Positions 1 to 64,000 of a stretch of DNA of 64,000 nucleotides are shown here, piece by piece. Positions within the stretch are counted from its first letter, which is position 1. Each line of letters begins with the position of its first letter. This DNA comes from Opitutaceae bacterium (lineage in GTDB: Bacteria; Verrucomicrobiota; Verrucomicrobiia; Opitutales; Opitutaceae): assembly GCA_028280945.1 (NCBI GenBank), contig JANQKV010000001.1, forward strand, positions 62,001 to 126,000, in the 5' to 3' direction. The notes beneath the pieces are model-generated. The model had not been told where the DNA came from. It saw only the letters and a list, made by a program, of their open reading frames with translations, and did not search any database. A program made the translations under genes and the position numbers.

Positions 1-315
1 GTGGCGAAGCACATTCGCAAGCTGCCGGCTCCTAAACGCGGCTATGTGCACACCATCAACGCCGCCATGATCGCGCGGGGCGTGCACCTGCTCGGCGCCG
101 GCCTGACCGGTCGCGGCAAAAAAATCGATTACGCGGTCGGAGTTTCCGAGGTCCGCAAAGTTGGCACGCAAGTGAAACAGGGCGAGCCGTTGATGATGAT
201 CCACTACAACGACGAAGCGAAGTTGGAGCAGGCCTTGGAATACTTCAAAAACGCCTACCGCCTCGCGCCGAAGCGCCCGACACCGCCGCCGCTGGTGGTC
301 GAACGCGTGGCGTAA
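1..315 (+). CDS. deoA: Thymidine/pyrimidine-nucleoside phosphorylase, C-terminal fragment
   Basis: This is the 3' end of a gene cut by the window edge; the GTG at base 1 is only the first codon in view. The 104 visible residues match the C-terminal domain of thymidine and pyrimidine-nucleoside phosphorylases: the GAG-type glycine loop (LLGAGLTGRGKKIDYAVG), then a hydrophobic stretch ending in IHYN, and the usual terminal helix and strand. The family splits thymidine or uridine with phosphate into the free base and (deoxy)ribose-1-phosphate in nucleoside salvage. The catalytic N-terminal domains lie outside the window, so thymidine-specific DeoA cannot be told from broader Pdp. A strong intrinsic terminator follows at 348-373. 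Confidence 0.75.
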   Translation: MAKHIRKLPAPKRGYVHTINAAMIARGVHLLGAGLTGRGKKIDYAVGVSEVRKVGTQVKQGEPLMMIHYNDEAKLEQALEYFKNAYRLAPKRPTPPPLVVERVA

Positions 316-347
316 GCCGCTTCGTTGTCTCCTTCCAGACTTGCACG

Positions 348-373
348 GGCCGGTGTTCTGCACCGGCCTTTTT
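348..373 (+). terminator. Rho-independent terminator after the nucleoside phosphorylase
   Basis: A perfect 8-bp stem (GGCCGGTG / CACCGGCC) closes a 5-nt loop and is followed by five T. It lies 33 bases after the phosphorylase stop codon. It also argues against an upstream TTG start (325) for the next gene, because that reading would place the hairpin inside coding sequence. Confidence 0.85.
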
Positions 374-381
374 GTCGACCA

Positions 382-1599
382 ATGTCCGAACGCGAAGCAC
401 CTCCTGCCGTTGATCCATCCGATCGTCCGAAGCCGTGGGCGCAGCTGAAGTTCTTTACCTTTCAGCCGGCGATTTTCCCGCGGATGCTGGGCAAAGTCTC
501 GGCCGGGGTAAAACCGGGTGATTGGGTGACCGTCTACAACAAAGCGGGGCAGGTTTGCGGCAACGGACTCTACAACCCACGGGCCAAGATCCCGTTGCGT
601 GTCGTACGGCATGGAACGGATTCCGTTGATGAAAGCTATTGGGAAACAGCGCTGCGACGCGCCGTGGCGTTGCGACGCGGTTTGCTGAAGCTTGACGAAA
701 CCACCGATGCTTACCGACTGATCAACTCCGACGGGGATGGACTGAGCGGACTCACCATCGATCGTTACGGTAACACGCTGCTTTGTGATGTCATGAGTTT
801 GGGCATCGCCCAACGGTTGCCCGGTTGGTTGCCATTGCTGCACGAGTTGGCCGGCACGCAGTTTGCCCGCGTGCAGGTCGATCATGACCTGGGTAGTCTG
901 GAGGGAATTCGTCCCTCGGTCTTCAACGAAACCAACGCTGCAGCGCCGGACAAGGTGAAGATCAGAGAGCACGGGATTCGCTATGAAGTGGACTTTGCCG
1001 AAGGGCACAAAACCGGGTTCTTCTGCGACCAGCGGGAGAATCGGCGCATGCTGGCCCGGTTGACCCGTGATGCCCGGGTGCTCGACCTGTGTTGTTATAC
1101 TTCGGGTTTTGCGCTCAACGCCAAGATTTCCGGTGGGGCCGATGAGGTGACGGCTGTCGATCTGGACGAAACCGCCATCGCGCAGGCCAAGCGCAACGCG
1201 AACCTCAATCGCACCCGGATCAGCTACGTGCACGCCGATGCGTTTGCTTACGCCCGTCAGATGCAGTCGAACGGTGAGCGCTATGATGTGGTCGTTTGCG
1301 ACCCGCCGAAGTTCATCCTCACGCGCGAACCGGCGGGCGCGGCGGAAGGCCGCCGCAAGTATGAGGATCTCAACACCCTTGCCATTTCGTTGGTCAAGCC
1401 GGGTGGGGTGTTCGTGACCTGCTCGTGTTCGGGATTACTTTCGGCCGAGGCCTTCGAAGCGGCCGTCACCAAGGCGGCCCATCGGCTCGACCGCCGCCTG
1501 CAGTTTTTCGAGCGAACCGGTCCCGGTGCGGACCATCCGGTTTACTCCAATGCCCCCGACCAACGTTATCTGAAGGTGCTGTGGGCACGGGTAGTTTGA
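382..1599 (+). CDS. Class I SAM-dependent rRNA methyltransferase, RlmI-like
   Basis: A 405-residue protein with a PUA-like RNA-binding N-terminus (about residues 25-100, containing GNGLYNP) followed by a Rossmann methyltransferase domain. Motif I reads LDLCCYTSGFAL near residue 235, and the catalytic loop CDPPKF lies near residue 307. Both are typical of the RlmI/RlmK-type family that makes 5-methylcytosine in 23S rRNA. I chose the ATG at 382 over the in-frame TTG at 325 because the intervening sequence is an intrinsic terminator. The target nucleotide cannot be read from sequence. The gene is single, ends 24 bases before the convergent EF-P gene, and shows nothing odd in composition. Confidence 0.85.
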   Translation: MSEREAPPAVDPSDRPKPWAQLKFFTFQPAIFPRMLGKVSAGVKPGDWVTVYNKAGQVCGNGLYNPRAKIPLRVVRHGTDSVDESYWETALRRAVALRRGLLKLDETTDAYRLINSDGDGLSGLTIDRYGNTLLCDVMSLGIAQRLPGWLPLLHELAGTQFARVQVDHDLGSLEGIRPSVFNETNAAAPDKVKIREHGIRYEVDFAEGHKTGFFCDQRENRRMLARLTRDARVLDLCCYTSGFALNAKISGGADEVTAVDLDETAIAQAKRNANLNRTRISYVHADAFAYARQMQSNGERYDVVVCDPPKFILTREPAGAAEGRRKYEDLNTLAISLVKPGGVFVTCSCSGLLSAEAFEAAVTKAAHRLDRRLQFFERTGPGADHPVYSNAPDQRYLKVLWARVV

Positions 1600-1623
1600 G
1601 GGAAGCGGGAAAACTCGCGGGAT

Positions 1624-2187
1624 TTACTCCTTCGCCCGGCCCATGTAGGAGCCATCGGCTGTGCTGATCTGAAGTTTTTCGCCTTCCTTGATGAAGAGCG
1701 GGACTTGCACCACGAGACCGGTCTCCATGGTGGCTGGCTTCTGCACATTACTGGCCGTATCACCCTTGATGCCTTCGGCGCTTTCGGCGACTTCCAACAC
1801 GACGGAGGGCGGCAGATCGATGGTCAGCGGCTTGCCGTCAACGTAGAGAATCTCGACCATGCCGTTGGATGTAAGGTAGTTTTTGGCGTCGCCCACCAAC
1901 TCCGCATTCAGCTCGATCGTCTCGTAGGTCTCAGGGTCCATGAACGCGAACACGTCGCGATCCGCATAACTGAACTCGAGATTCTTCCGCTCGGTCATTA
2001 GCACATCCATCGAGTCGGAAGATGAGAAACGCTGGTCCAGCGACTTTCCGTAAACCAGGTTGCGCATCTTGATTTGCACGAACGCGCGCAGGTTGCCGGG
2101 AGTGCGGTGGTTGGTTTCCAGGATCAGGTGCGGGGCACCGTTGTATTTGATGACTTGGCCGCGGCGGACGTCGTTGGCGGAGGGCAT
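1624..2187 (-). CDS. efp: Translation elongation factor P with a non-lysine loop tip
   Basis: A 187-residue EF-P with all three beta-barrel domains. EF-P binds between the P and E sites and relieves ribosome stalling at polyproline. The start is the ATG at 2187 (MPSANDVRRGQV), which gives the normal family length; the frame stays open upstream, but that sequence is antisense to lpxC. The domain I loop reads TPGNLRAF (residues 29-36). Aligned with the E. coli PGKGQAF loop, the residue normally modified (Lys34) is Asn32. The start resembles the EfpL/YeiP subgroup (MPxAN), but the C-terminal domain (ATMETGLVVQVPLFI) is ordinary EF-P. The gene is divergent from lpxC across 145 bases. No epmA- or earP-like gene is nearby. 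Confidence 0.93.
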   Translation of the reverse strand: MPSANDVRRGQVIKYNGAPHLILETNHRTPGNLRAFVQIKMRNLVYGKSLDQRFSSSDSMDVLMTERKNLEFSYADRDVFAFMDPETYETIELNAELVGDAKNYLTSNGMVEILYVDGKPLTIDLPPSVVLEVAESAEGIKGDTASNVQKPATMETGLVVQVPLFIKEGEKLQISTADGSYMGRAKE

Positions 2188-2332
2188 GGTAAAATTAAGC
2201 TCGCTGAAGTTGTAGGTTGTAAACTGCGATCGGTAACCAATGCCGCCAACCACTGTCAAGGGAGGCGCGGCGTTTCGCTGATCTAGGGACTTGCCCTGAT
2301 TCGAGCCTTCGTCCGAGATTTGCGCCCAATCC

Positions 2333-3655
2333 ATGAAACAACGCTCGCTCACGCGTGAGGTTTCGGTGTCCGGACAAGGTTTGCACACGGGGGAACCCGT
2401 TTCGCTCACGCTCAAACCTGCTCCCGCCGGATCCGGCCTCGTCTTCAAACGCACCGATCTCTCCGGCCAGCCCGAAATCAAACCCCGGGTGGCCCAGGTT
2501 ACCGATCTGGTGCGCAACACCACCATCCAGGATGGCCACACCAAGATCAACCTCGTCGAACACGTGCTCAGCGCGCTGTCCGGCTGCGGCATTGATAACT
2601 GCGTCATCGAGATGGACAGCTCGGAACCTCCGATCCTTGACGGGTCCGCCAAGCCGTTCGTCGATTTGATTCTGTCGGCCGAACCGATTGAGCAGGACAA
2701 GGAGCGGGAGTATTACGAACTCGACGAAGCCGTCTCCGTCACGCGCGGTGATTCTTCGATCATCGCGTTGCCGCACAACGGCCTGAAGATCACCTGCACC
2801 TCGGCCGACGATCGTGGGATCCACACGCAGCATCTCACCCTCGATATTGATCCCGATGTCTACATTACGCAGGTGGCCGCCTCCCGGACGTTCACGATTT
2901 ATGAGGACATTGAGGAGTTGCTCAAGATGGGCAAAATCAAGGGTGGGTCGCTTGACTGCGCCGTGGTGATCAAGGGCGACAAGGTCATCTCCAAGGACCC
3001 GTTGCGTTTCCAGGACGAGTTTGTGCGTCACAAGATTCTGGATATTATCGGTGACATCACCTTGCTGGGGAAGCCGCTCAAGGCGCACATCATCGCCACG
3101 CGCCCCGGGCATGCGATCAACGCCGAGCTCACCAAATCCATCGCGGCTCAGATGGAGGGTCGGAAGAAAAAAAAGAAGAAGCGTCCGACAGTTGTTCTGC
3201 CCACGGATACCGAACTCGATATCCAGCGCATTCTCGACACGATCCCGCATCGCTATCCGTTTGTGATGGTCGATCGCATCGTTGAGTTCGTGGGCGAGGA
3301 TTCCCTGATGGCCGTGAAAAACGTGACCATCAATGAACCTTATTTTCAGGGGCACTTTCCCGGCACGCCGGTCATGCCGGGGGTCCTCCAACTTGAGGCC
3401 ATGGCTCAAGCCGCCGGCATCATCATGCTGCGCAAGGGAGGCAAGAGTGGCAGCACGGCCTTCTTCATGAGCGCGGACAAGGTGAAGTTCCGTCGGCCGG
3501 TCACGCCGGGCGACCAACTGATCATCAACGCCAAGATCACCAAAACCCGGGGCACCAAGATGGCGCAGGCGGAATGCACCTGCTCCGTTGACGGCAAGGT
3601 GGTTTCCAGCGCCGAGTTGATGTTCGCTGTGGTGATAGAGGGCGAGGAGGAGTAG
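2333..3655 (+). CDS. lpxC: Bifunctional LpxC deacetylase / FabZ-type dehydratase
   Basis: A 440-residue fusion. Residues 1 to about 280 are LpxC, the zinc-dependent UDP-3-O-acyl-GlcNAc deacetylase that commits lipid A synthesis; VEHVLSAL near residue 75 and [12 protein letters not shown] near 232 carry its metal-binding His and Asp residues. From about residue 295 the protein is FabZ, the (3R)-hydroxyacyl-ACP dehydratase, with catalytic His in [12 protein letters not shown] and Glu in [15 protein letters not shown]. The fusion is known from Bacteroidetes and some Verrucomicrobia and joins use of hydroxyacyl-ACP for lipid A with its diversion to fatty acids. The domains are joined by a lysine-rich linker containing a run of eight A (3167-3174). 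lpxA follows 4 bases after the stop. Confidence 0.95.
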
Positions 3656-3659
3656 TTCC

Positions 3660-4445
3660 ATGGCAACCGAAATCCACACCACCGCGGTGGTTGAACCCGG
3701 TGCTGAGTTGGGCGAAGACGTGATCGTCGGCCCGCTGGCCTACGTCGGTGCTGGCGTGACGCTGGGCGACCGCACGCGGCTCCATCACCACGCGGCGGTT
3801 GAGGGCAACACCGTTTTGGGGGAAGCCTGTGAGGTTTACCCGTTTGCCAATATCGGGGCGAAAACGCAGGATCTGAAATACCAGGGAGGGAATCCCGGTG
3901 TCAGGATTGGCGCGCGCAATGTGTTTCGCGAATACGTTACGATTCACACGGGCACCGAAGCCGAGGCGATGACGGTGTTGGGCGACGACAATGTCCTGCT
4001 TGCCCACTGCCACGTCGCGCATGATTGCGTGTTGGGCAGCCACATCATTGCGAGCAACAGCACTGGCCTCGCCGGACACTGTTGGGTTGATGACTATGTT
4101 GTTTTCGGGGGGATGTCGGGGGTGCACCAGTTTTGCCGTATCGGGGCGTATGCGATGGTTGCCGGCTATGCGAAGATCCTGCAGGACGTGCCGCCATATG
4201 TGATCGCCGACGGGCAGCCGGCTATCATCCGGGCGATCAATCGTGTGGGGTTGGAACGACGCGGATTTGGCAAGGACCAGATCGATCGCATCAAGCAGTT
4301 GTTTCGCATCATGTTCCGTGACGGCCTCAATCGGAGTCAGGCTCTGGAGAAGCTCAACGGCCACTCGGCGGCTGACTCCGTTGAGTTCCAGGCGGTGCTT
4401 GACTTCGCCGCTCAAAGCGAACGCGGCCTCACCCCCGGTTCCTGA
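3660..4445 (+). CDS. lpxA: Acyl-ACP--UDP-N-acetylglucosamine O-acyltransferase
   Basis: A 261-residue protein. It transfers a 3-hydroxyacyl chain from ACP to UDP-GlcNAc, the first step of lipid A synthesis and the reaction just before LpxC. The N-terminal two thirds is a hexapeptide-repeat left-handed beta-helix (IVGPLAYVGAGVTLG and similar repeats). The catalytic His region reads LLAHCHVAHDCVLG near residue 120, and the C-terminal helical domain has the usual RAINRVGLERRGF. The gene starts 4 bases after lpxC-fabZ, so the two are certainly co-transcribed. Length is typical. The acyl-chain length preference cannot be judged here. Confidence 0.96.
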   Translation: MATEIHTTAVVEPGAELGEDVIVGPLAYVGAGVTLGDRTRLHHHAAVEGNTVLGEACEVYPFANIGAKTQDLKYQGGNPGVRIGARNVFREYVTIHTGTEAEAMTVLGDDNVLLAHCHVAHDCVLGSHIIASNSTGLAGHCWVDDYVVFGGMSGVHQFCRIGAYAMVAGYAKILQDVPPYVIADGQPAIIRAINRVGLERRGFGKDQIDRIKQLFRIMFRDGLNRSQALEKLNGHSAADSVEFQAVLDFAAQSERGLTPGS

Positions 4446-4555
4446 ACCCAATCACCTCAACCCGCCCGGCCAGTGGCCCTACATTTGTCACTTAATAAGT
4501 GACACTAACGAGACTCTAAAGAAGCGAATCGCGGACAGGGAGGCGGGGCCGGGGC

Positions 4556-5002
4556 CTATTTTTTGTAGACCTCTTTCGGATCGAACATGGGCTCGTCGGT
4601 TGTGGCGAGCGGGTAGGTGGGGTCCGACAGGTCTGTCAACTTGCGATAGAAGCAGCTGCGGAAGCCGTTGTGGCAGGAGGCGTTGGCTTCCCCGGCCCGT
4701 TCGACTTTGATCAGGATCACGTCCTGGTCGCAATCGGTGCGGACTTCGCGCACAAGCTGCACGTTGCCTGATTCCTCGCCTTTCATCCACAGCTTGTTGC
4801 GGGAGCGGCTCCAATAGGTGGCTTTGCCGGTTTCCAAGGTGTGAGCGAGCGACTGTTCATTCATGAAGGCGAACATCAACACCTCGCCCGAGACGTGGTC
4901 CTGTGCGATGCACGGGATGAGGCCGTCGGGGCCGAACTTGGGTTGGAATTGGGCGCCGAGTTCTACTTCGGTGCGGTCGGAACGGGCGGGAAACGTAGCC
5001 AT
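4556..5002 (-). CDS. hisI: Phosphoribosyl-AMP cyclohydrolase
   Basis: A 148-residue HisI, which opens the adenine ring of phosphoribosyl-AMP in the third step of histidine synthesis. The family core is complete: ATYWSRSRNKLWMKGE, then DCDQDVILIKV with the magnesium-binding aspartates, then CHNGFRSCFYR supplying zinc-binding cysteines. There is no fused HisE domain. A short N-terminal extension (about 20 residues) precedes the core. The gene stands alone, convergent with lpxA and divergent from the PP2C gene, so it is not in a histidine operon here. Confidence 0.94.
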   Translation of the reverse strand: MATFPARSDRTEVELGAQFQPKFGPDGLIPCIAQDHVSGEVLMFAFMNEQSLAHTLETGKATYWSRSRNKLWMKGEESGNVQLVREVRTDCDQDVILIKVERAGEANASCHNGFRSCFYRKLTDLSDPTYPLATTDEPMFDPKEVYKK

Positions 5003-5124
5003 GAAACGCTACGTTTACGGAAACAAAGGGTGGGGCGTCGAGTTTCGGTTGACCCAGGTGGCATAAATCCGGCGAAGGAAGCATTGCGCTGTCCGGGACC
5101 GGGCGTTCAACCTGTCGGTTTTTC

Positions 5125-5952
5125 ATGTCAAAAGCGGATAGCCACCAACTCGTAATCGACTTCGCGGGAGCCTCGGATGTGGGCATGTTGCGCGACAATA
5201 ACGAGGACGCCTGGTGGGCGGGCAACATGACTACAACCGCGACAGGTTGGCAGGGAGCGGAGACGGGCACCCTTCCGTTGGACGAGGGATTGTGGCTGGG
5301 TGTCTGCGATGGACTTGGCGGTGCCAACGCGGGGGAGGTGGCAAGTCGATTGGCCATCTGTGAGACGCACGCTTCCTTGGCATCGGCTGGCCGAGGTAAA
5401 ATTTCTCTTGGTCGTGCCCACGAGGCTTTGATGGGCGCCAACAGGGCAATCAACGCTGCGACCAGCGATCGTCCGTCATGGCTGGGCATGGGTTCGACGA
5501 TTTCGTATTTGTGGATCGAGAAGAGGGAAGCGGCATTGGGCCAGGTCGGAGACAGCCGGATCTACCGATTGCGCGACAAACGGTTGAAGGAACTCAGTCC
5601 CGATCACTCACCGGTGGGCCGGCTGCGCCAAAGTGGCCGCCTGTCGGAAGCGGAAGCGCGGGTTCATCCCAGTCGCCACGTGATTGATCAGTGTTTGGGC
5701 GGAGATGATGCGAGCCTGATGCCGGATTGCCTGCCGCTGGAAATCCGGGCGGACGATGTCTATCTGCTTTGCTCCGATGGACTGACCGACGGGGTGTGTG
5801 ATGCGGAAATCCGCAGCATGATGATCGAAGCCGCCGACCGGCTCAGGCAGCCTTCCGATACTGTTCGGTTGCTGATCAAAAGCGCGAACCGCCTGTCCGG
5901 CCGAGACAACGTGACGGTGTTGTTGGCGCGGGTGCGCGAAGACATCCGGTAG
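5125..5952 (+). CDS. PP2C-family serine/threonine protein phosphatase
   Basis: A 275-residue single-domain PPM phosphatase, probably cytoplasmic, that removes phosphate from Ser/Thr using two metal ions. The metal-binding motifs are present in order: SDVGMLRDNNEDAW near residue 15, CDGLGGANAGEVAS near 60, LLCSDGLTDGV near 210 and GRDNVTVLLAR near the end. No membrane segment or sensor domain is attached. The cognate kinase is not in the window, so the substrate is unknown. The gene is monocistronic between the divergent hisI and the convergent DUF971 gene. Confidence 0.9.
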   Translation: MSKADSHQLVIDFAGASDVGMLRDNNEDAWWAGNMTTTATGWQGAETGTLPLDEGLWLGVCDGLGGANAGEVASRLAICETHASLASAGRGKISLGRAHEALMGANRAINAATSDRPSWLGMGSTISYLWIEKREAALGQVGDSRIYRLRDKRLKELSPDHSPVGRLRQSGRLSEAEARVHPSRHVIDQCLGGDDASLMPDCLPLEIRADDVYLLCSDGLTDGVCDAEIRSMMIEAADRLRQPSDTVRLLIKSANRLSGRDNVTVLLARVREDIR

Positions 5953-5967
5953 GCTGCACCAATAGCG

Positions 5968-6273
5968 TCACTCGCCTTTGCGGTCGAGGTTGCGCAGGTA
6001 GTCGTAGGTGAAGATACCGGTGCGGTGTCCGTCGCTGAAATCGAAGCGGACCGCATAATTGCCCACGATTTCCCATCCCTGCACGGTCACCCCGGGAAAC
6101 TGGGTGCGACTGTCTCCTCCATGGGTTTGGCCAAGGATGTCGGTTTCGCCGATGTTGGCGGCGCTGGGTGAGGCGGCCCGCAACATTTCCGCATTGAAGT
6201 ATGACTCATGCCCATCGCTCCAAGCGACGGCCACCTCGTTGCCGATGAGTTGGATGTTAGTCGGAGCGATCAT
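5968..6273 (-). CDS. DUF971 domain protein
   Basis: A 101-residue protein that is entirely a DUF971 (gamma-butyrobetaine hydroxylase-like N-terminal) domain, recognised by AVAWSDGHESYF near residue 15 and by the C-terminal YAVRFDFSDGHRTGIFTYDYLR. These small zinc-binding domains occur fused to oxygenases, beside Mrp/ApbC ATPases, or alone; a role in iron-sulfur metabolism has been suggested for some but is not established. It lies 41 bases downstream of the secreted metalloprotease on the same strand and may share its transcript. Function unknown. Confidence 0.85.
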   Translation of the reverse strand: MIAPTNIQLIGNEVAVAWSDGHESYFNAEMLRAASPSAANIGETDILGQTHGGDSRTQFPGVTVQGWEIVGNYAVRFDFSDGHRTGIFTYDYLRNLDRKGE

Positions 6274-6314
6274 GGAGAGCTTGGCGGATTGGAGTTGGTT
6301 TGCGGCGTCGACCC

Positions 6315-8141
6315 TTACTCGGGAACCTCGTAAAACTCAATCAGGCCCACCCCTTCGCTGGCTTCGTCGAAACCCTCCACTCGGACCGTGTAAGCGCCGG
6401 GTTCCAGGGTCAGCAACATGGCGCTTTCCTGGCGATCCGTCAGCGCAAACGCGCCCAGATCACTCATCTGGGTTCGCAACATTTCCTGGTGTGCCGGAGG
6501 GTGATCCCAGTCGTCGTTTATTCGCATGGTGTCCGATCCCCGGAAGACCGTCATGAGCGGGTCGTCCACCGGGTTCGACACACCGAAGTCGCCGAGGGTA
6601 TCACCCGCAACCCGCAGCATGTAAGTGCGTGCGGCCACACCTTTCACCACCAGGCCGGCGATCATGGTGCTGTCATCGTTGGTCACGAATCCGCGGGTCG
6701 AGAGGTTGACCAACCGACTGCCGGTGCCGGTCGTATCGACATCATAGGCTTCGACAATCACCACACCTTCCTCGGCGAGCCCGGCACCGGTGCCACCTGT
6801 GACGGTGGCGGTGTAAATGCCCGGCTCCAGTTCGATCAACAGAGCGGCATCGTTGGAGTCCTCGTTCAGCGCAAAGGCTCCCAACTGCTGGGCGATATCC
6901 CGCATCTCTTGGGCCGAAGTGAGATTCGACTGGTGCCAATTATCATTGGTGGCGACGTCGGCAAAACTCCCGTCGGGTTGGGCGCGGCGCAGGCTGAGAA
7001 CCGGATCTCCCATCGTGCCGGGAACATTGTAGGGCGCGCCGGAAAGCGTGGGGCCCACGGCCCTGAGCAGGACTGTTAGCGGGGTGTCGCCTGAGACCAC
7101 AAACCCCACGGTCATCGCCCGGTCGCCGGTGCCGGAAAATCCCCGGGTGGAGAGGTTGGCCAGCTGGGTGAGGGGGGACGTCGGGATGGGGTTGACGGTC
7201 AAATTGATGGTGGCCCGAGCCAGGCCGTCCGGGTTGCCGGTGAGCAGGGTGTATTCACCGCTGTCATACGTCTGCGCCAGTCCGATGAAGAGCCGGGAGG
7301 TGTCCTCGATGAAGAGGAAGTTGTCCGGGAAGTTTTCGAAATTTGCATCAGGGTAGAACCAGTCGACGGAGAGATTGAGATCCGACTCCACTGGTGAAGG
7401 CATGCCACCGATATCGACATCCAAAGTGACAACCTCGCCAACGTTGACGACCAGATCAGGTGTTTGTGCGGTGATCGTCGGGGTAACGAGGGGAGTGCCG
7501 TAGAGAAAATCAACCCCGGCAATATCGTCCGCCTGGAGCGCGTCGACGTTGCCTACCACCGAATTCATGATCGCGTCGACGAATTGCGCCGGAGTGGCCT
7601 CATCGGGGTGAGTCAGACCCAGCAAGTGACCCATCTCGTGCGTCATAACACGACGCAGGTCAAATGAGGTGGAGCGCTGGGCTCCACGATATGCGTTCCA
7701 ATTGTGTGCGGTGCTGACGATGATATCGGCCTCGCCGATCGCCGAAAAATTTTGCTCGTTCGCATTCAGCAACGTGACCGCCAGCGTGGATTCGCCGAAC
7801 GCGTCGCCATAAATCGAATCGGAGAAGAATATTTCGTTCGAGCCGTTCAGTCGGCTGGCGACGATATCGGGATTCGGGTCAACGGCCACAAGTTTGGTGC
7901 GACCCAAGTGTTCATTCCACTCCGCGATGGATGCCTCGGCGACTTGCCTCCATGAGTTGGAGCCGTCTATGAGCAGCGCCGCGCCCGGGGGAGCATCCGC
8001 GTTGTCGAGATCCAACACGAGCGGCACTTCGCCGGACGACCACGAAAAATCAAATGTGTCGAAGGCATGGGCGCAGGATATCGCCACCGCGAGCACACCT
8101 GCTCGGGTCAACCCGCTCCAGGTTCGAGAGGAAATTTGCAT
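6315..8141 (-). CDS. Secreted matrixin-like zinc metalloprotease with Ig-like and paired C-terminal repeats
   Basis: A 608-residue protein. I start it at the ATG at 8141 because that gives a clean signal peptide (LTRAGVLAVAISCAHA); an in-frame GTG at 8168 would add nine residues before it. The catalytic domain has the matrixin/metzincin zinc site HEMGHLLGLTH near residue 165. An Ig-like domain follows (about 235-325, from TITAQTPDLVVNVG). The last 280 residues are two copies of a beta domain, each opening with L-x-NLSTRGF and containing MLR/LLRAVGPTL-type and VE(A/F)YD(V)-type strands. Similar repeats are common in large secreted Opitutaceae proteins and probably bind or display. It is likely exported by Sec; the substrate is unknown. 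Confidence 0.82.
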   Translation of the reverse strand: MQISSRTWSGLTRAGVLAVAISCAHAFDTFDFSWSSGEVPLVLDLDNADAPPGAALLIDGSNSWRQVAEASIAEWNEHLGRTKLVAVDPNPDIVASRLNGSNEIFFSDSIYGDAFGESTLAVTLLNANEQNFSAIGEADIIVSTAHNWNAYRGAQRSTSFDLRRVMTHEMGHLLGLTHPDEATPAQFVDAIMNSVVGNVDALQADDIAGVDFLYGTPLVTPTITAQTPDLVVNVGEVVTLDVDIGGMPSPVESDLNLSVDWFYPDANFENFPDNFLFIEDTSRLFIGLAQTYDSGEYTLLTGNPDGLARATINLTVNPIPTSPLTQLANLSTRGFSGTGDRAMTVGFVVSGDTPLTVLLRAVGPTLSGAPYNVPGTMGDPVLSLRRAQPDGSFADVATNDNWHQSNLTSAQEMRDIAQQLGAFALNEDSNDAALLIELEPGIYTATVTGGTGAGLAEEGVVIVEAYDVDTTGTGSRLVNLSTRGFVTNDDSTMIAGLVVKGVAARTYMLRVAGDTLGDFGVSNPVDDPLMTVFRGSDTMRINDDWDHPPAHQEMLRTQMSDLGAFALTDRQESAMLLTLEPGAYTVRVEGFDEASEGVGLIEFYEVPE

Positions 8142-8438
8142 GATAGATTGGGAGTTGCCGGCCAGCACGCCGCACCCAATTCAGACCTTCGGACGATAGC
8201 GAGTATCAAGCCACGTTTTCGTTCAGTCGAGGGCGCTCGAATAGCTTTCGGCAACAGGCTCCGTGGTCAGCGCAGGCAGATTCCAAGCCGAGAACGACGC
8301 CTGTGTCTGCTTCCTGTGATGGCGGGAAGGTTTGCCTCCGGTCGGGAGATCTTCGGCCGACCAATGGGGCTAAGGGCTCAATTTAACCGATTTTCTTCAA
8401 ATTCAGGGGATTTAACCCGTATCTTGTCTTGACCAAGA
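8142..8438. other. Gene-free region between the protease and the dcw cluster
   Basis: About 300 bases with no convincing open frame on either strand. It must hold the promoter of the minus-strand protease and the upstream part of the mraZ promoter. A 6-bp inverted repeat (ATCTTG at 8421-8426, CAAGAT at 8434-8439) frames a possible -35 (TTGACC, 8429-8434). A hairpin (GGTCGG/CCGACC) lies near 8340-8362 without a T-run. I see no RNA gene or riboswitch. Confidence 0.5.
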
Positions 8439-8473
8439 TGGGTAGAAATGGGTCATTTTGGGGTAAAGTGGGG
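8439..8473 (+). promoter_or_regulatory. MraZ operator: four TGGGN direct repeats
   Basis: Four direct repeats, TGGGT (8439-8443), TGGGT (8449-8453), TGGGG (8459-8463) and TGGGG (8469-8473), spaced exactly 10 bp start to start with 5-nt spacers, end just before the mraZ start. In E. coli and Mycoplasma, MraZ binds three or more TGGGN repeats with 5-nt spacers to control its own dcw operon. The arrangement here is canonical but has four copies, and it overlaps the likely -10 region, which fits repression by MraZ. Confidence 0.88.
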
Positions 8474-8478
8474 CACTA

Positions 8479-8955
8479 ATGGTGCCAATGCCAATGTCTA
8501 CTCCTTCCAAACCGTATTTCGCCGGGAACTTCCGGCATTCCCTCGACGAGAAGAATCGCCTGACGATTCCTTCGTCGTGGCGTGGGCTGTTTGCGAAGGG
8601 CACGACGTTTCTCGCGATCCCCAATCCCGGGGGTTACGTCACGGTGTTGCCTCCGGCAGAGGCGGAGAAGCTTTACGAGAAGTTTGCAGCGGTCCCGCTG
8701 TCGGACACCGAGGCGCAGAATGACATCAGCGTTTTCACCGCCAGCACGCAGACCCTGTCTTTCGACAGCCAGGGGCGCATTGCGCTCAACGAATCCCTGT
8801 CGTCCCACGCGGGCATTACCTCTCCCAAGAGCGAGGTGGTGCTGGTTGGGGGTTTAAACAAATTTAACCTCTACAACACGGCGAAGTGGGCCGAGGTCGA
8901 GTCGGCCTCCACCTCGGCCAGCCAGCGCAGCGTGATGCAGCGCTTCGGGATCTGA
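8479..8955 (+). CDS. mraZ: MraZ, transcriptional regulator of the dcw cluster
   Basis: A 158-residue protein with two AbrB-like SpoVT/MraZ repeats. The first carries the signature FAGNFRHSLDEKNRLTIPSSWR, split at about residues 14-35; the second reads LSFDSQGRIALNESL near residue 95. MraZ forms a ring and binds TGGGN repeats upstream of its own operon; four lie immediately 5' of the start. Three in-frame ATGs (8479, 8488, 8494) could start the protein; the first is given, but the last would fit the usual MraZ N-terminus better. First gene of the division and cell wall cluster. Confidence 0.95.
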   Translation: MVPMPMSTPSKPYFAGNFRHSLDEKNRLTIPSSWRGLFAKGTTFLAIPNPGGYVTVLPPAEAEKLYEKFAAVPLSDTEAQNDISVFTASTQTLSFDSQGRIALNESLSSHAGITSPKSEVVLVGGLNKFNLYNTAKWAEVESASTSASQRSVMQRFGI

Positions 8956-8957
8956 CG

Positions 8958-9188
8958 ATGACTATCACCAGCTGTCATCTCCCGAAGCCCACTCCGAAAT
9001 CGCCGGCCGGTTTCGGGTCCTCCTGCTGCGTGGTTGCCGATGAGGTTGCCCGGCGGTTGGACGAACGTCGCCGTCGTCGCCGGATGCTGGAGCAATATTT
9101 TTCACCTGTGGCTTCAACGGCGGGCATGCCGTCAGCCGTGGATCGCCTGATTCTTTGGAGGAGTCGTCATGTTCGCCATCTCAGCTGA
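8958..9188 (+). CDS. Possible small basic protein between mraZ and rsmH
   Basis: A 76-codon frame whose ATG lies 2 bases after the mraZ stop and whose end overlaps the rsmH start by 20 bases. It would encode a Cys-containing N-terminus, then a strongly basic helix (RRLDERRRRRR, about residues 35-45). I do not recognise it. Position suggests translational coupling to mraZ, but 213 bases is also a plausible untranslated spacer, and there is no Shine-Dalgarno of its own beyond the mraZ tail. Some dcw operons carry small lineage-specific genes here. Confidence 0.3.
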   Translation: MTITSCHLPKPTPKSPAGFGSSCCVVADEVARRLDERRRRRRMLEQYFSPVASTAGMPSAVDRLILWRSRHVRHLS

Positions 9189-10119
9189 GGTCTCCACGAT
9201 GACACCAGGCCACGAACCCGTTTTGCTCGCCGAGGTGCTGGAGCTGCTGGCGAAAGCTCCGGCTGGCCGGGTGCTGGACGCGACCTTTGGTGGCGGCGGG
9301 CATACGCGGGCGATACTCGAAGCTTCCGCCGGAGCTTCCATCGTGGCGCTCGACCGCGATCCGGCGGCGCAAGATCGGGCGATGGCCCTGGAGGATCAAT
9401 TTGGTGGGCGCTTCCGATTGGTGGATTCGGATTTTGGTCGGCTGGATCAGGTCGATACCGGGGCGTTGAGCGGCGCGTTGTTTGATTTGGGCGTGTCCTC
9501 GTTTCAGCTCGACGAGCGGGATCGGGGATTTTCCTTTCGTCACGACGCGCCGGCCGACATGCGCATGGATCCTCGCACCGGCGTCAGTGCGGCCGACTGG
9601 TTGGAGACTGCCACGGAGGAAATGCTGGTGCGGGCAGTCCGCAATTTTGGAGAGGAGCCAAGCTGGCGCCGGGTCGTGAAGGCGCTGCGATCTGCCCGGG
9701 GAACCGGGCGATTGGCCCGCACAACCAGCCTGGCCGCAGTGATTGCCGATGCGGTGCCGATGGCCCGGCAACGCAAATCCAAAATCCATCCGGCCACCCG
9801 CACTTTCCAAGGCATCCGCATCGCCGTGAATGACGAGATTGGTGCGATCGAACGGGCTTTGCCCGTGGCGTTCGATCGGCTGCGATCCGGCGGTGTGCTT
9901 GCCGTGATCAGTTTTCACTCCCTCGAGGATCGTCCGGTAAAGCAGTTTTTTCGCCGCCAGTGTGGTCAGCCCCTGGGGGCCCACGATTCCACCCCGCAGG
10001 ACCTGCGACCCAAGTTTGCCGAGCCGCTCAACCGCAAGCCGATCACCGCGGGCCCCAGCGAGCTGGCAGCCAACCCCCGCAGTCGCTCCGCCAAACTTCG
10101 CGCCCTGCGCAAACTTTAA
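9169..10119 (+). CDS. rsmH: 16S rRNA (cytosine-1402-N4)-methyltransferase
   Basis: A 316-residue RsmH/MraW, which methylates N4 of C1402 in the decoding centre of 16S rRNA with SAM. The N-terminus reads GHEPVLLAEVLELL, followed by motif I VLDATFGGGGHTRAIL near residue 40. The family hallmarks DLGVSSFQLDERDRGFSF and KIHPATRTFQGIRIAVN, and the late motif VISFHSLEDRPVKQFF, are all present. The ATG at 9169 is favoured over the internal ATG at 9199 by a GGAGGAG ribosome site 5 bases upstream. It lies in the dcw cluster in its usual place before ftsL. Confidence 0.96.
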   Translation: MFAISAEVSTMTPGHEPVLLAEVLELLAKAPAGRVLDATFGGGGHTRAILEASAGASIVALDRDPAAQDRAMALEDQFGGRFRLVDSDFGRLDQVDTGALSGALFDLGVSSFQLDERDRGFSFRHDAPADMRMDPRTGVSAADWLETATEEMLVRAVRNFGEEPSWRRVVKALRSARGTGRLARTTSLAAVIADAVPMARQRKSKIHPATRTFQGIRIAVNDEIGAIERALPVAFDRLRSGGVLAVISFHSLEDRPVKQFFRRQCGQPLGAHDSTPQDLRPKFAEPLNRKPITAGPSELAANPRSRSAKLRALRKL

Positions 10120-10131
10120 CCTGTCCCTGCC

Positions 10132-10536
10132 ATGAAAAAATCCGCTTCCGCCTTCGTAAGTGAGTTTCTGGTCTACCTGCTGGTGCTGACTGGATTCAAC
10201 GGCTCGGTGTGGCTGGGCACGGTATGGCTGCGCCATCAGATTTCGGAAACCGCGCAATTCACCAAGCAAACCGAAAGCCAGCTCGTGGCCGTGGAGCGTC
10301 GTCTCGCGGAGACCACCGCGCGCCTGGCCAGTGAGTTATCGCCTGAGACGTTGCAGGCGAAAAACCACGACATGCAGCTCGGTCTGGTTCGTCCGGCCGA
10401 GCTGCACATCGTGCGGGTGGAGGAGTCGCCGGAGCAACGGCTGGCGGCCAAGCGCAACTTTGATATTTTCACGGAGGAAGTGAGCACCGGGGAAAGTGCG
10501 GTGCAGTTCAGCTTCCATGACCCTGGATCGCGCTGA
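10132..10536 (+). CDS. ftsL: FtsL-like divisome protein
   Basis: A 134-residue bitopic protein: a short cytoplasmic tail, one membrane segment (about residues 10-32), then a charged helix predicted to form a coiled coil (about 40-75). FtsL sequences are poorly conserved, so the call rests on topology, size and position between rsmH and ftsI. FtsL pairs with FtsB and FtsQ and activates FtsWI. The C-terminal 50 residues beyond the coiled coil are longer than in E. coli and have no recognisable motif. It starts 12 bases after rsmH and ends 10 bases before the ftsI start chosen here. Confidence 0.8.
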   Translation: MKKSASAFVSEFLVYLLVLTGFNGSVWLGTVWLRHQISETAQFTKQTESQLVAVERRLAETTARLASELSPETLQAKNHDMQLGLVRPAELHIVRVEESPEQRLAAKRNFDIFTEEVSTGESAVQFSFHDPGSR

Positions 10537-10546
10537 CGAACAATTC

Positions 10547-12334
10547 ATGTCCAAGGGTTTCGCCTCCAGCTTCCGTCTCGTCCTGCTCGCCACTGCGGTT
10601 CTTGTTTGCTTCGCCAGTATCGGCGTCCGGCTGGTGCACCTGCACGTCCTGGATCGGGAACGGTTGGTCAGCTACGTGGATCAAGCGCGGCGCTCGGTCA
10701 TCACCGAGCAAGCCCGGAGGGGAGACATCCTGGACATCAAAGGGGACGTGCTCGCGACCTCGCGCACCGTCATTCAGCTCGGTGTTGATCCGCAGATGCT
10801 GCGGGAGCAGGATCGGGAGGATTGGCCCGAGCTTGCCCGCCTCATCGGCCTTCCCCTTGAGCAGCTGATTGCCACGTTTAACCGGGTGGAGCGGGTGGAT
10901 GACTCCGGCCGGGTGCGATTGGTTCGGTGGGCCAAGCTGGTCGACGAAATAGAAGAGTCGACCTACGCCGCCGTGCTCGAGCTCGGCATCAAAGGCGTTT
11001 ACGGCAACCGTTCCTACCGACGCACCTATCCCCGCAACCAACTTGCGGCCCACCTCATTGGTTTTGTGAATCGTGAAAACGCGCCCTCTGGCGGCGTGGA
11101 GGGTTTCGCCGACTTCTACCTGCGCGGCCAGGACGGGTGGCGGCAGTCGGAACGTGACGGGCTGCGACGGGAGTTGGCCCAGTTTCGCAACCGGCAGGTT
11201 CCCGCCAATGACGGTTTCAGCGTGGTGCTTTCCATCGATTCGGTCGTCCAGCACCTGATTGAGACCGAGCTCGCCTACATCGGTGACACCTATACACCCG
11301 CCAAGGCGTCGATCATTGTCAGCGACGCCGACACCGGATTCATTCTCGGGTTGGCAAACTACCCAACGTATAATCTTAATGAATACGGCCGGGCTTCGCT
11401 CGATGTGCAGCGCAACACCGCGGTTACCGATTTGCTGGATCCGGGGTCAACCTTCAAGATCGTGCCCACGGCGGCTGCGCTTGAGCGCGGTTTGGTCACG
11501 GCGGAGAGCCGGTTCAATTGCTCGATCCCGGCCATGGAATGGCGGGGGCGCCTGCGGAAATTCATGCCCGATGACCATGTCTACGACCATCCGCTGACCG
11601 TTGCCGAAATCATCAGCCACTCGAGCAACATCGGCGCGGCGCAACTCGGCATGAAATTGGGTGAGAAAGGCATGTATTCCGCGGCGCGCCAGTTTGGATT
11701 CGGGGAGCCGTCCGGTTTCCCGCTGGGCTACGAAAGCCGCGGGTTGCTCAACCCGCCGGAGAAGTGGAGTGCCCTGGAAATCACCCGCATCCCCGCAGGC
11801 TACAGTATCTCCGCCACACCGATGCAGATCCACTATGCGATGGCCGCCATTGCCAGTGGTGGCGAACTGCTGCGCCCCCAGATCATCAAGGAAGTTCGCG
11901 ATGACACCGGCAACACGATCTACCGGTTCGAGCGGACTGCCCGCCGCCGGGTGCTGCAGACTCCGGTCGCGGAGGAAATGGCGCGCATGCTGGTGGGCGT
12001 CACGGAGGAAGGCACGGCGAAGGCCGCCGCCATCGCCGGTTACGAAGTCGCGGGTAAAACCGGCACGGCGCAGAAGCTGGTGGATGGCCGTTATTCCAAT
12101 CGCAACCACGTCGGCTCCTTCGTGGGATTTTTCCCGGCCTCCGGTCCGGAGCTGGTCATTACGGTGATTGTGGACGACGCCCGGCTGCCGGGGCGCCGCG
12201 TGAACTACGGCTCGGCCGTCGCCGTGCCCGCGTTCAAACGCGTCGCCGAGCAACTCATCTCCTATCTCGACATCAAACCCACGGTCGCGCCTCCCGCCCG
12301 GCCTCGATTCGCCATGGAAGGAAACCGCTGGTGA
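10547..12334 (+). CDS. ftsI: Penicillin-binding protein 2/3, septal transpeptidase FtsI
   Basis: A 595-residue class B PBP that cross-links septal peptidoglycan. It has an N-terminal membrane anchor (about residues 8-30), the dimerisation/pedestal domain (RRGDILDIKGDVLATS near residue 58), and the transpeptidase domain with nucleophile Ser301 in STFK, then SSN near 358-360 and KTGT near 504. There is no C-terminal PASTA domain, as in Gram-negative FtsI. The ATG at 10547 puts the start 10 bases after the ftsL stop; an in-frame ATG at 10517 inside ftsL is an alternative, and neither has a clear ribosome site. It works with FtsW, encoded downstream. Confidence 0.95.
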   Translation: MSKGFASSFRLVLLATAVLVCFASIGVRLVHLHVLDRERLVSYVDQARRSVITEQARRGDILDIKGDVLATSRTVIQLGVDPQMLREQDREDWPELARLIGLPLEQLIATFNRVERVDDSGRVRLVRWAKLVDEIEESTYAAVLELGIKGVYGNRSYRRTYPRNQLAAHLIGFVNRENAPSGGVEGFADFYLRGQDGWRQSERDGLRRELAQFRNRQVPANDGFSVVLSIDSVVQHLIETELAYIGDTYTPAKASIIVSDADTGFILGLANYPTYNLNEYGRASLDVQRNTAVTDLLDPGSTFKIVPTAAALERGLVTAESRFNCSIPAMEWRGRLRKFMPDDHVYDHPLTVAEIISHSSNIGAAQLGMKLGEKGMYSAARQFGFGEPSGFPLGYESRGLLNPPEKWSALEITRIPAGYSISATPMQIHYAMAAIASGGELLRPQIIKEVRDDTGNTIYRFERTARRRVLQTPVAEEMARMLVGVTEEGTAKAAAIAGYEVAGKTGTAQKLVDGRYSNRNHVGSFVGFFPASGPELVITVIVDDARLPGRRVNYGSAVAVPAFKRVAEQLISYLDIKPTVAPPARPRFAMEGNRW

Positions 12335-12435
12335 TCGGTTATCTGACGCACGACTTTTCTCTCATTTCTGCCTTCGGGGCATCCACTCCTGCCCGCACGC
12401 GCCGCGAAAACATCGCCCGCAACCGCGTTTTTAAA

Positions 12436-13920
12436 ATGGCTTCCAAACTCTCTGACTACCTCGATGCCGATGACGTGCTGACCCGCAAGGGGGAGCTCGA
12501 TCGACCCATTTCGGGGCTGGCGATCGACAGCCGTCGGGTGGTGCCGGGGAATGTGTTCTTTGCCCTGCCAGGGCGCCGCACCGATGGCACACGATTCATC
12601 GATGAAGCCGTCTCCCGCGGCGCCGTTGCCGTCGTTTCCTCCGTGATGCCGCGGATGGCGTCCGGCAAGGTGACCTATGTCCAAACGGAGAACCCGCGGG
12701 CGCTGGTCGCCGCCGTGGCTCGGCGCTATTATGGGGCCCCGGATGACGCGTTGATGGTCACCGGAATCACGGGAACCAACGGGAAAACGACGGTGGCTCA
12801 CCTCGTGCGTCATCTGATGGGCGGTGACAGGCCGGTTGGGTTGCTGGGCACGATTGCCTATGATCTGGGCGCGCGCACCGTGCCTTCGTTTCGCACCACA
12901 CCCGAAGCGATCGACACGTTCGGGATGCTGGCGCAAATGCGTGACGCGGGCTGTGTCCGTGCGGTCATGGAAATCAGTTCGCACGGGATCGACCAGCAGC
13001 GCGTGCAGGGGTTGGCCCTGCAGGTGGCGGTCTTTACCAACCTCACCCGTGACCATCTCGACTATCATGCCTCGATGGAGGAGTATTTTGAGGTCAAGGC
13101 GCGACTGTTCACGGGAGAGACGGGGAGCTCGCCGCAACGCGCGGTCGTGAACCTCGACGATCCCTACGGTCAAAAGCTCTGGGAACGGCTTGCGGCCCAT
13201 CCCGGCCGTCTGTCGTTCGGTGAATCTCCGGATGCGGACGTGCGGGCCACCGAAATTGAGTTTGGGTTCAAGGGCACGACAATGCGGCTGCATTGGCCGA
13301 ACGGAGAACGAGTGGTCGAGTCGCCTTTGATTGGACGCTACAACGTTTCTAACCTCCTGGGGGCGGTTGCGACGGTCTATGCGGCGGGGCAGGATCCGGC
13401 GGACTTTCTTTCCCGCTTGGAGAACTTTGGTGGAGTCCCCGGGCGCATGGAACGGATCGAGGAAGGCCAGAGCTTCAACGTGTTGATCGACTACGCTCAC
13501 ACGGATGACGCCTTGCGCAACGCCACCTCGATGCTCAAGCCCGTGACGCCCGGTCGATTGTTGGTCGTCTTTGGATGCGGGGGGGATCGGGATCGAGCCA
13601 AGCGTGCGCTCATGGTCAAGGCCGTGCAGGAACACGCCGACTTTGTTTTTGCGACCGCGGACAATCCGCGGCGGGAGGACTTGCAGCAGATTTTTGCCGA
13701 CATGCGCAAGGGGGTCGTTTCGTCCGATCGCATTACCTGGATCGACGACCGTCGTCGTGCAATCAGCCTTGCACTCGACATGGCCGAGGAAGGTGACAGT
13801 CTGCTCATTGCGGGCAAGGGGCATGAACCCTATCAGGAATTTGCTGACACGGTCGTGCCGTTTGATGACCGCCTGGTCGCTCGTGAACTCATTCGCATCA
13901 AACAAATCGCCACCGACTGA
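12436..13920 (+). CDS. murE: UDP-MurNAc-tripeptide synthetase (meso-DAP type)
   Basis: A 494-residue Mur ligase adding the third stem-peptide residue. ATP-binding loop GITGTNGKTTVAH near residue 110; the carbamylated-Lys region lies in HASMEEYFEVKARLF near 210. The DNPR motif (about 409-412, ATADNPRREDL) is the signature of meso-diaminopimelate-specific MurE, so the wall is probably DAP-type. I start at the ATG at 12436 (MASKLSDYLD), which gives the family length. A GTG at 12331 overlapping the ftsI stop would add 35 residues with no similarity to the family, though the overlap is typical of this cluster. Confidence 0.95.
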   Translation: MASKLSDYLDADDVLTRKGELDRPISGLAIDSRRVVPGNVFFALPGRRTDGTRFIDEAVSRGAVAVVSSVMPRMASGKVTYVQTENPRALVAAVARRYYGAPDDALMVTGITGTNGKTTVAHLVRHLMGGDRPVGLLGTIAYDLGARTVPSFRTTPEAIDTFGMLAQMRDAGCVRAVMEISSHGIDQQRVQGLALQVAVFTNLTRDHLDYHASMEEYFEVKARLFTGETGSSPQRAVVNLDDPYGQKLWERLAAHPGRLSFGESPDADVRATEIEFGFKGTTMRLHWPNGERVVESPLIGRYNVSNLLGAVATVYAAGQDPADFLSRLENFGGVPGRMERIEEGQSFNVLIDYAHTDDALRNATSMLKPVTPGRLLVVFGCGGDRDRAKRALMVKAVQEHADFVFATADNPRREDLQQIFADMRKGVVSSDRITWIDDRRRAISLALDMAEEGDSLLIAGKGHEPYQEFADTVVPFDDRLVARELIRIKQIATD

Positions 13921-13935
13921 ATCTGCTCACCCCTG

Positions 13936-15318
13936 ATGCCCCAATTTGATCCCTCACAACTTGCCCGCTGGACGGACGGCCGCTGGACCGTTGAGCCGGT
14001 CTCGACGATTTTGGGGTTTGGCATTGATACCCGCCAGCTCGCGAAGGGTGACGTCTTTGTTGCACTGAAAACCGACCGTCGTGATGGCCACGACTTTCTG
14101 GGGGCGGCCAAAGACGCGGGAGCCAGCGCGGCGCTGGTGAGTGAAGCACGATCCGATGTTGATCTACCGCAGCTCGTGGTGGGCGATCCGCTGGGCGCGC
14201 TTCAGACCATCGGCCGGGAGCATCGTAGGTCTTTCTCCGGCACCGTGATCGGGATCACGGGGAGTGCGGGCAAGACTTCCACCAAAAACATGCTGGCCGC
14301 CATCCTCGGTGATCGGGCGCTGGCCACCGCCGGCAACCTCAACAATCACCTCGGGGTGCCGCTGACACTCACCCGTCTCGACAGCTCCCGGCACGACTTC
14401 GGCGTGATCGAAGCAGGCATCAACGGTCCGGATGAAATGGATGAGTTGGCCGGAATGATCGAACCGGATGTGGCGATGGTGACCCTCGTCGATCATGCGC
14501 ACACGGCGGGTTTGGGCAGCCTGGAGGGAGTGGCGCGCGAGAAAGCGAAGCTGCCGGCCAGCGTGCGCGCGCCGGGCGACAAGGTTTTTCCGACGAGCGT
14601 GGCGTGCCATGCGCCTTTTCAAGCCTTGGCCGAAACCCAGGTGGTGGTGGAGCGGGTTGATTTCTTCCAAGGTTCCTTGGATCAAAACCGAGCCAAATTC
14701 ATGGTGTCCCATCGGGAGGATCAGACCCTGCTCAGCTTGGTTGTCGGCCCGGCAGCGGCCGAAATCTACTCGATGGTGCGCATGTCGGATGGCATGGCGC
14801 AAAATGCCGCCCTGGCCGCTACGCTCGCACGCCGCCTGGGAATCTCATCCGACCAGGTGCAGACCGGATTGGCCGCATGGCGGCCGGCGGCCATGCGAGG
14901 CGAGATTCGCCAGCAGCAGGACCGGTTCATTTACCTGGATTGCTACAACGCGAATCCCTGCTCCATGGCCGACGCGTTGGAGACGTTCCAGTTGCGCGCG
15001 CCGGATAAAGCGCCCCGGCTTTATGTGCTGGGGGGGATGGAAGAACTGGGCGAGGAATCCGAACGCAAGCACCGTGAGCTGGGAGGGTCGTTGGATCTTC
15101 GGCCAGGCGATCAACTCTTGGTCATTGGCACGGGCGCTGAGGCCGTGCGGGCGGGAGCGCTGGAAGCGGGAGCCTGCCCCTTGCAAGTCGAGGTGCTGGC
15201 CAACCTGAGCGGGGTGGCCGCCCAAGTGGCGGGCTGGTCGGGCGCCGTCTTTATCAAAGGCAGCCGTCGTTACCAACTGGAGACGGTGCTTGTGGAGGAG
15301 ACTTCGAGCCCCAACTGA
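13936..15318 (+). CDS. murF: UDP-MurNAc-tripeptide--D-Ala-D-Ala ligase
   Basis: A 460-residue MurF, which adds D-Ala-D-Ala to complete the UDP-MurNAc pentapeptide. N-terminal domain with GIDTRQLAKGDVFVAL near residue 32; ATP loop GITGSAGKTSTKNML near 106; GNLNNHLGVPLTL near 134, a MurF-specific motif; C-terminal CYNANPCSMADALE near 336. It starts 15 bases after murE and ends 3 bases before mraY. The dipeptide comes from Ddl, encoded later in the cluster. Confidence 0.96.
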   Translation: MPQFDPSQLARWTDGRWTVEPVSTILGFGIDTRQLAKGDVFVALKTDRRDGHDFLGAAKDAGASAALVSEARSDVDLPQLVVGDPLGALQTIGREHRRSFSGTVIGITGSAGKTSTKNMLAAILGDRALATAGNLNNHLGVPLTLTRLDSSRHDFGVIEAGINGPDEMDELAGMIEPDVAMVTLVDHAHTAGLGSLEGVAREKAKLPASVRAPGDKVFPTSVACHAPFQALAETQVVVERVDFFQGSLDQNRAKFMVSHREDQTLLSLVVGPAAAEIYSMVRMSDGMAQNAALAATLARRLGISSDQVQTGLAAWRPAAMRGEIRQQQDRFIYLDCYNANPCSMADALETFQLRAPDKAPRLYVLGGMEELGEESERKHRELGGSLDLRPGDQLLVIGTGAEAVRAGALEAGACPLQVEVLANLSGVAAQVAGWSGAVFIKGSRRYQLETVLVEETSSPN

Positions 15319-15321
15319 CCC

Positions 15322-16443
15322 ATGCTTTCCTACCTCGCAGATTATGAATACATTTGGGGCCCCCTGCGGGTCCTGCGTTATCTCACCCTGCGCACCCTCA
15401 TGGCAGCGGGCACCGCCACCGTTGTCGGATTTATTATCGGGCCTTGGCTGATAACCAAGCTCAAGCGACTGAAATTTGGGCAAAACTACGACGATGACCG
15501 AACCGGTGATCTGGCCACGCGGTTCGATAAAAAGAACACCCCCACGATGGGCGGGGTGCTGATCTTCGTGGCTGTCGCCGTGAGCACCTTGTTGTGGGCC
15601 GTTCCCAACGTTTGGATCATCACTTCCTTGTTTGTTTACGGAGCTCTGACCGCGATTGGTTTCCGGGACGACTACCTGAAGGTTGTGCATGGCAATCGCG
15701 ACGGCATCTCCTCCAAGGAAAAACTGTTTTGGCAGACAAGTATCACGGCGATTGCGCTGGTCTTGCTGGCGACGAATCCGCAAAGCGCCAGTCACATCCG
15801 GGAGTTGTGGGTTCCCTTCCTCAAGGATCCCGTGTTTTTGTTCACGGGCGCGGTGGGCATGATCCTGCTGTTCGTGATGATGTTCTTCTGGGTGGTGGGC
15901 TTCAGCAACGCGATCAACCTTACGGATGGGCTCGATGGGCTCGCCATCGGCTGCACCATCACGGTTGCGCTGGTTTACGGCATCATGGCCTATGCCGCCG
16001 GCAACATCATCATCTCTGAGTATCTGCTCATTGGATACGTCCCGGGAGCAGGGGAACTGACGGTGGTTTGCGGCGCACTGGTGGGGGCCGGGATGGCTTT
16101 TCTGTGGTTCAATTCCCATCCGGCGGAGGTGTTCATGGGCGACACCGGCTCACTGGCGCTGGGCGGATTGATCGGGGTCATAGCCTTCATGGTGCAGCAA
16201 CCGCTCACCCTCGTGATTGTGGGCGGGGTGTTTGTGGCGGAGGCGCTCTCCGTTATCATTCAAGTGGGCTACTTCAAATACACGCGTCGCCGAACCGGGG
16301 AGGGGCGTCGGTTCTTCCGCATGGCGCCGATCCATCACCACTTTCAAAAGCTCGGCTGGCCGGAGACCAAGGTCGTGCTACGCTTCTGGATCATTTCACT
16401 CATGTGCGCCCTGATGGGGCTCGGCACTCTCAAACTGCGCTAA
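15322..16443 (+). CDS. mraY: Phospho-MurNAc-pentapeptide transferase
   Basis: A 373-residue polytopic inner-membrane protein with about ten transmembrane segments. MraY transfers phospho-MurNAc-pentapeptide to undecaprenyl phosphate, making lipid I. The family motifs are intact: KKNTPTMGGVLI near residue 70, the DDY motif (FRDDYLKVV) near 115, NLTDGLDGLAIG near 200, and the cytoplasmic MAPIHHHFQKLGW near 335. Length and order are normal. It sits 3 bases after murF and 4 bases before murD. Confidence 0.97.
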   Translation: MLSYLADYEYIWGPLRVLRYLTLRTLMAAGTATVVGFIIGPWLITKLKRLKFGQNYDDDRTGDLATRFDKKNTPTMGGVLIFVAVAVSTLLWAVPNVWIITSLFVYGALTAIGFRDDYLKVVHGNRDGISSKEKLFWQTSITAIALVLLATNPQSASHIRELWVPFLKDPVFLFTGAVGMILLFVMMFFWVVGFSNAINLTDGLDGLAIGCTITVALVYGIMAYAAGNIIISEYLLIGYVPGAGELTVVCGALVGAGMAFLWFNSHPAEVFMGDTGSLALGGLIGVIAFMVQQPLTLVIVGGVFVAEALSVIIQVGYFKYTRRRTGEGRRFFRMAPIHHHFQKLGWPETKVVLRFWIISLMCALMGLGTLKLR

Positions 16444-16447
16444 ACCA

Positions 16448-17728
16448 ATGTTAACCGTCCCGCCATTCCTGACCTCGTTGCTCCAGGCCCCCGTCGCGGT
16501 GCTGGGTGGCGGCGTGAGTGGCCGGGCGGCAAAGGCATTGGTGGAGAGACTGGGCGGAAACACGGTGATTTACGACCAGGCCGGCGGAGAGGTCGGCGTG
16601 GCCGAGTTCAGTCCGGCCGATCATCAGCTCCTGATTTTATCCCCCGGGTTTTCCCCTCACCACGATTGGGTGGTGTCGGCACGTTCCGCCGGTTTGGTCT
16701 GCCTGGCTGAAATCGACTTCGCGGCGCTGCTTTGGCGGGGACAGGTTGTTGCGGTTACCGGCACCAACGGCAAAACCACGTTGACCGATTTCCTGACCTA
16801 CGCGTTGCAGCAGGCGAACAAGGATGCCTGCGCCGTGGGCAACAATGGCAACGCCTTCAGTGACGTGGTGCGCGCGCGCGAGGGTGGGGCACCCGATTCG
16901 ATTGCGCTGTGCGAGGTAAGTTCCTTCCAGGCGGAGGCGCTGCACCACTTCCGGGCGGACGCGGCGATTTGGACCAATTTTGCAGAGGATCATCTCGAAC
17001 GACACGGTTCGATGAACGCTTATTTCCTGGCGAAATGGCGGTTGTTTGAGCGGGCGATCGGGGGGCAGGTCCTGGCGGGGTCCAGCGTGGCGCGCGCCGC
17101 GGAACGCTTCGGGCAGTCCTTGCCCGAGGGTGCGGTCATCGACACGGAGGATCCGGCGGGAGACGTTTTATTGCGCGGCACGATTTTTGACGATCAGCCG
17201 CACCGGGAAAATTTTCTGCTCGCGGCGGCCTGGTGGCGATCCGCCGGGCTGCGGGAGCCGGTACTGTATGCCGCGGCCCAGAGCTTTCAGATTGGTCCCC
17301 ATCGTCTGGCGCGAGTGGCGACGAGGAACGGCATAACCTGGTGGGATGACTCCAAAGCCACCAACTTCCATGCCACCGAGGCGGCGTTGCTGCGATTTAG
17401 CAGGCCGGTCATCCTTATCGCCGGAGGAAAATCGAAGGGTGGGGACGTTGCCGGCTTCGTTGAGCGGATCAAAAATCGCGTGAAGCTGGTCTTGTTGATC
17501 GGCGAATCTCGTAACATACTCGCGACTCTGCTCGGAGCCGGCGGGGTGCCGCATCACGCATGCGTCGATCTTGGTGAGGCCGTGAGTCGCGCCGCGACGG
17601 ACTCCGAGCCGGGTGACGATGTTTTACTCAGCCCTGCATTTTCCAGTCTTGATCAATTTTCCAGCTACACCGAGCGCGGTGAGAGGTTTGCCCAACTCGT
17701 GCTGCAGCTTCCCGAAACCTCACCCTGA
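16448..17728 (+). CDS. murD: UDP-N-acetylmuramoylalanine--D-glutamate ligase
   Basis: A 426-residue Mur ligase that adds D-Glu to UDP-MurNAc-L-Ala. The N-terminal Rossmann-like domain opens with VLGGGVSGRAAKAL; the ATP loop TGTNGKTTLTDFL lies near residue 104; the central domain has TNFAEDHLERHGSMNAYFLAK, and the C-terminal domain has WWDDSKATNFHA near 298 with the MurD-typical DDSKATN. Slightly shorter than E. coli MurD, but no core motif is missing. Cytoplasmic; follows mraY by 4 bases. Confidence 0.96.
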   Translation: MLTVPPFLTSLLQAPVAVLGGGVSGRAAKALVERLGGNTVIYDQAGGEVGVAEFSPADHQLLILSPGFSPHHDWVVSARSAGLVCLAEIDFAALLWRGQVVAVTGTNGKTTLTDFLTYALQQANKDACAVGNNGNAFSDVVRAREGGAPDSIALCEVSSFQAEALHHFRADAAIWTNFAEDHLERHGSMNAYFLAKWRLFERAIGGQVLAGSSVARAAERFGQSLPEGAVIDTEDPAGDVLLRGTIFDDQPHRENFLLAAAWWRSAGLREPVLYAAAQSFQIGPHRLARVATRNGITWWDDSKATNFHATEAALLRFSRPVILIAGGKSKGGDVAGFVERIKNRVKLVLLIGESRNILATLLGAGGVPHHACVDLGEAVSRAATDSEPGDDVLLSPAFSSLDQFSSYTERGERFAQLVLQLPETSP

Positions 17729-17764
17729 ATTTCACAAACGCCCAACCTTCGAAACCTACCCGTC

Positions 17765-18892
17765 ATGAAACTACTCAACATTCTCGGAGCCGTCATCGCC
17801 GTCCACATAGCGGTATTGGTCCTGGCGATCATCATTCCGGGTTGCCGCTCCACCGGTTCCGCCTCCGGCGACGAAACCCGGGCACCCGGTGCGGTGTTTC
17901 CTGCTCCCGCGAGCTCGCCGATTTCAGCCGCCCCGGAAATGAGCGATGCTGATCTCAATCCCCCTTTGGCGGCCCGGGTGCCGTCAAGTTTCGACCCCAA
18001 TGCGCCGGCGATCGGCAGTTCCTCAACCGGTGGTTTCCGTGCCACGCCGACCCGTCCTTCCAGTCCAGTTGCCGAATCGATGGCTCCGACGTCGATTTCG
18101 CAGCCGGCGGTGACTCCGGCCGAAACCTACACGGTCCAACGAGGCGACAACCTTTGGAGCCTGGCCAAGAAGAACGGACTGACGGTTCGCGAGTTGGCTT
18201 CGGCCAACGGGTTGCCGGCGGATGCCGGATTGCGGGTTGGTCAAGTGCTGATCATTCCCGGTCGCGTGGTGACTCCGCCTCCCACTGCGGCGGTTGGTTT
18301 CGAGTCAACGGATGCCCCTACTACCACAACCTATACGATTCGTCCGGGCGATACCTTGGGAAAAATTGCCCGCCAATACGGCACGACCGTGCGTGAAATC
18401 AAAGCGTTCAACCGCATGACGAGCGATCTGGTTCGAGCCGGTGACACGCTTTCGATTCCGGTGGCGGCGGATACCCCCGCAGCCACGACCACGATGGAAT
18501 CCCAGCCGGCTGCCTCGCCCCCGCCTGCGGCGAGCGCCTCGGCCTATCGCCATACGGTTGCCGCGGGAGAGAGCCTGACCGTGATTGCCAATCGCTATGG
18601 CGTCCGCATCGGCGACATCGCTTTGGCCAATAAAATTCGGGATCCCTCGCTTATCCGTCCGGGGCAGGAATTGGTCATTCCCGGTTGGGAAGCTCCGGCG
18701 CCATCCGAGCCGGCGGACGAACCGATCGTGACGATTTCGGCGTCCGCGCCGTCCCCGATTTCGGCAGCGGAAGAAGATTTGGATGCCGGGTTGGATGATG
18801 AAGACCTGAGCGACGTCCCGGTCATCACGGTGGAGGACGAGGTGCCGACGCTGGGCGGAGATGATGACTCCAGTCCACCGGTGTTTGAATAA
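17765..18892 (+). CDS. LysM peptidoglycan-binding lipoprotein with three repeats
   Basis: A 375-residue exported protein. Residues 5-26 are a hydrophobic signal ending IIIPGC, so Cys27 could be lipidated, although the residues before it do not form an ideal lipobox. A Pro/Ser/Ala-rich linker leads to three LysM domains (about residues 122-167, 188-233 and 260-306, each with GD/GE-x-L and ending IP or IPG). The last 45 residues are strongly acidic. LysM binds GlcNAc in peptidoglycan. No catalytic domain is attached, so a structural or septal scaffolding role is an inference. It sits between murD and ftsW, where most bacteria have no such gene. Confidence 0.88.
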   Translation: MKLLNILGAVIAVHIAVLVLAIIIPGCRSTGSASGDETRAPGAVFPAPASSPISAAPEMSDADLNPPLAARVPSSFDPNAPAIGSSSTGGFRATPTRPSSPVAESMAPTSISQPAVTPAETYTVQRGDNLWSLAKKNGLTVRELASANGLPADAGLRVGQVLIIPGRVVTPPPTAAVGFESTDAPTTTTYTIRPGDTLGKIARQYGTTVREIKAFNRMTSDLVRAGDTLSIPVAADTPAATTTMESQPAASPPPAASASAYRHTVAAGESLTVIANRYGVRIGDIALANKIRDPSLIRPGQELVIPGWEAPAPSEPADEPIVTISASAPSPISAAEEDLDAGLDDEDLSDVPVITVEDEVPTLGGDDDSSPPVFE

Positions 18893-18915
18893 TCGAAATC
18901 GGCACAATCGACAAC

Positions 18916-20070
18916 ATGAGCCACCCTCCCACCACGTCGCGTTCCTCGGCCGGAAACCCCGCCTCGCTCATCGTCGTTTGCGCGATGGGTTTGTTCGTAT
19001 TGGGACTGCCGACCTTGTTCAGCGCCACGGCTTCGTTTGACCAAGGGCCGCTCTATCATCTGATCAAGCAATTGGTCGGGGTGGTGATCGCAACGATCGC
19101 TTGTATCGTCGTGAGTCGGATCGATTTGGAGGCTTCGCGAAAGTTTGTCTGGGTGGTTGGCATCGGTGCGGTCGCGGCATTGGTTTTGACCGCAATCCCG
19201 GGGATCGGCGTAAGCGTGAATGGCAGCCGTCGGTGGCTGGGAATCGGCCCGGTCCGGGTTCAGGCCTCCGAATTCGCCAAACTGGCGATGGTGTTCTGCG
19301 TCGCCCACTACCTTGCGATCAACCAAAGCCGGGTCGGGGAATTTCGCCGGGGGTTTGTTTACCCGATCGCGATCGTGTCGGTGTTCGGCGGGTTGGTTGT
19401 CCTCCAGCCCGACTTCGGCACGGCGGCGTTGATCATTACCGTGGGCCTGCTGCTCGTGTTTTTGGCGGGAGCGCGCTGGAGCTACATTCTGCCGGCAGTG
19501 GGAACCGCGGTCGCGCTCTTCGCCGTGCTGGTCATCAACAACCCCAATCGCCTGCACCGGTTCACGGCTTTTCTGGATGTCGAAGGCAACAAGCTGGGTG
19601 GCACCTATCAGCTCTACCAATCCCTGGCGGCCTTCGCGGTGGGCGGGGTCGACGGGGCCGGCATCGGCCAGGGGCGGCAACAGATCAATTTCCTGCCCGA
19701 GGCCCATACGGATTTCATTTTTGCTGTCATGGGCGAAGAATTGGGGCTGCCCTTCACGTTGGCCGTATTAATCACTTTTGTGGTTATTTTCCTGCTGGGG
19801 CTTTTGCACCTGCGGCGCGCCCCGAATCTCTATCAGTTCCTGTTGGTCACCGGGTCGATCCTTACGGTGACGTTGCAAGCAATCGTGAACCTCGGGGTGG
19901 TGACCGGATTACTGCCCACCAAGGGCATGTCTTTGCCCTTCATTAGCGCAGGCCTGTCGAACCTGCTGCTCATGGGCATGTTGATGGGGGTGATTTTGAA
20001 CACGGCGCGAACGTGGACCAAACCGGTATTGTTGGGACGTTCGCGCACCATGGAGGAAGTCACTGCATGA
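18916..20070 (+). CDS. ftsW: FtsW, septal peptidoglycan glycosyltransferase
   Basis: A 384-residue SEDS-family membrane protein with about ten transmembrane segments. FtsW polymerises lipid II at the septum together with FtsI. Diagnostic stretches are GSRRWLGIGPVRVQASEFAK near residue 102, the GGTYQLYQSLAAFAVGG region near 228, and FLPEAHTDFIFAVMGEELG near 258, which follows the GxGxGQ-type motif. The end overlaps murG by 4 bases (ATGA). Its position next to murG is the usual dcw arrangement. Confidence 0.96.
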   Translation: MSHPPTTSRSSAGNPASLIVVCAMGLFVLGLPTLFSATASFDQGPLYHLIKQLVGVVIATIACIVVSRIDLEASRKFVWVVGIGAVAALVLTAIPGIGVSVNGSRRWLGIGPVRVQASEFAKLAMVFCVAHYLAINQSRVGEFRRGFVYPIAIVSVFGGLVVLQPDFGTAALIITVGLLLVFLAGARWSYILPAVGTAVALFAVLVINNPNRLHRFTAFLDVEGNKLGGTYQLYQSLAAFAVGGVDGAGIGQGRQQINFLPEAHTDFIFAVMGEELGLPFTLAVLITFVVIFLLGLLHLRRAPNLYQFLLVTGSILTVTLQAIVNLGVVTGLLPTKGMSLPFISAGLSNLLLMGMLMGVILNTARTWTKPVLLGRSRTMEEVTA

Positions 20071-21203
20071 ATCGGTTTGTGATCGCCTGTGGTGGCACGG
20101 GTGGTCACCTCGCGCCCGGTATCGCTCTGGCCGAATGGCTGCATGAGCAGGGGCACTCGGCGTTGCTGCTGATCTCCGACAAGCGTATCGATGCGAGGCT
20201 GACCGAGAAGTATCCGGATCTTGAATTTGCAGTGGTGCCGGGAGCGCCGCTGGTTTTAAGCGCGGTGGGCTTGATCCGGTTCGGATACCATCAGATTCGG
20301 GGCCTGCTGTTTTCCTGGCAACTGGTGCTGCGGGAGCGGCCAGTGGCAATCATCGGATTTGGAGGTTTCACCACGGCATCAATCATCGTGGCCGGCTGGG
20401 TCCGCGGGGTACCCGTGGCATTGCACGAGGCGAACCGCGTGGTCGGGAGGGCAGTTCGCACCTTGGCTCGGTTCGCCCATCGAATCTACCTGCCCCGGGG
20501 CGTTTCTCTGGCCAAGGCAGACCGCCGGAAACTTCGCCATGCCGGGTTGCCGGTTCGGCGGGAGATCAAGCGATTGCCGCGGGGCGAGGCTGCGGAGGTT
20601 TTTGGATTGGATGCGACCAAACCGACGGTTGTGGTCCTGGGAGGCAGCCAGGGAGCCCGCGCCTTGAACCAGTGGGCGGATCGGATTGCTCCCGAATTGG
20701 CGCTTCGCGGCGTGCAGCTCTTGGCCGTTACCGGGCCCCAGCAGGGAGAGGCAACAAGAGAACAGTCACCCGGTCCCGACGGACAACCGATTTGGACGGT
20801 CAGGATTCCCTTCTGCGAAAACATGGCCGCACTTTATTCGGTGGGAGACTTGGTGGTGTCGCGGTCGGGAGCAGGCACCTTGGCCGAGCTGATGCGCTGC
20901 CGCGTGCCGGCGGTATTGGTGCCGTATCCCCACGCGGCGGACGGCCACCAAGACGCCAATGCCCGCGAATTTGCAAGGCAAGGGGGGGGGCAATTGATCA
21001 TCGAGGATGAGATTGCGCGGTTGGACGGAATTGTCTTCGAGCTGATCGGTGATGAGTCACAGTTGGCCGAAATGCGCGCGCAGATTGGACACATGCAATG
21101 GGCGGCGGCGGAGGATCTCCTGCGTGCTGACATCGAGGTCCTGGCGGGGCTGCGCTCGGTGGGTGATACGTTTGCTCCCTGGGGAATGACTTCGAGGAAC
21201 TGA
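20067..21203 (+). CDS. murG: UDP-GlcNAc--MurNAc-pentapeptide glycosyltransferase
   Basis: A 378-residue GT-B glycosyltransferase that adds GlcNAc to lipid I, making lipid II on the cytoplasmic face. The N-terminus reads ACGGTGGHLAPGIALAE, followed by GFGGFTTASII near residue 97; the C-terminal domain has VVLGGSQGARALN near 192 and SRSGAGTLAEL near 270. The ATG at 20067 overlaps the ftsW stop and has GGAGGA 9 bases upstream. Codons 306-308 are a run of nine G (20982-20990) encoding three Gly, which could be prone to slippage. Confidence 0.96.
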   Translation: MNRFVIACGGTGGHLAPGIALAEWLHEQGHSALLLISDKRIDARLTEKYPDLEFAVVPGAPLVLSAVGLIRFGYHQIRGLLFSWQLVLRERPVAIIGFGGFTTASIIVAGWVRGVPVALHEANRVVGRAVRTLARFAHRIYLPRGVSLAKADRRKLRHAGLPVRREIKRLPRGEAAEVFGLDATKPTVVVLGGSQGARALNQWADRIAPELALRGVQLLAVTGPQQGEATREQSPGPDGQPIWTVRIPFCENMAALYSVGDLVVSRSGAGTLAELMRCRVPAVLVPYPHAADGHQDANAREFARQGGGQLIIEDEIARLDGIVFELIGDESQLAEMRAQIGHMQWAAAEDLLRADIEVLAGLRSVGDTFAPWGMTSRN

Positions 21204-23503
21204 TGGGCGAGTTACCTCAACTCTTCGGTCACCAGGTCCGGCGAATCCATGCTGTCGGAGTGGGCGGGATGGGCTTGGGCCCTCTGGCCATTTACTTGGC
21301 TGGTCGAGGATTTGTGATCAGTGGTCAGGATGACGCCCTGGGCGAACCCATGCGTGATCAATTGCGGCGAGGCGGCGTTACGATAGAAAATGGTCTGCCT
21401 GCAGGGGTTGACTTGTTGGTGCACTCATCGGCGATCAAGGCCGAGCACCCGGCAATGAGGGCCGCCCGCGAGTGTGATGTGTTGGTTAAGCGGCGAGGCG
21501 AAGTCCTGGCTGAGATCGCGGGAGACCGGCGGTTGGTGGTGATTGCCGGGTCCCATGGGAAAACATCGGTCACCGCCATGTTGATCACTGTTCTGCGGCA
21601 GGCACCCGTCAAATTCGACTATGTCCTGGGTGGTCTCTTTGCCGACTCGGCCTGGCCTCCGGCTCAGGCGGGGGCCGATCACGACGGCTGGCTGGTGGTC
21701 GAAGTCGATGAGAGTGATGGCACCATCGATTGTTTTGCTCCGGAGATCACGACAATCGTGAATTTTGATTGGGATCACACTGACCGTTACCACGAAGCCG
21801 CTGAGTTGGAGACAGCTTTTGTGGCGTTGGCCAATCGCACGCGAAGCGTGGTGTTGGTGCCGGACGGCGCTACCTGGCCAGGGAAACGGGCGCCGATGCG
21901 GTTTGGGGCTGAGGGAGACTTTCGACTCAACTCGTTTCAAGCTGGGCCAACCGGCTTGGAGCTGGAACTGGGCAACAGGTTTTCGCTTCCGCGTGCGCGG
22001 ATTCCCGCGTGGGGAGGTTTTAATGCGGTGAACGCGGTGGCGGCCTTGGCGACTTCCGAATCAATGCAACTGCCGGTCACCGAGCGATCATTGCAGGACT
22101 ATCCGGGGGTGCACCGACGACAGCGAATTTTGGCCGAGGCGGCCGGGATTACGGTCGTTGAAGACTACGCCCATCACCCGGTCGAGATTGCCGCTTTTCT
22201 GGAGGGAGTGAAATTGCGGAAGACGGAGGAAGGGCGACTGATCGTTGTGTTTCAGCCGCACCGATTCAGCCGCACCCGCCAGTTCCGGGATGAATTCGTC
22301 GACGTGCTGAAGACGGCTGACCGCTTGTTGCTGTTGGACGTGTATGGAGCGGGAGAATCTCCCGTCGAAGGTGGCACCACCGCTGATCTCGCAGCGAGAC
22401 TACGGGAAGAGAATCCGACGCTTGCAGTCTTTTACGAACCGGGTGACGGCGATCAACTCGACCAAGAATTGTCCGAAGCCGTCGGGACGGGGGACTGGGT
22501 CGCATTTGTTGGCGCCGGTGATATTGAGGTCAGGGCGAGGCGCTGGGCCGGAACGTTGACCGGACGATCGCGGTGGGAGGACCTCGCGGTTCACCTTCGC
22601 AACCAGCTCAGTTCATCAGCGCGCGTGCGGGCCGAGGAGCCGTTGGCGAACAAGACCACCATTCGAATCGGGGGAGCGGCCCGCCTCTACGTGGAGCCCG
22701 TCACGGTGGCAGACCTGCAAACGGTGATACGCGCCGCGAATGAGCGCGGATTGCCGCTGTTCATGCTGGGACGCGGTTCCAATCTGTTGGTGCCCGACGA
22801 GGGGGTGGATGGAGTGGTGGTATCGCTGCGCAAGGCGGCTTGGGAGGACTTCGAAGTGCTCGACGACGGCCGTGTGCGGGTGGGGGCGGGCCTGAGGTTG
22901 AAGAACCTGTGTGGTCTGGCCGCCAAAGCCGGCTTGGTTGGATTCGAGTTTCTCGAGGGCATCCCGGGCAACGTCGGCGGTGCGTTGCGCATGAATGCCG
23001 GAGCAATGGGGGGATGGATGTTTGATGTGGTCGACCAGGTTGAAGGGCTCAGTTGGGAAGGCGAACCCGTCTCCTGGCGGCACGACGAATTGCACGTGGG
23101 CTATCGCCACTGTCGCGAGTTGGAGAGGGCGGTTGCCGTGAGTGCGATTTTGAGGCCGAGGGAAATCAGTGCGTCGGAACAAGTCGGCAGACAGATCGAT
23201 GTTTACCGCCTGAAACGGCAGGAATCCCAGCCCCGCGAACCCAGCGCGGGCTGCATCTTCAAGAACCCCGAAGGCGATTCCGCGGGTCGACTCATCGATG
23301 TCGGCGGGCTCAAAGGCATGCGTGAGGGCGGTGCGCAGGTTTCAGAGGTGCACGGCAACTTTATCATCAATCGGGGTGGGGCGAGCTGCGCTGATGTGAT
23401 CCGGTTGGTGCTCCGGGTGCGCGCGGAGGTGAGGGAAAAATCCGGGATCGACCTGCAACCGGAGGTTCTGCTGTTCGGTTCAAAATGGGAGGACGTGCTA
23501 TGA
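21203..23503 (+). CDS. murC: MurC-MurB fusion: UDP-MurNAc--L-alanine ligase / UDP-MurNAc dehydrogenase
   Basis: A 766-residue bifunctional enzyme. Residues 1 to about 455 are MurC (AVGVGGMGLGPLA start, ATP loop GSHGKTSVTAM near 116, VVEVDESDGT, EDYAHHPVEIAAFL). Residues from about 460 are MurB, the FAD enzyme that reduces UDP-GlcNAc-enolpyruvate to UDP-MurNAc (NKTTIRIGGAARLYVEP, GRGSNLLVPDEGVDG, EFLEGIPGNVGGALRMNAGAM). The proton-donor motif is SAGCIFKNP with Cys684, where E. coli has Ser. MurB makes the substrate of MurC, so the fusion joins consecutive steps in reverse order. The ATG overlaps the murG stop by one base, and ddl overlaps the end. Confidence 0.95.
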   Translation: MGELPQLFGHQVRRIHAVGVGGMGLGPLAIYLAGRGFVISGQDDALGEPMRDQLRRGGVTIENGLPAGVDLLVHSSAIKAEHPAMRAARECDVLVKRRGEVLAEIAGDRRLVVIAGSHGKTSVTAMLITVLRQAPVKFDYVLGGLFADSAWPPAQAGADHDGWLVVEVDESDGTIDCFAPEITTIVNFDWDHTDRYHEAAELETAFVALANRTRSVVLVPDGATWPGKRAPMRFGAEGDFRLNSFQAGPTGLELELGNRFSLPRARIPAWGGFNAVNAVAALATSESMQLPVTERSLQDYPGVHRRQRILAEAAGITVVEDYAHHPVEIAAFLEGVKLRKTEEGRLIVVFQPHRFSRTRQFRDEFVDVLKTADRLLLLDVYGAGESPVEGGTTADLAARLREENPTLAVFYEPGDGDQLDQELSEAVGTGDWVAFVGAGDIEVRARRWAGTLTGRSRWEDLAVHLRNQLSSSARVRAEEPLANKTTIRIGGAARLYVEPVTVADLQTVIRAANERGLPLFMLGRGSNLLVPDEGVDGVVVSLRKAAWEDFEVLDDGRVRVGAGLRLKNLCGLAAKAGLVGFEFLEGIPGNVGGALRMNAGAMGGWMFDVVDQVEGLSWEGEPVSWRHDELHVGYRHCRELERAVAVSAILRPREISASEQVGRQIDVYRLKRQESQPREPSAGCIFKNPEGDSAGRLIDVGGLKGMREGGAQVSEVHGNFIINRGGASCADVIRLVLRVRAEVREKSGIDLQPEVLLFGSKWEDVL

Positions 23504-24447
23504 ACGTGGAATCTTCGCCGCGCGTTGTGGTTTTGGCTGGTGGCGTTTCCAATGAGCGCGAGGTTTCGCTGGGGTCCGGTCGTGCCTGCGCAACTGCGTT
23601 GGCGCGCCGCTATCCCACGCGGTTTATTGATGTGTCCGAAAAGCAGGTGCCGGATTCAATCGATGCCGGTGTCGAAGTCGTTTTTTCAATGTTGCATGGC
23701 TGCTTCGGGGAAGACGGCACAATCCAGCGCCTGCTCGACGAGGTTGGAGTGGAATACGCCGGTTGTGGAGCGGAATGCAGCGAACTCGCGTTTGACAAGG
23801 AGCGGATGAAATCCCTCGCGATCGAGCAGGGTATTGAGGTGGCTTCAGGTAAAACCTTTGACGCCGCCGCCAAGCCGAGTGCGACGGAATTGGTGGCCCA
23901 CCTGGGGGCGCAGGTTGTCATCAAACCCCTGCGCGGCGGCAGCAGCGTCGGCTTGGCGATCTGCGACGGTGAGTCCGAGATCGAGGCAGCTCTGGACCCG
24001 ATCTCGACGGGTGACTGGTTGGCGGAAACCCGGATCATGGGGCGCGAGGTCACTGTCGGCATTCTGGATGGCCAGGCGTTGCCGGTCGTGGAAATTGCCC
24101 CCAAGGGCGGAGTTTTCGACTACGAAGCCAAGTATACGAAGGGCCTGACGGAATACCTGGCGCCCGCGCCAATCGATCCGGTCCTGGCCGACCGCCTGCA
24201 GCGCGATGCGCTGGCCGCTTATCACGCCAGTGGTGCCCGGGACTTTGCGCGTATTGATTTTATGATTACACCGCAGGACCGCCGGATTTTTCTCGAAATC
24301 AACACACTTCCCGGCATGAAAGAGACCAGTCTTTTACCTATGGGAGCACGCTGCGCGGGAATGGATTTTTCAGAGTTGGTTTGTGAAATGATCAAACCGG
24401 CTTTGGCGCGTCTGGAACGGCGTCGAAAAACGGGGGGAGCGGCATGA
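23500..24447 (+). CDS. ddl: D-alanine--D-alanine ligase
   Basis: A 315-residue ATP-grasp ligase making D-Ala-D-Ala for MurF. It opens with VVLAGGVSNEREVSLGSG, then HGCFGEDGTIQRLLDE near residue 71, VIKPLRGGSSVGL near 140, and DFARIDFMITPQDRRIFLEINTLPGM, split near 247-270, with the metal-binding Glu and Asn. I chose the ATG at 23500, which overlaps the murC-murB stop (ATGA) and has GGGAGGA upstream. The length is normal. The end overlaps ftsQ by 4 bases. Confidence 0.96.
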   Translation: MNVESSPRVVVLAGGVSNEREVSLGSGRACATALARRYPTRFIDVSEKQVPDSIDAGVEVVFSMLHGCFGEDGTIQRLLDEVGVEYAGCGAECSELAFDKERMKSLAIEQGIEVASGKTFDAAAKPSATELVAHLGAQVVIKPLRGGSSVGLAICDGESEIEAALDPISTGDWLAETRIMGREVTVGILDGQALPVVEIAPKGGVFDYEAKYTKGLTEYLAPAPIDPVLADRLQRDALAAYHASGARDFARIDFMITPQDRRIFLEINTLPGMKETSLLPMGARCAGMDFSELVCEMIKPALARLERRRKTGGAA

Positions 24448-25358
24448 GTGATCCGAAGTCCCAAGTGCCCCGGGCGCGCAATTGGCGAGACATCCCGCAG
24501 GAGATCCAGCCGCGGCGGATGTCGTCCGTCGGTCGTCGCCGCATGGCTTGGGCGGTTGGGCGCAGCCTCGTTTTGGTGGCCGCGGTTTTGGCCGCGGCTT
24601 GGGGAGGGTGGGAAATCTGGCGCACCCTGCAGGCCGATCCCCAACGCCTGATCGCATCGAGCGAAAATCGACCGGTTGAGCAAATCCTGCTGCAGACCAA
24701 TGGCGTGCTTGATGACGAATGGCTGCAAGGCACTTTGGGACTCGAGGCCGATGCGACACTGATGGAGCTGGACCTTTTTGCCTTGCGATCGCGACTCACC
24801 GCGTCGGGCCAGGTGCGCACGGCGGTGCTGGTGCGGGAGTTTCCGGCTACGCTGCGCGTCACTTTGGAAGAGCGATCACCCGTCGTGCGGTTGAAGGCTC
24901 GACTCGATGGACCGGATGCCCGCGTGTTCCTGGTGGCCCGGGATGGGACCGTTTTCAACGGCCATGGCTTTGAGCGCCGATTGCTCCGCAGCCTGCCGTG
25001 GTTGGGGGGCGTAAGGCTACGCCGGGCCGGGGAGGGATTTGAGCCCCTCCCCGGGATCGCCCAATTGGCTGAGTTGCTGGCCACCGCCCGCGACAGCATG
25101 CCTGATCGCTATGCGACCTGGCGGGTCGTATCGTTGGAGAAGGTTTCCTCCGATGGACAGATTTTGGTGCAGACCACCGAGGTGCCGGAAATTATTTTTG
25201 GTTTGCGCGAGGATTTCTATTCCCAGATCGCCCGCTTGGATTTGATTTTGGACGAAACGCAACGCCGGGTCACATCACCGGTGCGCTCCATCAACCTAGC
25301 CGTGGGTGCCAGCCAGGTGCCAGTGGCATTACATCAACCCAACCCAGCTTCGCCCTAA
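24444..25358 (+). CDS. ftsQ: FtsQ/DivIB-like divisome protein
   Basis: A 304-residue bitopic protein: a basic cytoplasmic tail, one membrane segment (about residues 35-57) and a periplasmic part. The region at about 68-135 looks like the POTRA domain (IASSENRPVEQILLQTNGVL onward), and the following FtsQ domain includes VREFPATLRVTLEERSPVV. FtsQ links FtsL/FtsB to the rest of the divisome. Sequence conservation is low, as usual; the call leans on domain order and the place between ddl and ftsA. It overlaps ddl by 4 bases. Confidence 0.88.
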   Translation: MSDPKSQVPRARNWRDIPQEIQPRRMSSVGRRRMAWAVGRSLVLVAAVLAAAWGGWEIWRTLQADPQRLIASSENRPVEQILLQTNGVLDDEWLQGTLGLEADATLMELDLFALRSRLTASGQVRTAVLVREFPATLRVTLEERSPVVRLKARLDGPDARVFLVARDGTVFNGHGFERRLLRSLPWLGGVRLRRAGEGFEPLPGIAQLAELLATARDSMPDRYATWRVVSLEKVSSDGQILVQTTEVPEIIFGLREDFYSQIARLDLILDETQRRVTSPVRSINLAVGASQVPVALHQPNPASP

Positions 25359-25372
25359 CCCCTGCCGCCCAC

Positions 25373-26584
25373 GTGAGATCCAAAGCCCGTTTTATTGGTG
25401 CTGTTGAAATTGGTTCTGCCAAAGTTGCCGTATTGATTGGCGAAATGGTGAAGGACGGCAGCGTCAACCTCATCGGGTTTGGCGAATGCCAGTCACACGG
25501 GGTCATCAAAGGCACGGTTACGGATTTCAAAGCCGCGAGTGATTCGACCCACAGTGCCCTGTTGGCCGCCGAGCAAAGCGCGGGGGTGAAGATCGACGAA
25601 GTCTACCTGGCCCAGACCGGGGGACATCTGGAAGGCTTTCACAATCAAGCGGAAGTCAACGTGTCCGCGGTCGATAACAAAGTGAGCGAGGTCGACATCG
25701 AGACGGTGTGTCGCCTGGCCAAAGCGAAATCGTTACCGCAGGATCGCACGGTGGTGCACCACATTCGGCGTCCGTTCGTGTTGGATCATAAACTGGTGGG
25801 GCGAAATCCCGAGCACCTTCACGGCAAGCGACTGGCCGTAGGTTACTGGACGGTGCACGGCTTGGAATCGGTCATTGCCAACAGCATCCACGTTATCCGG
25901 GGATTTAACGTCCTGGTGGGCGACATGATCCTGTCGAGCTTGGCCTCCGGCACCATGGTCACAACCCCGCAGGATCGTCAGCACGGCGCGCTGGTCATCG
26001 ATATCGGAGCCGGTGCGACGGACTTCGTGCTCTATCGGGACGGTGGTCCCTACCTCACGGGGATCGTGCCGGTTGGGGGAGCCCACATCACCAATGATTT
26101 GACCCTGGGACTGCGCGTCACTGAAGGGCAGGCTGAGAAGCTCAAGATCCGCCACGGTCGCGCCCTGGTGCACACCCGCGACAAAAACGACAAGGTTTGG
26201 CTCAACGGGGACTTTGCCATCGGCGACCGGCAGTTTCCCCGCCAGTCCATCGAAATGATCACCGAGGCGCGTGTGCGTGAACTGCTCGAGGTGGTGAAGA
26301 AAAAACTGGGCGCAGAGTTCACTCCTGAGACCTGTGCCGCCGGCGTATTGTTGACCGGCGGCGGCGCCAGGCTCCCGGCCATTTCCGAGGCCGCCACCAA
26401 GGTCTTTGGTGTGCCTGCCGAGATCGGTGCCATGCCTCCCGGCATGGATGAAAAGCTCAACCGTCCCCAGCACGCCACGGTTCTCGGTTTGCTGCACTAC
26501 GGCCTGCAAAGCCGCAACCAAGCCGACGGCGCGGGACGCCGCCGCTCCCGCGGCCTGCTCCAAAAACTTTTTGCCGGATCCTGA
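25373..26584 (+). CDS. ftsA: Cell division protein FtsA
   Basis: A 403-residue actin-fold ATPase that tethers FtsZ filaments to the membrane. It starts at GTG (25373). The phosphate loop region reads GAVEIGSAKVAVLIGEM near residue 9; the second phosphate motif VIDIGAGATDFVLY lies near 206; GVLLTGGGARLPAI near 323 is the adenosine motif. The last residues (RRRSRGLLQKLFAG) form a basic amphipathic helix fitting the membrane-targeting sequence of FtsA. It lies 14 bases after ftsQ and 6 bases before ftsZ. Confidence 0.96.
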   Translation: MRSKARFIGAVEIGSAKVAVLIGEMVKDGSVNLIGFGECQSHGVIKGTVTDFKAASDSTHSALLAAEQSAGVKIDEVYLAQTGGHLEGFHNQAEVNVSAVDNKVSEVDIETVCRLAKAKSLPQDRTVVHHIRRPFVLDHKLVGRNPEHLHGKRLAVGYWTVHGLESVIANSIHVIRGFNVLVGDMILSSLASGTMVTTPQDRQHGALVIDIGAGATDFVLYRDGGPYLTGIVPVGGAHITNDLTLGLRVTEGQAEKLKIRHGRALVHTRDKNDKVWLNGDFAIGDRQFPRQSIEMITEARVRELLEVVKKKLGAEFTPETCAAGVLLTGGGARLPAISEAATKVFGVPAEIGAMPPGMDEKLNRPQHATVLGLLHYGLQSRNQADGAGRRRSRGLLQKLFAGS

Positions 26585-26590
26585 CCCATC

Positions 26591-27862
26591 ATGAACCCGC
26601 GCGAACTTCCCCTGGCCCAGGCTTCCGCCGATGCGATGACCGACCGCAGTGTCGAAATCAAGGTGATCGGATTGGGCGGAGCGGGCGGCAATGCGGTTGA
26701 TCGGTTGGAAATGGACGGCCTTGATCGCTTGCGCTTGGCGGCGGTGAACACCGACCTGCAGGCCCTCAACAGTTCGCCGGTCGAGGAAAAGCTGCTGATT
26801 GGGTCCGCCGTCACGCGTGGTCTGGGGGCGGGGGGCGATCCAGAAATTGGATACGAAGCCGCCGTGGCCGACCGGGACAAGTTCACCGAGCTGGTCGGGG
26901 ATTGTGATTTGGTTTTCCTGATCGCCGGCATGGGCGGCGGAACCGGCACCGGAGCGGCTCCGGTGTTGGCTGAGGCGGCGAGCGAGGCCGGCGCGTTGGT
27001 TATCGCGTTTGTGACCATGCCTTTCAGTTTCGAGGGGTCCCGTCGGTCCAAGCAGGCGGAGGCCGGCCTGGTTGATTTGCGCGGGTGTTGTGATGCCGTG
27101 ATTCCGTTGCCCAACGACCTGTTGTTGCAGGAAGCCGCGGAGGGAGAAACGGCCCTGGATTCGTTTGCCCGCGCCGACGACTGGATAGGCCGGGCGGTGC
27201 GCTCGGTCTGGTCGATGTTATTTCGCACGGGACTGATCAATCTGGATTTCGCGACTTTGCGTCAGGCCTTCCAGACCCGGGGTGGCAAAACCTTGTTCGG
27301 ACTGGGCAGCGGTGCCGGGGAAGACGCGACCGCGGCCGCTTTGGCCAGCCTGGATATGTGTCCGCTGCTCGCCACTCCGGAACATTCCCGCAAGGCCGAC
27401 CGGCTGTTGGTCAACATCGTGGGAGGGACCGATCTGACCCTGCCGAAGGTCAATGAAATCATGGGCGCGGTGACCGAACGTTATGGCCGGGAATCCCACG
27501 TCATCATGGGGGCGGTGATCGACGAGGACCTGCAGGGCCAACTTGAAATCTGCGTGATCGGCACGAGCGATATCGGAGGCCGGCCGGCCTCACGCCGACC
27601 GGTGCGAGCCCGCCCCGCAGCCCGCAACGCGGAGTCTGCCGCGATACCGGAAACCCATCCCACGGCCAAGGCCCCTGCTGCCAAAGCCAAATCTCCCGTG
27701 AAACAACTCGCGGCGGCGGGGCCGGATCAACAGGACGAATTCCTCTTTCAAGGCTCCGGCGAAAATCGCGGGGCATTCGAACGCACCGATCGCAACTTGT
27801 TCGAAGGGCAGGATTTGGATGTCCCGACCTACCTGCGGCGAGGCATCAAGATCAGCCTGTAA
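26591..27862 (+). CDS. ftsZ: Cell division protein FtsZ, divergent
   Basis: A 423-residue tubulin homologue that forms the Z-ring. The GTP-binding signature GGGTGTG is intact near residue 118, as is the N-terminal VIGLGGAGGNAVDRL. The C-terminal peptide LDVPTYLRRG, which binds FtsA, is present after a variable linker. The T7 catalytic loop, however, reads N217-L-D219-F-A-T222, so the position of E. coli Asp212, needed with Asp209 to activate GTP hydrolysis, is Thr. The phosphate-side loop PNDLLL also lacks the usual Arg/Lys after PND. Last gene of the dcw cluster; no clear terminator in the 68 bases before the convergent GntR gene. Confidence 0.95.
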   Translation: MNPRELPLAQASADAMTDRSVEIKVIGLGGAGGNAVDRLEMDGLDRLRLAAVNTDLQALNSSPVEEKLLIGSAVTRGLGAGGDPEIGYEAAVADRDKFTELVGDCDLVFLIAGMGGGTGTGAAPVLAEAASEAGALVIAFVTMPFSFEGSRRSKQAEAGLVDLRGCCDAVIPLPNDLLLQEAAEGETALDSFARADDWIGRAVRSVWSMLFRTGLINLDFATLRQAFQTRGGKTLFGLGSGAGEDATAAALASLDMCPLLATPEHSRKADRLLVNIVGGTDLTLPKVNEIMGAVTERYGRESHVIMGAVIDEDLQGQLEICVIGTSDIGGRPASRRPVRARPAARNAESAAIPETHPTAKAPAAKAKSPVKQLAAAGPDQQDEFLFQGSGENRGAFERTDRNLFEGQDLDVPTYLRRGIKISL

Positions 27863-27930
27863 ATCAGTCGCACCAGGAAAAGTAATCCGAGGTTGTCAGG
27901 ACAGGCCGCCCACCACGAATAAGGCTTTTG

Positions 27931-28623
27931 TCAGTCGGCGTAGCCACCCTTTTTGAGGGCGGTGATGATGCGGGATTCGCCTTGCCGGACGTGATTGTGC
28001 ATCAACTTTTTGGCCTGTCTCGCGTCGCCCTCTGCGATCGCAGCTGCGATGGCGAGGTGCTCTTCGTTGGCTTCATCGGCATCGCGTTTGCGACCTAATC
28101 CGAGGAAGGAAGGTTGCTGGTGGCGGTTGAGGGCACGTTCGACCGCCCCGGCGAGGATCGAGTTGCCTGATGCCACGGCAATGAGGCAATGGAAGGCAAA
28201 GTTGGATTCGCAATATAGCGTGTAGGAGTCGGGTTGCCCGCGGTCGAAGCGCAGGGCGGCGGAATCGTTGATGGCGGCGCGTTGCTCCGGCGTGGCCTGC
28301 CGCGCGGCCAGCGAGGCGCACTGGGGTTCGAGGATACGTCGCACTTCGCACAACTCGCGAAAGCTCCCGATCGTCAGCGGTGTCACTCGATATCCGGCGT
28401 TGGGTCGGAGGACCACCAAGTCTTCCAAGGCTAGGCGGTTCAGGGCTTCGCGGAGCGGGGTGCGGGAGACATTATATCGTTTTGTCAGACGTAACTCCAC
28501 CAGCCGTTCTCCGGGTGGAAGGTCGCCGCGAATGATCGCCGCCTTGAGCTGGCCGTAAACCCGCTCGGCCAAGCCCTGGGCATCGTCGGTGGGGAGAAGA
28601 GGGGGCGGGAATCGGGTCTCCAA
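27931..28623 (-). CDS. GntR family regulator, FCD subfamily
   Basis: A 230-residue regulator. The N-terminal winged helix (about residues 15-80) has the GntR pattern VYGQLKAAIIRGDLPPGERL and NVSRTPLREALNRLALEDLV; the C-terminal all-helical FCD domain (about 90-215) binds a ligand, usually a carboxylate or amino acid, through metal-coordinating His/Asp residues (FHCLIAVASGN and the late HLAIAAAI). It is divergent from the TonB receptor gene; a perfect palindrome ATTGTATACAAT lies between them and a near-copy lies at 38619. It probably represses both transcription units until its ligand appears. Confidence 0.92.
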   Translation of the reverse strand: METRFPPPLLPTDDAQGLAERVYGQLKAAIIRGDLPPGERLVELRLTKRYNVSRTPLREALNRLALEDLVVLRPNAGYRVTPLTIGSFRELCEVRRILEPQCASLAARQATPEQRAAINDSAALRFDRGQPDSYTLYCESNFAFHCLIAVASGNSILAGAVERALNRHQQPSFLGLGRKRDADEANEEHLAIAAAIAEGDARQAKKLMHNHVRQGESRIITALKKGGYAD

Positions 28624-28698
28624 GGCCCCGTGACAAGGGCAGAGAGCAGGAGGGATGCAAGAATTTTTACCTCGACCTGGACCCTGTCGGTTTGATTA

Positions 28699-28710
28699 AT
28701 TGTATACAAT
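28699..28710. promoter_or_regulatory. Probable GntR/FCD operator ATTGTATACAAT
   Basis: A perfect 12-bp palindrome with the GTATAC core typical of FCD-type GntR operators, 76 bases upstream of the divergent regulator gene and 106 bases before the TonB receptor. A TTGATT hexamer (28692-28697) directly precedes it, so a bound repressor would cover promoter DNA. The second copy at 38619-38630 differs at one position. Confidence 0.75.
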
Positions 28711-28815
28711 CTTACCCCAAATCGGTTGCATGGCATTGCGCCTGCTAGCTTTTTTACCCGGAAATTTCGCGAGGCGATCCGCTGCGCGTCTGCCCCCATC
28801 TAAACCAATACGACT

Positions 28816-31800
28816 ATGCCAAACCCATCTGACTGCTCACTCCCCTCGCGATCTCGTCATCGACTCTCAACATGGCGGGTTATGCTCGCCTTTCTCATCG
28901 TTGTGCCGCTGGTGGCAACCGCTCAGACGACGACCTCAACCAACGAAGAAGTCATTGAACTCGAGTCTTTCCAGGTGACGGGTTCATTCATCACTCGTTT
29001 CGAAACCGAAGAAACGCTGCCCATCACCACGTTGACCAGTGACTCGTTCTCGGAAGAGGGCCTTGCTACAGGCGGCGAGATTTACACCGATCTCGTCTTC
29101 ACGGGAGCGGCGGAGTTCAACGAATCCGAAGATGGTCCCAATGACGCGCGGGGTGATGTCACATCGATCAACCTCCGCAGCATCGGGTCCGCCTACACAT
29201 TGGTGTTGCTCAACGGTCGCCGCCTGGCACCTCACCCGTTGAATCAGACCATCGACTCGACGCCCTCCGTGTTGGTCAACTCCAACATCATGCCGGCGGG
29301 CTTGATCGATCGCATTGAAATTCTCCGCGACGGCGCCTCCGCGCTTTATGGCACCGATGCCTCGGCCGGTGTGGTCAATACGCTGTTGAGCCGTGATCTG
29401 GAAGGGCAAGAGTTACGGTTCCGCTACGGTTTCACCGAGCAAGGGTCCTACGACGAAACCCTGCTGACGTATTCCGGTGGGTTCGATTTCAACGATGGCC
29501 GCTCCAACCTGACCCTCTTTGCGAGCCACTTTGAGCGCGATTCCATCCCGACGACTGAGCGCGACTACGCTTCGCCCGGCGACAAGCGCCCGTTGGTGCC
29601 GGAGTGGTTCCGCGGCGACACGTCGATTCGCAACGACTCCTCAAGCAGTCCTTTTCCCAACTTGCAGGCGCCGTCCCGCTTGCGCCTCAACGGCAGCAGC
29701 ATTACCGACAGCCGGGGACGCTTCCATGTCCTGCCGGGTGGCATTCCGCTTGGCAATGAAGGCGATCGGTCGGACCTGACCCTGCCCAACGGTTTCGATG
29801 TCATTATCGGCACGTTGGATCGACCCAATCGCTACGACACGGTGCCCCTGCGCACCCTCACGTCGGCGGCAGAACGGATCAACCTGTTCGCCAACCTCAA
29901 TCACGAGCTCACGGAAGACCTGAACCTCTTTGCCGAGGTGGGTTACTACTCTTCGGAGACTTCCCTGGCGCGCGCTCCCTCCAACATCAGCTCGTCGGCG
30001 GCGATCACGATCCCGGCGCAAAACCACTGGAATCCCTTTGGTCCGGTCACGTTTTCCGATGGCTCGCCAAATCCCAATCGGATCGATGGCATCACCATCA
30101 ACGGAGACCCGCTGCCGGACGAGGGTATCCCGATTGCCCTCAACAATTGGCGGGCGGCGGACTTCGGCCAACGTTTGGTGGACGTCGAGAATGAATCGAT
30201 TCTGGCCACAGTCGGCCTCAGCGGTCGCGCGTTCGAGGACTGGTATTGGGAAACCGCCCTGCGCTACAACATCAACGAAGCCACCGATACCGAGACCGGT
30301 CGCTTCTCCAAGACCGGTTTTGAGCAGGTGCTGGCACGGGAAACTCCAGATGCGCTTAACGTCTTTGCCGGGCCGGGCGTAAACGATCCCGCCAATGTGG
30401 AGCCGGCGTCGATCAGCGTCACGCGCGTGGGCGAGACCGAACTGTTTTCTTACGACCTTCGCGCTACCACCCCCAATCTCTTCGAACTTTTTGGCAACCC
30501 GGTCGGCGTCGCTTTTGGCGGGGAGCTGCGGATGGAGTCGTATGAGGATGACCGCGATCCGCGGATTGATGGCACGATTCGTTTCGATGACTCCGTCAAC
30601 GGTGCCTCGGACGTCATCGGGGTAAGTCCCACACCGGACACGTCCGCCGAACGCGATGTTTATGGGTTCTTCGCCGAGGCGGCGATCCCGCTGGTCGGCG
30701 AAGCGAACCGCATGCCCTTGTTCCACCGCATGGAGTTGCAGCTCGCGGCGCGTTTTGAGCACTACGATGACTTTGGCGACGTGACGCGACCGAAGATTGG
30801 TGCTTCCTGGTATCCGGTGCCGGATCTGATGGTCCGCTCCAGCTACGCCGAAGGGTTCACTGCGCCTAATCTCTCGCTGTTGACCCAACCCATCCAGCGT
30901 TCGAATGAGGGCATCGACGACGAATACCGCATCCAATTCGATCCGGACAACCCCGCCAACGACGGCACGGACCCGGTCTCGGAGCTGCGCGGCGGTGGCA
31001 TAAATCTAGGACCGGAGGATTCCGAAACGTTCACGGTCGGCACCGTCCTCCGGGTTCCCGGCATTGAAGGGCTCACGCTCAGTGCGGACTACTTCAACAT
31101 CAAGATCACCGACATCATCCTGATCGAAAGCACGGCGGACGTGCTCGAAGACGAACGTGATATTCTCAACGCGCTTGCCTTTGACGCCAGCGTGCAGCCG
31201 GGCGACACGCCAGCGGCCACCGATCTGGTGCGTCGCCGCCCCGTAACCGCTCAGGACATCGCGGTGGCCCAAGCGGCCGGTCGGTATGCTGTCGGCGCCA
31301 TCGATCAGGTGATCAACACCTTCCGCAATGGTGCGGTCCGCGAAGTCGAAGGAGTTGATTTTGGCCTCGAATACGTCTTCCCGGAAACGAACTTCGGCCG
31401 GTTCACCCTCGAAGGAAACGCCTCCCTGCTCGAGGACTACATTGAGCAAGCGTTTGTGGGCGGACCGATCAATGACGACATCCTGGGCGATGCTGACGAA
31501 GCGCAACCAGAGTTCCGGGCGCGCGGCAATCTGTCATGGCGCAAGGATAATTGGCGCGCCCGCGTCAACTTCCGCTACATCAGCGGGGTGACCGAGGATG
31601 ATGTCGATTCCGATGAAGACCTCGATCCGACCGGTGTATCCCGCGAGTGGGAGGTCGACGAGTATTGGGAGTTCGGCGCGTCCGGCTCATACACATTTGA
31701 CGAGGGCATGTTCGAAGGCACCCGCCTCCTGTTCGGGGTGCGCAATCTGCTCGATGAAAACCCTCCCTTGAACCCCGACGAAAGCTACGGTTACGAGTCC

Positions 31801-31857
31801 AACCTCCATAGCAATCGCGGTCGGTTCTACTATGCGGAGGTGCGTTACGAATTCTAG
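28816..31857 (+). CDS. TonB-dependent receptor, large
   Basis: A 1013-residue outer-membrane receptor: signal sequence (MLAFLIVVPLVATAQ region), possible TonB-box region VIELESFQVTGS near residue 45, plug domain (NLRSIGSAYTLVLLNGRRL near 120, IEILRDGASALYGTDASAGVVN near 165), then a beta barrel ending in the aromatic motif YYAEVRYEF. Such receptors take up scarce compounds too large for porins. No siderophore gene or polysaccharidase is adjacent; instead it heads a run of amino-acid and peptide enzymes. I infer a peptide or amino-acid derivative as substrate. First gene downstream of the 28699 operator; the start is uncertain because no ribosome site is visible. Confidence 0.92.
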   Translation: MPNPSDCSLPSRSRHRLSTWRVMLAFLIVVPLVATAQTTTSTNEEVIELESFQVTGSFITRFETEETLPITTLTSDSFSEEGLATGGEIYTDLVFTGAAEFNESEDGPNDARGDVTSINLRSIGSAYTLVLLNGRRLAPHPLNQTIDSTPSVLVNSNIMPAGLIDRIEILRDGASALYGTDASAGVVNTLLSRDLEGQELRFRYGFTEQGSYDETLLTYSGGFDFNDGRSNLTLFASHFERDSIPTTERDYASPGDKRPLVPEWFRGDTSIRNDSSSSPFPNLQAPSRLRLNGSSITDSRGRFHVLPGGIPLGNEGDRSDLTLPNGFDVIIGTLDRPNRYDTVPLRTLTSAAERINLFANLNHELTEDLNLFAEVGYYSSETSLARAPSNISSSAAITIPAQNHWNPFGPVTFSDGSPNPNRIDGITINGDPLPDEGIPIALNNWRAADFGQRLVDVENESILATVGLSGRAFEDWYWETALRYNINEATDTETGRFSKTGFEQVLARETPDALNVFAGPGVNDPANVEPASISVTRVGETELFSYDLRATTPNLFELFGNPVGVAFGGELRMESYEDDRDPRIDGTIRFDDSVNGASDVIGVSPTPDTSAERDVYGFFAEAAIPLVGEANRMPLFHRMELQLAARFEHYDDFGDVTRPKIGASWYPVPDLMVRSSYAEGFTAPNLSLLTQPIQRSNEGIDDEYRIQFDPDNPANDGTDPVSELRGGGINLGPEDSETFTVGTVLRVPGIEGLTLSADYFNIKITDIILIESTADVLEDERDILNALAFDASVQPGDTPAATDLVRRRPVTAQDIAVAQAAGRYAVGAIDQVINTFRNGAVREVEGVDFGLEYVFPETNFGRFTLEGNASLLEDYIEQAFVGGPINDDILGDADEAQPEFRARGNLSWRKDNWRARVNFRYISGVTEDDVDSDEDLDPTGVSREWEVDEYWEFGASGSYTFDEGMFEGTRLLFGVRNLLDENPPLNPDESYGYESNLHSNRGRFYYAEVRYEF

Positions 31858-31902
31858 TTTGCCGACCAAGCTGGAGCAGTTGCCTGTCTCGGTCCTCGCC
31901 CC

Positions 31903-32904
31903 ATGAGCTTTTGGGTCTGTGCCCGTGTATCGGTAGGTCTTCTCGCCCTTGCGCCCCCACTCTTATCCAGCGGAGGGGTAGGGGCGAGCGAGGCCGACTG
32001 GCGGGCTGAGGTCGAGGCGCTTATGGATGAAGGGAGTCGGACGGGCGCCGCTTCCGGCGCCTACGTCGAGGCTCGCGCTTTGCTTGATGCTCAACTGGCG
32101 GACCAACCACACAATCCAGAGGCAGTGTTTTGGCTCGCTCGGCTCGACTCCAAAACCGGTCGACCCCTGGCGGCGGCGGCGGCGTATTTTAACCTCGTCG
32201 AGTCCGACCCGGCGCATCACAGCGCAATCGCCGGATTGGCTTATGTTTTGCGCTACGCCGGATTTCACGACACTTCGATTGCGCTGTATGCGTTGTTGGT
32301 GGAGCAGCAAAGTGCGGTTTACGGCGCGTCTCGCGCGTGGTCGCAGACTACCAAAAACCACCTCTACACGGGCGACTACGCCAGCGCGCATGCGTCCGAC
32401 CTCGCCATGTATGCCGCCATCCGCGACAAGGGCGAAGCGGTTACCGAAAAACATCTCTTCTATTCGGGATTGGTCGCCGCTTACCGCGGCGACGCCGAAT
32501 CCGCCCATGCGTTTTGGCGCGCCAGCGAAGCACTCAGGCCGAATACGGTCTGGTCAAATTTCGCCGCGAGTTACGCCGCCGCGTTCGCTGGCGATCCGAT
32601 CACGCTTGAATCGAAACTGGCGTGGTTCGAGGCGCTCGGGGTGCAGGATGGCGAACGGTATTATCGGTTTGTCCATCTGCACGCGCTCGGCGGAAACAGC
32701 GACGCCGCTGCCATGGCCTTGGCGGGCACCCTGCAACGCGGTTTTTTTCCGATCGATTATTGGCGGAATGATCCGTGGGTCTCTGCCGTCGTCCAACTGC
32801 CTGCCACGGAAGCGCTGTTCGCTGCCGCCGAATCGCAACGACAAGCTTTCTTTCCTCTTTTGCAACGCATCCACCCCTGGCTCGAAACCCAAACCACCTC
32901 ATGA
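31903..32904 (+). CDS. Exported protein with TPR-like repeats
   Basis: A 333-residue protein with an N-terminal signal sequence (about residues 1-26) and helical repeats consistent with TPR: LADQPHNPEAVFWLARLDSK, LVESDPAHHSAIAGLAYVL and later pairs. Probably periplasmic. It has no catalytic motif. Position between the receptor and the isoaspartyl peptidase-like enzyme, with a 4-base overlap into the latter, suggests an accessory role such as partner binding for the uptake system, which is inference. Homologues may be confined to this locus type. Confidence 0.75.
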   Translation: MSFWVCARVSVGLLALAPPLLSSGGVGASEADWRAEVEALMDEGSRTGAASGAYVEARALLDAQLADQPHNPEAVFWLARLDSKTGRPLAAAAAYFNLVESDPAHHSAIAGLAYVLRYAGFHDTSIALYALLVEQQSAVYGASRAWSQTTKNHLYTGDYASAHASDLAMYAAIRDKGEAVTEKHLFYSGLVAAYRGDAESAHAFWRASEALRPNTVWSNFAASYAAAFAGDPITLESKLAWFEALGVQDGERYYRFVHLHALGGNSDAAAMALAGTLQRGFFPIDYWRNDPWVSAVVQLPATEALFAAAESQRQAFFPLLQRIHPWLETQTTS

Positions 32905-33950
32905 AATCCATTCGTCATTTGATCTCTCTGGCGGGCGCCCTGCTCGCGGCTACCACGCCACTCTCCGCCGAATCGCCTCCCATTGCACTGGTTGTCCACG
33001 GAGGCTCCGGCGTGCTCTCGGCCGACCGTATGACTCCCGAGTTGCGAGTGGCCTATTACGAGAGTCTCGATGAGGCGTTGCTCGCTGGCCACACGGTGCT
33101 TACGCGCGGAGGTTCCAGTGTCGATGCGATTGTCGCCGCGATTACCATTTTGGAGGACTCGCCGTTGTTTAACGCCGGTCGCGGCGCGGCCTTTACCCGG
33201 ACAGGCACAAACGAACTTGATGCCTCGATCATGCGGGGGCAGGACCTCGAAGCGGGTGGCGTTTCCGCCGTGAAGTATGTCAAGAATCCGATCCTTGCCG
33301 CCCGGGTTGTAATGGAAGACACGCCGCACGTCTTGGTCACGGCGGACGGTGCCCTTGAGTTGGCGATTCGCGAGGAACTCGAGCTGCGCCCGCCTTCCTA
33401 TTTTTGGACCGAGCGGCGCTGGAACAGCCTGCAAGAGCGCATTAAGCGCAACATCGAGTATGGCGGTCGCCTGACGTCGGCGCTCGATCCCGCGACGGGC
33501 CGACTCGACTCCGAATACTACGGCACCGTCGGCGCGGTTGCCCTTGATCAGGCTGGCAACATTGCCGCCGGCACCTCTACCGGCGGTCGCACGATGAAAA
33601 TGCCGGGCCGGGTGGGGGATTCGCCTATTATTGGTGCGGCGACCTATGCGAACAACGCCACCGCCGGCATCTCGACGACCGGTTTGGGCGAAGTCCACAT
33701 GGTGATTTGCTCAGCCCACACGGTTTCGGCGTTGATGGAGATGAAGGGCCTGGACGTGCAGGCCGCTCTCGATGAGGTCATTTGCAAGCGTCTCGTCGAC
33801 GCGGGCGGAGGTGGCGGTGCCATCGCCATTGATGGCAACGGCGACGTGGCCATGTCCTATTCTGACGATGGTATGTATCGCGGATTCGTCCAAAACGACG
33901 GGGCGCGCCATATCTTCATCTACGACGAGCAGGAAGTCGCCCCGGAATGA
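32901..33950 (+). CDS. Isoaspartyl peptidase / L-asparaginase family (Ntn hydrolase), exported
   Basis: A 349-residue plant-type asparaginase/isoaspartyl peptidase. Residues 1-23 form a signal peptide (LAGALLAATTPLSA). The alpha region has VVHGGSG, SVDAIVAAI and LFNAGRGAAF; self-cleavage is expected before Thr209 in YYGTVGAVALD, giving the catalytic N-terminal Thr of the beta chain, with TSTGGRTMK and ISTTGLGE as substrate-site motifs. The family hydrolyses beta-aspartyl dipeptides and asparagine, and some members also glycosylasparagine. Periplasmic location suits imported peptides. The ATG overlaps the TPR gene stop, and the end overlaps the aminotransferase. Confidence 0.9.
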   Translation: MKSIRHLISLAGALLAATTPLSAESPPIALVVHGGSGVLSADRMTPELRVAYYESLDEALLAGHTVLTRGGSSVDAIVAAITILEDSPLFNAGRGAAFTRTGTNELDASIMRGQDLEAGGVSAVKYVKNPILAARVVMEDTPHVLVTADGALELAIREELELRPPSYFWTERRWNSLQERIKRNIEYGGRLTSALDPATGRLDSEYYGTVGAVALDQAGNIAAGTSTGGRTMKMPGRVGDSPIIGAATYANNATAGISTTGLGEVHMVICSAHTVSALMEMKGLDVQAALDEVICKRLVDAGGGGGAIAIDGNGDVAMSYSDDGMYRGFVQNDGARHIFIYDEQEVAPE

Positions 33951-35119
33951 GGATTTCCCAACGACTGGCCAGCCTGCCTGCCTCGGACACGGTGCGCCTC
34001 GCTGATCTCGCCACGCGCAAGCGTGAGCGGGGCGAGGTGGTCTACGATTTCTCGGCCGGTCGGGCCTGCGAAGACACGCCGGGTCCCATCTGCGAGCGGG
34101 CAATCCATGCGCTCCGCACCGGCGATACGCACCAGACGATGGCGCAGGGCACGACAGCCTACCGCGCCGCTTGCGCCAACAAACTGGCTCGGGAAAACGA
34201 CATCACGGCGGACCCGGCCACGGAGGTGATCGCGACGATGGGCAACAAGGAGGGCCTGCTCTGCGCCCTGCTGGCGACGATTGATCCCGGCGACGAAGTC
34301 ATTGTCGAAGACCCGGGGTTTGTCAGCTACGGACCCACCGTCCGGCTGGCGGGGGGCGTGGAGCGACCGGTGCCGTTGCGACCGGAAAACGGGTTTCGGT
34401 GGAACTTGGCCGAGTTGGAACAAGCCGTCACGCCGCGCACCCGCGCACTGATATTTTGCTCGCCGCATAATCCCTGCGGCACGGTTCATTCGCGAAGCGA
34501 ACTCGACGGGTTGGCTGCGCTGGCCGCTCGCCACGATCTCGTCGTCATCACCGACGAGATTTACGAACGCGTGGTTTGGGCGGGCCGCCAACATGTATCT
34601 CTGGCCTCCCTCCCGGAGGCCCGCCAACGCACGATCTCGTTGATGGGTCTGACCAAGGCGTTTGCGATGGGCGGCTGGCGGGTGGGGTTTGCGCTCGCGG
34701 CACCTGCGCGCATTGAAGCCATGACCAAGGTGCAGCAGCATCTCATCACCTCGGTCAGTTCGTTCGTGCAAGCCGGGGCCAGCGCGGCGTTTGGCGAGCC
34801 TGCGTCGGCGGAGGTCAAACAACTCTGGCAAACGTGGGAAAAGCGCTGCTTCCACGTCGCCGACACGCTCGACGCGGTGCCGGGGCTGACGTGTCCGCGG
34901 CCGGAGGGAGGGTTTTATGTTTGGATCGACCACCGCACGTTTGACGGGAGTTCGCTCGATTGGGCGGAACGCCTGTTGCGGGAATTTGGGGCGGTGGTCG
35001 TGCCCGGCAGCGCCTTCGGTCCGCAGGGAGAGGGTTTTTTGCGCATGACCAGTGTGAAATCGGATGACGAGTTGGCTGCCGGTTTGGAGCGCCTGACCGC
35101 CGCGTTTTCGTCCCCATGA
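33947..35119 (+). CDS. Class I/II pyridoxal-phosphate aminotransferase
   Basis: A 390-residue fold-type I aminotransferase, probably cytoplasmic. Motifs in order: VIATMGNKEGLLCAL, the SPHNPCGTVHS segment near residue 170, VITDEIYERVVW near 200, the PLP-binding Lys in GLTKAFAMGGWRVGF near 236, and a late Arg in EGFLRMTSV that would hold the substrate carboxylate. It transfers an amino group from an amino acid to a 2-oxo acid; the family covers aspartate-, aromatic- and alanine-specific members and I cannot choose between them. It overlaps the genes on both sides by 4 bases, so it belongs to the same transport and degradation operon. Confidence 0.9.
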   Translation: MRISQRLASLPASDTVRLADLATRKRERGEVVYDFSAGRACEDTPGPICERAIHALRTGDTHQTMAQGTTAYRAACANKLARENDITADPATEVIATMGNKEGLLCALLATIDPGDEVIVEDPGFVSYGPTVRLAGGVERPVPLRPENGFRWNLAELEQAVTPRTRALIFCSPHNPCGTVHSRSELDGLAALAARHDLVVITDEIYERVVWAGRQHVSLASLPEARQRTISLMGLTKAFAMGGWRVGFALAAPARIEAMTKVQQHLITSVSSFVQAGASAAFGEPASAEVKQLWQTWEKRCFHVADTLDAVPGLTCPRPEGGFYVWIDHRTFDGSSLDWAERLLREFGAVVVPGSAFGPQGEGFLRMTSVKSDDELAAGLERLTAAFSSP

Positions 35120-36342
35120 AAATGCCGCCGATTCAGCGTTGGGGTTTGGGAGTTTGGGTGCTGCTCGGCATGGTGGGGGGTGTCGGGTTGGGCGTCGGTT
35201 TGCCGACCTTGGTCGAAACCTATGCGGTCGTGGGCCAGGTTTTCCTCAACCTGCTGATGGCGGTGGCGATTCCGCTGATCTTTTTTAACCTCGTGAGCGG
35301 GCTCGGGCAACTCCCCGGCGCGGGGGCCTTGGGTTCGCTCGGCGGGCGTTTGGTCGGCTTTTATGTCGGCACGACGACGGTGGCACTCGCGCTGGGTTTG
35401 ACCATGGCGAGTGGGTTGGAACCCGGCGCCGGTTTTGAGCTGCGCGGCGAGGCACCGGAGGGGTTGGGAGCGATGCCGAGTATTGGGCAGGTCTTCCTCG
35501 ATTTTGTGCCGCGCAACATTTTCGACGCGTTTGTCGACGGCAAGATCACCCAGATCGTTGTGTTTGGAGCTTTGCTGGGGGTGGCCCTGCTGCTGTTACC
35601 CGACCCGTGGCGGGACGGGGCGAAGTCGTTTTTTGATCATGGGGCGACGCTGCTACGCCAGATGGTGAAGCTCATCCTTTACACCGCGCCCGTCGGCGTC
35701 GGGGCGCTGACGGCGGAAAACGTCGCGATCTACGGCGCGGGTCTGCTCGGTCCCCTGGCGACGCTGGTGGGAGGTATCTGGTTGGCGCAGGGCGGGATGG
35801 TCACGCTTTACTTGTTGCTGTTGAAGTTCGTCGGGCGGGTCTCGCCGCTGCGTTTCTTGAAGCTGACGGCTCCGCTTTACGCCACGACAGCGGCGACCTG
35901 CAGCAGTGTGGCCAGTCTGGCGGTGAGTCTCGAAATCGCGGAGAAGCGCCTGCAACTGCCGCAGCGCATTTACGCGTTTGCGCTTCCGCTCGGTTCCCAA
36001 CTGAACAAGGACGGCACGTCGATCATGCTCAGCGCGGTGCTCTTGTTTACCGCGCAGGCGGCGGGGATTTCGTTCAGCTTTGGCGAACTTGTGGCGATCC
36101 TGCTGGTCGGCCTCATCCTGTCCGAAGGCTCGGGCGGAATTCCTGGAGGTGGCTTTATCATTTCGCTGCTGTTTGTCGAAGCCTTCAACCTGCCGATCGA
36201 AATTGCCGCGGTGGTGGGGGGAATCTACCGGCTCATCGACATGGGCAGCACCACCATCAATTGCATGGGCGATCTCGTCGCCTCAACCCTCCTCACCCGG
36301 TGGACCGACCGTTTGCCGGAAACCCTCGTTCCCAAACCATGA
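35116..36342 (+). CDS. Dicarboxylate/amino acid:cation symporter (DAACS) with altered substrate site
   Basis: A 408-residue inner-membrane carrier of the glutamate-transporter fold, with eight transmembrane helices and two re-entrant hairpins. HP1 region TCSSVASLAVSLEIAEK, TM7 LGSQLNKDGTSIM (usual form NMDGT), HP2 SEGSGGIPGGGFI, TM8 RLIDMGSTTINCMGD. In the archaeal homologue GltPh the TM8 pair is Asp394/Arg397; Asp375 is kept here but the Arg that grips the acidic side chain is Ser378. Neutral amino-acid carriers of this family also lack that Arg, so a neutral substrate is more likely than Glu or Asp. It overlaps both neighbours. Confidence 0.9.
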   Translation: MKMPPIQRWGLGVWVLLGMVGGVGLGVGLPTLVETYAVVGQVFLNLLMAVAIPLIFFNLVSGLGQLPGAGALGSLGGRLVGFYVGTTTVALALGLTMASGLEPGAGFELRGEAPEGLGAMPSIGQVFLDFVPRNIFDAFVDGKITQIVVFGALLGVALLLLPDPWRDGAKSFFDHGATLLRQMVKLILYTAPVGVGALTAENVAIYGAGLLGPLATLVGGIWLAQGGMVTLYLLLLKFVGRVSPLRFLKLTAPLYATTAATCSSVASLAVSLEIAEKRLQLPQRIYAFALPLGSQLNKDGTSIMLSAVLLFTAQAAGISFSFGELVAILLVGLILSEGSGGIPGGGFIISLLFVEAFNLPIEIAAVVGGIYRLIDMGSTTINCMGDLVASTLLTRWTDRLPETLVPKP

Positions 36343-37466
36343 TGTGCTCACGTTCCCTCATTTCCCGACTCCTGCCGTCCGCCTCACTCTTCGGTCTGTT
36401 CGTTGTCCTCGCCGCGACGTCCGTGGCGCAGCGTCCGCCGGTAGCGGTGGTCGCTCCTCACCGGCTCTACATCGACGTGGCGGACACCGTGTTGTCGCTG
36501 CCCTACCACAGCACCCATTTGCTCGATACGCCGGACCCGTCGGTTACGCATCTCGTCATCTCGCAGCACGGAGCGAGCCGCAACGCCGACCAATATTTCG
36601 AGCGCATGGTCAATCCCGCCCGCGAGGTTGGCGTGCTTGGGCACACGGCCATCATCGCCCCGCAGTTTTTGGAGCGCAAAGACGTGGCGGAATGGGGCCT
36701 CGATCCCGACGTGCTCTACTTCACGGGTGATGCCTGGCGGGGAGGGGGACTCTCCAACAACACCAACGCCCATCCGCGGGCTGCGCAGCTCAGTGCGTTT
36801 GCCGCGCTCGACGCCTTGCTGCTGCGCTGTGCCCATGTGTTTCCCAATCTCGAAGGCATGGTGCTGGCCGGACACTCCGCCGGCGGTCAATACATGAACC
36901 GCTATGCGGCGGCCAGCCGCTTGGAGCCGGTCCTGCGCGACAGTTTTGGCATCCGCCTGCGCTACATCGTGTCGAACCCGTCGTCCTACGTTTACTTCAC
37001 GGAGAAACGTCCGGTTCCGGGTGAGCCGGGAGTCTTTGCCGAGCCGGATGATGCCACCGAGGATGCCAATCCGGCCTTTCACCTCTACAAATACGGCGTG
37101 GATGAATTGCCGCTTTATTGGCAACACACCGGACTGGAGCGTGCCATGGCTCAATACGAGAACCGCAACGTCATTTATCTGCTGGGCGAAGACGACAACG
37201 ATCCCAACCATGGCAGCCTCGACACCCGCGGCGGAGCGATGCTGCAGGGACCCACCCGTCTCCAGCGGGGCCTTAACTATTTCCGCTACATGGGCCATCT
37301 GTTTGGCGACGGGGTCTATCGCCATCATCGCATCGCGATCGTGCCCGGCGTGGGCCACAGCTCCGGGGGCGTTTTCGCCTCCGATGCCGGAAAGTTCTAC
37401 CTCTTCGGCGCGGGCGAACGCGCGGATGGCCCGCTCGAACGTTACGGCGTGAGCAATGCGAAGTGA
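36339..37466 (+). CDS. Secreted alpha/beta hydrolase of unknown substrate
   Basis: A 375-residue protein with a signal peptide (about residues 1-30, LFGLFVVLAATSVAQ). The nucleophile elbow is AGHSAGGQ near residue 175; a late GVGHSSGGVF supplies a plausible catalytic His, and acidic candidates lie in GEDDNDPNHG. The start overlaps the symporter stop by 4 bases, so it closes the operon begun by the TonB receptor. The oxyanion region LVISQHGASRNADQY near 70 resembles esterase-type hydrolases rather than peptidases. I do not recognise a specific family; it could release an ester-linked or acylated form of the imported compound. Confidence 0.75.
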   Translation: MMCSRSLISRLLPSASLFGLFVVLAATSVAQRPPVAVVAPHRLYIDVADTVLSLPYHSTHLLDTPDPSVTHLVISQHGASRNADQYFERMVNPAREVGVLGHTAIIAPQFLERKDVAEWGLDPDVLYFTGDAWRGGGLSNNTNAHPRAAQLSAFAALDALLLRCAHVFPNLEGMVLAGHSAGGQYMNRYAAASRLEPVLRDSFGIRLRYIVSNPSSYVYFTEKRPVPGEPGVFAEPDDATEDANPAFHLYKYGVDELPLYWQHTGLERAMAQYENRNVIYLLGEDDNDPNHGSLDTRGGAMLQGPTRLQRGLNYFRYMGHLFGDGVYRHHRIAIVPGVGHSSGGVFASDAGKFYLFGAGERADGPLERYGVSNAK

Positions 37467-37470
37467 CCTC

Positions 37471-38616
37471 TCACCAACCGTTGATGCGCGGCCATTCGGT
37501 GATGATCTTTGTCGATCCGGTCTGCACCACCTGGTAGCGGTCGTGCGCTGCGGCGGTCATGCACGCGTGGTTGGGCAGGATGCGCAGGCGCGAGCCGATG
37601 GGGAGTGCCTCCCAAGGTGGCTCGCCGTCGTCCGCCGCGATGAGGCCGTGCTCCTGGTTGGCTGAGGCCACCTTGAGTCCCGGCATGACACGGGTGCCGG
37701 CGAGATCGGTTATCAGGCCGAAGCCGTAGTCGTTTTTTTGGGCGGCGGTGCCCCGGTCCTTGGAGAGCGCCATGCCGCCTGCGTCGACGAGAATCCATCC
37801 GTGCCGCCGTTGGTGGCCGATGACCGTGGTGACCACGCTGAGGGCGATGTCGTCGATCGAACAGATGCCGATGTTGGACTGCACAAGATCCTGGAAAACA
37901 AAGACCCCGGCGCGGATTTCGGTGAGTCCGGCGTGGCTGTTTTTCGCCAGGGCCGTGGGGGTCGAGCCGGCGCTGACCATCGGGCAGGGCAGCCCGGCGG
38001 TGGTAAGTTGATGGGCGGCTTGCAGGGCGCCTGCCCGCTCGACCTCGGCGATGGCAGCCAGGGCTTCGGGCGTATCGCAGCCGTAACTTTCGCCTGCGTG
38101 AGTCATGATGCCTTCGAGGATCGTGCCGGGGTGCGTGTGAATGAGCCGGGCCAGCTCGGACACTTGCGGATCGTCAGGGGCGAGCCCGGCGCGGTGACCA
38201 TCGGTGTCGATCTCGATCAGCAGCCGCAATGTGATGCCGGCCGCCGCCGCGGCCGCGGCCACCTGCCGGGCATTCTCGATATCGTCGACCACACAACGGA
38301 CCAAGGCACCCTTGCGGACCAATGCGGCCACGCGCCCCACTTTGTCGGGCACGATGCCGACGGCATACAATACGTCGGTCACCCCGTTGGCGAAAAAATA
38401 TTCCGCTTCGCGCAACGTGGAAACCGTGATGCCGCCGACACCTTCGGGAAAAAGCGAGCGGGCGACGTCGATGCTCTTCGCCGTCTTCATGTGCGGGCGC
38501 AGTGGCAGGTCGCCGATCGCAGCGCGCATAGTCTTAATGTTGTGCTCCATGCGATCTCGATCCAGCACGAGTGCGGGGGTCGGAATAGTGGCGAGATCGG
38601 CTGAGGTGGAAGGCAT
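37471..38616 (-). CDS. DSD1-type D-amino-acid dehydratase/aldolase (PLP, fold type III)
   Basis: A 381-residue alanine-racemase-fold PLP enzyme of the D-threonine aldolase / D-serine dehydratase (DSD1) family. The PLP Lys is Lys44 in RPHMKTAK, the PLP-phosphate region includes AGSTPTA, and the C-terminal zinc or divalent-metal site is His350 and Cys352 in PNHACMTAA. Relatives act on D-threonine, D-serine or D-threo-3-hydroxyaspartate, all D-beta-hydroxy amino acids. It is divergent from ridA with a GTATAC operator only 2 bases upstream of its ATG, leaving no room for a ribosome site, so the mRNA may be leaderless. It is convergent with the hydrolase operon. Confidence 0.88.
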   Translation of the reverse strand: MPSTSADLATIPTPALVLDRDRMEHNIKTMRAAIGDLPLRPHMKTAKSIDVARSLFPEGVGGITVSTLREAEYFFANGVTDVLYAVGIVPDKVGRVAALVRKGALVRCVVDDIENARQVAAAAAAAGITLRLLIEIDTDGHRAGLAPDDPQVSELARLIHTHPGTILEGIMTHAGESYGCDTPEALAAIAEVERAGALQAAHQLTTAGLPCPMVSAGSTPTALAKNSHAGLTEIRAGVFVFQDLVQSNIGICSIDDIALSVVTTVIGHQRRHGWILVDAGGMALSKDRGTAAQKNDYGFGLITDLAGTRVMPGLKVASANQEHGLIAADDGEPPWEALPIGSRLRILPNHACMTAAAHDRYQVVQTGSTKIITEWPRINGW

Positions 38617-38618
38617 GG

Positions 38619-38630
38619 ATTGTATACGAT
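38619..38630. promoter_or_regulatory. Second GntR/FCD-type operator (ATTGTATACGAT)
   Basis: Eleven of twelve bases match the palindrome at 28699-28710. It lies in the divergent space between the DSD1-type gene (ATG at 38616) and ridA-ggt. The core contains TATAC in both directions, so it could double as the -10 element of both promoters: a minus-strand TATACA here would place the transcription start at about the A of the dehydratase ATG. Confidence 0.65.
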
Positions 38631-38751
38631 TTGAACGATGAGCAGCGGCAAGCCGGAAAGCCCTGCGGAGGGGCGAATTGGCGAAAAACCACAGCAGACT
38701 TCGCGCCGGGACCGCTTGACCCTACCCGTTTGCCGCCGACAGTTCGACTCG

Positions 38752-39141
38752 ATGGTGCTGCGCAAAATTTTTCTCCCTGACGTTCCGGCTCCCGCCGGGC
38801 ACTACAGCCCGGCCGTTGCGGCCAATGGGTTTCTCTACATCTCGGGCCAACTGCCCCTCGATCCGAAATCGCCGGGAGCGGGTGTGCCGGACGGAATCGA
38901 TGCGCAAACCGAACAGGTTTTTGCCAACTTGTCCGCCGTGCTGGCCGCAGCCGGATCGACCAAGGAGGATCTCGTTAAGGTCACGATCTACGTGAACGGC
39001 ATCGAGCATTGGGACCGAATCAATGCGCTCTACACGGCCTACATGGGTGACCATCGACCGGCGCGGGCGGTTGTGCCCACGCCGCCGTTGCACTTTGGCG
39101 CGTTGCTTGAGTTGGAGGCGGTTGCCCTGTGCGCGGAATGA
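38752..39141 (+). CDS. RidA-family enamine/imine deaminase
   Basis: A 129-residue RidA (YjgF/Rid) protein. It hydrolyses reactive enamines and imines, such as 2-aminoacrylate, made by PLP-dependent Ser/Thr dehydratases. Typical stretches are GHYSPAVAANGFLYISGQLPLD, QVFANLSAVLAAAG and DLVKVTIYV; the substrate Arg is kept in RPARAVV, and the protein ends LLELEAVALCAE. The ATG at 38752 gives the family length; the frame is open back to an ATG at 38638, just after the operator, which would add a 38-residue non-homologous leader. It is divergent from the DSD1-type gene, which fits a dehydratase-deaminase pair. Overlaps the next gene by 4 bases. Confidence 0.9.
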   Translation: MVLRKIFLPDVPAPAGHYSPAVAANGFLYISGQLPLDPKSPGAGVPDGIDAQTEQVFANLSAVLAAAGSTKEDLVKVTIYVNGIEHWDRINALYTAYMGDHRPARAVVPTPPLHFGALLELEAVALCAE

Positions 39142-40835
39142 GCATCGAGCGAGGTGGGCGGCGATTGCTGCACCGGTCATGGGGTGCCTGCTTGCTGGTG
39201 CTCGGGATGGGTTGCGCGGTCGGGGCACAGTCGCCCGCGGCACAGCGGGCCGAGGCGGCCTCCGGCATGATCGTGGCGGGGCATCCAGCGGCGGTGGAAG
39301 CGGGGCTCGCGGTGTTGCGCCAAGGCGGCACGGCGATGGACGCAGCCGTGGCGGTTTCGTTGGCACTGGGCGTGGCGGAACCCTACGGATCGGGGATCGG
39401 GGGGAAACTGTTGTTTCTTCACTACGAGGCAGCTTCAGGCGAAGTCACCGTGGTCGATGCGCTGGATGCGGCGCCGCACTCGCTCGACGTGGACAGTTTT
39501 CGTGATTTGTCCAGCGACGAACGGGCGGGCGGCTGGGTCTCAGTCGCCGTGCCGGGCTGTCTGGCGGGGTTGGAAGCCGGGCACGCCCGGTGGGGAAGGC
39601 TGTCATGGGCCGACTGTGTCGCTCCGGCGGTGGCGGTGGCGGACGAAGGTTTTTCGATCCTGCCCAAAACTCACCTATTTCTCGGCGCTGCCGCCTTTCG
39701 GCTCAGCGAGGATGCCACGACAACGTGGACGGCGTTTTTTGAGGAGGACGGGCAACCCCTGCCCATCGGAGCGGAGACCCGGCATCCGGAGTTGGCGGAT
39801 ACGCTTCGCCTCGTGGCGGTCGAAGGCGCGGCGGCGTTTTATGAGGGTCACCTTGGCGAGGCCTACGTCTCCGCAGCCCGGACCGCCGGCGTGGACCTCT
39901 CGATGAACGACCTTGCCGACTACGCCGTCCGCATCACCGAACCAGGGCAGGTTGCGGTCGCCGGTGGCACCCTCTGGGTGGCTCCGCCTCCGGCGGTGGG
40001 CGGAATCATTACCGGAAGTTACTTCCTGCGCGTGCAGCTCGATGAAGCGGAAATCGAGCCCATCGATGACGCCGGTGCCGTCGTGGATTATGCCAAGCGC
40101 CTGCACCCGCTCTTTGCCCCCATCTATGCCCGGGCCGGAGACGAGCCGGGAGCGGCGGAAGCGGTTTGGGCTTGGTGGGAAGCTGGCATGCCCGCCATGC
40201 CGGATGCCGTGGCCAACTCTGCCGACGAATCCGCCGTGAGTGCTTTCGCTGCGTCCTTCACGACGCATTTTGTAGTCGGCGACGAGGCGGGCAACATTGT
40301 CTCTGCCACGCAGTCGCTCAGCTCCCACTTTGGCGCGGGCGTGGAGATTACCGGCACGGGCATCGTGATGAACAACACGATGAAAAACTTTGCGTTGCTC
40401 GATCCGGCATCCGTGAACCGACCGGCCCCGGGCAAGCGCCCGCGCACCACCATCGCACCGGTCCTTTGGACGGGCGAAACCGGAGAGGTGCTGGCGTTGG
40501 GTTTGCCGGGAGGCGCACGCATTCCGACCGGCACGATCCAAGTGTTGCAGGCGCATTTCGCCGGATTGCCGCTGGGGGAAGCGATTGAGCAGGCGCGCGT
40601 GCACGTCGAGCGCCCTCGGGACCCGTTGAATGCTCGCCGGAAAATTGTGTTTGAAACGACACCCCACGAAACGGTGTCTGCGGTTGTGCAGGAAGCCGGG
40701 TGGGACATCGTGCCGCCGGCCTCGCCCGAATGGTTTGGCGGCGTGTGTGCGCTGCGTTGGACCGGAGAGGCTTGGATCGGTTGGGCGGACCAACGCCGCA
40801 CCAACGCGGCGGCAGGCTGGACCGCACTCCGGTAG
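39138..40835 (+). CDS. Gamma-glutamyltransferase-like Ntn hydrolase, exported
   Basis: A 565-residue protein with a signal sequence (about residues 1-33, ACLLVLGMGCAVGAQ). It has the GGT fold: ASGMIVAGHPAAVEAGLAVL, GGTAMDAAVAVSLALGVAEP and SGIGGKLLF in the large subunit, self-cleavage before Thr375 in FTTHFVVGDEAGN, and the oxyanion Gly pair in GLPGGARIPTG. GGT hydrolyses or transfers gamma-glutamyl groups of glutathione and gamma-glutamyl peptides in the periplasm. Compared with E. coli GGT, some substrate-binding residues of the small subunit are hard to place, so the true acyl group could differ. Co-transcribed with ridA (ATGA overlap). Confidence 0.88.
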   Translation: MSIERGGRRLLHRSWGACLLVLGMGCAVGAQSPAAQRAEAASGMIVAGHPAAVEAGLAVLRQGGTAMDAAVAVSLALGVAEPYGSGIGGKLLFLHYEAASGEVTVVDALDAAPHSLDVDSFRDLSSDERAGGWVSVAVPGCLAGLEAGHARWGRLSWADCVAPAVAVADEGFSILPKTHLFLGAAAFRLSEDATTTWTAFFEEDGQPLPIGAETRHPELADTLRLVAVEGAAAFYEGHLGEAYVSAARTAGVDLSMNDLADYAVRITEPGQVAVAGGTLWVAPPPAVGGIITGSYFLRVQLDEAEIEPIDDAGAVVDYAKRLHPLFAPIYARAGDEPGAAEAVWAWWEAGMPAMPDAVANSADESAVSAFAASFTTHFVVGDEAGNIVSATQSLSSHFGAGVEITGTGIVMNNTMKNFALLDPASVNRPAPGKRPRTTIAPVLWTGETGEVLALGLPGGARIPTGTIQVLQAHFAGLPLGEAIEQARVHVERPRDPLNARRKIVFETTPHETVSAVVQEAGWDIVPPASPEWFGGVCALRWTGEAWIGWADQRRTNAAAGWTALR

Positions 40836-40939
40836 TCGCGACGGTCAGGAACGGCGGCATCAAAATCACGTTGTAAGTTTACCACCGGTTGACGAAGCCT
40901 CCCCTTGGCAAGTGGGGGCGATTGTGCAGGTTTGGAGCG

Positions 40940-41965
40940 ATGTTTATCGATGAATGCACCATCAAAGCGACGGCCGGAGACGGTGGGCGAGGGTGCTCGA
41001 GTTTCCGCCGGGAGAAGTATGAAGCGATGGGCGGACCCAATGGCGGGGACGGCGGCAAGGGCGGAGATGTGATTTTGATCGGTGACGAAAACACCAACAA
41101 CCTGATCGACTACAAATATAAGCCCCACTGGAAGGCCGAGCGTGGTGAGCACGGCATGGGCAAGGATCGCAACGGACGGGAGGGTAAATCAGCCGAGCTC
41201 AGGATGCCCCTGGGCACTATCGTGACCGACGAAACCACGGGTCGGGTCGTTGCCGAAATCATTGAAAAAGGTCAGCGCGTCGTGTTGTGCAAGGGAGGCA
41301 ACGGTGGCTGGGGCAACACCCGTTTTAAATCGTCCACCAACCGTGCCCCGCGCAGGGCAAACCCCGGGGAGGAAGGAGAATCCGGCACCTTTCGGCTCGT
41401 GCTTAAAAGCATAGCGGATGTGGGGTTGGTCGGTTTTCCCAATGCCGGCAAGTCATCGCTCACCCAGCGCATCACCCGAGCGCGACCGCGCACGGCATCC
41501 TATCCGTTCACCACCCTGCATCCGCAGATCGGAGTCATTGATTTTCCGGATGAGTATGATCGATTGTTGTTGGCGGACGTGCCGGGATTGATTGAGGGCG
41601 CCAGTGACAACCGCGGACTGGGGCATCGGTTTTTGCGTCACATCGAACGCTGTGCCCTGCTGATGTTTCTGATCGATATGGCAGGAGTGGACGGCCGGGA
41701 ACCAAGTGAGGATTACGCGACTTTGTTGGCGGAACTTGAGGCTTACGATGCCTCTCTGCTTGCCAAGCCCCGGGTGGTTGTCGCCAACAAAATGGACCTG
41801 CCCGAAGCGGCCGACAACCTCGCTGATTTTCGCTCGGCGCATCAAGTCGACATCATCCCCATCTCTTGCGAAAACGGGGAGGGCCTTGAGGCGCTCAAAA
41901 CCGCCTTGCTCCGCCGCGTGCGTTCAACCACGACAGCGACGGTTGCGCCCTCTTCCAGCTCCTAG
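40940..41965 (+). CDS. obg: GTPase Obg/CgtA
   Basis: A 341-residue ribosome-assembly and stress GTPase. The Gly-rich Obg fold fills residues 1-158 (DECTIKATAGDGGRGCSSF, GGPNGGDGGKGGDV); the G domain has GFPNAGKSS near 168, DVPGLIEGASDNRGLG near 215, NKMD near 284 and SCENGEG. It lacks the C-terminal OCT/TGS extension and ends in a Ser/Thr-rich tail. I chose the ATG at 40940 (MFIDECTIKA), which starts at the conserved Obg fold; an in-frame TTG at 40889 is unlikely. Confidence 0.96.
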   Translation: MFIDECTIKATAGDGGRGCSSFRREKYEAMGGPNGGDGGKGGDVILIGDENTNNLIDYKYKPHWKAERGEHGMGKDRNGREGKSAELRMPLGTIVTDETTGRVVAEIIEKGQRVVLCKGGNGGWGNTRFKSSTNRAPRRANPGEEGESGTFRLVLKSIADVGLVGFPNAGKSSLTQRITRARPRTASYPFTTLHPQIGVIDFPDEYDRLLLADVPGLIEGASDNRGLGHRFLRHIERCALLMFLIDMAGVDGREPSEDYATLLAELEAYDASLLAKPRVVVANKMDLPEAADNLADFRSAHQVDIIPISCENGEGLEALKTALLRRVRSTTTATVAPSSSS

Positions 41966-41983
41966 TCCAGTTCGAACGACGTA

Positions 41984-42505
41984 ATGAATCCCGAATTTCG
42001 CTCCCTCCTCATGCGCTCCAACCGGTTGTTGGGGGCACAGCTGGTGGAACAGAATCTGATCAAGCTCGATGATCTCGAGGCGGCCAATGAAAAGCTCCTG
42101 GATCTCATCGGATCCGGCACTCCCCGTCAGCGCACGGTCTTGGGCATATTGGCTTATGATCTCAATGCGGTGAAGGAGGAGGAAATCCTGCTGCACCAGC
42201 GCGATACGGACGGAGTGGGTCTGGTCGACCTGGAACACTACGAGATGAACGAGGAGATCAAAGCCAGTCTTGTTCCGGAGGAGTGCTGGGCGACTTGGTC
42301 AATTCCGTTTGATGTGCAGGAGGATATGACTTTTGTGGCGTCCGCCTATTACCTGAGCCCGGCGGTGAGAAAATTCTGGGAGGAGCGCTACGAACACCGC
42401 GTGTTGTGGTATGGCACCACCCTTGAGGGCATCGCAGAATATCTGGAAGGCCTCGCCGAAGATCAGCAAAACGCACCGACCGATCAACCTGCTGACTCTG
42501 CTTAA
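41984..42505 (+). CDS. MshEN/GspE N-terminal-like small protein next to the secretion ATPase
   Basis: A 173-residue soluble protein. Its N-terminal half ([25 protein letters not shown], then [20 protein letters not shown]) looks like the helical domain at the N-terminus of GspE/PilB/MshE ATPases, followed by a region resembling their IPxxxA...V-A-(V) ferredoxin-like part ([24 protein letters not shown]). It ends 2 bases before the ATPase gene, so the two are made together. Probably a regulatory or docking partner of the ATPase, perhaps binding c-di-GMP or a membrane subunit. This is inference; the similarity is weak. Confidence 0.65.
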
Positions 42506-42507
42506 TC

Positions 42508-44214
42508 ATGCCGCTCGGAAAGATTCAGACCCAGATTGTAAACGCCCTGTTTGAGGCGGATCGCCTCGACGCCGACAAACGCCAAACCATCGCCGACACT
42601 CCGGATGAATTGACGGGCAACCAGCTCGACAAACTTCTGTTGGATGAGTTCGGCATCACGCCGTTTCAGCTGCAGGTTGCCAAGGGCAAGGCTTTTAAAT
42701 TGGCGCCCTACAACGTGGGGCGCTACCAGGTCCACAGCGGCACGTTTGAACGGGTGCCCCAGGAGTTTTGCAAGGAGCATCGCGTCATGCCGGTGGGCGA
42801 GGTGGGAGAACTGCTGCTCGTGGCGGTGGCTAATCCCTTCGACGTCACCTTGCCGGGCAAGATTCGCGAGATGTGCGGCTTGGAAGTGGTGCGCCTGCTC
42901 GGGCAGGAATCCGACATCCTGGAGAAGTTTGCGAAGGAGGAGGTCGAACCCACTGATTTTGCCGACGTGGTCGACGCCATCGGCATGGAGTTTGCGCCGG
43001 ATGCGGAACTCAGTGACGAAGACCTCACCGACGAGGAAAGCGGCCCGATCATCGACCTGGCAAATCGCGTCATCGAGGACGCTTATTTTGCGGGCACGTC
43101 CGACATTCACATCGAGCCTTGGGAGCATGAAGTCATTGTGCGTTACCGGATCGACGGCGTGTGTCAGGAGAAGTTGCGGTTGCCGTCAAAGGTGGGCCCG
43201 GCCTTGGTCGCCCGCCTCAAGATCATGTGCAATCTTGACATCGCGGAGCGGCGCATGCCGCAGGATGGCCGTATTGTGTTCAAGCAATACACGCGCAAGG
43301 GCATCGACATCGACCTGCGTGTTTCGACGGCGCCGCTCAATCACGGCGAGGGTGTGGTCATGCGTATTCTGGACAAGCAAAAGTCGACGTTGCCCATGGA
43401 CGCGCTCGGATTCTCCGAGGAAAACCTAAGTCGTTACCGGGAGGCCATCGAGGCGCCCTATGGCATGATCCTGCACTGTGGCCCGACCGGTTCGGGCAAG
43501 TCGATGACGTTGTATTCCGCGCTCAACGAAATCAACTCGCCCGAGTTTGTGATTCGCACTGCCGAAGACCCGATCGAATACACGTTGGCCGGGATTAACC
43601 AGATGCAGATGCACCGCCAGATCGGGCTTACGTTCGCCACCGCGCTGCGCGCATTTTTGCGGCAGGACCCCGACATTATTCTGGTGGGCGAGATTCGCGA
43701 CCGGGAAACCGCCAACATCGCGGTCGAAGCGGCTCTTACGGGCCACTTGTTGATCTCCACCCTGCACACCAACGATGCTCCGTCCACGGTTGCCCGTCTC
43801 ACGGACATGGGAGTGGAACCGTTCATGATTTCGTCATCACTGGTCTGTGTATGTGCCCAGCGTTTGATGCGGCGCGTCTGCAAACAATGCCGGCAGTCCA
43901 TCGAACCGGAGGGGCGGAAAAAAGCCGTGCTGGAGGCGGCCTTGGGCTGGAGCGGTCCCATTTTTGACGCCAACCCCAAGGGTTGCCCAAAGTGCAACCA
44001 CTCGGGCTACAAGGGCCGGGTGGGCGTTCACGAGTTGATGACCACCAACGAGCAACTTGTGGAGGCCATCAATAAGGAAGAGGATTCGGCGGTGCTGAAA
44101 AAAATTTGCCAGGAAAACGGCATGAAAACCCTGCACCAGGACTCCATGCTCAAGGTCAAGGAAGGCATTACCACCATCGAAGAGGCACTCGCCACCGTGC
44201 CACCCGACCTCTAA
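42508..44214 (+). CDS. GspE/PilB-family type II secretion / type IV pilus assembly ATPase
   Basis: A 568-residue hexameric motor ATPase. N-terminal T2SSE_N-type domain (about residues 1-150), then the catalytic core: Walker [16 protein letters not shown] near residue 330, Asp box, Walker [17 protein letters not shown] near 390, His box [14 protein letters not shown] near 423, and a tetracysteine zinc motif (CKQCRQ ... [12 protein letters not shown], about 458-500). It powers extension of a pseudopilus or pilus. No other secretion gene lies in the window, so GspE versus PilB is open. It overlaps the convergent membrane-protein gene by 4 bases. Confidence 0.92.
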
Positions 44215-44639
44215 GCCACCGCAGGGTCGGCCGGGTCTTCCCCGGTCACCAAGTCGTGGCGACACCGCCATTCAATCATGGCCAATCCGCCGACAAAAAG
44301 GGCTTCCCCGGCGAGGTGAAGGAGACCCCAGATTCGAGCTTCGTTGAGAAAAAGAGCGAAGAGAGCGGCGCAGATAAGGGCCCAGGTGCCGTTGCCCACC
44401 ACGAGGAGAGCAATCAACTGGGGCTCGCGGCGGCGTTTTCGGGCGAGTGAAAATGAGTAGGCTCCGGCTCCACAATTCGCCAGAGCCACGAACAAGACCA
44501 ACCCGGACGGCAATCCATACCAGTCGCTCAGCCAAGGCATGAGCGCCAACATGCCAAGCCCCACGGAAGTCCCTGCCAGGCAGTCGAACCACAGCAGATG
44601 CTTAATCCAAGGAGGGCGGACAGATGTTGAGTCACTCAT
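44211..44639 (-). CDS. Small integral membrane protein, function unknown
   Basis: A 142-residue protein with four hydrophobic segments (about residues 12-33, 41-60, 72-91 and 98-117), hence probably inner membrane. I chose the ATG at 44639 ([19 protein letters not shown]); the open frame extends upstream but without similarity to a membrane protein. No known motif. It stands alone on the minus strand, its stop overlapping that of the secretion ATPase. Confidence 0.72.
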
Positions 44640-44786
44640 GCTGAAATATCCGTGCCAATTTGGCTTTGGAGCCGGGCTCGAACCGAACCCGGCCGTTGCC
44701 GGAATGCAAAAGCGGGCGGTCAAAAAAACCTTGGATATTGTTTTTGCTGAAAGAAATTGCCGCTTTGGTGCGTTTCAGGTGGCAGT

Positions 44787-45251
44787 ATGTGGATGGCAAC
44801 CACGCTCAAGCACCTGATTGTCGACGGCAATAATGTCGGCCGGGCGTGGGGCGATACCGGCAAACTCTGGCGTCGGGATCCGGAAGCGGCCCGTTCCCAA
44901 GTGATCGAAACCGTCAAGGTGTGGCATGACGCCATGGGTTGGCGGGTATCGATCGTGTTTGATGGCCGGGGCGCTGAACTCGACGTTTCGCATCCCACGA
45001 CTGATAGCACATTTGTGGTCGCTTTTTCACCCACGGGAGTGACGGCCGATTCCATCATCGAACAGTGGGTGGGGAATTCGCGGGATGCCGCCGATTGTGT
45101 GGTTGTCACTGCCGATCGCGAATTGCGCGATACCGTGAGTGCTCTCGGAGCCGACACAATCGGCTCTCAAGAACTGCGCAATTGGATCCAGCGCGCCGAG
45201 GAAGGGGCCCAACGCACGATCGATCGATTGCGAAAAACACAAGAGGGCTGA
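44787..45251 (+). CDS. NYN-domain (PIN-like) putative ribonuclease
   Basis: A 154-residue protein that is all NYN domain, related to YacP/Rae1. The acidic residues expected at the metal site are present: HLIVDGNNVGRAW near residue 8, VSIVFDGRG near 52, and VVVTADRELRDTV near 107. Rae1 of Bacillus subtilis cuts mRNA on the ribosome; other members process RNA in different ways, so the exact role is unknown. The start is one of two ATGs (44787, 44793). It lies 3 bases before the DUF2851 gene. Confidence 0.82.
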   Translation: MWMATTLKHLIVDGNNVGRAWGDTGKLWRRDPEAARSQVIETVKVWHDAMGWRVSIVFDGRGAELDVSHPTTDSTFVVAFSPTGVTADSIIEQWVGNSRDAADCVVVTADRELRDTVSALGADTIGSQELRNWIQRAEEGAQRTIDRLRKTQEG

Positions 45252-45254
45252 TCG

Positions 45255-46487
45255 TTGTCGGAAGCCGGGACACACGTCGAAGAGGTCCAGGGACTTTACG
45301 GCCCCTTCCATTTTCCCGAACTGCTTCTGCAAAAGATATGGGCTGAGCAGTCTTTCAATCGACAGGATCTGCGAACGGAGAGCGGCGAACCGATCAAGCT
45401 CATCAAAGCGGGGCGGTGGAACCGGCGAGGTGGTCCTGATTTTCAGCAGGCGGAAATCGAGATTGGGGGGGAAGTCCATCATGGTCACGTGGAGCTGCAC
45501 CTTTACGAACATGACTGGCGGACTCATCAACACGTCTCCGATTCCGCTTATGATGACGTGGTCCTTCATGTCGTTTTGTTTCCCGGTCGGCAAAAGACCT
45601 CCCGCGGGGCCGGGGGACGACACATCCCGATTCTGGTGCTGTTGCCCCATCTCTGGCATGATCTGGAGGAATATGCGGCCGATGCGGCCGTGTCCGCGAT
45701 TGCCCAATGGCCGGCGGATCTAGTGGCGCAGGTCTGGCTCGAACTGAGCCCTTCCGAATGCCGCAGTCGAATCCTCGCGGAGGCTCGTGGGCGGTGGCGG
45801 GGAAAAGTGCACTATGCCCGGCAGCGTATCAAGAAACTGGGTTGGCAATCCGCCTGCCACCACAACGCGCTCGAGATCCTGGGTTACCGATTCAACCGCA
45901 CTCCGATGTTGGCGGTGGCAACCGCGTGGCCTTTGCCCGAATGGACCAACGGTCGCGTCGACTTAGAACAGGTTTGGTTGAGTCAGACCGAACGATGGCA
46001 TCTGGCCGCAGTCCGTCCGGCAAACCACCCGCGCCGCCGTCTTGCGGCTTATGCAGCTTGGATCCAGACTGGCGGCGATTGGCCCGAGAGGTTGCGCACT
46101 GCAGGCGAGAAATGGCCCCCAATCTCCGACAATCTGGCCCCTGGCTCAGACATCGCGGAACTGCGTCGAGGTCTGGCCATGAAACACCAATGGCAAACCG
46201 TCATGGAGTATCTGGGCGCGGCACCTGCGATAGCGCGGCCGAGGGCGGACAACCTTTGGGGCGATGGACTGCTTCCACTTCTGGCCGCGGCGGGATTCCT
46301 CGAAGAGGCCACGGCATTTCTCTGGTGGTATGCCGGTTGGCCGGGGGATCAGGCCGCGCGGCTGGCACAGGCGGCGAAGCTTGCGGGCATCGCTGATGGG
46401 CGGCGTAACCCTCTGGCTTGGGGGCATGTGCAGGGCTTGATTGGCCAACAGCTTGCCGTTGCGGCCCCACCGGGGAGGGGGACTTGA
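45255..46487 (+). CDS. DUF2851 family protein
   Basis: A 410-residue protein of the DUF2851 family, found in Bacteroidetes, Verrucomicrobia and neighbours. Recognised by [20 protein letters not shown] near residue 55 and by [28 protein letters not shown] immediately after; the pattern G-P-D-F...E-x-H resembles a nuclease active site, but that is only a resemblance. The rest is helical. It starts at TTG (45255). The stop overlaps a TTGACA that may be the nusA promoter. Confidence 0.85.
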
Positions 46488-46513
46488 CATCCGTTTTGCG
46501 CGAGGGGTAGCGT
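46484..46513 (+). promoter_or_regulatory. Probable nusA operon promoter
   Basis: A consensus -35 TTGACA (46484-46489), overlapping the DUF2851 stop codon, is followed after 18 bp by TAGCGT (46508-46513), a weak -10. Transcription would start near 46520, about 85 bases before nusA and upstream of the terminator at 46546. No comparable promoter is visible between that terminator and the nusA start. Confidence 0.5.
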
Positions 46514-46545
46514 CTTCCCTCACATTTTCAGTTCGCACGTCTGAA

Positions 46546-46571
46546 GGTGGGCCATTGGCCCGCCTTTTTTT
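46546..46571 (+). terminator. Intrinsic terminator in the nusA leader
   Basis: An 8-bp stem GGTGGGCC / GGCCCGCC (one G-T pair) with a 3-base loop, followed by seven T. It ends 34 bases before the nusA ATG. It may simply end the DUF2851 transcript, or act as an attenuator for transcripts starting at the promoter upstream. Confidence 0.85.
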
Positions 46572-46605
46572 AGCCACAAATTTTTCCACCACCCTCACAA
46601 ACCCA

Positions 46606-47838
46606 ATGAGCAGCGAAATCCTCACCGTCCTGGAATACATGGAGAAGGAAAAGGGCATTGAACGCGCCGATATGATTTCGGCGATCGTCAATGCCATCAA
46701 AACTGCCGCCCAAAAGGGCGTGAATTCCGGGCAGGAGCTAAAGATCGAGATCGACCCGAAAAACGGCAAGATGCACGCGTGGTCGCTGCTCAAAGTCGTT
46801 GATTCCGTGAGTGATCCGAAGACCGAGATTCATCTCGAAAAGGCCAGCATTCTCCAACCGGGCATCATGCTGGGTGAGTTCATCGAAAAGGAAATCGATC
46901 CCGCCTACCTCGGTCGCATCGCCGCCCAGACCGCTCGCCAAGCGATCATGCAGAAGCTGCGGCAGTTCGAAAAGGATCGGATCTACGACGACTTCAAGGA
47001 CATGGTCGGCAACATCGTCACCGGCACCGTCCGCCGTCGTGAGCGCAATGATATCTATGTCGACATCGGCAAGGCCGAGGCGCTCCTGATGGGGCGCGAA
47101 CAAGTGCCCGGCGAGGAGTATTCGCCCGGCGATCGCATCCGGTGCTTGCTGGCAGAGATCGCCAGCACACCGCGAGGCCCCGAACTTATCCTGACCCGAT
47201 CCAGTCCGCGTTTTGTGCGCCGCCTGTTTGAACTCGAGGTAACCGAGATCGCGGATGGTACGGTTGAGATCGAGGCCTTTGCCCGTGAGCCCGGTTACCG
47301 CACCAAGATGGCTGTGATTTCCAATGATCCGAAGGTCGACCCCGTGGGTGCCTGTGTCGGTGCCCGCGGCGCCCGGGTGAAGTCCATCGTCCGTGAGCTC
47401 AACGGCGAGAAGATCGATATCATCAATTATTTCGAGGATCCGGAACAGATGATCTATGAGGCCCTTAAGCCGGCCGTGCCACGCGAAATTCGGATCGATG
47501 AGCGCGACCGCCGCATCCTTCTGCGCGTGCATGAGGACGACCTCGCCATCGCCATTGGCCGCAAGGGGCAAAACGCCCGTTTGACCTCCCGACTCATCGG
47601 TTGGCGTATCGACATCGAGGAGTGGAAGGAAGAGACGGTTGACGCGCAGGACGAGGCCACCAAGCGCCTTGCCGAGGTGCTTCAGGTCGATGGCGCCATG
47701 GCTGGTCGGCTCATCACCGCGGGTTTTGTTTCCCTTGAGATCTTTGAAGGAGTCGAAGCCGACGACCTCGTGGGTTCCGGATTTACCCCTGAAGAATCAG
47801 CCGATATTCTCGCTAAAGTTGCCGCCGCCCGCGGCTAA
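46606..47838 (+). CDS. nusA: Transcription termination/antitermination factor NusA
   Basis: A 410-residue NusA. N-terminal RNA-polymerase-binding domain ([18 protein letters not shown]), S1 domain (about 132-200, [27 protein letters not shown]), two KH domains ([18 protein letters not shown] near 246, [17 protein letters not shown] near 315), and one C-terminal helix-hairpin-helix-like region (about 355-410). There is only a single C-terminal repeat, unlike the two of E. coli. The ATG at 46606 is the start of the conserved domain. The usual upstream rimP gene is absent; DUF2851 lies there instead. Confidence 0.96.
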
Positions 47839-47900
47839 ACCGATTATCCCGTCGTTCCCAAGCCCAAGCCTACCGTTTCCGATCGCCCGCCTTTCCCTGT

Positions 47901-50315
47901 ATGAGCATCCGCATTCACGAACTTGCCAAGAAAATCGGCATGGACAACAAGTCCCTGCTGGCGCTGCTGAAAGAGCGCAACTTCGACGTGAAGACGGCCT
48001 CCAGCACGATCGACAACATCTCCGCGGAGGCACTCGTGGAGGAGCTGGCCAAACCGGAAGAACCGGCTCCCGCCGCCGAAGCTCCGGCAGCCAAGTCCGC
48101 TCCGCCGCCCGCCCCGCCTCCTCCGGCCCCGGGAACTCCTCCCAAGGTCAACATTCCCTCCGGCGTGTTTGTTAAAAGTCCGGAAGATATTGAGCGCGAG
48201 AAAGCGGAAAAGGCTGCCGCGGAAGCAGCGGAAAAAGCCGCCAAGGCTGAAGCCGCCGCCGCAGCCAGCGCCGCCCGGGCAACTCCGCCTCCTCCTCCCG
48301 CACCCGCTCCCAGAACTCCGGTGAGCCCCGCGCCGGTAAACGCCCCTCCGCCCCCTCCTCCCCAGGTGTCCCGCCCTGCTCCCGTAGCCCCGCCACCTGC
48401 GCCGGCCCGTCCGGCACCTGCGCCGACGCCACCGCCTCCCGTCACCAAAGGTCCCGCGAAACCTGCCGCTCCTGCTATCCCTTCGGCACCCGCCGCCGCA
48501 CCGGTGGAAGAGGGCGAAATCGGCACGGTCCAGGTCAAGCCACCGATCATCGTGCGCGAATTTGCCGGGGTGCTCGGTCTCAAGCCCTTCAAACTGATTT
48601 CCGAGCTCATGGAGCAGGGGATCTTTGCCTCGATGAACCAAACCATCGAGGAGCAGGTCGCCGTCGACCTTGCCGCCAAGCACAATATTATCCTCGAAAT
48701 CAAGCACCGCGGTGAAAGCCAGGTGCAGGAGGAAAAATCCGAAGAAGAGGTCAAACTCGAGCGCGAGATTCACGAGGCTGAAGAGGAGGAGCGCAATCTG
48801 GAGCTGCGCCCGCCGGTCGTCTGCATTCTGGGGCACGTCGACCACGGCAAGACCTCTTTGCTCGACACGATTCGCAAGGCCAACGTGGTGTCGGGAGAGG
48901 CCGGTGGAATCACCCAACACATCGGTGCGTATCAGGTAAACAAGGACGACAACCTCATCACGTTCCTCGACACCCCCGGCCACGCCGCCTTCAACAAAAT
49001 GCGGGCGCGCGGTGCCCAAGTCACCGACATCGCGATTCTGGTCGTGGCGGCCGACGACGGTTTCATGCCGCAGACCGACGAGGCGCTCAAATACATCAAG
49101 CAGGCCGGTGTCACTTTGATTGTGGCGGTCAACAAGATGGATGTTCCGGGCGCCAATCTGGATCAGGTGAAAACCATGATGCAGCAACGCGACATCGCTT
49201 CCGAGGACTGGGGCGGCCAGACGGTCACCGTGCCGGTTTCGGCCCTCAAGGGGGATGGCATCGATGAGCTGCTCGAAATGATTTCCCTCCAGGCTGAGGT
49301 CTTGGAGCTCAAGGCCAATCCCCGGGCCGAGGCCTCCGGTGTGGTGGTTGAATCCCAGGTCGAAATCGGCAAGGGGGCACTCGCCACCGTGATCGTGCAG
49401 CGCGGCACGTTGAAGGTCGGTGACGCAATCATTTGTGGCAAGGAGTGGGCCAAGGTCCGCGCCATGTTTGACGACAAGGGCAAAAACGTGAAGTCGGCTC
49501 CGCCTTCCACTCCCGTGCGGGTCATCGGCTGGTCAGGCCCTCCCGACAGCGGCGCAACCTTCCAAGTGGTCAAAAACGCCCGCACCGCCGAAAACATGGC
49601 GGAGGAACGTGCCGACGAACTCAAGAAACAGGTCACCACCAAGGCGGCCGAGCCGAAGGAGGTTTCCGTGGAAGCCCTCTTTGCCAACATTGCCGCCACC
49701 CAGGCGAAGACGCTTAAGCTCGTGATCAAGAGCGACGTTTATGGTTCCGCGGAAGCCGTGCGCGGAATGATCGAGGGCATCCAAAGCGAAAAAGTCTCCG
49801 CCGAGATCGTCGCCAACGAGGTCGGCATGGTCACCAAGACCGATGTGCAGCGGGCGAGCGCGGCCGGCGCCACCATCATCGCCTTCAACACGAAGTTGGA
49901 AAATGGCGTCACTCCCCAGGCCAAGCATCATGGTGTCACCATCGAGTCCTTTAGCATCATCTACGAGCTGACTGACCGGGTCCGCGAGATGATGGCTGAC
50001 CTTCTCGATCCGGAGGAGAAGGAGGTCAAGCTTGGCGCGGCCGAGGTTCGCGAAGTCTTTCCACTGGCCAAGGGTTTTGTGGCCGGCTGTCTTGTCACCG
50101 AAGGCAAGATCATTCGCAACGCCGCCGCTCGCGTGCGCCGCGGCAAGGAGGTCGTCTACGAGGGCAAGGTCAACACGCTCAAACGCTTCAAGGACGATGC
50201 GAACGAGATCCGTGCGGGCCTCGAATGCGGTATCAAGATCGACGATTACAACGGCTACGAGAAGGGCGATGTGATCGAGATCTACGAAATTCAAAAAGTC
50301 CGCGCGTCGCTTTGA
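47901..50315 (+). CDS. infB: Translation initiation factor IF-2
   Basis: An 804-residue IF-2, the GTPase that places fMet-tRNA on the 30S subunit. Residues 1-45 are an IF2_N domain ([20 protein letters not shown]); about 50-200 is a long Pro/Ala-rich linker; a second IF2_N-like region ([21 protein letters not shown]) follows near 215. G domain: [12 protein letters not shown] near 311, DTPGHAAFN near 356, NKMDVPGAN near 410; the C-terminal beta barrels end [19 protein letters not shown]. Transcribed with nusA. Confidence 0.97.
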
Positions 50316-50339
50316 TCGCGTCGGTCGCGAACCGATCCG

Positions 50340-50729
50340 ATGTCGAACCGCACGATTCGTATTGCCGAGCTGGTCCAGCGCGAGCTGGGACAGTATCTGC
50401 ACACCCGTTATCGGCAGGAGGCGGTCATGATCACCGTGGCCGGCGTGCGGGTGGCGCCGGATCTCAAAACCGGACAGATCTTCTTCTCCATTTTTGGCGA
50501 CGCCGACACGGTCGATCGCAAGTTTCGCTGGTTGCAGCACAAGCGTCGCGAAATCCGCCGCGAACTGGCGCAGCGCATCAACATCAAGCACGCACCTGAT
50601 TGGGAGTTTCGGATGGACGAGGCGATCGAGCGGGGCAACCGCGTGCTCGAAATACTCGATGAGATCGACCGCGGCCCGTCTTCCGGCGACGATTCGGTCT
50701 CCCCGTCCTCGAAGGAGGAGCCGGCGTGA
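50340..50729 (+). CDS. rbfA: Ribosome-binding factor A
   Basis: A 129-residue RbfA, a KH-fold cold-shock factor that binds immature 30S subunits and helps process the 16S 5' end. Signature stretches are RIAELVQRELGQYLHTRY, VMITVAGVRVAPDLKTGQIFFS and a Lys/Arg-rich helix, ending MDEAIERGNRVLEILDEI. The acidic, Ser-rich tail is disposable in relatives. It overlaps nrnA by 4 bases (GTGA). Confidence 0.93.
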   Translation: MSNRTIRIAELVQRELGQYLHTRYRQEAVMITVAGVRVAPDLKTGQIFFSIFGDADTVDRKFRWLQHKRREIRRELAQRINIKHAPDWEFRMDEAIERGNRVLEILDEIDRGPSSGDDSVSPSSKEEPA

Positions 50730-51739
50730 GTGAACGATTTGCCGAAGCGAACCTGCTGGGAGGATTCCGCGATTTGCTTGCGGCGATCGATGACCGGGCG
50801 GTGGCCGTGGTCGGTCACGCCCGACCGGATGGCGATTGTATTGGCTCGCAGGTTGCGCTCGCCCGTGTGCTGCGTTCGACGGGAATTGATGCCCGCTGTG
50901 TGAACCCGGACGCTGTGCCGCGCCGACTGGCCTTTGCGGCTGCCGGGGAGGAGTTCACCAACGTTGATGGTTTGGCCGGATTCGACGGCGTTGCGATCTA
51001 CGTGGACTGTGCTGACCAGGATCGTCCGGGAGGTCGCCTGCGCGAGCGGTTTCCCGAGGTGTTGGGAAACATTGACCACCACGTCTCGAATTCGATGTAT
51101 GCGCGGTTCAACTGCGTGTCGGCGACGGCGGCTGCAACCTGCGAGATTCTCGCGGCCGTGTTTCTGGACGCCGGTCTCGAAGTCGACGCCGCGACCGCCC
51201 AGGCACTGTATGCGGGCATCGTTACGGACACGGGCCAGTTCCGGTTTGCTTCGACCACACGCACGACCTTCCAACTTGCGGCGGAGTTGATGGTCCGGGG
51301 AGCAGATCCGGTTTCGGCCGGCTTCGAACTATATGAGCGCGAACCGCTGGGGAAGGTTCAGCTCCTGCAACGTTTTCTGGCCTCCTTCCAAACCGCGGCG
51401 GACGGGCGAATCTGTCTGGGCACGCTGGAGGATGGCGTTTTTGCCGAAACGGGAACCTCCCACGAGGACACCGAGGGCATGGTGGATTATGCCCGGGCCA
51501 TTGATGGTGTTGATATTGGCGGCCTGATCGAGGTGCGTCCGGATGGTATCAAAGCGAGTTTACGGGCCAATGATCCCCGATTTCGGGTGCATGAGGTGGC
51601 GGCGATGTTCAATGGAGGAGGCCACGCCTGCGCGGCGGGACTCAATCAACCCGGTGTCACCTTGGCGGAATTCACTCCTCAACTCATGGCCGCGTTGGAG
51701 GCGCGACTGGCCGAAGTCGATGCCGAGCGGGAGACCTGA
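50726..51739 (+). CDS. DHH-family oligoribonuclease / pAp phosphatase, NrnA-like
   Basis: A 337-residue phosphoesterase with a DHH domain (GHARPDGDCIGSQVALA near residue 30, the aspartates at YVDCAD near 92, NIDHHVSN near 115, and TGQFRFAS near 171) and a DHHA1 domain (FNGGGHACAAG near 292). NrnA degrades short RNAs (nanoRNA) and dephosphorylates pAp. It starts at GTG within the end of rbfA, an arrangement common in the nusA-infB operon of many phyla. Confidence 0.92.
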   Translation: MSERFAEANLLGGFRDLLAAIDDRAVAVVGHARPDGDCIGSQVALARVLRSTGIDARCVNPDAVPRRLAFAAAGEEFTNVDGLAGFDGVAIYVDCADQDRPGGRLRERFPEVLGNIDHHVSNSMYARFNCVSATAAATCEILAAVFLDAGLEVDAATAQALYAGIVTDTGQFRFASTTRTTFQLAAELMVRGADPVSAGFELYEREPLGKVQLLQRFLASFQTAADGRICLGTLEDGVFAETGTSHEDTEGMVDYARAIDGVDIGGLIEVRPDGIKASLRANDPRFRVHEVAAMFNGGGHACAAGLNQPGVTLAEFTPQLMAALEARLAEVDAERET

Positions 51740-51742
51740 TCG

Positions 51743-52468
51743 ATGCTTGGACCACGCAAGGAAATCGAGGGAGTCCTCCTGGTGGACAAACCTACGGACC
51801 ACACGTCCCACGACGTCGTGGCGCGACTGCGGGGCAAGTTGCAAATGAAGCGGATTGGCCATGCCGGCACATTGGATCCTTCGGCCACCGGCCTGCTTAT
51901 CATGCTCATCGGGAAGGCGACCAAGGTGTCCCAATACTTGATGAGTGCCGACAAGGAATACGTCGGCACGGTGAAGCTGGGGGAAGTGACCAACACGCAG
52001 GATGCCGATGGTGAGGTGCTGGAGACCCGTCCCGTGCCCGATCTGTCCGACGAGGGCGTGCAGTCCGCCATGGCCCAGTTTAAGGGAGACCAATACCAGA
52101 TCCCGCCCATGTATTCCGCGATCAAGATCGACGGCGTTCCGCTCTACAAGAAGGCCCGCAAGGGAGAGGACGTGGAGCGTGAACCTCGTTTCATTCGGGT
52201 GATGGATTTCGAGCTTATCCGGTGGGAGTCTCCCGAGCTTGATTTTCGCGTTCACAGCACCAAGGGCACTTACGTGCGGACGCTGGCTCACGACCTCGGG
52301 GACAGGCTGGGCTGCGGGGGGCATTTAAGAAGGCTCCGGCGCACGGCTTCAGGGGAGTTGCGGGTCGATCAGGCCACCTCGCTTGATGAACTGCTCGCCA
52401 TGCCCGTCACCGCCATCCATCAACGGCTGTTGCCGGTGCATCAAGTCGCGCCGCGAATCGCCCTGTGA
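51743..52468 (+). CDS. truB: tRNA pseudouridine(55) synthase
   Basis: A 241-residue TruB, which makes pseudouridine 55 in the T-loop of tRNAs. The catalytic Asp lies in [16 protein letters not shown] near residue 46; [20 protein letters not shown] near 123 and [22 protein letters not shown] near 173 are the other family motifs. It has no C-terminal PUA domain. It begins 3 bases after nrnA and overlaps ribF by 4 bases. Confidence 0.95.
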
Positions 52469-53421
52469 GTTCGTTTCCCTCCCATATTCAAGGATTGGAC
52501 TCGGCGGCGCCCCAGCTGCCGGATCAAGCGGTGCACCTGGCGGTGGGGATGTTCGACGGGGTGCATCTCGGCCACCGCGCGGTGCTTGAAGCGGCGGTGG
52601 TTTCAGCCCGCCGCACCGGCGGTGTGGCGGCGGCACTGACCTTTGATCCGCACCCCAGTCGTCTGCTCCATCCGGACCGGGCGGTGCAATTGATCCAACC
52701 CGTCGACATCAAAGTGGATCGCATGCTCCGGGCGGGATTGGATGCAGTGATCACCCAGACCTTCACCCGGGAGTTTGCGGCGGTCGAGGCGGAGCACTTT
52801 CTGGCCGAATTGAAGTCGGCGTTGCCCCGATTACAGAGCGTCTACGTGGGCGAAAACTGGCGATTTGGCCGCGGGCGCAAGGGCGATATTGCACTGCTGA
52901 ATGAACTGGGCCGGGACAGTGGCTTGCGCGTCTTCAGTGCGCCGCGCGTGAATTTGGACGGGATACCGATCAGCAGCACACGGATTCGGGCCGCCTTGGT
53001 CGAAGGAGACCTTGAACTGGTCAATGCCTTGCTGGGCTATACCTACCGCAGCCGGAGCACAGTCATCGCGGGGCGCCGCCTGGGGCGGACGTTGGGGTTT
53101 CCCACGCTCAATCTGCCTTGGGTCCCCGAGTGTCGGCCCAAATATGGAGTTTATGCCGTCAAAGTCGGCGGAGCGGGGCAGGATGCGACGTGGGAGGGCG
53201 TGGCGAATTATGGGGTTCGGCCGACGGTCGAAACCGAGATCGCGCCGGATCCCCAGTTGGAGGTGCACTTGTTCGAGGACCCACCTTTCGCCACCGGGGC
53301 CGATTTGGTGGTGGACTGGTGCAGTTTCCTACGCAGCGAAAAACGCTTCCGCACCATTGAGGAGCTGCGTGATCAAATTACCATGGACCGTGGTGCCGCC
53401 CGCCGGTGGTTCGAGGGCTGA
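52465..53421 (+). CDS. ribF: Bifunctional riboflavin kinase / FAD synthetase
   Basis: A 318-residue RibF that converts riboflavin to FMN and then to FAD. N-terminal nucleotidyltransferase: [18 protein letters not shown] near residue 28, [10 protein letters not shown] near 58, [17 protein letters not shown] near 130, [10 protein letters not shown] near 170. C-terminal flavokinase: [13 protein letters not shown] near 210 with the Thr-Asn magnesium motif, and YGVRPTVE. It starts at GTG within the end of truB and is the last gene of the operon. Confidence 0.95.
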
Positions 53422-53453
53422 CCCATGTGGATCGATCCACCGTCGGGTTCCGG

Positions 53454-55574
53454 TTAGAACCGCCAGGTGGCGCTCGCATGCAAACTGCGACCTCGGCCGG
53501 GGACACGGTCGCCTGCGCGCAGGTCGCCACTGGCGGGACGACCGGCTGGGACCGGTCCGCCCACGGGCGGAGCCAAGTATTCATAATGATCCTGGTTGAA
53601 GAGGTTTTCGACTCCAATGCTCAGTCCAAGCTGATCGGATACTTCCAAATCGATTCGTAGATGAACGAGGGTGAACTCCTCCGTGTCCGCCCACAACGGG
53701 GCCAGCTCGGGCTCGGGGTTGCGACGCGCCGCCACATGGCGAAAGCCCAGATCCACCCGCGCCGTGCGATTGAACACCTTGGTTTGCCAGCGCGCTGCTC
53801 CAGTGAACTCCCACGGTGGAATTTCGGCCAGTCTGGCGTCGGTGGTGACTTGGCGGGCTTGGGTGGCGCCAACCGCAAAAGGAAACTCCCACGCCTCCGC
53901 GGGCCGCCAGATTACACTGGCCTCCCCGCCCCAAAACTCGGCATCCACCGCGCGCCAACCGTAGACCGGATTGGGCCCAAACTGGCCGACGAGTTGGCGA
54001 TGAATGTAGTCATTCACGCGATGGGCGAATCCATCCGCGGAGACGGTCAGGCGTGGCGTCTGCCAACGCAAACCCACCGCCACCCCTGCTTGTTTTTCCG
54101 AATCCAGCGTGGGATTGCCGATCTCGAATCCACCGCCCAAGGAAGGCAGCAGGGCGCGGTATCGTTGGCCGATGCCCGGAGCCCGGGAGGTGAGGTTCAG
54201 GCCGGTGTAGGCGGAAAGCGGTCCGGTCGGATCGTGTTGCAGCACGGCGTTAAACGAAGGCAAGACGTCGCGTTGGGAGACGTCGTGCGCCGCGGGACCG
54301 TTGAAGCGAACGAACTGGTCCCGCACAGTTGCCCCAAAGGCGAGTTGATCAGCGGATTTCGCGTCGCTCGCCACCGTATCGATGCGCAGGCCGATCCGCA
54401 GCATATGGGTGGCGTTGATTTCAGTGTGCGACTCGACGAAACAGCCAAGGTCGGTGGACCGGACGTCGGGCCAAATGTGATCAAGCGGACGGTCGTCGAC
54501 TTGGCGCACGGCATCACGGGTTTGCCGGGTGTAATCAACTCCGGCGGTTACTGCGGTTGTTGGAGTCGCGGTCAAATTCAACGCGGTTCTTGCCGTGGTG
54601 GTGCGAACACGGCCGGTGCTGGTGATGAGGAAGGGCGGTGGCGGTGGGCGGTCCGCGTTGTCGAGGTAAGGATCGGTGGCACCGTAACCGGCACCGAAGG
54701 TCCACTGCTCGATCAAGGACCCTTGGGGGCGCACGGTATGACCGAGGGTGACGAGCAAGCTGGAGGTGGCTTTGTTGTCGAGGGGAAGGGCGATGTTCTC
54801 GCTGTCGAGTAGGTCGCGGTAAACGACACCGAGCGTGGTGCGTTGGTGGTCGGCGAGGGTGGTGCCGAGATGAAGGCTGGCCCCCCATTCGCGCAGGTCG
54901 TTGGCCACCTCCCGTCCATCAGCGGCGGCATAGTCGCGATTTTCGTTTCGAGAGAGCGTCACGCGGTAATCGTGCCGGGCGGCGGATGCCTGGACGGCGG
55001 CGGCGGCCTCGATACCCTGGGTGTCGGCGTCGTGATGCACCGTGACCACACCTTCGGTGGGCCGGATGTTTGCGTAATCATTATCCGGATACGGATCGAG
55101 CGAAAGCTCGATGTGCCCGCCAAGGTTGGGCGGGCCGAGGGTGAGCGAGGCAAGTCCCCTGTGCAGGCGAATTTGGGTGGTGGTGGCCTGGCCCACGCGG
55201 GAGAGTGCGGAAACGGTGCGGGTGGGTGAACCGTTGGGCACAGGCAGGCCGTTCAGGGTGGTGGTGATGCGGTCGCCCGCGTGGCCGCGAATGTTGGGCT
55301 CGATGGCTTGAGATCCCCGGCGCTGGGCGGAGATATTGGGCAAGGCGGTGAGGGTGTCCGCGAGTTGGAAGCGGGGTGGGGGTGAAACGATCCGGTTGGG
55401 GAAAGGCTCTTCCGGCATGGCCGGAGCGGGGGCGGCGCGGACGGTGAACACAGGCAGGATTTCGATATCGTCCGAAGGCGGGGTCGGCACGGTCTGTGCG
55501 GCCAGGGGCAGACTCAGCAGGCTGAAAGCTGCCAAGGCATGGGATCGGCGGAAAGGTGAAGGGAATGGTCTCAT
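53454..55574 (-). CDS. TonB-dependent receptor in the hydrogenase locus
   Basis: A 706-residue outer-membrane receptor with a signal peptide (LAAFSLLSLPLAAQ), a short Pro-rich segment with a possible TonB box (EILPVFTVRA), a plug (DTLTALPNISAQRRG, EPNIRGHAGDRITTTLNGLPV), and a barrel ending SLHASATWRF. The plug and the late segment near EYLAPPVGG recall copper receptors of the OprC/NosA group; I hold this loosely. It is the third gene after the TM1266-type regulator and EamA transporter on the same strand. Convergent with ribF; a 14-bp palindrome lies at 53427-53440 between them. Confidence 0.88.
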   Translation of the reverse strand: MRPFPSPFRRSHALAAFSLLSLPLAAQTVPTPPSDDIEILPVFTVRAAPAPAMPEEPFPNRIVSPPPRFQLADTLTALPNISAQRRGSQAIEPNIRGHAGDRITTTLNGLPVPNGSPTRTVSALSRVGQATTTQIRLHRGLASLTLGPPNLGGHIELSLDPYPDNDYANIRPTEGVVTVHHDADTQGIEAAAAVQASAARHDYRVTLSRNENRDYAAADGREVANDLREWGASLHLGTTLADHQRTTLGVVYRDLLDSENIALPLDNKATSSLLVTLGHTVRPQGSLIEQWTFGAGYGATDPYLDNADRPPPPPFLITSTGRVRTTTARTALNLTATPTTAVTAGVDYTRQTRDAVRQVDDRPLDHIWPDVRSTDLGCFVESHTEINATHMLRIGLRIDTVASDAKSADQLAFGATVRDQFVRFNGPAAHDVSQRDVLPSFNAVLQHDPTGPLSAYTGLNLTSRAPGIGQRYRALLPSLGGGFEIGNPTLDSEKQAGVAVGLRWQTPRLTVSADGFAHRVNDYIHRQLVGQFGPNPVYGWRAVDAEFWGGEASVIWRPAEAWEFPFAVGATQARQVTTDARLAEIPPWEFTGAARWQTKVFNRTARVDLGFRHVAARRNPEPELAPLWADTEEFTLVHLRIDLEVSDQLGLSIGVENLFNQDHYEYLAPPVGGPVPAGRPASGDLRAGDRVPGRGRSLHASATWRF

Positions 55575-55586
55575 GATGGTCGGGGG

Positions 55587-56516
55587 TCAGGTAGTGAAAA
55601 GGCCGGCAAGGCCGGCGATGGCGACGGTGGCACCGAGGAAGAAACGCGGCTGCGGCCAGCGCCGTTCCATGAGGCGGGCCAGGGGCGTGGCGATGAGCGG
55701 GGCGGTGGCGACGACGCTTTGCACCAGTCCGGCCGGTGCGAGACTCAGCGCCCATTGGCGGGTGGTGATTCCCAACACGGGGCCAAACGTGGCGTTGAGC
55801 AGGACCCACAACCACGGCCAATTGGGTCCCCAGGAGCCCAGTGCGCGATCGCGGTGTTTTTCGACACGGGTCATTTCGCTGTGCGGCAGCAGGGCCGGCC
55901 ACACTTTGACCGCGGTATAGACAATGCCGCCGATGATCAGTCCGCCCAACAGTCGCTGGAAGGCGGCGGAGCCGGCGTCCAACTCAAACCCGGCCGCCTG
56001 GGTCACCGCCCATCCCTTGCGGCTTACAACCATGCCAAGCGCCTGCCCCAGACTGCTGAGCAGTGCCCAGGCAACCCCACTGAGCTTGCGACCGCGACTG
56101 ATGCCGGCGGGAAATCCCGGGGCCAGCCCCACACTTATGCCGACCAGGATGAGGGCGGCCCAGCCCAGTTGGTCGAATCCCACCGTAGTGCCCAGCCAGC
56201 TCCATTCGATGACCAGGGCAAAGGCGGCGGTGCCACATTCGACCACCAGCAGACTCAAGGGTGTGCCCAATCGGGGCAGGCAGTGAAACATCGCCACGCC
56301 CCCAACACCAAATCCGAGTAATCCGCTGCCAAAAAACCACCCCCAACCGGGCCCATCGAGCCCGCGACCGAAAAGGAAAGCCCAGGGACCAAGTAACATG
56401 ACCGCGACGATGAGCCGCCAGCAATTGGCCCTCACACTGCCCAGCAAGCGTGCCGATCGATTGGCGCACACGCCGACGGCGGCGAAACACAGGGCGGTGA
56501 TCAGCGCGGCAAACAT
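55587..56516 (-). CDS. EamA/DMT-family transporter
   Basis: A 309-residue protein with about ten hydrophobic helices arranged as two five-helix halves, typical of EamA exporters or importers of small metabolites. First half: LITALCFAAVGVCANRSARLL with the conserved RANCWRL; second half: a late VLGITTRQWALSLAPAGLVQS followed by ATPLIATPLARLMERRWP, a common EamA motif. The substrate is unknown. It lies between the TM1266-type gene (6 bases) and the TonB receptor (12 bases), so all three are cotranscribed. Confidence 0.85.
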   Translation of the reverse strand: MFAALITALCFAAVGVCANRSARLLGSVRANCWRLIVAVMLLGPWAFLFGRGLDGPGWGWFFGSGLLGFGVGGVAMFHCLPRLGTPLSLLVVECGTAAFALVIEWSWLGTTVGFDQLGWAALILVGISVGLAPGFPAGISRGRKLSGVAWALLSSLGQALGMVVSRKGWAVTQAAGFELDAGSAAFQRLLGGLIIGGIVYTAVKVWPALLPHSEMTRVEKHRDRALGSWGPNWPWLWVLLNATFGPVLGITTRQWALSLAPAGLVQSVVATAPLIATPLARLMERRWPQPRFFLGATVAIAGLAGLFTT

Positions 56517-56522
56517 GGCGGA

Positions 56523-56783
56523 TCAGGTGTTCGTGGATAAGGCGGCGAGTCCGGATTTGACCTGCACGCCGTCGATCTGGCCGAGCCGACCGGTCAACGC
56601 CCCCAGTTCGTCGGTTGTCATTTCCACGATGAGGACGATGACACTGACGGAGGGTCGCGCGCGGGGCAGGCCCATGCGGCCGAGGATGTGTTCGCCATGC
56701 TCGTGCAGAATGGCGTTGATTTGAGCGGCCGCGGAGCCGCGTTGGTGAACGATGATGCCGACGAAGCCGAGTCGAGGATTCAT
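56523..56783 (-). CDS. TM1266-family putative regulator of the iron-only hydrogenase system
   Basis: An 86-residue ACT-like (ferredoxin-fold) protein. The pattern GFVGIIVHQRG, then ILHEHGEHILGRMGLP and VSVIVLIVEMTTDELGALTGRLGQIDGVQVKSGLA, is that of the TM1266 family, small proteins found near [FeFe] hydrogenases and maturases and proposed, not proven, to regulate them. The ATG at 56783 is preferred; a GTG at 56789 adds two residues. It lies 265 bases beyond the hydA stop, on the same strand, and is followed at once by an EamA transporter and a TonB receptor. Confidence 0.85.
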   Translation of the reverse strand: MNPRLGFVGIIVHQRGSAAAQINAILHEHGEHILGRMGLPRARPSVSVIVLIVEMTTDELGALTGRLGQIDGVQVKSGLAALSTNT

Positions 56784-56892
56784 GAACACATGATGGGTTG
56801 GGGTGGCGGGGAAAAGGCGGGCTGCAAAAACATCGCCCCGACACTACCCGTGTTGCGCAAAAGGCACGGGGAGAGCCGGGGCGTCCCGGATT

Positions 56893-56920
56893 CACCACGT
56901 CGCCTCGAGGCGACGTGGTG
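56893..56920. repeat. 28-bp perfect palindrome between hydA and the TM1266 gene
   Basis: The sequence from CACCACGTCG to CGACGTGGTG around a central CTCGAG reads the same on both strands over 28 bases. Two further inverted repeats lie nearby: CCGGG/CCCGG (56876-56889) and CCCGTG/CACGGG (around 56847-56870). No T-run follows on either strand, so it is not a standard intrinsic terminator; operator, mRNA-stability hairpin or leader structure are all possible. Confidence 0.85.
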
Positions 56921-57047
56921 GGTCAAAAGGGTGGGCAGCGACCTTCCCCTTTCCTTAGGTGATTTACCCTTGGCGCAGGAACGGTGAGCTTGGGTCGGGT
57001 ATGTTGAATCAGATTATGGCCGTGAGTTGGAACAGGAGAGGTTGAGG

Positions 57048-58814
57048 TTAGTTTTTGTAGAGCGGCCGCGGCTTGTAGTTGGTGTGCAACAGCTGATGGG
57101 CGCGCTCACTGAGAGGCTTGCCAAGATAGTCCTCGTAGAGGCGCTTGATCTCAGGGTTCTCGTGAGAGAAGCGCACGGCACAGTCGCGATCATCGGCATA
57201 GAGCCCTTCGATGCGCTTTTGCCGCACGGCGTTCGTCACACCATAGGGCTGACCACCGCCCCCGATGCAGCCACCGGGACAAGCCATGACCTCGATGAAG
57301 TGGTAGGGCAGCTCGGCACCGCTTTCGCGCGCGGCCCGGACCTTGTTGAGCACCTGCTCGACATGGCTCAGCCCGTGAGCGACCGCAATGCGGACCTCGG
57401 TGCCGGCCACTTTGATCGCGGCTTCCTTTACACCGTCGAGACCGCGCACGGCCTCGAAGTTGATCGCCTCGCCCTCGAGATTTTCACCGGTCACGTAGTG
57501 GTAGGCGGTGCGCAGGGCGGCTTCCATCACGCCACCGGTTACGCCGAAGATCGTGCCTGCCCCGGAGTAATCGCCGAGTATGCTGTCGGCCTCCTCGTCG
57601 GGCAGGGCCAGGAAGTCGATGCCGCTTTGTTTGATCAGGCGGGCGAGTTCCCGCGTGGTGAGCACAACGTCCACATCATGGAAACCTGAAGCCATCATTT
57701 CGTCGGTGCGTTCCAGCTCATACTTCTTGGCCGTGCAGGGCATGATGCTGACCTGAAAGATGGTGGCCGGGTCGATCTTTTGGGTCTCGGCGAAGTAGGT
57801 CTTGGCCATGACACCGAGCATCTGCTGCGGGGACTTGGCACTGGAGAAGTTGTCGATGAAGTCGTAGTGCTTCTTCTCCATGAAGTCGGTCCAAGCGGGA
57901 CAGCAGGATGTGATGAGCGGCAGTTCCCCTTTGCCGTGGGCAAACCGTTCAACAAATTCGCTGGCTTCCTCAACGATGGTGAGGTCCGCGGAGAAGTTGG
58001 TGTCGAAAACCGCCCGGAAACCGATTCGCCGCATGAACGCGTAGAGCTTCTTGGTGAGGTTGGTGCCGGGGGGCAGACCGAACTCTTCCCCGATGGCTAC
58101 CCGCACGCTCGGTGCGATTTGCACGGTGCAGAACTTGGCCGGGTCCTCGATGGCGGCGGTGACAAGCGATACGTCGTCGCGCTCCACTATCGCCCCGGTC
58201 GGGCAGTGGGCGGCGCATTGGCCGCACTTGATGCACGGGGACTCGGCCAGGCTGATATCACCGGCCGGGGCCATGCGGGTATTGATGCCGCGTTCGAGGA
58301 AGGAGAGCGCCCACACATTTTGGACCTCCTGGCAGACAGTGACGCAACGGCCGCATTTGATGCACTTCCGGAAGTCGAGCACGATGGAACCGTTCGAGTT
58401 GTCACAGGGCAGGTCGCGCACCGTGCGTTTGATGACGTCCTGCCGGATGCCGAATTCGGCGGCGAGGGTCTGCAGTTCGCAGGAGCCGTTGCGCCCGCAC
58501 GAGAGGCACTCGTTGGGGTGGTTGGAGAGGATCAGTTCAATGACGGAGCGGCGGATTTCACGCAACTCATGGTCGTGGGTCACGACATCCATGCCATCCT
58601 CCAAGGGGGTGGCGCAGGCGCGGGGCAGCTTGGCGTTGTCCTTGAGTTTAACGATGCACAAACCGCATGCGGCGGTTGGCGGGAGGTCGGGGTGCTTGCA
58701 CAATACCGGGATCTCGATGCAGGCCTGGCGGGCGGCGTCGAGGATGCTGGTGCCGTAGGGCACTTCGACCGATTGTCCGTCGATGGTGGCTTTGACCGTT
58801 CGCTGTTTGATCAT
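57048..58814 (-). CDS. hydA: [FeFe] hydrogenase catalytic subunit (HydA)
   Basis: A 588-residue group A [FeFe] hydrogenase. N-terminal [2Fe-2S] domain (Cys39, Cys50, Cys53 and the Cys of RACATP), the His-Cys3 [4Fe-4S] site (HPNECLSCGRNGSC near 98), two ferredoxin [4Fe-4S] motifs (CIKCGRCVTVC near 152, CIKCGQCAAHC near 195), then the H-cluster domain with TSCCPAW near 300, MPCTAKK near 355 and EVMACPGGCIGGGGQP near 506. All H-cluster ligands are present. It lacks the C-terminal [2Fe-2S] domain of some trimeric enzymes. Last gene of hydCBA, 26 bases after hydB. Maturases HydE, F and G are not in the window. Confidence 0.96.
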   Translation of the reverse strand: MIKQRTVKATIDGQSVEVPYGTSILDAARQACIEIPVLCKHPDLPPTAACGLCIVKLKDNAKLPRACATPLEDGMDVVTHDHELREIRRSVIELILSNHPNECLSCGRNGSCELQTLAAEFGIRQDVIKRTVRDLPCDNSNGSIVLDFRKCIKCGRCVTVCQEVQNVWALSFLERGINTRMAPAGDISLAESPCIKCGQCAAHCPTGAIVERDDVSLVTAAIEDPAKFCTVQIAPSVRVAIGEEFGLPPGTNLTKKLYAFMRRIGFRAVFDTNFSADLTIVEEASEFVERFAHGKGELPLITSCCPAWTDFMEKKHYDFIDNFSSAKSPQQMLGVMAKTYFAETQKIDPATIFQVSIMPCTAKKYELERTDEMMASGFHDVDVVLTTRELARLIKQSGIDFLALPDEEADSILGDYSGAGTIFGVTGGVMEAALRTAYHYVTGENLEGEAINFEAVRGLDGVKEAAIKVAGTEVRIAVAHGLSHVEQVLNKVRAARESGAELPYHFIEVMACPGGCIGGGGQPYGVTNAVRQKRIEGLYADDRDCAVRFSHENPEIKRLYEDYLGKPLSERAHQLLHTNYKPRPLYKN

Positions 58815-58840
58815 GGGGAGTCCTTCCGGGATGCGGGGTT

Positions 58841-60826
58841 CTAGACGGTGGCCACGACCGGCTTGGGCGTGCCGGCTTCGCGGGCTTGCTTCATTTTGCG
58901 GGCGTAGGCGCGGCCGCCTTCGATGTAGGCGCGATACTCGTCCTCAAAATACTTCAAGGTGGAGAGCACGGGGTTGGCGGCGGTCTGACCGAGGCCGCAC
59001 AGCGACGCCTTCTGCATGGCGACGGAGATGCGGCGCAGCAGATCGAGGTCGTCCGGCTTGCCGTTGCCGCGGGCGATCTTGTCGATCAATTGCAGCAACT
59101 GGAATCCGCCGACCCGGCAGGGCGCGCATTTCCCGCAAGACTCATCAACACAGAACTTCAGATAGAACTTGGCGACATCAACCATGCAGTCGCTCTGGTC
59201 CATCACCAGCATGCCGCCTGAACCCATGATGGACCCCAGGGCCTTGAGCGCCTCGTAACTCACCCCGGTATCCAGGAGCTTCTCGGGAATGACCCCGCCG
59301 GACGGGCCGCCGGTCTGGATCGCCTTGATGTCGAAGACATCGTGGGTGCCGCCGCAAAGGGCGAAGACAATGTCGCGCAGTTTGGTGCCCATCGGCACCT
59401 CAACGAGCTGGGCGTGCTTCACCTTGCCGGTGACCGCAAACACCTTGGTGCCGGTCGACTCCTTGGTGCCAAACCCGGCATACCACTCACCTCCGCGGGC
59501 CGCGATGGCGGATGCGGCGGCAAGCGTTTCAACATTGTTGATCGAGGTGGGTTTCTCCCACAGGCCACTTACAGATGGGTAGGGGGGCCGCGGGCTGGGG
59601 CTGCCGCGCTTGCCTTCGATGGAGGCGATCAAAGCGGTTTCTTCACCGCACACAAACGCTCCGGCTCCAAGACGAACCTTGGCGTCGAAATCAAAACCGC
59701 TGCCGAGAATGTTCTGGCCGAGCAGACCGGCGTTGCGGGCGGCTGCGATGGCTTTCTGCACCCGTTCGATGGCCATGGGGTATTCGGCTCGGATGTAGAA
59801 GTAGCCGGTGGTGGCCCCTATTGCGTAAGCCGCCAGGATCAACCCTTCGAGCACGGCATGGGGATCGCCCTCAAGCACACTGCGATCCATGAAGGCGCCG
59901 GGGTCTCCCTCGTCGGCGTTGCAGATCACGTATTTGATGGCTCCGGGAGCCTCGCGAGTGAGCTTCCACTTCATCCAGGTCGGGAAACCCGCGCCGCCGC
60001 GACCGCGCAGGCCGCTGGCCTTGAGGGTTGCGAGACAGGTTTCGGGGGGCGCGGCGAGGGCCTGCTTCAGTCCCGCGTAACCGCCGTGGCGGATGTAGTC
60101 ATCGATGTCTTCGGGATCAACAATGCCACAATTGCGCATCACGATGCGTTGCTGGTGCACGCTGGCCTGATGCTGTAGCTCGGCCACAACTTCGCCGTTT
60201 TTGATCGTCCGTGCCACAATGTCGGCCACTTGGGTGGTCAGGACGTTGGCGTAGGTGATACCGGCGGGCAGGATGCGCAGCACCACACCTTCATCCTGCA
60301 CCCCGAGGTCGAGAGCACGCACGACCTGCACGGATGGATCCAACCCTTGGCGTTTGATCTCTTCCTGGAGGGCAAACTGGAAAAACTCGGTCTTGTCGCC
60401 GTCGTCGCAGCTCGTGTCCTTTACGAGGACAAATGTGTGTTCCGTGGACTTGGTGACGGTGGCTCGAGCCTGGGCTTCGTTGGGGTAGGCGAGAGCATGG
60501 TCGTCGACCAATTTGCCGCCGAGGATGTGCTCATCCAGAATCTGCTGGGCGGCGGTTTCATCGACCGCACCATAGAGTGTGGGTGGCAGGCCATCTACGT
60601 TGACTTCCAGCAGAGGGTCCGCCCAAGACAGACCGTTGGAGCCGACGCGCTTGATGGGGGGGAAGTCATGGTGTTTCTTGGCAGCGGCGGTGAAAAACTC
60701 GTGGATGACGAGGGAGCCGGCAGCGATGCCCCCGGTGTCCAGCCCGACACGCAGGTAGGGTTGCGCGAGAGTTGGGGCGTCGGCGGCGATTTGGTCGAGA
60801 GTGGCGGAATCGTAGGTTGCGTTCAT
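58841..60826 (-). CDS. hydB: NADH-binding flavoprotein subunit of the hydrogenase (HydB, NuoF-like)
   Basis: A 661-residue NuoF-like subunit. The FMN/NADH domain shows RGRGGAGFPTWMKW near residue 277 and CNADEGDPGAFMDRSVLEGDPH near 310; the [4Fe-4S] motif is ESCGKCAPCRVGG near 562. The N-terminal thioredoxin-like domain keeps the fold (IAAGSLVIHEFF, ADPLLEV, LYGAVDE, ILGGKLVDD) but its cluster cysteines are replaced: the usual VGCxGLC is VGSNGLS (Ser63, Ser67). The C-terminal two-[4Fe-4S] ferredoxin domain of Thermotoga HydB is absent. The ATG at 60826 has AGGAGG upstream and overlaps hydC (ATGA). Confidence 0.94.
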   Translation of the reverse strand: MNATYDSATLDQIAADAPTLAQPYLRVGLDTGGIAAGSLVIHEFFTAAAKKHHDFPPIKRVGSNGLSWADPLLEVNVDGLPPTLYGAVDETAAQQILDEHILGGKLVDDHALAYPNEAQARATVTKSTEHTFVLVKDTSCDDGDKTEFFQFALQEEIKRQGLDPSVQVVRALDLGVQDEGVVLRILPAGITYANVLTTQVADIVARTIKNGEVVAELQHQASVHQQRIVMRNCGIVDPEDIDDYIRHGGYAGLKQALAAPPETCLATLKASGLRGRGGAGFPTWMKWKLTREAPGAIKYVICNADEGDPGAFMDRSVLEGDPHAVLEGLILAAYAIGATTGYFYIRAEYPMAIERVQKAIAAARNAGLLGQNILGSGFDFDAKVRLGAGAFVCGEETALIASIEGKRGSPSPRPPYPSVSGLWEKPTSINNVETLAAASAIAARGGEWYAGFGTKESTGTKVFAVTGKVKHAQLVEVPMGTKLRDIVFALCGGTHDVFDIKAIQTGGPSGGVIPEKLLDTGVSYEALKALGSIMGSGGMLVMDQSDCMVDVAKFYLKFCVDESCGKCAPCRVGGFQLLQLIDKIARGNGKPDDLDLLRRISVAMQKASLCGLGQTAANPVLSTLKYFEDEYRAYIEGGRAYARKMKQAREAGTPKPVVATV

Positions 60827-61491
60827 GCTTCGGCCTCCTGGAGTTGGTGGTCTACGTCGGCGAGAATGCCCGCGACATCGGCCGGTTTGAGTTTGCCGAG
60901 GGTCTTGCCGTCGAGCACGAGCGTGGGACTCAGGCCGCAGCAACCAATGCAGCGCACGGTTTCGAGGTGGAATTCGCGGTCAGCGGTGGTCGCGCCTTCA
61001 GGAATGCCGAGCTGTCTTTCCAGTGCGGCCAGGAGTCCGGGAGCACCCCTGAGGTAACAGGCGGTGCCCATGCACACCGTCACATTGTGCTTACCGGGCG
61101 GAACCAGCTTAAAGTAGTGGTAGAATGTAATGACTTCGTAGATGCGGGCCAGTTCGACCTTGAGGGCCCGGCTTAACTCCATCGCCACCTCGCGCGGCAC
61201 ATAACCGTGCTGATTCTGGATGTCGTGCAGAATCATGATGAGGTTGCCTTCCTCGTCGCCCCAACGATCGATGTAGGCCTGCACGTCCTTTTTGACGTTG
61301 CTTTCGATCTTGCGCTGCAGGCGCTGGAGTCGGTCCAGACGAACCTCCAGCAGCTTGGCGACTTCGTCAGAGATTTCCCGGGGGATGAAGCCGTGCGTCT
61401 GCTCGACGTTATCCAGCAGTTCAGCCAGCTCTGATTCGTTGTTACTCAGGTTTGCGAGCCGGTTTACCAAGTCCTTGGGTTGGTTTTCCAT
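60823..61491 (-). CDS. hydC: NuoE-like [2Fe-2S] subunit of the hydrogenase (HydC) with a duplicated helical domain
   Basis: A 222-residue thioredoxin-like [2Fe-2S] protein. Cluster ligands are in CMGTACYLRGA near residue 139 and RCIGCCGLSP near 179. It is longer than usual: the NuoE helical bundle occurs twice, at residues 21-58 (ending IPREISDEVAKLLEV region) and 83-120 (VPREVAMELSRALKV region), 12 of 38 positions identical. The ATG at 61491 begins the first repeat region. First gene of hydCBA; it carries electrons between the flavin of HydB and HydA. Confidence 0.94.
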   Translation of the reverse strand: MENQPKDLVNRLANLSNNESELAELLDNVEQTHGFIPREISDEVAKLLEVRLDRLQRLQRKIESNVKKDVQAYIDRWGDEEGNLIMILHDIQNQHGYVPREVAMELSRALKVELARIYEVITFYHYFKLVPPGKHNVTVCMGTACYLRGAPGLLAALERQLGIPEGATTADREFHLETVRCIGCCGLSPTLVLDGKTLGKLKPADVAGILADVDHQLQEAEA

Positions 61492-61595
61492 ATGGCAGGA
61501 AGGAAGAGGTTGGCAGATGGGGTGGGCAGGGCGGCCCCCTTCCGGACGAGCAGCGAGGTTCGGCTGGAATAGAAACCGTCCACTTATCAGCGGCA

Positions 61596-61625
61596 ATTAT
61601 AAGATTAGTAAAACTTACCTAACAA
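61596..61625 (-). promoter_or_regulatory. Probable promoter of hydCBA
   Basis: On the minus strand TTGTTA (61625-61620) and a perfect TATAAT (61601-61596) are separated by 18 bp, placing transcription start about 100 bases before hydC. The spacer holds an inverted repeat (GTAA, 3 bases, TTAC). The region is AT-rich against a GC-rich background. It does not match Fnr or Rex consensus sites. Confidence 0.6.
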
Positions 61626-62479
61626 CAACAAAGAATTAAATTAATTAATAATAAGTTCTCGTGATGCCCAAAATCTGGTTGGCTTACCTTCCATTCCCAC
61701 CCCGACACGGATTGCCCGTGGAGCCTTTCTCCTGCCTGTGGAGGCAGGGAAGATCAGGTCACTGCGATTCCCACCCAGTCGACCCGTTGAACCCTGCTAA
61801 ACACCCTCTGCACTAGCGCCAGAACAGCGGCGACTCCCCTGACCCTTGGGAATTGGATTTATGACCACTGCCAGATTTCCGACGTCAAACCATTCCCGTG
61901 CGGACTGGAATAAGCCGGAGAGGCCGGTGGTGTTTGGCTTCCCTGAAAGAGGAGATTGAGACAAAAAGACCTTCTACTCGTGGGCGACGTTTTCGATTTC
62001 ACGAAGTTCGGCTACGATCTCATCGGCGACATCATCGGGGATGATGTCGTGGTAGCGAACCTCAACGACGCCGACTGGTGTCGTGTCGTGAACGAAGCAG
62101 TCGTTCCGGGGGGTAGAGGGGTCCAGTCTCTTGGAACTGAGGTGTCGATTCCCGTTCATTGGTATTTGGGTTTCGCCCATAACCATCGTCACAACTTGTC
62201 CAAAAGTAAATGTAACTTTGCTAATGATAGGACCTTAGTGATATAAAAGAAACTGATTTAATTGGTCAAATAAGGGGCTTCTGGTGGTTTTTAGTATTAC
62301 CCAAGAGGCTGGTAGATGGGGCTTTACGCCCAACTGAGGCGAGATTGGGTATTTTGTTGTCGGGCATGAAGCTCGATCCACCTAGGATCGCGTTCTGAAA
62401 GCGGCGACGGGAACCGATCCGAGGAGAACGAGAAAGATCCGCCGCTGTTCCGGTTTCACGGGAACCATGGAGAGAGAGA
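61626..62479. other. Mostly gene-free region between hydC and the sulfatase, AT-rich in places
   Basis: About 850 bases. It contains AT-rich patches (61626-61660, 62205-62300), a small hairpin (CCTGCC at 61731-61736 with GGCAGG at 61743-61748), and one weak small open frame on the minus strand (61974-62192, listed separately). I find no RNA gene, insertion sequence end or att site. The composition differs from the flanks, so it may be decayed or recently acquired DNA. Confidence 0.4.
61974..62192 (-). CDS. Possible small protein, unrecognised
   Basis: A 72-codon frame starting at GTG, with an ATG five codons in. The C-terminal half is acidic and could be helical (VADEIVAELREIENVAHE). No known motif and no clear ribosome site. 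The other strand has an equally long open frame here, so this may be chance. Confidence 0.25.
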   Translation of the reverse strand: MTMVMGETQIPMNGNRHLSSKRLDPSTPRNDCFVHDTTPVGVVEVRYHDIIPDDVADEIVAELREIENVAHE

Positions 62480-63931
62480 TTACTCTGGTTGCAGATAGCC
62501 GGTTTGCCCGAATGTGAATACCGGTGATGGGCTGCGGGCTTGGGCAAGAAGATTACTCAGCCGTTTGGTGACTTCCGGGTGCTGTGCTGAGAGATTGTGT
62601 TTTTCGGACGGATCCCGAGCCAGATTGAAGAGGGCAACCGGCCCATCCGGGTTTGCTAACACGTCGTAGCGAACCACCTTCCAATCCCCCTGTCGCAGGG
62701 CCACCCGTCCACCGTGTTCGTGAAACTCCCAGTAGAGGTAGTCATGCTGCTGTTGTTCACCCGATTCAAACAAGGTGGGCACCATCGAGAGGCCATCCAA
62801 TCCTTTAGGGGGTTCCTGCCCGGCGAGTTCAGCAAAGGTGGGAAAAAAATCCCAGAAAGCCGAGATGTGCCCCGACTCGGAACCAGCGCGAATCCGGCCG
62901 GGCCAATTGGCGATCATGGGAACTCGGATGCCACCTTCGTATAGATCGCGCTTGATGCCTCGTAATCCACCATTGCTGTTAAAATAAGCCGGATCCGCCC
63001 CGCCTTCCCGGGCTGGGCCGTTGTCCGAAGTGAAGATGATCAGGGTGTTTTCGCGCAGCCCAAGTCGTTCCAGCGCAGCGGCAATTTCCCCCACTTGCCG
63101 GTCGAGAATTTCGATCATCGCCGCAAAAGCCGCTTTGGGTTCGGCTTGGGATTGATAGGGACCCTGTCGGAACTTCGGTCCATCATCGATACCAACGTAG
63201 GGAATTTCCACACCGTAACGTCCCCGGTGCTTCTCCATCTGGGATTCGGGCGCCGCCAATTCAGCATGGGGGATTATGGATGCGACAAAACAGAAAAACG
63301 CGCGATCTCGGTTTTCTTCGATGAACTCCAGGGTTCGATCATGAATAATATCCGGGGCATATTGGCCGCTGGCGCGATCCCGATTGCCTTCCAGCGGAAC
63401 GATGCGATCGTTCTCCCAGAGATGAAGGGGATAATAGTGGTGAGCTAAGCGTTGGCAGTTGTAGCCGAAGAATCGATCAAATCCTTGAGACAGCGGTTCG
63501 CCTTCCGAACCAGGATAACCAAGTCCCCATTTGCCAAAGACACCGGTGGTGTATCCGGCGTCCTGAAGAAGCCCTGCCAAGGTCCTGGTGCCGGCGGGAA
63601 GGGGATGCTGTCCTTCGGGCTGAATCCCTTTGTTTCCTCTAATGGGGGTGTGGCCAGTGTGCAGGCCGGTCATCAGAGCCGAACGGGAAGGAGCGCATAC
63701 GGTCGCACCGCTGTAGTGTTGCGTGAACCGCATGCCTTCTGTGGCGAGCCGATCTATGTTCGGCGTCGAGAAGTGCTGCTGGCCATAGCTGCTGAGGTCA
63801 CCGTAGCCAAGATCATCGGCCAGAATAAAAACGATGTTGGGCGGTCTTTCGCTGGTGGCTGCAGCAAGCCTGACCAATCCGTCCAGAATCAGGATAGAGA
63901 TCAGAAGAGAGGGGAAGGATACGTTGAACAT
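62480..63931 (-). CDS. Secreted arylsulfatase-type sulfatase
   Basis: A 483-residue formylglycine sulfatase with a signal sequence (LLISILILDGLVRLAAA). Metal-binding ADDLGYGD near residue 38; Cys79 in CAPSRSALMTG is the residue converted to formylglycine (C-x-P-S-R); KWGLGYPG and a TSDNGP motif near 312 complete the active site. It cleaves sulfate esters from glycans or small molecules in the periplasm. It belongs to the large S1 sulfatase group common in Verrucomicrobia and Planctomycetes. No maturase or polysaccharide-lyase gene is adjacent within the window. Confidence 0.93.
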   Translation of the reverse strand: MFNVSFPSLLISILILDGLVRLAAATSERPPNIVFILADDLGYGDLSSYGQQHFSTPNIDRLATEGMRFTQHYSGATVCAPSRSALMTGLHTGHTPIRGNKGIQPEGQHPLPAGTRTLAGLLQDAGYTTGVFGKWGLGYPGSEGEPLSQGFDRFFGYNCQRLAHHYYPLHLWENDRIVPLEGNRDRASGQYAPDIIHDRTLEFIEENRDRAFFCFVASIIPHAELAAPESQMEKHRGRYGVEIPYVGIDDGPKFRQGPYQSQAEPKAAFAAMIEILDRQVGEIAAALERLGLRENTLIIFTSDNGPAREGGADPAYFNSNGGLRGIKRDLYEGGIRVPMIANWPGRIRAGSESGHISAFWDFFPTFAELAGQEPPKGLDGLSMVPTLFESGEQQQHDYLYWEFHEHGGRVALRQGDWKVVRYDVLANPDGPVALFNLARDPSEKHNLSAQHPEVTKRLSNLLAQARSPSPVFTFGQTGYLQPE

Positions 63932-64000
63932 TGAGGAGGAAATCTATCCAAACAGGCGATGAAACCCCGACACCCTCACTTACTGCGATTGGTCAGGGGA

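What the first reader, a model, noticed from the sequence alone, without database searches (positions are those of the whole stretch)
27931..40835. Candidate new uptake-and-catabolism regulon for unusual peptides or D/beta-hydroxy amino acids
One GntR/FCD regulator and two near-identical operators bracket two transcription units: TonB receptor, exported TPR protein, exported isoaspartyl-type Ntn hydrolase, aminotransferase, DAACS symporter and exported alpha/beta hydrolase; and, divergent from a DSD1-type D-amino-acid lyase, RidA plus an exported GGT-like Ntn hydrolase. Every compartment is covered: outer-membrane import, two periplasmic hydrolases for non-alpha peptide bonds (beta-aspartyl, gamma-glutamyl), inner-membrane uptake, and cytoplasmic PLP enzymes with the deaminase that handles their reactive products. 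I know of no named pathway with this set. The inferred substrate is a peptide or conjugate releasing D-serine, D-threonine or a similar amino acid.
Basis: partly seen in the sequence, partly recalled or inferred. Interest (0 to 1): 0.75.

Follow-up and report, generated by a model that had tools for sequence, protein, structure and literature searches.

The report
Regulon for eating isoaspartyl-type peptides
A bacterium carries a switch-controlled set of ten genes, found complete in one relative and in part in several others, that probably captures, cuts up and eats unusual aspartate-containing peptides joined through the wrong carboxyl group, a food source whose natural origin is not known to us.

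Summary
In detail: all ten genes are present, and the two palindromes are the only exact TTGTATACRA sites in the 5.44-Mb genome.

The regulon idea holds. In 371 genomes of the order, the GntR gene gave 21 hits in 19 genomes. Twenty places entered the count: eight carry a TonB receptor and a poly(Asp)-hydrolase-family gene with GntR, and all eight have the palindrome upstream of GntR (six exact, two with one mismatch); the other 12 do not. G1141 has all ten genes. The lyase, RidA and aminotransferase are rare in the other seven.

The substrate reading changes. [quoted passage not shown] with the isoaspartyl peptidase it suggests beta-aspartyl peptides or polymers. The 'D-Ser/D-Thr' lyase is nearest D-threo-3-hydroxyaspartate dehydratase. 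The GGT homologue lacks the Arg for the gamma-glutamyl carboxylate.

Against: the hydrolase match is weak, the symporter lacks the Arg that reads an acidic side chain, and nothing was assayed. D-serine stays possible. My searches listed no such locus. New variant of a known kind.

The parts
27931..28623 (-). GntR/FCD transcriptional regulator of the locus
   Evidence: PF00392 + PF07729; 61-62% identical regulator divergent from the same gene row in G832
28699..28710 (.). operator 1, ATTGTATACAAT, in the GntR/TBDT spacer
   Evidence: like palindrome in 8 of 8 relative places with the cluster, 0 of 12 without
28816..31857 (+). TonB-dependent outer-membrane receptor
   Evidence: PF00593 + PF07715; 61% L268, 62% L280, 67% L065
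31903..32904 (+). TPR protein, apparently exported, role unknown
   Evidence: PF14559; same place in L065, L268, L280
32901..33950 (+). apparently exported isoaspartyl peptidase/asparaginase (Ntn, Thr nucleophile)
   Evidence: PF01112 3.7e-97; 2zak E 6e-73; GTVGAV and PGRVGD motifs
33947..35119 (+). aminotransferase class I/II, aspartate/aromatic aminotransferase-like
   Evidence: PF00155; 1dju, 1gd9, 1j32 at 4e-70 to 9e-70
35116..36342 (+). DAACS symporter with Ser where acidic carriers have Arg (Arg397 of GltPh, numbering recalled)
   Evidence: PF00375; 9bgz aspartate transporter E 2e-67; DMGSTTINCMGD
36339..37466 (+). [quoted passage not shown]
   Evidence: 6ve6 E 1.9e-6 alone, 5.6e-8 as 3-sequence profile; Ser180, Asp286, His340 invariant in 14 aligned sequences
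37471..38616 (-). PLP/metal lyase, D-threo-3-hydroxyaspartate dehydratase-like
   Evidence: 3wqc E 2.8e-115 against 3.9e-56 for 3anu D-serine dehydratase; RPHxKT and NHAC motifs
38619..38630 (.). operator 2, ATTGTATACGAT, between lyase and RidA units
38752..39141 (+). RidA imine/enamine deaminase
   Evidence: PF01042; TIGR00004 107.1 against cut-off 106.25 bits
39129..40835 (+). apparently exported GGT-family Ntn hydrolase without the gamma-glutamyl-binding Arg
   Evidence: PF01019; Thr at 378 where solved small chains begin; Leu where BlGGT has Arg

Best explanation
A GntR/FCD-controlled, TonB-linked utilisation locus for beta-aspartyl (isoaspartyl-type) peptides or polymers. Shown by sequence: one regulator family with a TTGTATACAA-type palindrome marks the locus in the window and at eight places in seven relative genomes, with TonB receptor and poly(Asp)-hydrolase-family gene as the constant partners. 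Inferred mechanism: GntR represses both units until an inducer, probably a released amino acid, lifts it. The TonB receptor takes oligomers into the periplasm. The poly(Asp)-hydrolase-like enzyme cuts internal beta-amide bonds, the isoaspartyl peptidase removes beta-Asp units, and the altered GGT-type enzyme opens another amide. The DAACS symporter brings a released amino acid in. In the cytoplasm the aminotransferase handles Asp-like products, and the D-threo-3-hydroxyaspartate-dehydratase-like lyase turns a D-configured beta-hydroxy acid (most likely 3-hydroxyaspartate) into an enamine/imine that RidA hydrolyses to keto acid and ammonia. My odds by layer: regulon 0.95; beta-aspartyl substrate 0.6; 3-hydroxyaspartate as the lyase substrate 0.4.
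For: Operator: 8 of 8 relative places with the cluster have the palindrome, 0 of 12 without. All ten genes in G1141, L280 + L295. In G832, GntR, TBDT, TPR, isoaspartyl peptidase, aminotransferase on one contig and hydrolase on another, DAACS split between the two contig ends. Hydrolase: 6ve6 1.9e-6, profile 5.6e-8. A relative in G174 hits 6ve6 at 5e-77 and sits in a row PahZ1-TBDT-DAACS-GGT, also in G155 and G064. Isoaspartyl peptidase beside PahZ1-type genes in L241, L282, L284. Carriers beside these loci: DAACS, DcuC (L292), DASS (L277), families that have C4-dicarboxylate members (recalled), and an NhaC-type one. Lyase: 3wqc 2.8e-115; homologues in Vreelandella, Kushneria and Polaromonas lie near a threo-3-hydroxy-L-aspartate ammonia-lyase above cut-off, with RidA and DAACS in the first two. 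L065 has BhcB- and BhcD-like genes, below cut-off. D-aspartate-oxidase-like gene beside GntR in G832. PahZ1 cuts beta-Asp amides (PMC4456602).
Against: The hydrolase is only a distant PahZ1 relative (no Pfam/NCBIfam match; 23-29% to four PahZ1-type homologues); a structure prediction failed (mean pLDDT 37.9). The symporter has Ser or Asn where GltPh-type acidic carriers have Arg (window, G832, G1141), which argues against plain Asp uptake. Lyase: nearest characterised member, not a tested orthologue; of the eight places only G1141 has it whole and G832 has it broken; most of its 79 other homologue loci show no hydroxyaspartate partner in my query set (PALP 6 of 79, OCD 4 of 79). Isoaspartyl peptidase is missing at 3 of the 8 places. 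L065 lacks GntR, aminotransferase, symporter and RidA in its 21 kb. Of nine alphaproteobacterial PahZ1 neighbourhoods six had no TBDT, GGT or DAACS hit; two Bordetella ones, L238 and L181 had none either. No natural beta-linked Asp or hydroxy-Asp polymer is known to me.
Confidence: 0.55

Rival explanations
1. One reading: the released amino acid is D-serine, D-threonine or another small neutral D-beta-hydroxy amino acid, cut from a beta-aspartyl peptide and carried in by a neutral-type DAACS symporter.
For: Ser or Asn in place of the acidic-side-chain Arg in the symporter of three loci; the lyase family includes D-serine dehydratase and D-threonine aldolase; [quoted passage not shown]
Against: Lyase far closer to the 3-hydroxyaspartate enzyme than to D-serine dehydratase (388.5 against 193.9 bits); some homologues sit with 3-hydroxyaspartate genes; the DAO-family gene of G832 is nearest D-aspartate oxidase.
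Confidence: 0.22
2. The locus degrades a natural product with beta-hydroxyaspartate, such as a siderophore or lipopeptide, taken in by the TonB receptor, rather than a polymer.
For: L279 (G883) has a 47% GntR, operator-like sites, a siderophore-type receptor over its cut-off (271 against 223.5), a PepSY_TM protein, and M20 peptidase, BhcB-like and cyclodeaminase-like genes together.
Against: The window receptor reaches no siderophore-receptor cut-off; none of the families named in the locus is an iron gene; L279's metabolic genes also resemble hydroxyectoine genes, and its operator-like sites are about 4 kb from its GntR.
Confidence: 0.12
3. General salvage of isoaspartyl and D-Asp residues from aged protein, or of D-isoasparagine bridges from peptidoglycan.
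For: Isoaspartyl peptidase in the window, L065 and 5 of the 8 places; D-aspartate-oxidase-like gene in G832.
Against: A beta-hydroxy-acid lyase and a dedicated receptor are not needed for that; no amidase or muramidase family among the ten genes; isoaspartyl peptidase missing at 3 of 8 places.
Confidence: 0.08
4. A chance neighbourhood of ordinary amino-acid genes.
For: Symporter and lyase homologues are common: 95 and 57 of 188 sampled genomes of the class.
Against: All ten genes together in G1141 and most in order in G832, with the palindrome.
Confidence: 0.03

Closest known systems
Poly(aspartic acid) hydrolase-1 (PahZ1) of Sphingomonas sp. KT-1 and Pedobacter sp. KP-2
   Same: Alpha/beta hydrolase; [quoted passage not shown] the window enzyme is a distant homologue with Ser, Asp and His invariant in the family alignment
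   Different: Only 23-29% identical to four PahZ1-type homologues of the same order, and longer; here in a GntR-controlled TonB locus, which the parts of the paper that I saw do not mention
D-threo-3-hydroxyaspartate dehydratase of Delftia sp. HT23 (3wqc)
   Same: 52% identity to the D. acidovorans gene of L122, which is near-identical by eye to 3wqc; PLP-Lys and metal motifs; RidA is the next hit in L122
   Different: Separate branch with L065; no substrate tested; apart from RidA none of the query proteins hit the Delftia locus
beta-hydroxyaspartate cycle (bhcABCD)
   Same: 3-hydroxyaspartate chemistry; lyase related to BhcC; L065 adds BhcB- and BhcD-like genes
   Different: All below cut-offs; no BhcB- or BhcD-like gene in the window locus; has hydrolases and TonB import
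E. coli isoaspartyl peptidase EcAIII
   Same: Family, nucleophile and PGRVGD motif
   Different: Apparently exported and in a dedicated operon; below the NF007589 cut-off
Gamma-glutamyltranspeptidase
   Same: Family and Thr nucleophile
   Different: Arg for the glutamyl carboxylate is Leu or Met in 5 of 5 GGTs of this order that were compared

Membership tests
Poly(aspartic acid) hydrolase-1 family | significant sequence match to solved PahZ1 | tested here: met
   6ve6 1.9e-6, profile 5.6e-8; weak, carried by short stretches
Poly(aspartic acid) hydrolase-1 family | Ser-Asp-His catalytic set | tested here: met
   S180, D286, H340 invariant in 14 aligned sequences; that they are catalytic is inferred
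Poly(aspartic acid) hydrolase-1 family | same fold by structure | tested here: inconclusive
   prediction failed, mean pLDDT 37.9
Poly(aspartic acid) hydrolase-1 family | cleavage of beta-Asp amides | not testable with these tools
   needs assay
D-threo-3-hydroxyaspartate dehydratase | PLP-Lys and metal His/Cys motifs | tested here: met
   RPHxKT and NHAC; residue roles recalled
D-threo-3-hydroxyaspartate dehydratase | grouping with the characterised enzyme apart from other DSD1 enzymes | tested here: inconclusive
   in the 86-row group that holds L122 (100/99) but not beside it; solved D-Ser and D-Thr enzymes were not in the tree
Isoaspartyl peptidase (EcAIII) | Thr nucleophile and PGRxGD motif | tested here: met
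   below the NF007589 equivalog cut-off, 277.5 against 567
Gamma-glutamyltranspeptidase | Arg binding the gamma-glutamyl carboxylate | tested here: not met
   Leu in the window; role of the Arg recalled; TIGR00066 255.6 against 357.85
beta-hydroxyaspartate cycle | bhcA, B, C, D equivalogs together | tested here: not met
   only a BhcC-related lyase, 140.2 against 690 bits
Acidic amino-acid DAACS carrier (GltPh type) | Arg in DMxRT of TM8 | tested here: not met
   DMGST in the window; role of the Arg recalled
GntR/FCD regulator with palindromic operator | conserved palindrome upstream of the regulator across homologous loci | tested here: met
   9 of 9 with the window, 0 of 12 without the cluster

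The most novel reading that the evidence does not exclude
A natural beta-linked polymer or peptide of aspartate and 3-hydroxyaspartate exists, and this group of Verrucomicrobiota has a dedicated regulon to eat it; poly(Asp) hydrolases, isolated for degrading a synthetic polymer, evolved for it.
Probability: 0.25. Interest if true: 0.8.

Novelty: new variant of a known kind. Interest (0 to 1): 0.55.

Why it matters
Poly(Asp) hydrolase-1 comes from bacteria isolated as degraders of thermally made poly(Asp) (PMC4456602, part read); what such enzymes meet in nature is, as far as I know, open. A regulator, a readable operator and a shared gene set make the question testable: find the inducer and the substrate follows. 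It also suggests where peptide-bound 3-hydroxyaspartate might be recycled. Not in print as far as these searches show, judged from their listings: PahZ1 (1 paper); hydroxyaspartate + siderophore + catabolism; polyaspartate + hydrolase + TonB-dependent; isoaspartyl + TonB-dependent receptor + polymer; the operator word ATTGTATACAAT; poly aspartic acid or strain KT-1 (15 of 56 listed). The library holds open-licence papers only.

Tried and rejected
Structure prediction of the hydrolase from window + L065 gave mean pLDDT 37.9; no fold search was made. Plasmid records with lyase or PahZ1 homologues: eight opened. Novosphingobium aromaticivorans has lyase + RidA; one record had no annotation; among the genes listed for the other six no such locus was seen (PLSDB gene tables are incomplete). 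Rfam scan of the window at gathering threshold: nothing. Promoter/terminator scan: 1 and 12 sites, no more than shuffles. Two PubMed Central papers were opened, in passages or in part. An ORF of L245 first taken for GGT is an amidohydrolase and was dropped from the GGT comparison; the GGT of alphaproteobacterial L242 has Thr at the Arg position. A guessed PALP stretch in L036 was not the true frame, so that gene of G174 stays unclassified. The M20 gene in L276, L277 and L292: L292's is nearest carboxypeptidase G2 (3.7e-32) and 7ljh, named poly(aspartic acid) hydrolase, only 2e-7, so PahZ2 is not claimed. One of 21 GntR places (G886 C6, 32%) was read only after the count and is not in it: no cluster, one GTATACAA half-site 63 bases upstream of the match. 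L276, L293 and L294 are not in the GntR tree (L276's match runs past the stop codon). At most 7 candidate places per genome were scored, so further GntR paralogues may exist. Some genomes appear under two handles with the same coordinates (G883 and G064, G957 and G117, G894 and G069).
Full report
WHAT IS THERE. The locus sits between ftsQ/ftsA/ftsZ-like genes and an Obg-like gene (names by eye from the translations). The two palindromes are the only exact TTGTATACRA sites in the held 5.44-Mb genome and appear in none of 100 shuffles of the window. GTATAC alone proves nothing.

IS IT A REGULON? The window GntR was searched in 371 genomes of the order of L065's genome, a sample. L065 is titled Puniceicoccaceae, which the NCBI taxonomy puts in Verrucomicrobiota, class Opitutia. 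G883 in this sample has the coordinates of G064, a same-family genome of the window, so the order is also the window's. There were 21 places in 19 genomes at E <= 1e-20. Twenty were read at once and compared with the locus proteins. Eight places in seven genomes have a TonB receptor and a poly(Asp)-hydrolase-family gene with GntR: L268 with L239 (G832; the hydrolase is on the second contig), L276 (G832 again), L277 (G887), L278 with L241 (G898), L280 with L295 (G1141), L282 (G1035), L284 (G1117), L292 (G1155). Within 800 bases upstream of GntR all eight, and the window, have a TTGTATACAA site with at most one mismatch: six of the eight have an exact one, L277 and L292 have TTGTATACGA, the form of window operator 2. 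None of the 12 other places has one. Fisher p is 3e-6 with the window counted; the genomes are related, so this is not a true probability, and one of the 12 had only 61 bases to inspect. Place 21 (G886 C6) was read later: no cluster, one half-site near its GntR. In a tree of 18 GntR rows nine regulators without the cluster form one clade (100/99), apart from those with it; L279, also without it, lies outside that clade.

HOW COMPLETE ARE THE RELATIVES? Counts over the eight places: receptor 8, hydrolase family 8, isoaspartyl peptidase 5, GGT 5, DAACS 3, aminotransferase 2, TPR 2, lyase 2 (one broken), RidA 1. So the constant core is GntR, palindrome, receptor and hydrolase; the window is a long version. 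G1141 has TBDT, TPR, isoaspartyl peptidase, aminotransferase, DAACS, hydrolase, GGT and RidA in one direction, and GntR with the lyase directly behind it in the other, with palindromes at 9024 and 9272 of L280; the lyase would there be under the same operator, as proposed for the window. G832 has GntR against TBDT-TPR-isoaspartyl peptidase-aminotransferase and a DAACS piece at the end of contig C60, and DAACS-hydrolase at the end of C13: the window's order if the contigs adjoin, which is inferred. Its lyase is broken into frames, by decay or assembly error. L065 keeps TBDT, TPR, isoaspartyl peptidase, hydrolase, lyase and GGT but not aminotransferase, DAACS or RidA in its 21 kb, nor the palindrome, and its genome gave no GntR hit. 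Of the 79 other lyase-homologue loci fetched, 29 have a RidA hit, 2 DAACS, 3 GGT, 1 TBDT, none the hydrolase or isoaspartyl peptidase.

THE HYDROLASE. Its only solved relatives at E <= 1 are the two poly(aspartic acid) hydrolase-1 structures (6ve6 1.9e-6, 9o7u 2e-4). A profile of the window, L065 and G832 proteins gives 5.6e-8 and 7.3e-7. Fourteen aligned sequences share Ser180, Asp286 and His340. A relative in G174 matches 6ve6 at 5e-77 and stands in a tight row PahZ1-TBDT-DAACS-GGT, also found in G155 and G064. [quoted passage not shown] With the isoaspartyl peptidase (2zak 6e-73; motifs kept) this suggests beta-aspartyl bonds. Of nine alphaproteobacterial PahZ1 neighbourhoods opened (31 of 289 genomes had a match), three had TBDT, GGT or DAACS hits (L242, L244, L245) and six none; two Bordetella ones and L238 had none. 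So the link is strongest in the window's own order.

THE LYASE. D-threo-3-hydroxyaspartate dehydratase gives 388.5 bits, D-serine dehydratase 3anu 193.9, D-3-hydroxyaspartate aldolase 112.3, D-threonine aldolase 107.2. Delftia acidovorans L122 has a gene near-identical by eye to the first, with RidA next to it. PMC8071972 (passages read) states that the Delftia enzyme acts on D-threo- and L-erythro-3-hydroxyaspartate. Vreelandella (L071) and Kushneria (L090) keep a 50-51% homologue with RidA, DAACS and a threo-3-hydroxy-L-aspartate ammonia-lyase above its cut-off (595.6 and 597.6 against 452); Polaromonas (L103) has the ammonia-lyase (583.2) and a BhcD-like gene (208.7 against 500). L065 carries BhcB-like and BhcD-like genes (322.4 against 550, 419.9 against 500). 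These are the telling cases out of 80 loci; PALP hits occur in 6 and OCD hits in 4 of the 79 besides L065, and three of the six PALP hits were not classified. The tree puts window and L065 together (100/100) in the large group with the Delftia enzyme, not beside it.

OTHER POINTERS AND COUNTER-EVIDENCE. G832 has beside GntR a flavoenzyme nearest D-aspartate oxidase (146.9 bits against 115.7 for D-amino-acid oxidase); it is 61% identical to the L065 one. NCBIfam gives it only a weak glycine-oxidase match (83.9 against 250.8). Carriers in these loci are DAACS, DcuC (L292), DASS (L277) and an NhaC-type one (L241, L284); that the first three families have C4-dicarboxylate members is recalled. Against this, the window, G1141 and G832 symporters have Ser or Asn where acidic carriers of the GltPh type have Arg (DMGST/DMGNT; the two Halomonadaceae ones keep DMxRT). 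That favours a neutral or otherwise altered substrate and leaves D-serine, asparagine-like or amide products open. The GGT homologue has lost the Arg of the gamma-glutamyl site (NSRERAP in B. licheniformis, VDALDAAP here; Leu or Met in window, L065, L177, L178, L180), so its acyl group is probably not a standard gamma-glutamate.

VERDICT. The regulon is real and conserved in a core of four features; beta-aspartyl chemistry is the best-supported substrate; 3-hydroxyaspartate is the likeliest lyase substrate but not settled. Nothing here has been assayed by me, and I found no paper on such a locus (searches named under why it matters).

Noticed in passing
L279 (G883 C36) 10346-19123: A 47% GntR, a siderophore-type TonB receptor over its cut-off and a PepSY_TM gene, divergent from an M20 amidohydrolase, a BhcB-like (403.1 against 550 bits) and a cyclodeaminase-like gene, with ATTGTATACGAA and ATTGTATACACA in the divergent spacer: possibly siderophore or hydroxyectoine catabolism.
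   Followed up: partly
L241 (G898 C60) 3468-15584: Three PahZ1-type hits, an isoaspartyl peptidase, an NhaC-type carrier, a weak S51 (cyanophycinase-family) match below cut-off and a CapA-like PGA_cap protein in one stretch.
   Followed up: partly
L239 (G832 C13) about 12327-12757: The lyase gene is broken into frames while the neighbouring hydrolase is open.
   Followed up: no
L245 (alphaproteobacterial G661): PahZ1-type gene near DASS, Lyase_1, D-amino-acid-dehydrogenase-like, DAACS, amidohydrolase, M14 and TBDT genes, another possible version of the locus.
   Followed up: partly
window 24444-27862 and 40889-41965: The locus lies between ftsQ/ftsA/ftsZ-like and Obg-like genes (names by eye).
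   Followed up: no
L276, L277, L292: In these three loci a gene of about 380-400 codons lies between receptor and hydrolase: M20 in L276 (Pfam), M20-type in L277 (NCBIfam) and, in L292, nearest carboxypeptidase G2 with 7ljh (named poly(aspartic acid) hydrolase) at 2e-7.
   Followed up: partly
L133 (Caulobacter sp. RHG1): A 49% lyase homologue with a BhcD-like gene (350.5 against 500), a DUF2817 peptidase-like gene, a POT transporter, a PALP gene and a TonB receptor nearby, perhaps a related peptide pathway.
   Followed up: partly
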